From the IMG/VR virus record IMGVR_UViG_3300028082_000007, positions 1-23,316 of that record: DNA of 23,316 bases. One strand, given 5' to 3'. Of the stretch, positions 1-23,316 are shown piece by piece. Both the position numbers and the translations under genes were made by a program. How positions within the stretch are numbered: position 1 is the first letter of the stretch; each line of letters opens with the position of its first letter. A model generated the notes under the pieces. It saw only the letters and a program-made list of their open reading frames with translations. It had not been told where the DNA came from and ran no database searches. Origin of the DNA: a virus.

Positions 1-315
1 GTGTATAGAATAACAACCCAAGTATTTAGGATTATCATAATCTGGTATAAAAACTTTCTGTGAAATAGTGATTGTTCCATCATCTTTGCTCTGATATTTC
101 ACTTCTGATTCAGAAGCAACAACATTTTTTTGAAGATTTACTGCCCATTGAATAGCACGTCTATAAATTTCATCTTTCGTCAAAGTAGAATCTTTTACAA
201 TTCCGGAATAAACTACAGTTCCATCAACAATAGGTATTTTTGATAAAATATTAGTAAAATCTTGCGCCATAGCCATTATCGGCAGTAAGGCAATAAGAAA
301 GATAAGTTTTTTCAT
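1..315 (-). CDS. DUF4468-like secreted protein, 3' end cut by window edge
   Basis: The reading frame starts at ATG 315-313 and runs off the left edge, giving 105 N-terminal residues. It opens with a clear Sec signal peptide (MKKLIFLIALLPIMAMAQ), so the product is exported. The signal peptide is almost the same as that of the next gene upstream. The mature part contains VDGTVVYSGIVKDSTLTKDEIY and a later RAIQWAVN, the layout I associate with the Bacteroidetes DUF4468 (TBP-like fold) family, whose function is unknown. It begins 12 nt after the stop of the upstream paralog, so the two are probably one transcript. The C-terminus is not visible. Whether this pair is host DNA or cargo of the phage-like element cannot be decided here. 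Confidence 0.75.
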   Translation of the reverse strand, partial: MKKLIFLIALLPIMAMAQDFTNILSKIPIVDGTVVYSGIVKDSTLTKDEIYRRAIQWAVNLQKNVVASESEVKYQSKDDGTITISQKVFIPDYDNPKYLGCYSIH

Positions 316-327
316 AATAATTTAAGA

Positions 328-879
328 TTACCAGTTATTGTCTGATTTTTTGTTCATGTAATTGATATATTCCTGAACCTGTAAATTGAAGTAATCTTCA
401 ATTGCTTTTTTCTCCTCCGGCTTTATAAGTTTCCCCTTATTGTTGAAAATAACAAAATGACCAAATGTACTTCCTGAAAATAAAACAGAATATTCATTTC
501 CCGGCATGTGCATATCAATAGAGACAAATTCAAATTTCACCTTTCCATCTTTGAATTTCAATTCCGTATCATATGTAATATCGACAGGTATTTTAACCCA
601 TCCATTTTTATAGTTGAACACGCTTGGAGCAAAAGTGGTAAACCGAAGATATTCGTTTTTTATATCTCCTTTTTTTGCGTCGGCAGGAGATACCGTAAAT
701 TCGTTGATGTACTTGATTGTTTTGTTGTAGAGTTGCTCGGCTGTTTGACCCTCAAAAGGCAAAACCACATACGAAATTGTTGAATCTTTTGCGTTTTGCA
801 AACTATTTTGAGTTACGATAAATGTTTGCGCCATAGCCATTATAGGCAGGAATGCGAGTAGGAATAGAAGTTTTTTCAT
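328..879 (-). CDS. DUF4468-like secreted protein
   Basis: 183 aa. Residues 1-18 form a Sec signal peptide ending AMAQ, so the protein is exported to the periplasm or surface. The mature part is predicted beta-rich with no catalytic motif I recognise; segments such as YVVLPFEGQTAEQLYNKTI and a later FVIFNNKGKL fit the DUF4468 family. It is paralogous to the gene 12 nt downstream: signal peptides nearly match, but mature sequences have diverged. A TATCTTTG -7 box lies 24 nt upstream (903-910). The function is unknown. Start is supported by the signal peptide at the first Met. Confidence 0.8.
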   Translation of the reverse strand: MKKLLFLLAFLPIMAMAQTFIVTQNSLQNAKDSTISYVVLPFEGQTAEQLYNKTIKYINEFTVSPADAKKGDIKNEYLRFTTFAPSVFNYKNGWVKIPVDITYDTELKFKDGKVKFEFVSIDMHMPGNEYSVLFSGSTFGHFVIFNNKGKLIKPEEKKAIEDYFNLQVQEYINYMNKKSDNNW

Positions 880-902
880 AATAATGAAGTTAGATTATCC
901 GA

Positions 903-930
903 CAAAGATAACAAATTCAAACAAAACAAT
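903..930 (-). promoter_or_regulatory. Probable promoter of the DUF4468 gene pair
   Basis: Read on the minus strand, TATCTTTG (903-910) matches the Bacteroidetes -7 consensus TAnnTTTG. The nearest upstream TTG (928-930) gives a 17-nt spacer, slightly short of the usual 19-21, so the -33 assignment is weaker than the -7 box. The site lies just upstream of the start codon at 879. Confidence 0.5.
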
Positions 931-960
931 AAATAGGGAAAATGGTCTATTAATTAGAAC

Positions 961-987
961 AAAAAAACCCCTACATTGCTGTAGGGG
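961..987 (-). terminator. Intrinsic terminator after hicB
   Basis: On the minus strand the 7-bp stem CCCCTAC / GTAGGGG (968-974 with 981-987) with a 6-nt loop is followed by seven T residues (967-961). It lies 30 nt past the hicB stop and separates the toxin-antitoxin operon from the DUF4468 genes. Confidence 0.9.
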
Positions 988-1018
988 GTCGGAGTGAAAC
1001 CAGGTTGTCAAACGATAA

Positions 1019-1417
1019 TCACACTACCGAGATAAATTGTTTTCCAATGCTATGCAGCCCGTCAACAATAGCCTTCCGTTTATCACTACGAGGATGACGG
1101 AATCCGGTTAAATAATGCCCGAGTTGTTTTTCATTAATGCCTGTTATACGGCTCAGCGTGGCACGGGTAATAATGCCGTCAAAATAATACAATAAAGCCT
1201 GGACGGACATTTCAAATTCAAGTTTGTATTCTCCCTGCAAAATAGCCGGAATATCTTCATTGTTCAATTTCATACCTTCGATATGAAATTCAATAGCTGA
1301 TGCGTAAGCCTCTTTTACTCCTTCAAGCGTTTTGTGAGTTGCCACACAACCGGGAACCTGTTCGGAAGCTGCTCCATAATTTTCGCCCCAGTCAATAATC
1401 ACTTTAATTTTTCCCAT
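1019..1417 (-). CDS. hicB: HicB-family antitoxin
   Basis: 132 aa. Residues 1-50 have the HicB partial RNase-H-like fold (IDWGENYGAASEQVPGCVAT, then a helix with EAYASAIEFHIEGM) that binds and blocks HicA. Residues 75-125 look like a helix-turn-helix (GIITRATLSRITGINEKQLGHYLTG) for DNA binding and autoregulation. It follows hicA by 24 nt in the usual toxin-first order and is closed by its own terminator. A dyad in the upstream promoter is the probable operator. Family assignment is by motif and gene order. Confidence 0.85.
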   Translation of the reverse strand: MGKIKVIIDWGENYGAASEQVPGCVATHKTLEGVKEAYASAIEFHIEGMKLNNEDIPAILQGEYKLEFEMSVQALLYYFDGIITRATLSRITGINEKQLGHYLTGFRHPRSDKRKAIVDGLHSIGKQFISVV

Positions 1418-1441
1418 TGTATTGTTTTTTGTGCAGGATGG

Positions 1442-1636
1442 TTATTTCCACCCTGCTTGTTTGAAAATGCTGTTTAATAAAAATTGCGTTTGAACTTCAT
1501 TGTCTTTACCATTTACGGTCACTGTTCCTTTTTTTGTCGGATGATTGAACTGGCGATGACTTCCTTTTTGCCTTGCTATGTACCAGCCATCATCCTCCAA
1601 CATCTTAATTACTGTTTTTGTTTTTAGCTTATCCAT
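1442..1636 (-). CDS. hicA: HicA-family mRNA interferase toxin
   Basis: 64 aa, normal length for HicA. The family acts as a ribosome-independent mRNA endonuclease with a double-stranded-RNA-binding-like fold. Visible hallmarks are the N-terminal KTVIKMLEDDGWYIARQKGSH with the conserved catalytic-type His in GSHRQF, a beta hairpin TKKGTVTV and a C-terminal helix ending LNSIFKQAGWK. It is the first gene of the operon with hicB. Such pairs stabilise mobile elements or act in phage defence, but ownership by host or element is unresolved because the element's left border was not found. Confidence 0.88.
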   Translation of the reverse strand: MDKLKTKTVIKMLEDDGWYIARQKGSHRQFNHPTKKGTVTVNGKDNEVQTQFLLNSIFKQAGWK

Positions 1637-1663
1637 TTCTGTAGTTCTTATCGTTTGACCCTA

Positions 1664-1694
1664 CAAAGATAGTATTTTTACTATCAAAAAGCAA
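1664..1694 (-). promoter_or_regulatory. hicAB promoter with internal dyad operator
   Basis: On the minus strand TTG (1692-1694), a 20-nt spacer and TATCTTTG (1664-1671) match the Bacteroidetes promoter, 27 nt before hicA. A perfect 7-bp inverted repeat GATAGTA-TTTT-TACTATC (1668-1685) overlaps the -7 box and spacer. A repressor bound there would block RNA polymerase, the expected layout for HicB autoregulation. Confidence 0.75.
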
Positions 1695-1740
1695 GTGTTT
1701 GTATGAAAACGGGGTGTTATTTATAAATGTTTAACACAAT

Positions 1741-1765
1741 AAAAAAGCCCTCAATATAGGAGGGC
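1741..1765 (-). terminator. Intrinsic terminator after the integrase operon
   Basis: On the minus strand the 6-bp stem GCCCTC / GAGGGC (1747-1752 with 1760-1765), loop of 7 nt, is followed by six T residues (1746-1741). It lies about 50 nt past the stop of the 71 aa HTH gene and separates the integrase operon from hicAB. Confidence 0.85.
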
Positions 1766-1815
1766 CTTCGGATCAAATCATAATGATACGATAAATTTCA
1801 ATTCCCGGATGGGTC

Positions 1816-2031
1816 TTATTGTGGCTTTATTTCAAGATGTAGATATTCAATGACTTTCTCTAACTTATCAAGAGGATACGTTTCACGGGTTCCTTTCAAA
1901 AATTCATTGAAATTTGAATAATTGAGGCCAAGTTCACGTGTAACATGTTTGACCGGCAAGTTTTGTCGCTTCAGTTCTGCTTTAATCGCTTCGCGAAACA
2001 TTCTTTCTTGGGTTGTATTTTGTGCAAACAT
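1816..2031 (-). CDS. Small helix-turn-helix DNA-binding protein
   Basis: 71 aa. The middle (KHVTRELGLNYSNFNEFLKGTRETYPLDKLEKVIEY, residues about 28-63) reads as a Cro/CI-type helix-turn-helix: helix 2 VTRELGL, recognition helix YSNFNEFLKG, then a packing helix. There is no other domain. It starts 4 nt after the integrase stop, so the two genes are co-transcribed. That position suggests a recombination-directionality factor or a local repressor, but it lacks the usual excisionase look and the role is inferred. It is a possible ligand of the operator repeats upstream of this operon. A strong terminator follows. Confidence 0.75.
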   Translation of the reverse strand: MFAQNTTQERMFREAIKAELKRQNLPVKHVTRELGLNYSNFNEFLKGTRETYPLDKLEKVIEYLHLEIKPQ

Positions 2032-2035
2032 ACGA

Positions 2036-2968
2036 TTATTTTTTGAAAAATGGATGATTGGCTAATATTACTGCATTTTCTTCGCTCGTGATGCGGATGT
2101 ATTTGAAAAATGCTTGCTCTGTTTTGTGACCGGTGATCAACATGATACGAAAAGTTGGAATCTTAGCAAGATACATATTTGTAGCTCCAGATCGTCGTGC
2201 CGTATGGCTGCTTACGAGTTGCCATTTCAGGTGATTTTTCCGCTCTATCTTCATACCCACCGTGCGCTCGATGCGTACCGCTGCATTGATGCCGGCCTTC
2301 TTACATACTGTTTTGATCACTTTATTGAAATTCTGTGACGATCGCATTACAGGAAGCACATTGCTATATTTCTTCATGATCTCTTTCACGTAAGGATGCA
2401 TCGGAATACGCACCGTGGTGCCTGTTTTTTTAGTCTTTATGACGATGTTATTACCTATCACATTATCATATTTCAGCGTTGAATAATCGCTGTATCTCAA
2501 AGCTGTGAAACATCCTATAATGAACACATCACGCACGATATCTGATTCACGCTTTAGTTTTAGGTTGTTAATTCTGTCAATTTCTTCAAGCGACAAATAA
2601 ACAGCTTGTACTGATTCTTCAAGAGGCAAAGTGAATTGAGACTGTGCGTCGATTTTGAATCCTGCACGATTAGCGGCATTCAAGACTGTTAACAACTTCT
2701 GACAAAAAGAACGTATCGTATTTTTGCAATAGTCTTTTTCTTTCAGATAATAAATAAAGTCTTCAAGTGTTGTGTCTGAAAATGAGTCGGTAAACAGTTC
2801 TATATTTCGTGTTTTTTCGTAATCAGTTACCTTTCTTGCCAGGTTTCTGTATGTTCTTTTGAATGCAGGTGATCTATGAGCTGATGATGCCCGCTTTAGT
2901 GCAAGGATTGCTATTCGCTCTCTCTTGTCACTATTGACACGGGTAAATAAATTGCTTATCTTTGTCAT
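2036..2968 (-). CDS. int: Tyrosine recombinase / phage integrase
   Basis: 310 aa site-specific recombinase that would integrate and excise the element. Residues about 35-105 form the SAM-like core-binding domain and about 125-310 the catalytic domain. All expected active-site residues are present: Arg158 (TALRYSDYSTL), a beta-hairpin Lys near 180 (KTKKTGTTVRIPM), His255-x-x-Arg258 (SHTARR), His281 (TGHK) and the nucleophile Tyr290 (FFKYIRI). It is roughly 100 aa shorter than many Bacteroidetes integrases and appears to lack a separate N-terminal arm-binding domain. It lies at the left flank of the phage-like block, 4 nt from a small HTH gene. A putative antisense RNA covers its leader. Confidence 0.93.
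   Translation of the reverse strand: MTKISNLFTRVNSDKRERIAILALKRASSAHRSPAFKRTYRNLARKVTDYEKTRNIELFTDSFSDTTLEDFIYYLKEKDYCKNTIRSFCQKLLTVLNAANRAGFKIDAQSQFTLPLEESVQAVYLSLEEIDRINNLKLKRESDIVRDVFIIGCFTALRYSDYSTLKYDNVIGNNIVIKTKKTGTTVRIPMHPYVKEIMKKYSNVLPVMRSSQNFNKVIKTVCKKAGINAAVRIERTVGMKIERKNHLKWQLVSSHTARRSGATNMYLAKIPTFRIMLITGHKTEQAFFKYIRITSEENAVILANHPFFKK
2934..2964 (+). promoter_or_regulatory. Candidate plus-strand promoter inside the int 5' end
   Basis: On the plus strand TTG (2934-2936), a 20-nt spacer and TATCTTTG (2957-2964) match the Bacteroidetes promoter exactly. It lies antisense to the first codons of int and points away from it. Part of the match is shared with the codons for TKIS, so chance cannot be excluded. 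The paired terminator 50 nt downstream argues for function. Confidence 0.5.
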
Positions 2969-2969
2969 G

Positions 2970-3046
2970 TAAATTTTATGTTAGTAGATCGTTTTCTGGT
3001 TTGCTTTCAGAATTACCCCTGCCATTAGCGCGACAGGGGTTTTTCT
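2970..3046 (+). ncRNA. Candidate small RNA antisense to the int leader
   Basis: The boundaries are inferred: a start a few nt after the TATCTTTG box and an end in the T-run of the terminator give about 77 nt. No plausible coding frame fills it. It would be fully complementary to the mRNA just upstream of the int start codon (2968), so it could block ribosome binding. Existence is a prediction from promoter plus terminator only. Confidence 0.4.
3015..3044 (+). terminator. Orphan plus-strand intrinsic terminator
   Basis: The 7-bp stem ACCCCTG / CAGGGGT (3015-3021 with 3034-3040), loop of 12 nt, runs into a T-run (3040-3044) on the plus strand. On the minus strand it is followed by AATTC and has no T-run, so it acts on plus-strand transcripts. 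No plus-strand gene ends here. Confidence 0.75.
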
Positions 3047-3053
3047 TGTAATA

Positions 3054-3617
3054 TCAAATTATTTCTTCTTTGCCTTCAACCTCTTTTGCTACCCGGATCG
3101 TTTCCTGATAGCTTTTCCAACCTTCAACGTATTCAAGAAAATCAGCTATTTGAGTCTCTTTTACAGAGACAGCAGCGTTGATTTTTGTAATAAAATCTTC
3201 TATTGCAAGAATGAAGGCAGGAAAGCAAATAAAAATGCAGGTATAATCAAAAATATCACTCACATCTCCGAATACCTTTATTGATTCCCAATTATCCCCT
3301 ATTTCAGAGTCGTAAGTATGTATTTTAAACTCTCCTTCAGAAATAACAAAATAGGCAGAGTTGTGTTTATATTCTGCTGGAGTTGGTTTAAATAATAAAG
3401 CAAAGTGCTTTGATTCAACATAGCTAATGTCTGTATACTTGCTAAAATCGAATGATTTCATTAAATCAATGACTGCCTTTTTTGCATTCTCGGTTGTGTT
3501 TTTGCGTTCGCTCAATTCTAAGTTTTTCATTTTGTGTAAATTTTGATGTTTGTAAATATTCCAATATGGTCTGATTAATGCCGTATAGCCGGCAGCAAAG
3601 CAAGAAAAATTGATCAT
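3054..3617 (-). CDS. Hypothetical protein, 187 aa
   Basis: Not recognised. Predicted mixed alpha/beta with an amphipathic helix around residues 40-56 (ENAKKAVIDLMKSFDFSK), a beta-rich centre and a C-terminal helical part. The ATG at 3617 overlaps the stop of the upstream gene (ATGA), which favours translational coupling. An alternative start at Met30 (3530) would give 158 aa and a more typical N-terminus (MKNLELSERKNT); the first 29 residues look atypical. It lies between the operator-array promoter and int, so it is part of the lysogeny/recombination operon. The role is unknown. Confidence 0.6.
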   Translation of the reverse strand: MINFSCFAAGYTALIRPYWNIYKHQNLHKMKNLELSERKNTTENAKKAVIDLMKSFDFSKYTDISYVESKHFALLFKPTPAEYKHNSAYFVISEGEFKIHTYDSEIGDNWESIKVFGDVSDIFDYTCIFICFPAFILAIEDFITKINAAVSVKETQIADFLEYVEGWKSYQETIRVAKEVEGKEEII

Positions 3618-3823
3618 TCAATTATTTGTTTTATTGAGTTTAATTGTTCATTGCATTCAATTAATCCTCGCACTTTTTCCTCATATCTAATCATGCTATT
3701 TGTCATCCCCTGGTCACGATCCGCATTTGAATATTCTATAATTATTTTATTGTATTCCATTATTGTTTTTCTGTTTTCAGTTATACGGTGTTCAATTGCG
3801 ATAATAATGTCATTTGAGTTCAT
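3614..3823 (-). CDS. Small helical protein, 69 aa
   Basis: Not recognised. The whole chain reads as two charged helices (NDIIIAIEHRITENRKTIME, then a helix containing YEEKVRGLIECNEQL), likely a coiled-coil dimer. It is the first gene after the int-operon promoter, with a leader of about 37 nt from the likely transcription start, and it overlaps the next gene by 4 nt. The position immediately behind the operator repeats fits a small regulator or accessory factor, but nothing in the sequence proves a function. Confidence 0.65.
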   Translation of the reverse strand: MNSNDIIIAIEHRITENRKTIMEYNKIIIEYSNADRDQGMTNSMIRYEEKVRGLIECNEQLNSIKQIIE

Positions 3824-3866
3824 GATTGTAAGTTTTAGTTGTAAGTTTTACTTTCCTTTCTGGGAT

Positions 3867-3898
3867 CAAAGATACTCATATATGAGTACTATTTCAAA
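3867..3898 (-). promoter_or_regulatory. Promoter of the integrase operon
   Basis: On the minus strand TTTG (3895-3898), a 20-nt spacer and TATCTTTG (3867-3874) match the Bacteroidetes consensus in both boxes. The spacer is mostly filled by the palindrome TACTCATATATGAGTA (3873-3888), so any protein bound there would occlude the promoter. The 69 aa gene starts 43 nt downstream. Confidence 0.8.
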
Positions 3899-3973
3899 AC
3901 GTTTGCAGTTAATAATATTCAAATATGAGTGCTATTTTAAGAGGTTGAAGTTAAATATACTCAAATATGAGTA
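3873..3973. repeat. Three operator-like repeats spaced about 42 bp
   Basis: Copy 1 (3873-3888) is the perfect 16-bp palindrome TACTCATATATGAGTA. Copy 2 (3916-3931) matches at 13 of 16 positions and copy 3 (3958-3973, TACTCAAATATGAGTA) at 15 of 16. Start-to-start distances are 43 and 42 bp, about four helical turns, so all copies face the same side of the DNA. The DNA between copies is also related (TATTT and AGTTAA recur), suggesting tandem duplication of a 42-bp unit. This is typical of cooperative repressor operators. Confidence 0.8.
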
Positions 3974-3994
3974 TATGTAGTGTATAGTAGATGC

Positions 3995-4031
3995 AAAAAA
4001 AAACCGCCCGATCTGCACAGACCAAGCGGCT
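3995..4031 (-). terminator. Strong terminator closing the late operon
   Basis: On the minus strand AGCCGC...GGTCT pairs with AGATC...GCGGTT as a long stem of about 13 pairs including wobbles (4002-4031) with a GTGC loop, followed by nine T residues (4003-3995). It lies 30 nt past the last late gene and ends the head-gene transcript cleanly. Confidence 0.9.
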
Positions 4032-4060
4032 GACTCCATGAAAAACAAAATGGACGAAGG

Positions 4061-4822
4061 TTATTTCATCATATCAGTCATTCTTTCATGCTCTTCTACA
4101 GCCATTTCCATGCTGTATAGAGCATCATAAAGATTTGAGTTTCTTACTTCCGGCTTTTTCGTTACGTCGCCGTTAGCCAAGGTGTTTACAATCCGCATTT
4201 GGTTTTCAAACACGCTGCCTTTAGCTTCGCCACCACCGGAAAACGTTAGCGGAAATTTCGCGGTAATAAAATCGAGACAACCGAGATAGAACCAAAAAAT
4301 TGCCATCTTCACGTTTGGATCCAGGTGAGAAACCAACTTCACATCATTCTTTCCCTTATAGGTATAGATCACGGAGATAAAGAGATCAATCGCATTGTCA
4401 TCCGTTTGCATCCTGTCCTGGTATGTCTGCAGAAAAATAAATTGATCGTATGTGATTTCCGTCAACCCATCAGCGGGACCTTTCAATGTTCTTAACCGGC
4501 TTGTCAAAGTCGGGAATGGATTCCGGGTAAGTTTCGGATAGATGTAGCGGTTGCCTTCTTCATCGGGATCCGATAGAAGAAAATCCAACTTTTCGGCTTG
4601 ATCGTTTATCCATTCCGACGAAACAAGGTGTTTTTCGCGTCCGATTTTCAACAAAAACAAGCCGTTTCGTTTCTGCTTAATGCTTGCATTGAGGCAATAA
4701 AGCATCATTTTCACCTTACATTCTTGTGGCGAAATGTTTTCGGAGGTAAGTTTTAAGAGGTATAAAATCTCTTTTGCGGTTAATTCGTTCCAGTTGCCCG
4801 GTAGTGATAGTTCTTTCATCAT
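4061..4822 (-). CDS. Phage structural-operon protein, unassigned
   Basis: 253 aa, last gene of the late operon. Predicted mainly helical. It has no signal peptide; TYDQFIFLQTYQDR and a C-terminal stretch (NLYDALYSMEMAVEEHERM) are its most distinctive parts. It overlaps the stop side of the 312 aa gene by 4 nt (MM start at 4822/4819), so translation is coupled. Position after portal and a connector-like gene suggests head completion or a tail-attachment factor; a tail-assembly chaperone is another possibility, but no tail tube or tape measure is nearby. The function is inferred from context only. Confidence 0.7.
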   Translation of the reverse strand: MMKELSLPGNWNELTAKEILYLLKLTSENISPQECKVKMMLYCLNASIKQKRNGLFLLKIGREKHLVSSEWINDQAEKLDFLLSDPDEEGNRYIYPKLTRNPFPTLTSRLRTLKGPADGLTEITYDQFIFLQTYQDRMQTDDNAIDLFISVIYTYKGKNDVKLVSHLDPNVKMAIFWFYLGCLDFITAKFPLTFSGGGEAKGSVFENQMRIVNTLANGDVTKKPEVRNSNLYDALYSMEMAVEEHERMTDMMK

Positions 4823-5757
4823 CCTAACATGAAAAAGGTTTGTTTATCCCAATCGTTATATCCCAATGCAGTGATCACAGGGGTATAACTAAGCGCTGTC
4901 GCATTTACATTGAGCATTGAAATCAATTCCTGCATGTAGAATTTTGATTGCTCTTCATAGAAATTTCCTTGATCTTCGGTTATATAAAGTGGCCTGAAAA
5001 GAGGTTTATACTCCACTCCGTAGCGTGGAACTGCACGTTCCAGATTACTGTTTGCATTATGAAAAACAAAGGCGATTCGATTTGCAATGTACTTTTTAAT
5101 CAAGTCAATGACTCCTTTTTCAATATCGGTTGCGTCCGTTGCGCTTACTTTTGCAAGCAATGAATTGAATAAATCATTACCAAGAAGTTTCCAGATATCC
5201 TTTTTTTCAATGCCATTCATGGCCATGAAAATGGTCTGATAGGTCAACCTGCTGTATTGAATATCAACAAGGCCATTATCTTGAAAATCGGTTACGGACC
5301 GGATGAAATGCGTTGCATCTGTTTTGTAGTCGGTATAATTCGCGCTGTTTGTTTCAAGAAATTGCAAAGCCAGTTCAAGGTTGTTCCATCCCCGTTCCTC
5401 CAGGCTTGCCATGTAGTTGGCTATTTTATTGTCGCTTGCAGGTGCCAGTTTCTCTGTCCTGGAAACAGTGTGCCCGGTATCACCGAAATTGATGCTCGTT
5501 TCACGGGTTGCAACCAATAATGCGAATGGTGCCAACGAACGTTGAATCACCGGAAGCAATTCCGCCATTGAAGCGTTTTCAGTTGGACGGGCAGTTGCGT
5601 ATGCTTCCAAACTATTCATCAATGTAGCGCCAATATATCTGCTTACAAAAATATCGCGTGCATCGTCGATGTAAGGTGCCACGACACTCAATGATAGTGA
5701 TCGGTTGATCTTGACGAAACCACCTAATTCGTCGATGGATTGAAATAGATTACTCAT
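4819..5757 (-). CDS. Head-tail connector candidate (DUF6712-like)
   Basis: 312 aa, predicted largely helical. The N-terminal part (about residues 20-60, VAPYIDDARDIFVSRYIG) resembles a family I remember as DUF6712 from Bacteroidetes prophages, found next to portal genes; this is recall, not a search. Other features are a long helical middle and a C-terminus containing YNDWDKQTFFMLG. It starts 2 nt after the portal stop. Placement directly after the portal is where head-completion or adaptor proteins are encoded in tailed phages, so that is the inferred role. Confidence 0.68.
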   Translation of the reverse strand: MSNLFQSIDELGGFVKINRSLSLSVVAPYIDDARDIFVSRYIGATLMNSLEAYATARPTENASMAELLPVIQRSLAPFALLVATRETSINFGDTGHTVSRTEKLAPASDNKIANYMASLEERGWNNLELALQFLETNSANYTDYKTDATHFIRSVTDFQDNGLVDIQYSRLTYQTIFMAMNGIEKKDIWKLLGNDLFNSLLAKVSATDATDIEKGVIDLIKKYIANRIAFVFHNANSNLERAVPRYGVEYKPLFRPLYITEDQGNFYEEQSKFYMQELISMLNVNATALSYTPVITALGYNDWDKQTFFMLG

Positions 5758-5759
5758 GA

Positions 5760-7172
5760 TTAAATTTTTTGATTGCCGATTTGTTTCGTTGCGCCGGTGC
5801 CTTTATCAATCGTCTCAAGAACAATGTTCGGGATCATGAAATGAATATCTGCCGGCCATTTGTTGATCACCTTAGCGATGTAAAGAGGCATCGTAAGTGC
5901 GTCGCGGATCGGCTTTGTCATCGCCTGTTTGATGATGAACAATTCCCTGGCTTCAGTTCCATTGATACTTGTCGATTTTCCGGGCGATGCACCGATAATG
6001 GATGGATGTACGCCGGTGGCTGAATAGATGACATTGCTTGCTTCTTCACTGTCTTCGATATATTGTCCGTCGCTCAGGCCATTCGGCACGGCTGCAATGA
6101 TGATATCCTGCTCTTCAACTCCTTTCACTTTGTCATAAATGAATTCAGATATGAAACTTTTCCCGGAATTCTCGGCGCCAGAAAGGAATTTATTCATGTC
6201 TTCAAGAAACTTTCTCTTACGTGCTACCTTCAGGGGTTGTTCCGTTATTCCTTCAGAGTTAAATAACTTGTCCCAAAATCCTTCACGTATCTTCACATGA
6301 TACTTGATCACCATCGAATTACGGATAAGAGCCTTTTTGAATTCCGGGATAGCACAGGCAAAATCGTACCAACCGGATAGAAAAATACTCCACCATGCCG
6401 GCAGACCGTAATAGAATCGTCCGGGCGTTGGAGGCGCCAGGCTCATCACATAACTTTCTGCACCATCATCCACATTTTGTCCCTGATCATTTGGAGTTAT
6501 CCCGACTCGTTGTTTAAGTTCGTACAACGGAGCTTTCCGATCGAGGAAAGGTGTTGCTATCAGATCTCGTGAAGGTTGCAAATGCCACCAGGCGGAATAT
6601 CCATGCCATTCTATTTTTCCGTCTGCATTCATCTGGCTCAACCGACTGTACACCGCTTCAAGATTAACTATCTTGACAATCTTTCTGTTAGATTTTTGCT
6701 TGTTGAAAACAAATTGAACATACGCATCTGCAAAAACCGAAATGTCATTAGCCCACTCTTGTGTAAGTCTTATGTAATTATTATCCTGGATGAACTCAAA
6801 AATATCAGGCGCTTCACTTTCAAGCAATTCCTCATAAACCATCTGCCCTGTTTTATCACGTTTCTTCCGAACCACCATGATACCATCACCATATGCGATT
6901 CGTGTGTTAAATTCAATCGAACTCGACACTGCCACATTCTTGTAACTTCTGCGAATGATTTCAGTTGGAAGATCATTTTGAATGCCGCGTCGCATCCATG
7001 CCGGTATTACTTTAAGTTTGACATTAATCGGATTAACAATCTCGCCTATGCGATAATCTGATTTTTCGATTAAGTCATCCGAATCCATCATTAACACCGC
7101 GGCCTTGGCGCCAGACAAATATGCCGTTGTTCCAAAATCAAAAACTTCCTTATTAGTTGTTTTTTTTGCCAT
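5760..7172 (-). CDS. Phage portal protein
   Basis: 470 aa, the usual portal length. Portals form the dodecameric ring at one capsid vertex through which DNA is pumped. Supporting segments are the N-terminal clip/wing-like region with SSSIEFNTRIAYGDGIMVV, a central DFACAIPEFKKALIRNSM helix, and the C-terminal ATGVHPSIIGASPGKS followed by NGTEARELFIIKQA, the helix-loop seen in portal proteins just before the crown. It lies 1 nt after the 89 aa gene and downstream of terL, standard synteny. There is no sign of truncation. Confidence 0.82.
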   Translation of the reverse strand: MAKKTTNKEVFDFGTTAYLSGAKAAVLMMDSDDLIEKSDYRIGEIVNPINVKLKVIPAWMRRGIQNDLPTEIIRRSYKNVAVSSSIEFNTRIAYGDGIMVVRKKRDKTGQMVYEELLESEAPDIFEFIQDNNYIRLTQEWANDISVFADAYVQFVFNKQKSNRKIVKIVNLEAVYSRLSQMNADGKIEWHGYSAWWHLQPSRDLIATPFLDRKAPLYELKQRVGITPNDQGQNVDDGAESYVMSLAPPTPGRFYYGLPAWWSIFLSGWYDFACAIPEFKKALIRNSMVIKYHVKIREGFWDKLFNSEGITEQPLKVARKRKFLEDMNKFLSGAENSGKSFISEFIYDKVKGVEEQDIIIAAVPNGLSDGQYIEDSEEASNVIYSATGVHPSIIGASPGKSTSINGTEARELFIIKQAMTKPIRDALTMPLYIAKVINKWPADIHFMIPNIVLETIDKGTGATKQIGNQKI

Positions 7173-7173
7173 T

Positions 7174-7443
7174 TTAGATATAGACTTTGAGTCCGTTGAA
7201 CCGGACGATTAAGACACGTTTTATTTTTCGCGGGTGTGTTTCCCCGGCTTGCATGATGTTCACCGTATCACCGGCAGTATGGATCGAAGTAAGAATAGCC
7301 TTCGGGTAATCAATCCTTTCGCCGGTACTTAGTTTTACGAAGCGGATGGAAAACTCTTTGCGCCTTCCATCCGGCTCTTTTCTTTCCATAATCTTGAAAA
7401 TCTGGCTTATATGAATTCTTTTTTTTCCCATGCTCATAGGCAA
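7174..7443 (-). CDS. Hypothetical small beta-rich protein, 89 aa
   Basis: Not recognised. Residues 25-89 are predicted to be mostly beta strands (FSIRFVKLSTGERIDYPKAI, a loop with TAGDTVNI, and KRVLIVRFNGLKVYI), perhaps a small barrel. The start could be Met1, Met3 or Met5; MGKKRIHISQIF is the most natural N-terminus, which would put the start at 7431. The gene abuts the portal gene by 1 nt and comes after a 445-nt gap from terL. It could be a small head accessory protein. The function is unknown. Confidence 0.6.
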   Translation of the reverse strand: MPMSMGKKRIHISQIFKIMERKEPDGRRKEFSIRFVKLSTGERIDYPKAILTSIHTAGDTVNIMQAGETHPRKIKRVLIVRFNGLKVYI

Positions 7444-7888
7444 TTACTTAAGATTATCTATGCTTCCGACTGCAAAAAAAGTCACTATCAAACCGCATTG
7501 AAAGGACAAAAAAGGAATTTGCACGGGTTCTTTCGCTTACTTTCTAAGCCGTTTTTTAGAAAGGAAGGCGATTTTCTTTGCTACTTTCTTTGATCGCCTC
7601 CAATGAAAGAAGTCAAAAAGTTAAACATTCTAAAATATCAAACGTTTCACATGAAAATGAACTCATATTTAATGCTAAAAGTTGTTTTTCAGATTAATAA
7701 AGGATTCGGAAAGGGAAAAATTTTCCTTTACTTTACCTGCAGGGCGCGCACCGCCCTCAATGGAATTTGCGAACGCAAAAAAATAAATACCGTAATATGC
7801 TGGGGGATGTGGCAGATAATAAAATTAACATTTTCCCTCCCTAATAAGCATCACGCATGTGATACCTATGATTTCAATAACATTTTAA
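7444..7888. other. Non-coding island between terL and the 89 aa gene
   Basis: 445 nt with no convincing gene on either strand, unusual inside a tightly packed late operon. It contains a perfect 8-bp hairpin CTTTCTAA / TTAGAAAG (7540-7563), a GGCGAT / ATCGCC pair around 7567-7597, the stem AGGGCG / CGCCCT near 7740-7756 and a small dyad ATCAC-GCAT-GTGAT near 7850. I saw no Bacteroidetes promoter for the portal side. It may be a processing region, a packaging signal, or the scar of a lost gene. Confidence 0.55.
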
Positions 7889-9598
7889 TTAAAGGAAGAT
7901 AGCGCCGCCTGAAGATTTAGACGGTTCAACGAAATAGAAGTTCATCCCTGTAAAAAGAGTATCCCACGCGTCTGTGATGTGGGTTTTGTATTCGTCTGGT
8001 GTATCTGGTGTGTCTGGTGTACCTTCTGGTGTTTTGTCTTTTTCAAATCCATTTTTGCCTTGACGGATCCCTGATTGCTCCATAGCAATCTTAAGGTATT
8101 CATTATGGATTAAATTAAATGTTGGGAATAACAATGAAGGATCACCCTTGAGTGCAAGATCAATTTGTAGATGCTTCCAATCGTGTCGTGGTGCTTGACC
8201 GATGTATACTCCTGTGATTTTGTATCTATTTGCGTTGAATACCTTCATGACTGTTTCAGAATAACTCTCCGGATTATTACCTGATGTCCACACGAACGTG
8301 TGATCATAATAGAATACTACATCCTTGTTAATCTTTGGCAGATAGTAATCACAAACTACCTGGCATAAGTCTTGCAATTTCCTTGGTGTCTTGACAAAGA
8401 ATGAATGAATAGTTCTTAACTCATTACATATTACCTGACCTATTGCACATGAAGATATAGCAGCATTTGAATCGAATGCAATGTGGATAGGTTTGGTGAA
8501 GTCTACATCACCATCTCCCATACATCCAGACATGGTGAGTTTTTTCCAATCGCTACCTAATACAGATAGTCGGCCATTGTCTGGTGGTAAATAGAAGTGT
8601 ATGTTATCATCCAGGGCAGAGTAGAACCCATTCGCTACTTTGAACAGTCGTTCGTTCATGAATGCAGTTCGCCATATCAATGGTGGACTATCACGATACA
8701 TTTGCCATATAAAGTCTTCGCCAAGTACTTCATAATTATCAAATACATCATATTCAGCATAGAATACAGTGTATTCTTTTTTCTTTCCTTTTTGCGGAAC
8801 AATTGGCTTTTGATAACGACGTGCAAGGTTTAGATCGTCTCTTAACTCTTTTGCATGTCGAATCACATATTCTGTTTGTTCCGGCATGCCTTCATATCGC
8901 TTAGTCTCTTTGTATAGATTACGGATATAATTGATATGATCTACAGACATCTTATCTTCTTCTTCCAATATCCAACGTCCCATTTTGGATGTTGGCATAT
9001 CGGTTGAATACAACGTTGAATGATGCCACGGATTAGAATCAAAATATTGCTTATTGCCTCGGTTAGCTGGATTGACTTCCGATTTTATTTTATCGTAGCT
9101 CAGAAACTTTGCTTCCGGGCCAATGATCCAATCGAGCGACATGGAATTTGCAGACATGCCTTGATTGAATGATAGCACAACCATGATAGTGCCATTCCAA
9201 AAATGAAAGCAATTTTGCCATGCTTCGCGTAATGGCGGGCGTTTGGGTTGTTTGAAGTTTAGATTTTGTGGGGCGCGGCGGCCAACAAAGTAGTGAACGC
9301 CTTCGAAATATCCCCATTGTGCTAATGCGTGACAAATAGCCGGCAATGTATTGCCCCAGGCTTTTGCATAAGTAGGCGAAATAAGTGCGCCGGTACTGCC
9401 TGGCATTGCCCAGACACGCTGAAGAATAAAACGCGCATCAATGCCTTCTGATTTACCGGTTCCACGAGCTGCAACAATTCGTTCTTCATGTGCACTAACA
9501 ACCATAGCGGCACGTTGTGCACGGTTGAAAAACTTTTTAAAGGTTGGTTCAGCCGTATGAAGTGAGTTTAACTTGCTATTAATTTCTTGTTCATTCAT
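7889..9598 (-). CDS. terL: Terminase large subunit (ATPase and nuclease)
   Basis: 569 aa. The packaging motor cuts concatemeric DNA and pumps it through the portal. The N-terminal ATPase shows Walker A at residues 44-50 (ARGTGKS) and Walker B at about 155-162 (LDWIIGPE). The C-terminal RNase-H-like nuclease shows the expected acidic residues: Asp376 (HIAFDSNA), Asp432 (FYYDHT) and Asp543/Asp546 (ITDAWD). Both domains look intact. It overlaps the terS-like gene by 8 nt. A short proline-rich linker of repeated TPD units (residues about 524-535) sits before the last acidic motif and is coded by 9-bp tandem repeats. Confidence rests on both motif sets and synteny. Confidence 0.92.
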   Translation of the reverse strand: MNEQEINSKLNSLHTAEPTFKKFFNRAQRAAMVVSAHEERIVAARGTGKSEGIDARFILQRVWAMPGSTGALISPTYAKAWGNTLPAICHALAQWGYFEGVHYFVGRRAPQNLNFKQPKRPPLREAWQNCFHFWNGTIMVVLSFNQGMSANSMSLDWIIGPEAKFLSYDKIKSEVNPANRGNKQYFDSNPWHHSTLYSTDMPTSKMGRWILEEEDKMSVDHINYIRNLYKETKRYEGMPEQTEYVIRHAKELRDDLNLARRYQKPIVPQKGKKKEYTVFYAEYDVFDNYEVLGEDFIWQMYRDSPPLIWRTAFMNERLFKVANGFYSALDDNIHFYLPPDNGRLSVLGSDWKKLTMSGCMGDGDVDFTKPIHIAFDSNAAISSCAIGQVICNELRTIHSFFVKTPRKLQDLCQVVCDYYLPKINKDVVFYYDHTFVWTSGNNPESYSETVMKVFNANRYKITGVYIGQAPRHDWKHLQIDLALKGDPSLLFPTFNLIHNEYLKIAMEQSGIRQGKNGFEKDKTPEGTPDTPDTPDEYKTHITDAWDTLFTGMNFYFVEPSKSSGGAIFL

Positions 9599-10181
9599 CG
9601 ACTTCTTGTGCGTCAGTTGCAGTTTCTAACACTTTGCCTTTGAATAAGGCTCTGAATTCTTTTCTATGAGCTTCCAAATCCGGTATTGGTTCCATGCCGT
9701 CAAGAACCGATATATCATCTGTAGGTTCCCAATTTGGTGGAATCATCTGACTCCAATCAAAAATTTCATCGTCTTTATCTGCCCGGGTATATTTACCGAT
9801 TTTGTCAATGTTGGCGGCAACACCTTTAGAATCTTTATTTGCAACAGCTATGATATAACCTTCTTTTGCACCTTCGATTATCATGTGTCTATACCAGTCT
9901 TTAGAAGACAACCGTATATTTCCAACAATCTTTGTTATAGCAGCTACATCACGATAAGCTTGCGTCTGACTGATTATGTCAGTTAACCCGCCACATCCAC
10001 GTCTTAAAAATGAAACGAGATCCTTATCTGGCATTAAAGGATCTTCAAGTAGTTTTGCGACACTAAGCATTATGCGCTCTCTTATTTTATTTTCGCGTTC
10101 AGTTAATGAAACCAGGGCATCTTCTTTCGATTTAAAAAGATGCTGTTCAATTTTATCATATATAGATGATTCCTTTGCCAT
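9591..10181 (-). CDS. Terminase small subunit-like protein
   Basis: 196 aa from Met at 10181 (MAKESSIYDKIEQHLFK). TerS proteins recognise the packaging site and activate TerL. The product is a mostly helical protein with an acidic tail (ETATDAQEVDE). The terS call rests mainly on its place directly before terL with an 8-nt overlap. A longer frame begins at 10271, but its extra 30 codons contain a 15-bp hairpin (10239-10273) and look like leader RNA, so the internal start is preferred. Confidence 0.7.
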   Translation of the reverse strand: MAKESSIYDKIEQHLFKSKEDALVSLTERENKIRERIMLSVAKLLEDPLMPDKDLVSFLRRGCGGLTDIISQTQAYRDVAAITKIVGNIRLSSKDWYRHMIIEGAKEGYIIAVANKDSKGVAANIDKIGKYTRADKDDEIFDWSQMIPPNWEPTDDISVLDGMEPIPDLEAHRKEFRALFKGKVLETATDAQEVDE

Positions 10182-10238
10182 GGCTTTATTCTTTTTGTGA
10201 CTGTTCAATACCGTTGTATCGAGGAGAAAAGTTAAGTT

Positions 10239-10273
10239 CCTTATTTTTCCTTCTTCCTGAAGGAAAAACAAGG
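10239..10273. other. Long hairpin in the terS leader
   Basis: CCTTATTTTTCCTTC (10239-10253) pairs with GAAGGAAAAACAAGG (10259-10273) at 14 of 15 positions with a 5-nt loop. The A/T runs lie within the stem, so it is not a textbook terminator on either strand, although it could slow polymerase. It lies about 60 nt upstream of the preferred terS start. Confidence 0.6.
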
Positions 10274-10336
10274 GTCTTAAACTCTCCTAGCTGATGCTGA
10301 ATGTAGCTATCGTGACGTTAGCCGATCGATTACCGG

Positions 10337-10368
10337 ATAAAAGAAAAGGCAACACATCATGTATTGCC
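10337..10368 (-). terminator. Internal terminator before the terminase genes
   Basis: On the minus strand GGCAATACA / TGTGTTGCC (10360-10368 with 10348-10356) forms a 9-bp stem with one mismatch and a 3-nt loop, followed by TTTTCTTTTAT. It lies between the 248 aa gene and terS. A second stem TTATTCCCG / CGGGAATAA (10397-10427) directly follows the 248 aa stop. Together they should end or reduce transcription into the packaging genes. Confidence 0.75.
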
Positions 10369-10431
10369 CATTCTCCGCGATGCATAAAAGGTTCGATTAT
10401 TCCCGGAACGAAAGCTCGCGGGAATAACCGA

Positions 10432-11178
10432 TCAAATTTGTTTTGGTTCATTCAAAGCTGCTATTTCTTGTTCGATATTGGCCTTATCGGCTTCGTACAT
10501 AGTTAAACGCGAACGGGCATTCGTTTCAAGATTCTTCTTTCCTGCAGTTACTGCGTTGTCAATCGAAAGATTTGTACGCTTGATGTTCTCAGTCACGCGA
10601 TTCAGGCGATTCTGCAGATACACGGATTGTACGGTTGAATCGTTAGCGCCTTCAACATCTTCGTTTGTTGGTTCAACAATTGCGGTCCCGTCAAATTCAG
10701 CCCACAACGATTTTTTTTCATCTGATAAATCGGTTAATTGTTCGGCTAAATCTTTACGTTCGTCATCTGTCAGCGTATCATCATCCAATTCGGCATGAAT
10801 GGATGCCATCAATGGAACGATTTCCTGAATCCGTGAATAAGTTGCTTTTTTGTCATCGGTTAATGTCGAAACATCAACCTTTGAAATGGCAACATCCATG
10901 GATACTTCATCCTCGCTTGGATTTTTAGCTGCCGGTTCAGTGGCAGCAATGGTTTTGAAAGCATCCGGATTCGATTTCATTTTTGCTTCGATAGCTGCTA
11001 TTTTATTCACCAACATGGTGAAATGCATATCGAAAGCAGCGATTTCCTCTTTCACATCCTTGAAATATGTCAGATACTTTTTCTTGATTTCATCACTTGC
11101 CAATTTTTCAAACAAGACAACACCGTCTGCATAGTTGCGTTTTTTGTCACCCAACCAATTTTGAACTTGCTTAATCAT
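10432..11178 (-). CDS. Coiled-coil phage structural-operon protein
   Basis: 248 aa, not assigned to a family. It reads as long charged helices: residues about 20-70, 100-160 (TLTDDERKDLAEQLTDLSDE) and 180-245 (LQNRLNRVTENIKRTNLSID, ending EADKANIEQEIAALNEPKQI), with an acidic flexible section at about 80-95. There is no signal peptide and no enzyme motif. It starts 10 nt after the stop of the 219 aa gene and is followed by two hairpins. A late-operon position next to capsid genes suggests a minor head or internal assembly protein; a second scaffold is possible. Confidence 0.68.
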   Translation of the reverse strand: MIKQVQNWLGDKKRNYADGVVLFEKLASDEIKKKYLTYFKDVKEEIAAFDMHFTMLVNKIAAIEAKMKSNPDAFKTIAATEPAAKNPSEDEVSMDVAISKVDVSTLTDDKKATYSRIQEIVPLMASIHAELDDDTLTDDERKDLAEQLTDLSDEKKSLWAEFDGTAIVEPTNEDVEGANDSTVQSVYLQNRLNRVTENIKRTNLSIDNAVTAGKKNLETNARSRLTMYEADKANIEQEIAALNEPKQI

Positions 11179-11188
11179 ACTATTTTAA

Positions 11189-11848
11189 TTAAGGTGCGAC
11201 AACTGACAATGCATCCATATCAATGGGCGTACCCAAGAAAATAGTAGGCACAAACGAATCAGCTTCGAATGTGAATTTGTATCCGCGGCGATCTGCCGTT
11301 TTTTGTCCAAGATCAACAGCGGGCTTGATGTAACACAACATGCCTTTTTGACCGACCATAATTTGTTCGCCTCCTTTAGCTTCCAAAACAAGGTAGCCTG
11401 GTGTGTTGTTTACGTATCTGGCGAAGGCAGCGGCTTCCTTTAAATTACCTGGAAAGAAGAATTCACCTTTCTGAGTAAAAGATTGAGCGTCATCATCTCC
11501 CTGATTGTCGGCGCCATACTTTACCGTGTCTTTCGTACAATAGATATATTTCGGTGTCGATGTTCCATCTGAGAATACAAAAGCTCCTGCTGCAGTAACA
11601 TAATCTGCATCGACTGTAATTTCAGCCGGAAGAGCCGGTGCAGCGGAAACCATTGAATCCGGAACAAAAAGCACCCGTTGCTTGAAACCGCCCGGATTGT
11701 CTTGTCCTGCACTCCACAGTAATGGTGAAACTCCTATCGGAATTGCAGCTGCGCATAATGCAAAAGATGGGTGGGGAAACACGAACAATGCTATCATTAC
11801 AACAGCAAGAGTCAAAAGCGCAAATTTATTTCGTTTTAAATTTTTCAT
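11189..11848 (-). CDS. Late structural protein with hydrophobic N-terminus
   Basis: 219 aa. Residues about 8-38 (FALLTLAVVMIALFVFPHPS then FALCAAAIPIG) form a strong hydrophobic stretch after a basic MKNLKRNK, like a signal peptide or membrane anchor. That is unusual between capsid and terminase genes. The rest is beta-rich (EITVDADYVTAAGAFVFSDG; GYLVLEAKGGEQIMVGQKGM). I do not recognise the family; a decoration protein, vertex protein or tail-tube-like protein are possible. It follows the capsid gene after a partial terminator, which suggests lower expression than capsid. Conserved operon spacing supports a real gene. Confidence 0.7.
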   Translation of the reverse strand: MKNLKRNKFALLTLAVVMIALFVFPHPSFALCAAAIPIGVSPLLWSAGQDNPGGFKQRVLFVPDSMVSAAPALPAEITVDADYVTAAGAFVFSDGTSTPKYIYCTKDTVKYGADNQGDDDAQSFTQKGEFFFPGNLKEAAAFARYVNNTPGYLVLEAKGGEQIMVGQKGMLCYIKPAVDLGQKTADRRGYKFTFEADSFVPTIFLGTPIDMDALSVVAP

Positions 11849-11873
11849 TTCTTTGAAAATTAATGATTTACAC

Positions 11874-11905
11874 TAAGAAAAGGAGAAGGCTGTTAAGCCT
11901 TCGCC
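11874..11905 (-). terminator. Terminator or attenuator after the capsid gene
   Basis: On the minus strand GGCGAAGGCT pairs with AGCCTTCTCC (11896-11905 with 11882-11891) at 9 of 10 positions around a 4-nt loop, followed by TTTTCTTAG. It lies 15 nt past the capsid stop and 26 nt before the next start. The interrupted T-run suggests partial readthrough, which would set a high capsid-to-downstream ratio. Confidence 0.75.
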
Positions 11906-11919
11906 TGTTCCGTTATTGA

Positions 11920-12957
11920 TTAATAATCGCCGGCATAGTTCACACCGGTGTTGACTTGCTCGTTCGTTTGGAACACTTTTTGATGCACGTCCCTTATACG
12001 TGTATCGTACGATGCCTGAATCCAGAATTGAACTTCGTTCGGATCCTGATACGGATTACGTACTTGCACATACGCATCATCCCCTTGGTTATTGACGCCA
12101 ATATCTAACAGACCCGGCTTTTGCAAAGTCAGTTTGTCTCCGGTTCCCAAAGCCACATCATACTTAAGTTGCAGCCCTGGCGTTAGTGTATCAGATCTTA
12201 ATTGGGTGATCAACTGATCAACAGTCGGGATCTGGAACATCTTCGTCATTCTCCAAAGTGCCTGACGTGCACATTCGATTGGATTTTGAGCAGCATACAA
12301 GAAAACATCTCCTGTTGTACGGAGCAACGGATGTGCCGATCTTATAAATGCTACCATTTGTTGGTAGGCTGTATAATCAGCATCACCAGTGGGAAGCACA
12401 AATGCACCGGTGTTTTTCAGATTGTTATTTGCTGTCGATATTTCACCGGCAGTAGTCAAAATATCAAGCTTTGGAAAGAATCCCGTAAAAGCCGTCATAG
12501 GACTCATCACGGTCGTGTCTCTTTCTGCGAAAAATAATGCAAACGTGACATCTTCTGCGACTGATTTCACGACATTGGTCAAAATCAACAGTTCTAATGG
12601 ATGCCTTTTTGACTTGTTGTCAACCATTTCTCCCTGGTTGGAGATCACTTTTTTGTCTGTGTAATTCGTGATGTTGTCCACAATCTCTGCATACGTCCGT
12701 TCTGGCTTCAGACTCGATTCATAGAATTTCATCAATTCCTGTTCATTCCCAAGCGTCAAACCTGGAACGTATGGACGCAAAATACCTGCCTTACGACGTG
12801 TTGTGATCAATCGATCTTCACCTGTTACCTGAAGTATGTTAATACCCAAATTAGCACAGGTAGCGTTCAATGCAAAATACGGAAGTTCGCGAAGTACATC
12901 ATTGTACTGAATCGCCATACGAGTTAAACTCGCAATGTTAACGGATGGTGTTTCCAT
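11920..12957 (-). CDS. Probable major capsid protein
   Basis: 345 aa, a normal size for an HK97-fold capsid protein that has a separate scaffold. The assignment rests on position (protease, scaffold, then this gene, then an attenuator) and on the sequence: an N-terminal arm, an E-loop-like region (about residues 70-115, FYESSLKPERTYAEIVDNI), a central GDVFLYAAQNPIECARQALW helix and a C-terminal beta segment with YVQVRNPYQDPNEVQFW. I cannot confirm the fold without structure prediction. It starts 15 nt after the scaffold-like gene stop. There is no sign of damage. Confidence 0.75.
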   Translation of the reverse strand: METPSVNIASLTRMAIQYNDVLRELPYFALNATCANLGINILQVTGEDRLITTRRKAGILRPYVPGLTLGNEQELMKFYESSLKPERTYAEIVDNITNYTDKKVISNQGEMVDNKSKRHPLELLILTNVVKSVAEDVTFALFFAERDTTVMSPMTAFTGFFPKLDILTTAGEISTANNNLKNTGAFVLPTGDADYTAYQQMVAFIRSAHPLLRTTGDVFLYAAQNPIECARQALWRMTKMFQIPTVDQLITQLRSDTLTPGLQLKYDVALGTGDKLTLQKPGLLDIGVNNQGDDAYVQVRNPYQDPNEVQFWIQASYDTRIRDVHQKVFQTNEQVNTGVNYAGDY

Positions 12958-12972
12958 TTTCGTAATAAGTTA

Positions 12973-13386
12973 TTAAATTAATCCCTCTTCTTTTGCTTTC
13001 GTCAAAATGGAAAACGTGTCACCCGAATTCTTTTTACCAAATTCGGCCAAATCATCTTCAGTTGCCCCCAACTCTGATTCGCTTTTCACAGAAGCGCCTT
13101 TTGCACCCGATCCGGCTAACAGATTGTCAACTTGTGTTTGCAGTTCGGTTTTTTCACCTTCCAATTTGGTTTTAGCAGTCGTCAAGGTTTGTACCTCTGT
13201 TTGTGCAGCATCCAGTTTGGATTGAATTTCACTTTCATCCTGATTAGCGGCAAAAGCCTCTAACAGACTATCAGGCGTAATCTCTTTTGCTTCAGGATTA
13301 GCCTCTAAATAATGGGAAACCATGCTGTCCCAATTTGCAGCTTTTGCAGTCAACGCTGCGAGTTTTTCTTCAGTTAAAAGTTTCAT
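12973..13386 (-). CDS. Scaffold-like coiled-coil protein
   Basis: 137 aa. Residues about 50-92 form a regular coiled coil (DESEIQSKLDAAQTEVQTLT, continuing into EGEKTELQTQVDNLL). The flanks are acidic and flexible and the C-terminus is a short helix (DTFSILTKAKEEGLI). Phage scaffolds are small helical proteins encoded between the prohead protease and the capsid gene, exactly this position. The role is to template procapsid assembly and then be degraded or released. The call is from position and composition; no sequence family is claimed. It is separated from the protease by 3 nt, so translation is likely coupled. Confidence 0.7.
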   Translation of the reverse strand: MKLLTEEKLAALTAKAANWDSMVSHYLEANPEAKEITPDSLLEAFAANQDESEIQSKLDAAQTEVQTLTTAKTKLEGEKTELQTQVDNLLAGSGAKGASVKSESELGATEDDLAEFGKKNSGDTFSILTKAKEEGLI

Positions 13387-13389
13387 TTT

Positions 13390-14262
13390 CTAAACATTAA
13401 AATAATTGATTACATTTTCGAGCGTATCTATCCCGTCGATAAGTCCCATTTTTACGGCTTCAGAAGCAAAAAAAGTTTTGCCGGTTCCCCAATCTTTTTC
13501 TTGTCCCTTCAATCGATCTCCGCGACCGGTTGCAACGCTTTGAAGAAAATATTCGTTGTATTGATCACAGATTGCACGAACAGCTTCCGGCTTACCATTT
13601 ATGGCATCCGTGAAAGCTTTGTTTTTATCTGTTGATTTGGTAGCGTAAATTTCTTTCACGCTTATACCCTCCATTTCAAGTTGTTTGCTGTAATCAACCA
13701 AAGTAATGTAAGTACCGATGCTTCCGGTTTGTGCCAATTCGGAATTGGCAAAAATCATGTCACAAGCTGCAAGAATGCCATACATGGCAGAAAAAGCAAA
13801 GTCATCAACAAATCCGATCACGGTTTTATTTCGTTCGGCAATCTTGCTTACCATGAGGCGCATTGCATTGCTTTCGCCACCACCGCTTTCGCCTGTGATG
13901 ACCACTGCTTTAATATTTTGATTGTTGTAGCAACGTTGAAGAATATCGGCTTTTGTGTTCATGCCAACCGGTCCACAGAACTGGTCATTTTTGGTAATTA
14001 CGCCGTTAATGTTTAAAATGGCAATGGAATTTTCCGGAGCATCTTCCGGAGCAACACTAATTCCTGCGGGACTGATGACATAAGATTCGTTTTCTATGAT
14101 TGAAATTCGTAACGCTGACTTATCAGATGATTTTTTATCATCCGAATCATCCGATTCGTTACGAATTCCTTTCATCCAGTTAGTTACATAATGAATGTAA
14201 TTACCGGCAAATGCAGGTTCAATAAACCAGACGCCATTTAAAATGTTGTGATAGTATAACAT
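13390..14262 (-). CDS. S49-type (SppA/ClpP-fold) prohead protease
   Basis: 290 aa. In phages this family cleaves scaffold and capsid precursors during head maturation. The ClpP-like core runs from about residue 79 (NSIAILNINGVITKND). The region FVDDFAFSAMYGILAACDMI carries the likely nucleophile Ser158, followed by the family-typical GSIGTY at 180-184 and a candidate general-base Lys in ATKSTDKNKAF (about 209-215). The nearby TGESGGGESNAM loop fits the oxyanion region. It is the third gene of the late operon, directly before the scaffold. The first 78 residues are divergent. Active-site Lys choice is tentative. Confidence 0.85.
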   Translation of the reverse strand: MLYYHNILNGVWFIEPAFAGNYIHYVTNWMKGIRNESDDSDDKKSSDKSALRISIIENESYVISPAGISVAPEDAPENSIAILNINGVITKNDQFCGPVGMNTKADILQRCYNNQNIKAVVITGESGGGESNAMRLMVSKIAERNKTVIGFVDDFAFSAMYGILAACDMIFANSELAQTGSIGTYITLVDYSKQLEMEGISVKEIYATKSTDKNKAFTDAINGKPEAVRAICDQYNEYFLQSVATGRGDRLKGQEKDWGTGKTFFASEAVKMGLIDGIDTLENVINYFNV

Positions 14263-14316
14263 GCAGCTTAATTTTCTGCAATGTTATAGCCTTTTTAGAG
14301 GGAAGTAAAGGACTAA

Positions 14317-14772
14317 TTAAGGAAGGTATGTCAATGAATCGACGGTGTTTTTTGCCGCAAAATCAAGTTGATGGCCCGCAAAATCCGACATTTTACCAGG
14401 CGTTATCCGTTTCACTGTTCCGCGTAATGGATAAGTTTGTTGTCCGGATATCATCATCTCTCCTGTTGATAATGTATATCGTAAGATCATTCCGACTAAC
14501 TTTAATTGCTCGAAATAAATCTTATCGGCTGATGTTACACGGTTTGACGGGCATACGATGCTCACTTTGGTATCATATACCGTTCCCGGATCATCTTCCG
14601 AAGGCGTTGTGTCCACACTGATCTTGTTGTTCGCATGTGGCAACGTTTTCCAGTTTTTTCCGGAATTCAAAACAATGCGTACACCATTGTTCATATAGAA
14701 CATGGCAAGTACTTCCGATGGAAATACATATTCTGCAAGGATGATTCCACCCGCGTTATCAATGTCTGACAT
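14317..14772 (-). CDS. Hypothetical late protein, 151 aa
   Basis: Not recognised. Predicted almost all beta (YVFPSEVLAMFYMNNGVRIV, TVYDTKVSIVCPSN, GMILRYTLSTGEMMISG), so it could be a structural or capsid-associated protein. No signal peptide and no enzyme motif. It is the second gene of the late operon, between the 162 aa gene and the protease, with a 54-nt gap to the protease. A short tandem repeat of CATTTTTGATG units (14821-14851) lies upstream of its start. Confidence 0.65.
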   Translation of the reverse strand: MSDIDNAGGIILAEYVFPSEVLAMFYMNNGVRIVLNSGKNWKTLPHANNKISVDTTPSEDDPGTVYDTKVSIVCPSNRVTSADKIYFEQLKLVGMILRYTLSTGEMMISGQQTYPLRGTVKRITPGKMSDFAGHQLDFAAKNTVDSLTYLP

Positions 14773-14820
14773 AATAATTCAATTAGTTGATTTATAACTA
14801 TTTAACACTCAAATACTTAG

Positions 14821-14851
14821 CATTTTTGATGCATTTTTGATACATTTTTAC
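14821..14851. repeat. Short 11-bp tandem repeat
   Basis: CATTTTTGATG, CATTTTTGATA and a partial CATTTTTAC follow each other at 14821-14851, in the 97-nt gap between the first two late genes. The 11-bp period is close to one helical turn. It could be a binding site or simple replication slippage; function is not shown. Confidence 0.6.
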
Positions 14852-14869
14852 TTCAAAAAACGGACAAAA

Positions 14870-15358
14870 TCACACGCTTTGTCGGTGAAGTTTTTGTTTT
14901 GAATAGGCTCTTTTTTCGCGACGTCTTACCTCCTGGCGCCATCGGTAATAATCTTTCAAAAGTGCATCTTCGGTGATGGATGCGATTCCATATTTGCAAA
15001 TGAATTTCCAGACTGTGACGATGTACGGAATTCCTTCCTGATGTTTTTCGCCATCAAGTTCATCATGCAGTTCGGCAAAGAACATGTTTTCGATTTTCCG
15101 TTGAATTAGATCCTGGCTACGTTCACCAAGATAGTTGTATGTTTCCGGCGATTTGCCCAGGCGCCTGTCCGGCAAAGCTATTTCAAGGTTACCCCGATCC
15201 ACGGGACAGTTTACCGGGCGTTTCTGGGTTAAGTCCCAAATCAAATGATACAGATCCAAATTGTCAGGAAATGATACGGCTGTATTTTCATGGTAATTAT
15301 ACTTTCCGGTTACGAATTCCTGAAGATGCGCTTTAATGAAAATTTTAGTGGTAATCAT
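14870..15358 (-). CDS. Hypothetical first gene of the late operon, 162 aa
   Basis: Not recognised. It is helical, with a segment KFICKYGIASITEDALLKDYYRWRQEVRRREKR near the C-terminus (about residues 118-150) that is basic and could contain a winged-helix-like DNA-binding part. Early residues include PDNLDLYHLIWDLTQKRPVN. It is the first gene behind the late promoter, a place often taken by a late regulator or packaging accessory, but the sequence gives no direct proof. Start at 15358 lies about 30 nt from the predicted transcription start. Confidence 0.6.
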   Translation of the reverse strand: MITTKIFIKAHLQEFVTGKYNYHENTAVSFPDNLDLYHLIWDLTQKRPVNCPVDRGNLEIALPDRRLGKSPETYNYLGERSQDLIQRKIENMFFAELHDELDGEKHQEGIPYIVTVWKFICKYGIASITEDALLKDYYRWRQEVRRREKRAYSKQKLHRQSV

Positions 15359-15394
15359 GCCAGTAAGATTAGATTAATGAGCCTTTTTGCACTA

Positions 15395-15425
15395 CAAATA
15401 TACGTACTAATCAATGTATTACAAA
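15395..15425 (-). promoter_or_regulatory. Late-operon promoter
   Basis: On the minus strand TTTG (15422-15425), a 19-nt spacer and TATATTTG (15395-15402) match the Bacteroidetes consensus. It points into the head-gene operon, whose first start codon is at 15358. The paired GTAATATAAT repeats directly upstream could bind an activator. Confidence 0.75.
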
Positions 15426-15433
15426 ATAAATGT

Positions 15434-15464
15434 GTAATATAATTACCATAATGAGTAATATAAT
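15434..15464. repeat. Two GTAATATAAT repeats upstream of the late promoter
   Basis: Identical decamers at 15434-15443 and 15455-15464, 21 bp apart (two helical turns). The first extends to the inverted repeat GTAAT-ATA-ATTAC (15434-15446). They start about 9 bp upstream of the -33 box, the place for an activator site. Confidence 0.6.
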
Positions 15465-15490
15465 ACGCAAAATAAAAGTCAAAATATACC

Positions 15491-15670
15491 TACTTCCTAC
15501 TACAACATGTTAATATTTTGTATTTCAAATAGTTATATACTGTTTTTTGTAGCATGTCCGCTTATGTAGTAAGTTGTAGTAACCTGTAGTAGGCAGTTAA
15601 AAAAACGCTTACCTACTACAATTTTCCATTTGTTGATGCATGTTTCAGCGTGTTGTAGTAAGTAGTAAGC
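15491..15670. repeat. Iteron-like TGTAGTA array
   Basis: TGTAGTA occurs at 15565, 15575, 15585 and 15654 and inverted as TACTACA at 15498 and 15614; a TGTAGCA variant is at 15548. The three central copies keep a strict 10-bp period. GCTTACCTACTACAA (15607-15621) is complementary to 15653-15670 apart from a 3-nt insertion. Such phased repeats are typical of initiator-binding sites at origins. Confidence 0.65.
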
Positions 15671-15741
15671 AAAAAAGTCCGTTTTTTTTCTCGCAAGAAA
15701 ACAGATTTATTTATAATACAACATTTCATCTTTTCTTTCAA

Positions 15742-16992
15742 TTAAAATTTGGTGAGGAGGTGATAACGCTTGAGTGGTATATCGGTGCCTTGACGGTCCG
15801 ACTTCTGGCTAAAGCCTAAAGCAGCTAAAGCCCGACCCATTTTCTGAGGTGTGACATGGAGTGTATCTTCAGCACGGATTTTGTGGTTTTTCCGTAAAAG
15901 GTCTACAACCTCGGTTGCGTTCAAATAGACGGCTTGTGAAAGTGTCTCTGTGGTTGGGGTGGCCAGATACAAACGCGCGTATTTCATAGCCGCTGTTTCG
16001 ACTATATACCGGGCATTGTACTGTTCGAATTCGTCAAAGTCTTCCAGGGTGAAGTTCCAGTCGAATTCCGTGTTTTCATACAGGTTCAGAGCTTCAGCCC
16101 ACATCTGATTAACGTCGCACAGCGTTGAATATTCGTGATTGATCTCCGTGATCTCTATGGCACCGAATCGACGGTATCCATATCCTTCTTTCAGAAAGCC
16201 TCCGGCTTCGGAATTATGATTGCTGGTGAAGGTAGCACAGGCTATCCGGGTGCGTGGCATGGCAAACTCTTCATATCTGCGTTTGATCAGTATGCTGCGC
16301 TCTGTCATCGACTTTTTAAATAGATCGATTGTGCTCGATGAAAGTCCTACCAATTCGTCGAAGTTGATGATCATGTAACGTGTAAATGCATCTTCAATAT
16401 CGAATTTGTCTTCCCTTCTGCTTTTGATATAGTATTCCTGGAGTGGTTCCGGGATAATAAATTCTGTCAGGTATGTTTTTCCTATTCCTTCACGCGGATG
16501 GATGAAGCCAAGCGCCACCGGATTTGGATTGCCGTCTAACCAACAGGCTACGCACGCGACAAGCCATTTCTTAATGAGTTTGTCCGTGCGCAGTCGGTAG
16601 TATTCTTCGGTGTTATCATCGAACGTTCGCGGGATCACATGCCGGCAAAATTGATCGATATGACTTGTGCCTTCATATTTGCCGCGTATAGAGTCAAAAT
16701 ACTCCGTGATGGGATTGTAGGGTTTGATGTAGTTCGGGGAACGTACAATCTTCCTGAGGATCGTATCGCTTAACGAGACGCCTTCTTTTATAAGATGCAG
16801 GCTAATGTCATCAAGCGTCGGCGGGTAATCGTAATGTGTTTCTCCTTTTGTCCGGATGGTGATTTTTGACGGGTCGTGTTCTGAAATCCGTATCTCGTAA
16901 TTTTCGTCCAGGAAGCGTATGGCCGCTTCAATTTTATCGAGTGTCTTCAGATCCAATGATCCTTGTGCTACTTGTAGGGGTTTTAATGGCAT
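15742..16992 (-). CDS. VapE/VirE-family replication ATPase
   Basis: 416 aa. This family, common in phages and phage satellites, is an SF3-like or AAA-type ATPase used with a primase at the element's origin. Walker A is HPREGIGKT (about residues 185-193), Walker B is YMIINFDEL (about 226-234), and a sensor-like CATFTSNHN lies 30-40 residues later. The C-terminal part (KMGRALAALGFSQKSDRQGT, about 385-405) looks like a winged helix that could bind the origin. The N-terminal part is too short for a full primase domain, so any priming activity would come from elsewhere. It is the last gene of the early operon and lies next to the iteron region. Confidence 0.85.
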   Translation of the reverse strand: MPLKPLQVAQGSLDLKTLDKIEAAIRFLDENYEIRISEHDPSKITIRTKGETHYDYPPTLDDISLHLIKEGVSLSDTILRKIVRSPNYIKPYNPITEYFDSIRGKYEGTSHIDQFCRHVIPRTFDDNTEEYYRLRTDKLIKKWLVACVACWLDGNPNPVALGFIHPREGIGKTYLTEFIIPEPLQEYYIKSRREDKFDIEDAFTRYMIINFDELVGLSSSTIDLFKKSMTERSILIKRRYEEFAMPRTRIACATFTSNHNSEAGGFLKEGYGYRRFGAIEITEINHEYSTLCDVNQMWAEALNLYENTEFDWNFTLEDFDEFEQYNARYIVETAAMKYARLYLATPTTETLSQAVYLNATEVVDLLRKNHKIRAEDTLHVTPQKMGRALAALGFSQKSDRQGTDIPLKRYHLLTKF

Positions 16993-17015
16993 TGTATGAA
17001 AAGTTTATAGCTATC

Positions 17016-17037
17016 ATTTCGTTGATATCAACAAAAT
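17016..17037. repeat. Palindrome upstream of the VapE gene
   Basis: GTTGATATCAAC (17021-17032) is a perfect 12-bp palindrome; with flanks ATTT and AAAT it extends to 22 bp with one mismatched pair. It lies in the 55-nt gap between the 92 aa gene and the VapE-type gene, 29 nt before the start codon. It is a possible operator or initiator autoregulation site; no promoter consensus was found beside it. Confidence 0.65.
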
Positions 17038-17047
17038 GGTTATCATT

Positions 17048-17326
17048 TTAGATCAATTTTATTTTTACAACTTCTTCTTCCGTCAGGATCAGAAATGCGT
17101 TTTGGAAAATCATATCGACAAAAATATTTATTTTGCATTGTCGACAAATTTCTTGTATTGTTTCACAAAAGGCAGTGAGCGAGTCAATCATTACTATATC
17201 TCCAATTTTTGGATCAAACCCGAAATTTTTTTTATAGTAATTCTCTCGCGGTTGCGGCGGTAATTCAAAAGTGATAATTGTATTGCTCCCATTTTGTTTC
17301 TTGGTTTTATTCCTCGCTGTTAGCAT
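17048..17326 (-). CDS. Hypothetical early protein, 92 aa
   Basis: Not recognised. A basic N-terminus (ARNKTKKQNGSN) is followed by a beta-rich part (TIITFELPPQ) and a helix-containing part around ICRQCKINIFVDMIF. It overlaps the upstream 210 aa gene by 20 nt, in a different frame, which supports coordinated translation of the early operon. Two cysteines (CETIQEICRQC) might coordinate a metal but there is no full motif. It lies directly before the VapE-type gene, so a replication accessory role is possible. Confidence 0.55.
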   Translation of the reverse strand: MLTARNKTKKQNGSNTIITFELPPQPRENYYKKNFGFDPKIGDIVMIDSLTAFCETIQEICRQCKINIFVDMIFQNAFLILTEEEVVKIKLI

Positions 17327-17939
17327 TAACTATTTCCTCTTTGATCCTTGCTCTGGCTGCAATTGCTGTTTTTCGTAACAAGTCCTCAAAATCCATGTTT
17401 GGGTTGTCGGCTTTCAGTTGCATAAAGATCTCGTTCTTTACTTCGTTCAGCCGGTCGTTCATTATTTCCGCATGTTGCCGGCCTATCTCGTTGGCAATCT
17501 TCTGCAGCAATTCTTTGCGACGCATGTCGTATGCGGCAAAGCTCGCGAGAATCAATTGTGCATCAACGCTGCCGTAAAATTTTCCGTACACTCCCTCCAG
17601 AATGCGTTCAAAAACGATCTTCAAATCCGGAAGCGTGAAATGTGTGTATTTGATTGCCAACATATAAGCCACAGGCGTGATATCTGTCAGCGGTTTATTG
17701 ATGTTTGAGAACCGGTTAAGAAACTCGATCCACTTCACCATATATTCCACTGCCGGGATGCAGTTCTTGATCGAATACACAACATTCAGATCGTCAAGTT
17801 GTAGGCGCCTGCGCTCAATCACCTGGTCGATGCTCGTAAAGTCCTTGTGTATGGATAACATCTTTTCCGGCCCTTGTTTCTCAATGAATTCTTTCCAGGT
17901 AGGATAGAGTTCGGCGATTTTACTTTGAATCTTGTTCAT
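17307..17939 (-). CDS. Replication-region protein, 210 aa, unassigned
   Basis: Not recognised with confidence. It is almost entirely helical (KIAELYPTWKEFIEKQGPEK; FTLPDLKIVFERILEGVYGK; a long charged helix with AEIMNDRLNEVKNEIFM). The TLPDLKIVFERILEGVYGKFYGSVDAQLIL part resembles small phage replication proteins that sit between a replisome organiser and a helicase. It starts within the stop of the 162 aa gene (4-nt overlap). It might be a helicase loader or origin-binding partner of the VapE-type ATPase; this is context only. Confidence 0.68.
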   Translation of the reverse strand: MNKIQSKIAELYPTWKEFIEKQGPEKMLSIHKDFTSIDQVIERRRLQLDDLNVVYSIKNCIPAVEYMVKWIEFLNRFSNINKPLTDITPVAYMLAIKYTHFTLPDLKIVFERILEGVYGKFYGSVDAQLILASFAAYDMRRKELLQKIANEIGRQHAEIMNDRLNEVKNEIFMQLKADNPNMDFEDLLRKTAIAARARIKEEIVNANSEE

Positions 17940-18424
17940 ATTGATGGTTCATTTGAAGGGATAAACGTTGTTGTTGTTTCATTTGCCGGCGCCGGTTCGT
18001 CTCCGGAGGCTTGTTTGATGGTTGGTCGGAAGAATGACCGGTAGCCGGATGATTCAAGGAATTCAAGCATTTTGATGGCATCGCTTTCTTCTCCGGCGGC
18101 AAACTCGCGAAGTCGTTTCAGCATCACCGTTTCGCGGCGGCTCTTCATCGTGATGTGATGTTCTTCCTCCAGGTATTGTTTGTAGAATGACCAGGCTTCC
18201 AGGAACTCTTTCGACTTCCACGGCATCTTGATCTGCACCGGATCGATGGGTGAAATGTGTTGATCCATATTTGACACCTTCTTACATAACGCATCCCAAC
18301 TCTTTGCCATGGCCGCGCGAATTTTGTCTGTTTTCACACCAGGTTTCAATGCGTTCACCACCTCTTCCACGTCGGCTTGAAATGCTTCCAGGCTTAACAT
18401 CAGGTTGTCCCAATCCTTTTTCAT
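17936..18424 (-). CDS. Phage replication-type protein, 162 aa
   Basis: The section KEFLEAWSFYKQYLEEEHHITMKSRRETVMLKRL and then SSGYRSFFRP (about residues 72-136) has the spacing I associate with C-terminal domains of phage replisome organisers (W-F-Y, a basic helix, then a terminal aromatic loop). The N-terminal part is helical (DNLMLSLEAFQADVEEVVNA). The C-terminus is low-complexity (NETTTTFIPSN). It overlaps genes on both sides by 4 nt (ATGA), so all three are translationally coupled. Replication role is inferred from motif memory and operon position. Confidence 0.65.
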   Translation of the reverse strand: MKKDWDNLMLSLEAFQADVEEVVNALKPGVKTDKIRAAMAKSWDALCKKVSNMDQHISPIDPVQIKMPWKSKEFLEAWSFYKQYLEEEHHITMKSRRETVMLKRLREFAAGEESDAIKMLEFLESSGYRSFFRPTIKQASGDEPAPANETTTTFIPSNEPSI

Positions 18425-18597
18425 AGTATTTTCAATTGAACGTAAAATCCAAATTCTGAAAGATCCTTTTCTATTCTTGTATCGCGGCTATTATCTGAAG
18501 GCAGGTCCATCATTCGCTCTCGGGTAAGAACCGTATATCCATTTTTCCGAGCCTTGTAGCAGAGGTTATACCGTCGTTTTATCCGTTTCGGTACCAT
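18421..18597 (-). CDS. Small basic protein, 58 aa
   Basis: A 58-codon frame (MVPKRIKRRYNLCYKARKNG at the start, FGFYVQLKIL at the end) fills what would otherwise be a 140-nt gap in the early operon. Its stop overlaps the next start as CTATGA, and its 5' end overlaps the 96 aa gene by 32 nt. The N-terminal half is strongly basic (KRIKRRYNLCYKARKN), so nucleic-acid binding is possible. The tight overlaps on both sides argue for a real gene; no family was recognised. Confidence 0.6.
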   Translation of the reverse strand: MVPKRIKRRYNLCYKARKNGYTVLTRERMMDLPSDNSRDTRIEKDLSEFGFYVQLKIL

Positions 18598-18856
18598 TTT
18601 CGAGTAAATTTAAATTACCTCCCATTTCTTTCGTTCGATTCAGGTTTTCCGTTCTCGATAAAATAGCCAACACGTTTGACTTTATCTTGTAGCCATCTAT
18701 CACAACTTTTCCTAGAGAAGCGATGGTTCTTGCCGTTTCCACATCCATTTTCTCATTAGGGGATGCATTCTCGTCCGTGTTGTTTTTCAACATTTCAATA
18801 GTCTCGAATAAATGCATGTTCAACGCATCAATACTAATTTGTTTAATTGCTTTCAT
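18566..18856 (-). CDS. Hypothetical early protein, 96 aa
   Basis: Not assigned. It is helical, with a hydrophobic-charged pattern in DALNMHLFETIEMLKNN and a well-formed VETARTIASLGKVVIDGYKI helix (about residues 38-58) of a kind that recurs in small phage and conjugative-element proteins of this phylum. Its start overlaps the stop of the HNH gene by 4 nt. The C-terminus (NGTETDKTTV) is flexible. Likely an early accessory factor; the function is unknown. Confidence 0.6.
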   Translation of the reverse strand: MKAIKQISIDALNMHLFETIEMLKNNTDENASPNEKMDVETARTIASLGKVVIDGYKIKSNVLAILSRTENLNRTKEMGGNLNLLENGTETDKTTV

Positions 18857-19833
18857 TGCTTTGCTTTTTTTATTGCCTTGTTTAAGTGATATATAGTAAG
18901 CATCGCCTTCCTGAGGTCTTCAGGATAACGAATAATTGTATTTTGTTTTATTTGATTATGTCTGCTTATCAGATAAAGATTTTCTATCCTGCAATCCTGA
19001 CGGTTCCCGTTAATAAATTGTATGTTGCATCCTTCCGGTATCGGTCCGAAATGTGCTGCATAGACATGTCTGTGTTTCAATTCCCATACATTTGGATCTG
19101 CTATTTTCAGGGTAATAAGTAATAACCAAGAAATAGTGTCGTATATATCCAATAGAGAATTCCAGTATTATATTACCATTGCTCCCTCTCAAAAATGGAT
19201 TTTACCTTTTCTTCCTTTCTTTTGGAGAGAATGTCTGAAGGACAGGTGAGGTCGGAGAGGGCTGGGGAAAGGTCAAAAACTCCCAACAAAATAAAACACG
19301 ACATTATATTGGTTTTACTACTTATATCCGTCCTCGGTCATAACTTCAGTACCTATAGGTTTGTAATTTGATGGTATATGCCCTTTTGGAAAGAATGTCG
19401 GTTTCATTTTTTCATACAGTTTTTGAGACATTTGTTTTCCGGTATTATCTGGGATATGACCTTTTTTAAATCGATTCTTTTCGCCATATTTTATCAGATT
19501 TTCATTCGTAAAGGCATGCATCTTTGCAAGATGTTCTTCTGATTTACTTAAATTTAATCTTTTTTGAAGGCTGTGAATGATGTAAATGGAGCATTGATAT
19601 TTTTCGGCTAATTCTTTGCTTGAAATATTTGGGAAAAGAGCTTTTATCTCCTCAATTTCCTGACTGGAAAATTTCCTTTTCGGATTGACCTTCTTTATCT
19701 GAAGTACCACTCCCTTTGTGCGAATTGCATCTTTGGTTTTATTTGGGAAAAGAGGAACTAAATCTTTGATTTGCATTATCGGGTATTTTTCATTCAATAG
19801 CGCCAATTCTTCTTCAGTCCAGGTTCGTTTCAT
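18853..19833 (-). pseudogene. HNH endonuclease gene split by a 207-bp insertion
   Basis: Upstream part 19833-19324 codes 170 residues; downstream part 19116-18853 codes the HNH end. Removing 19117-19323 (207 nt, a multiple of 3) rejoins them in frame as MTEDGY-ITLKIADPN, giving about 257 aa. The N-terminal part has two SANT/HTH-like repeats (TWTEEELALLNEKYP; FSSQEIEEIKALFP) and a FPKGHIPSNYKPIGTE linker typical of these nucleases. The C-terminal part has LKHRHVYAAHFGPIPEGCNI and IENLYLISR of the HNH fold, although the usual second His is replaced (IQFINGN). As it stands the first frame stops at TAG just inside the insertion, so the nuclease is probably inactive. The downstream fragment could restart at 19152 but lacks the DNA-binding part. 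Confidence 0.8.
19117..19323. mobile_element. MITE-like insertion, 207 bp
   Basis: The insertion has imperfect terminal inverted repeats of about 26 bp: both ends read AAGTARTAA inward and both carry TGTCGT at positions 21-26. It has no transposase gene. The boundaries were set by restoring the HNH reading frame. No target duplication is certain; an AT dinucleotide flanks both ends but is not supported by the frame. The interior has an unusual purine-rich stretch (about 19223-19280). Confidence 0.6.
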
Positions 19834-19915
19834 ATCTCAGTGTTGTTTCGATATTTTTGTAATTAATGTCCAACCAATGATTCTTTGCCTTTTACAACTT
19901 CCTACAAAATCAATT

Positions 19916-19929
19916 GCTATGATCATAGC
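19916..19929. repeat. 14-bp palindrome upstream of the HNH gene
   Basis: GCTATGATCATAGC is a perfect palindrome, with ATTG and CAAT (one extra base) extending the symmetry. It lies in the 110-nt gap between the membrane-protein gene and the HNH gene. It looks like a dyad operator; no matching promoter box was seen. Confidence 0.6.
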
Positions 19930-19943
19930 TCAATATTTTGTTG

Positions 19944-20252
19944 TTAATATCGAAAATTCACGCTGATATATAAACAATACACAACAAGGGAAACAAACCC
20001 GGCAATAAAAGCCATACATCCGATCGGGAATTTTTCCCTTTGTTCCTGAACTTCAATTTCTGGTGCCGTTTTTTTCTTGTAAATCAGTGCAAATGATGTG
20101 ACTATAATTAAAGTACAGATCAAACCTAAAAAAAAGGCATATAAGGTTTCAGTTTCTGCATTGAAATTCCCGTGATGAAAATCAACTTTATATATAACTA
20201 TCCCTGTGACAATGACGAGGATCACAACTGAAGCGGCTATGATGTGTTTCAT
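19944..20252 (-). CDS. Small membrane protein with three helices
   Basis: 102 aa from Met at 20252 (MKHIIAASVVILVIVTGIVI), which lies 2 nt after the stop of the upstream gene; a longer frame from 20279 would overlap that gene by 25 nt and is less likely. Three transmembrane helices are visible at about residues 3-20, 36-56 and 76-96, with a charged linker between the last two (KKKTAPEIEVQEQREKF). Size and topology would suit a holin, but its place in the early operon makes a superinfection-exclusion or membrane-anchoring role at least as likely. No family recognised. Confidence 0.6.
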   Translation of the reverse strand: MKHIIAASVVILVIVTGIVIYKVDFHHGNFNAETETLYAFFLGLICTLIIVTSFALIYKKKTAPEIEVQEQREKFPIGCMAFIAGFVSLVVYCLYISVNFRY

Positions 20253-20254
20253 GA

Positions 20255-20536
20255 TTATGCAATATTTAATTGAAAACAATTCTCAACATCGTTCACTACA
20301 TCATCGTATGTATTTTGATTCAGCATTTTGATAGCAATGCCGCCGGTCCCATCATCGTAACTATGAATGTTTACGATTTCAATCGTTAATCCGTTATCAA
20401 GACGACTAACAAATGATTTCTCTCGTAATGGATTGAAATTGCAGAAGATATTTACATATCCTTCTTTTGGTTTCCCGATTTTAATTACTTTGCCACTTGG
20501 TGAAGTAAATGATAGATAGTTAGTTTCTTGTGACAT
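20255..20536 (-). CDS. Hypothetical early protein, 93 aa
   Basis: The preferred start is Met at 20536 (MSQETNYLSFTSPSGKVIKI). A longer frame to 20701 would overlap the LuxR-type gene by 83 nt and would translate a strongly structured RNA segment, so it is rejected. The product is predicted mixed beta/alpha (VNIFCNFNPLREKSFVSRLD; GLTIEIVNIHSYDDGTGGIA) ending with a helix (DVVNDVENCFQLN). Not recognised. It lies behind two hairpins in the leader. Confidence 0.6.
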   Translation of the reverse strand: MSQETNYLSFTSPSGKVIKIGKPKEGYVNIFCNFNPLREKSFVSRLDNGLTIEIVNIHSYDDGTGGIAIKMLNQNTYDDVVNDVENCFQLNIA

Positions 20537-20567
20537 GATAAATTGTTTTAAAAGGTGAGCGAATAGA

Positions 20568-20626
20568 ACCGTCCCGGCGCCGCTAAGCATCCGGAACGGT
20601 GACAGCGTGTCCCTACGCTTACACGC
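20568..20626 (-). promoter_or_regulatory. Two-hairpin leader upstream of the 93 aa gene
   Basis: Stem ACCGTCCCGG / CCGGAACGGT (20568-20577 with 20591-20600, one mismatch) and stem GCGTGT / ACACGC (20605-20610 with 20621-20626) lie between the LuxR-type stop and the 93 aa start. Neither is followed by a T-run on the minus strand, so they are not classic terminators. They may stabilise or regulate the mRNA. Confidence 0.5.
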
Positions 20627-21185
20627 CGTTTTGTATAATAAAAGATGTGATTGAAGCTTTGTTTTGAAACTTACCGGTTTTGCCCTGAAGTTTCTTCTCA
20701 ATCGCGGTACGCTGGTTGCGTATCGTCTTTTCAGCTCTGCCGGTTACGGCTGCCAGTTCTTTATCCGTCGATCCGTTTCGTATTGAAATAGCAACTTGCG
20801 TTTCGGCGTTCGTAAGTGGCGAAATTGCACGTTTACAAAACGATTTTGAATATTCACAACGCTCACAATGTGAGGGATATTCTACATTAATCAAGCTGCT
20901 ATGCAAATCCATATCCGGCTGCGCATCGAAACCCCCGAATAAGCATCGCAAAATGCGATCGACAACTTCAATACCACGATAACCCGCCTGGTGTACAATG
21001 GAAAAAGCCAGCGGGATTTCCATCAGGTATCGATCAATAAATTGTTGCACATTGAAAGGCAATTCAGAATACGATGAGTAATGATTCCCGGCATAAAGAA
21101 TAATGATGCCGGTCTCTGAAGCGGTAATTTCAACAATACCATCATCAGAGTAGATGTGATTCAAAAGGATTTGGTAGGGAGTCAT
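20619..21185 (-). CDS. LuxR-type HTH regulator with cysteine cluster
   Basis: 188 aa. The C-terminal part (about residues 122-175, LTNAETQVAISIRNGSTDKE through a recognition helix with KTIRNQRTAIEKKL) is a GerE/LuxR-type helix-turn-helix: LT..E..V...I..G.....A...G....T..N.... spacing is kept. Before it lies HCERCEYSKSFCKR (about 106-119), which may bind a metal. The N-terminal 100 residues are an unrecognised sensor-like domain. It is the second gene of the early operon, 20 nt after the Cro-like gene, so it may be a delayed-early or late activator; the GTAATATAAT pair before the late promoter is a possible target (inference). Confidence 0.75.
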   Translation of the reverse strand: MTPYQILLNHIYSDDGIVEITASETGIIILYAGNHYSSYSELPFNVQQFIDRYLMEIPLAFSIVHQAGYRGIEVVDRILRCLFGGFDAQPDMDLHSSLINVEYPSHCERCEYSKSFCKRAISPLTNAETQVAISIRNGSTDKELAAVTGRAEKTIRNQRTAIEKKLQGKTGKFQNKASITSFIIQNGV

Positions 21186-21205
21186 TTGCGTAGGATTTAA
21201 GAGGA

Positions 21206-21412
21206 TTATTTATAGGCTTTTATAGCTTTAATTATTTTAGTAGATTTTTGTCCGACAAGCCGATCGCCTAAATTCCAGCGTCTCACAACGGTATAGACGT
21301 AATTTTCAGTCGAGTTTATTTCAGGGAACCTGGCAATTTTAGCAGCTGAAGCGTATGGTAGTAATAATTTTTTGCGTGGGGTTTTTTCCCTATTTTTTTG
21401 TCGTATCTTCAT
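21206..21412 (-). CDS. Small basic Cro-like DNA-binding protein
   Basis: 68 aa, strongly basic at the N-terminus (KIRQKNREKTPRKK). The middle (AAKIARFPEINSTENYVYTVVRRWNLGDRLVG) could be a helix-turn-helix, and the C-terminus is a short helix (STKIIKAIKAYK). The first gene of the early operon, divergent from a CI-like repressor with a promoter of strong consensus between them; this is the place of Cro in a lysis-lysogeny switch. Family membership is by position; the HTH is weak by eye. Confidence 0.65.
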   Translation of the reverse strand: MKIRQKNREKTPRKKLLLPYASAAKIARFPEINSTENYVYTVVRRWNLGDRLVGQKSTKIIKAIKAYK

Positions 21413-21460
21413 AGTTAATTTTGTGACTTAAATTTTGATTTGAATTGTGATTTGATTTGA

Positions 21461-21492
21461 CAAATATAAGTAGTATAACACGCATATCCAAA
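21461..21492 (-). promoter_or_regulatory. Early-operon promoter
   Basis: On the minus strand TTTG (21489-21492), a 20-nt spacer and TATATTTG (21461-21468) match the Bacteroidetes consensus. It points to the Cro-like gene (start 21412). No equally good plus-strand promoter for the repressor was seen in the 98-nt divergent region. A half-site CAATTTGAGTA (21493-21503) resembling the int-operon operators abuts its -33 box. Confidence 0.8.
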
Positions 21493-21510
21493 CAATTTGA
21501 GTATTAAAAT

Positions 21511-21960
21511 ATGCAAAATGATTTTTTCAATAGATTGTTGCTGATTAAAAGCGAATTAGAAAATATTTCAGACCGTAAATTCGCGACAAGATTAGGCACG
21601 ACACCCGAAAAGTACCGCACTTACATGGCAGGAAGCGTTCCTTCCATCACGGTTGTGGGAAGTATTCTACTCAATTTTCCCGAAATCAATCCGGATTGGT
21701 TGATAAACGGAATTGGAGAAATGCATCGAAAAAAAGAAAATGATGAAGTTGTAGATGAAGTAAAGGATACTACTCAAGAAGATCTTGTGTATTTTCTCAA
21801 AGAGGAGAATCTACGGATGCAAGAAAAGTGTGAATCGTTAGTCGAAGAACGGGGAAGATTACGACAACATATCGAAGACTTAGAAAGTCAGTTATCCGTT
21901 TTTTTGCCTAAAGCAAATGCTGCAGAAAAAGTAATTAAGTACAAAGGGAAACACACTTAA
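21511..21960 (+). CDS. CI-like phage repressor without a peptidase domain
   Basis: 149 aa, the only recognised element gene on the plus strand. Residues about 8-75 form an HTH domain of the Bacteroidetes phage-repressor type (SDRKFATRLGTTPEKYRTYM, then NPDWLINGIGEM). Residues about 90-135 form a coiled coil (EDLVYFLKEENLRMQEKCES, then ERGRLRQHIEDLESQL), likely for oligomerisation. The S24/LexA-type autocleavage domain seen in SOS-induced repressors is absent, so control by RecA cleavage is unlikely. It is divergent from the Cro-like gene. It would hold down the early operon and perhaps the integrase operon through related operators. Confidence 0.8.
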   Translation: MQNDFFNRLLLIKSELENISDRKFATRLGTTPEKYRTYMAGSVPSITVVGSILLNFPEINPDWLINGIGEMHRKKENDEVVDEVKDTTQEDLVYFLKEENLRMQEKCESLVEERGRLRQHIEDLESQLSVFLPKANAAEKVIKYKGKHT

Positions 21961-21966
21961 ATACAG

Positions 21967-21992
21967 AATACACAAAATACACAAAATATACA
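21967..21992. repeat. Short direct repeats right of the repressor gene
   Basis: ATACACAAA occurs twice in tandem (about 21968-21985), followed by a related ATATACAG. The repeats lie about 45 bp from the candidate attachment site, where integrase arm sites would be expected; this is suggestive only. Confidence 0.4.
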
Positions 21993-22022
21993 GTTTGCAA
22001 GAAATTGATTCACTATGCTATA

Positions 22023-22053
22023 TGGAGCTGTTGATACTCCCGCCGGCTCCACG
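22023..22053 (+). other. Candidate right attachment site (tRNA or tmRNA 3' end fragment)
   Basis: TTGATACTCCCGCCGGCTCC (22031-22050) followed by ACGA resembles the 3' half of a T arm plus acceptor strand of a tRNA or tmRNA (compare TTCGANTCCCGCCGGCTCCA). TGGAGC / GCTCCA (22023-22028 with 22046-22051) could pair like an acceptor stem. A strong terminator begins 8 nt later, as after a stable-RNA gene. The rest of the RNA gene is absent. No direct copy was found at the left end, so the attL site may lie outside the window. Confidence 0.45.
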
Positions 22054-22058
22054 AAACG

Positions 22059-22098
22059 AAAAGGATGCTTCTTGAGATTATGAAGAAGCATCCTTTTT
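22059..22098. terminator. Strong terminator, bidirectional
   Basis: A perfect 15-bp stem AAAAGGATGCTTCTT / AAGAAGCATCCTTTT (22059-22073 with 22083-22097), 9-nt loop, flanked by T-runs on both strands. It follows the RNA-like fragment on the plus strand and also lies after era on the minus strand. Confidence 0.9.
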
Positions 22099-22232
22099 AG
22101 TTTAAACAGTATTGTTTTGAAGTCATTTGTATAGTGCCTTCTTCCTCAATAAGACCAGACTATATACATAGTAATTGTTTTTGTGTTTTCAGGAGTTTTA
22201 GTTAGCAATTATATTGGGAAAGAGCTTTGGAT

Positions 22233-23126
22233 TTATTCTGATGGTGGGGTGTAACCAAAATTTCGCAATGAAAGTGTTCGATTACGCCAATCTTTTTCAA
22301 CTTTTACAAACAACTCAATAAAAACTTGCTTACCAAAAAATGCTTCTAACTCACTTCGAGCTTCGATGCCAACTTTTTTCAACGCTTTGCCTTGATGTCC
22401 GATGATGATCCCTTTTTGTGACTCGCGTTCAACATAAATAATTGCATTTACCCGAATCAATTTAGATTCTTCTTTAAAGTTTTCAACAACGACTTCTACA
22501 GAGTAAGGTATCTCTTTGTCGTAATTAAGCAATATCTTTTCGCGTACGATTTCAGTTACAAAGAACCTTTCGGGTTTGTCTGTCAATGCATCTTTGTCGA
22601 AGAAAGGTGGTGACTCAGGCAATAATTCTTTGATGCGTTTAAGCAGAGGCTCTAAATTGAATCGTTTAAGAGCTGAAAGCGGAATGATTTCAGCTTGTGG
22701 TATGATCTCATGCCAATGTTCTACTAGTTGAATCAGTTTTTCTTCATCAATGAGATCAATCTTATTAATTACCAATACTATTTTGTAGTCGTCAGCATGT
22801 TGTTTTACTAATTTGAGGAAGTCATTATTCTTTTCTCTTGAATCCATTACATCTGTTACATATAAGATAATATCAGCATCCGAAAGAGCTGATTGAGAAA
22901 ATTGCAACATTGATTGTTGTAATTTGTAGTGTGGTTTCAGTACACCCGGAGTGTCAGAGTAAACAATTTGGAAATCATCTCCATTAACAATGCCCATAAT
23001 ACGATGGCGTGTTGTTTGTGCTTTTGAGGTAATGATGGAGATTCGTTCTCCAACTAAGGCGTTCATAAGTGTTGATTTCCCTACATTGGGGTTCCCAACT
23101 ATATTTACAAATCCAGCTTTGTGCAT
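22233..23126 (-). CDS. era: GTPase Era
   Basis: 297 aa from Met at 23126 (MHKAGFVNIVGNPNVGKSTL). Era is an essential GTPase that binds the 3' end of 16S rRNA and assists 30S assembly. G1 is GNPNVGKS, the G2 region is KAQTTRHR, G3 is DTPG (about residue 60), and G4 is NKID; the C-terminal KH domain carries GIIIGHQGKALKKVG, the RNA-binding loop. A longer frame from 23183 is rejected because that ATG lies inside the TATCTTTG promoter box. It is chromosomal and unbroken, and marks host DNA right of the element. Confidence 0.96.
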   Translation of the reverse strand: MHKAGFVNIVGNPNVGKSTLMNALVGERISIITSKAQTTRHRIMGIVNGDDFQIVYSDTPGVLKPHYKLQQSMLQFSQSALSDADIILYVTDVMDSREKNNDFLKLVKQHADDYKIVLVINKIDLIDEEKLIQLVEHWHEIIPQAEIIPLSALKRFNLEPLLKRIKELLPESPPFFDKDALTDKPERFFVTEIVREKILLNYDKEIPYSVEVVVENFKEESKLIRVNAIIYVERESQKGIIIGHQGKALKKVGIEARSELEAFFGKQVFIELFVKVEKDWRNRTLSLRNFGYTPPSE

Positions 23127-23180
23127 GATGATACTAATTTTATTGAATAAGTTTAAGATTGTTCTTTCAACCTTATTTTG

Positions 23181-23211
23181 CAAAGATAATCATATTGAGC
23201 CGATACTCAAA
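23181..23211 (-). promoter_or_regulatory. era promoter
   Basis: On the minus strand TTTG (23208-23211), a 19-nt spacer and TATCTTTG (23181-23188) match the Bacteroidetes consensus about 55 nt before the era start. A second TATCTTTG (23208-23215) with a TTTG 21 nt further upstream (23237-23240) may be a tandem promoter. Confidence 0.8.
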
Positions 23212-23316
23212 GATATTAATCGTCATGAACCAAACGCAAAATCTAATCATACATAGAAACCCGATAGTTTTCAAATAAAGAAGATTTAGGTATTCATTTG
23301 TATATAGGAATATAGG

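Follow-up and report, generated by a model that had tools for sequence, protein, structure and literature searches.

An HNH nuclease gene carried by a prophage is, in our reading, interrupted by a non-autonomous element (MITE) of the IS630/Tc1-mariner group that inserted at a TA dinucleotide, and the probability of this reading is estimated at about nine in ten. The window, meaning the whole stretch of DNA that was analysed, is a virus record of 23,316 bases. An integrase, a head maturation protease and a VapE-like gene were recognised in it, together with a weak match to a portal protein, and its right end (22233-23183) holds the host gene era, named through its GTPase and KH domains.

The split HNH nuclease gene

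Two ORFs that at first sight are orphans lie on the minus strand on both sides of the insert. The N-terminal part (19318-19833), taken from the ORF list, matches positions 2-152 of phrog_1891 (E 7.6e-23), and the C-terminal part (18853-19116) matches positions 154-241 of the same family (E 4e-26), so that together the flanks cover consecutive stretches of its 255 positions. The C-terminal part also matches PF13392 HNH_3 (E 4e-17). The N-terminal ORF is 171 aa long and its C-terminal end and stop codon fall within the element. Judged from these matches, the two ORFs are a single broken HNH gene.

A scripted join of 18853-19116 and 19324-19833 yields a single open frame of 257 residues followed by a stop, in agreement with the original prediction that removing 19117-19323 would give a frame of this length. 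Placing the cut at -1, 0 or +1 gave an identical product in all three cases, owing to the duplicated TA on the two sides of the element. The joined product aligns across the junction with four uninterrupted homologues (L161, L162, L163 and L164), the first of which is 38% identical over 260 aligned positions. They come from genomes in the order of genome G017, where the N-terminal half had matches in 4 of 393 genomes at E <= 1e-6.

It had also been proposed to look for an uninterrupted allele in sister elements. Searching viral_contigs with the N-terminal half returned no sister phage with an intact HNH gene, and the VapE-like gene used as query returned the same phage only. A gene that we take from its sequence, without a profile match, to be terminase-like returned 75 loci, among which HNH was present only in L165, the same prophage as L003 described below; many of these loci end before the HNH region, so that absence of the gene from them is not shown. 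Among phages, the N-terminal half has distant homologues in 90 records, all below 60% identity. The four uninterrupted forms found are distant homologues, not sister alleles.

Ends, extent and interior of the element

The element proper measures 205 bp (19118-19322) and lacks a transposase gene; no transposase-sized ORF was found for the insert in the ORF list. Its left terminal inverted repeat, AGTAATAACC...TGTCGT, occupies 19118-19142 on the plus strand, and the right one, AGTAGTAAAACC...TGTCGT, occupies 19298-19322 on the minus strand. A target duplication TA flanks it on the left (19116-19117) and on the right (19323-19324). The ends are imperfect inverted repeats of about 25 bp that can be written AGTARTAA...TGTCGT. 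They are identical at 18 of 26 positions, with TGTCGT at positions 21-26 of both, as had been stated beforehand, and of the 23,110 windows of 207 bp that the contig allows, only the one starting at 19117 reaches 18. The net gain at 19117-19323 is 207 bases, made up of the 205-base element and one extra TA. The predicted extent of 207 bp is thus right for the net insertion but not for the element itself. With the gene halves consecutive on phrog_1891 and the insert free of a transposase-sized ORF, the description of an HNH gene carrying a MITE-like element was upheld.

The insert folds somewhat better than shuffled sequences (z -2.79 for the plus strand and -1.93 for the minus strand) because of its inverted ends. 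Its interior (19166-19279) resembles stand-alone repeats in the genus of G017, where matches at E <= 0.01 were obtained in 3 of 8 genomes (G017 and two more). Most of these interior-like repeats (L094, L102, L106 and L112-L115) lack the element ends. From this sequence likeness, the MITE may have captured a stand-alone repeat as its interior.

Full-length relatives and distribution of the ends

Full-length relatives with matching ends, which the original prediction had proposed to look for, do exist as Bacteroidota insertion sequences. Four elements of 1,025-1,070 bp (L027, L071, L074 and L080) share the ends, written there AAGTARTAA...ATAATGTCGT, with T before and A after, and contain two frames, ORF1 and ORF2. 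Transposase profiles were run on L027, one of the four. Its ORF1 and ORF2 match NCBIfam transpos_IS630 at positions 1-110 and 108-297, ORF2 scoring 137 bits where the cut-off is 100 and ORF1 alone falling under it; its frames also match HTH_23 and Pfam DDE_3, ORF2 reaching E 2e-33 against the latter. In L027, L071 and L080 the second frame lies at +1 (or -2) of the first, near a common AATTTTTTAAAAG, which suggests a frameshift in the transposase, possibly a programmed one, at this site. No such ends were found near the IS630-like genes of three other genomes, G010, G009 and G019 (L151-L153). Because of the TA duplication and of this transposase, the element ends are assigned by sequence to the IS630/Tc1-mariner group.

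The end pattern AAGTARTAANNNNNANATANTGTCG was found at 88 loci in genome_contigs and in 4 stretches in viral_contigs. Records titled as Bacteroidota account for 81 of the 88 loci, and a T directly precedes the end in 81 of the 88 as well. At 33 of the 88 loci a partner end is present no more than 1.6 kb away, with T before and A after in 31 of these 33, about 12 of the T...A-flanked loci being one 116-bp element of Flavobacterium UBA5153 and therefore not independent. In the two exceptions (L040 and L090) the pairing looks fortuitous. Another 34 of the 88 loci break off at the end of a contig or locus in less than 300 bases, a behaviour typical of repeats in assemblies. Paired elements are mostly 104-380 bp long. 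With a looser end pattern, 59 matches were obtained in six genomes, versus 12 for the reversed pattern used as control. Two of the four viral matches (L004 and L005) had no convincing partner end and were attributed to chance.

The element type is not unique to this host, such ends being spread over Bacteroidota. This particular MITE is nevertheless not widespread, since the whole insert had no match at E <= 0.001 in 17 of 25 searched genomes with the short end pattern, these 25 having been reached via 27 of the 88 loci. Against 393 genomes in the order of G017, the insert gave one match at E <= 1e-5, in G017 itself. Two diverged relatives occur in that genome. L117 measures 166 bp and has both ends; L116 is shortened but retains both end regions, its left end being 82% identical to the left end of the 205-bp element over 49 bases. 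No match to the transposase was found in G017 at E <= 1e-10.

Host and prophage

By sequence the host is Paludibacter-like. The Era of the window and that of G017, the nearest relative of the host among the genomes searched, share 91% identity, the next best value being 76% in a search that gave a match at E <= 1e-50 in 15 of 16 genomes, and G017 includes a locus titled Paludibacter sp. clean407 (L040). What comes after era in G017 is missing from the window (21960-23316), and for this reason the insertion site of the prophage may be directly downstream of this gene. No attachment repeats longer than 13 bases were found. Sequences from two other metagenomes match the left part of the window, L166 (metagenome 3300036419) over 1-10786 at 99.97% and L171 (metagenome 3300047657) over 1-13048 at 100%, and both run on identically past its left end.

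Beside the integrase, a pair of small genes (1019-1636) was observed, one of which matches phrog_353 (toxin); presumably the pair is a toxin-antitoxin of HicAB type. Between 3054 and 14772 head genes are recognisable, PHROGs named no tail or lysis gene, and many proteins are unmatched. That the element might be a satellite encoding a capsid of its own is no more than speculation.

Second copy, junctions and age of the insertion

A search for other copies had been proposed, and one was found. The record L002 is identical to the element over 120 of 120 bases, which is the visible part of this copy out of 207 bases, and has another flank that again starts with TA. Its contig carries other phage genes and appears Mu-like from our reading of the ORF translations, among which are a large transposase-like protein and one of the AAA type. 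The record L003 is the same prophage as that of the window, with 14,118 identical bases, and terminates within the element. Both come from metagenome 3300028070, and both terminate inside the element, as is usual for multi-copy repeats in assemblies. Beyond these two, no further exact fragments of the element were present in viral_contigs, no copies of it were found in phage and plasmid records, and the whole window had no match among phage records.

With regard to timing, we infer that the insertion is probably recent, because an identical stretch occurs in another prophage and neither gene half shows decay; the earlier suggestion of a recent event is in this sense sustained.

Alternative explanations and effect on the nuclease

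The left junction is backed by L003, and the right one, from element to N-terminal half, is present in the window record alone. An assembly chimera, in which two unrelated loci would have been wrongly joined via the repeated element, would be compatible with this single record, with the end of L003 inside the element and with the same repeat lying in another context in L002. A wrong join would however not be expected to leave flanks that are consecutive on phrog_1891 (2-152 and 154-241) and in the same frame, nor a clean TA duplication, which makes it very unlikely. Even less credible is removal at the RNA or protein level, by a self-splicing intron, an intein or otherwise, with the nuclease still being produced. 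The open frame left after exact removal is what such a process would give, but no Rfam family reached its gathering score in the window, and with a loose threshold the region 19000-19450 returned only animal miRNA and snoRNA models at chance level. An intein is ruled out by the stops within the insert. A group I intron or intein was thus rejected, there being neither a known RNA fold nor an open frame through the insert, and the TA duplication together with inverted ends shared with IS630-type elements fully accounts for it.

It is also improbable, though somewhat easier to conceive, that the gene was not killed and that its C-terminal half is newly translated from a TTG in the element, so that a free HNH domain would be made apart from a DNA-binding N-terminal part. 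A 99-aa ORF (18853-19152) does run open from 19152 out of the element and into the HNH domain, and it is in this half that HNH_3 was matched. On the other hand, the TTG start has no known signals, the region has 2 promoter-like matches whereas shuffled sequences have a mean of 5.1, and an open frame this small is weak evidence.

The insertion of an IS630-type MITE into the gene remains the preferred reading, and its consequence would be a loss of function. Translation of the N-terminal half halts two codons into the element. Owing to this early stop and to the severing of the nuclease domain from its start, the HNH nuclease is most likely inactive. The proposal that its loss could affect packaging or mobility received no support, the HNH gene adjoining small genes whose matches are weak or absent, with the VapE-like gene about 2 kb away and head genes not adjacent. 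As for the gene being restorable in frame, the open frame exists on paper, but IS630 chemistry leaves a footprint, so that an exact excision is not to be expected; for the IS630-type element ISY100, excision leaves extra bases (PMC2170065). Precise loss of the element would require recombination with an empty allele.

Proposed mechanism and known systems

The insertion would have been catalysed in trans by an IS630-type transposase supplied by a same-ended insertion sequence in the host. The transposase would bind the AGTARTAA...TGTCGT ends and cut the element from its donor site, the element would be joined to a TA, and this TA would be duplicated upon repair. The outcome would be a null or near-null allele, with an N-terminal half stopped early and a nuclease-bearing C-terminal half without a start.

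Among known MITEs of the IS630/Tc1-mariner group, RUP with IS630-Spn1 is the nearest precedent. RUP of Streptococcus pneumoniae is short, has no transposase, possesses inverted ends resembling those of an IS630 element and inserts at TA (PMC2229807), features that are found again in the 205-bp element. RUP differs in being 107 bp long, in its intergenic location or location in IS elements, in belonging to another phylum and in its end sequences (PMC2229807); the 205-bp element, unlike RUP, lies within a prophage gene. In ISY100 of Synechocystis, a transposase with HTH and DDE domains acts on inverted ends some 24 bp long and the TA target is duplicated (PMC2170065). This element shares with ours the IS630/Tc1-mariner group, the duplicated TA and the inverted ends, but it is autonomous, and its mechanism was shown in vitro (PMC2170065), whereas that of the 205-bp element would follow by analogy. 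MITECca01 of Cardinium is likewise a Bacteroidota MITE that helps break other mobile elements (PMC9769881), but it derives from the IS982 family and not from IS630. The four full-length elements have the same ends and T...A flanks and differ in carrying a transposase; within the reach of the searches, none was found in this host.

Two temperate phages that differ from each other but belong to one community carry the same element sequence, which makes a transfer between hosts by phage conceivable. The broader view, in which Bacteroidota prophages shuttle an IS630 MITE that has recently been active and hosts supply transposase from widespread same-ended insertion sequences, is tentative and rather doubtful.

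The event itself is ordinary in kind, and the insertion alone does not change views of phage biology. Its wider interest lies only in the IS630 MITE group of Bacteroidota, which appears to be little described, no description of it having been found in the literature searched. What was an anonymous insert is now assigned to a family, and it points to an IS630 group, spread over Bacteroidota, whose TA-flanked MITEs measure about 104-380 bp.
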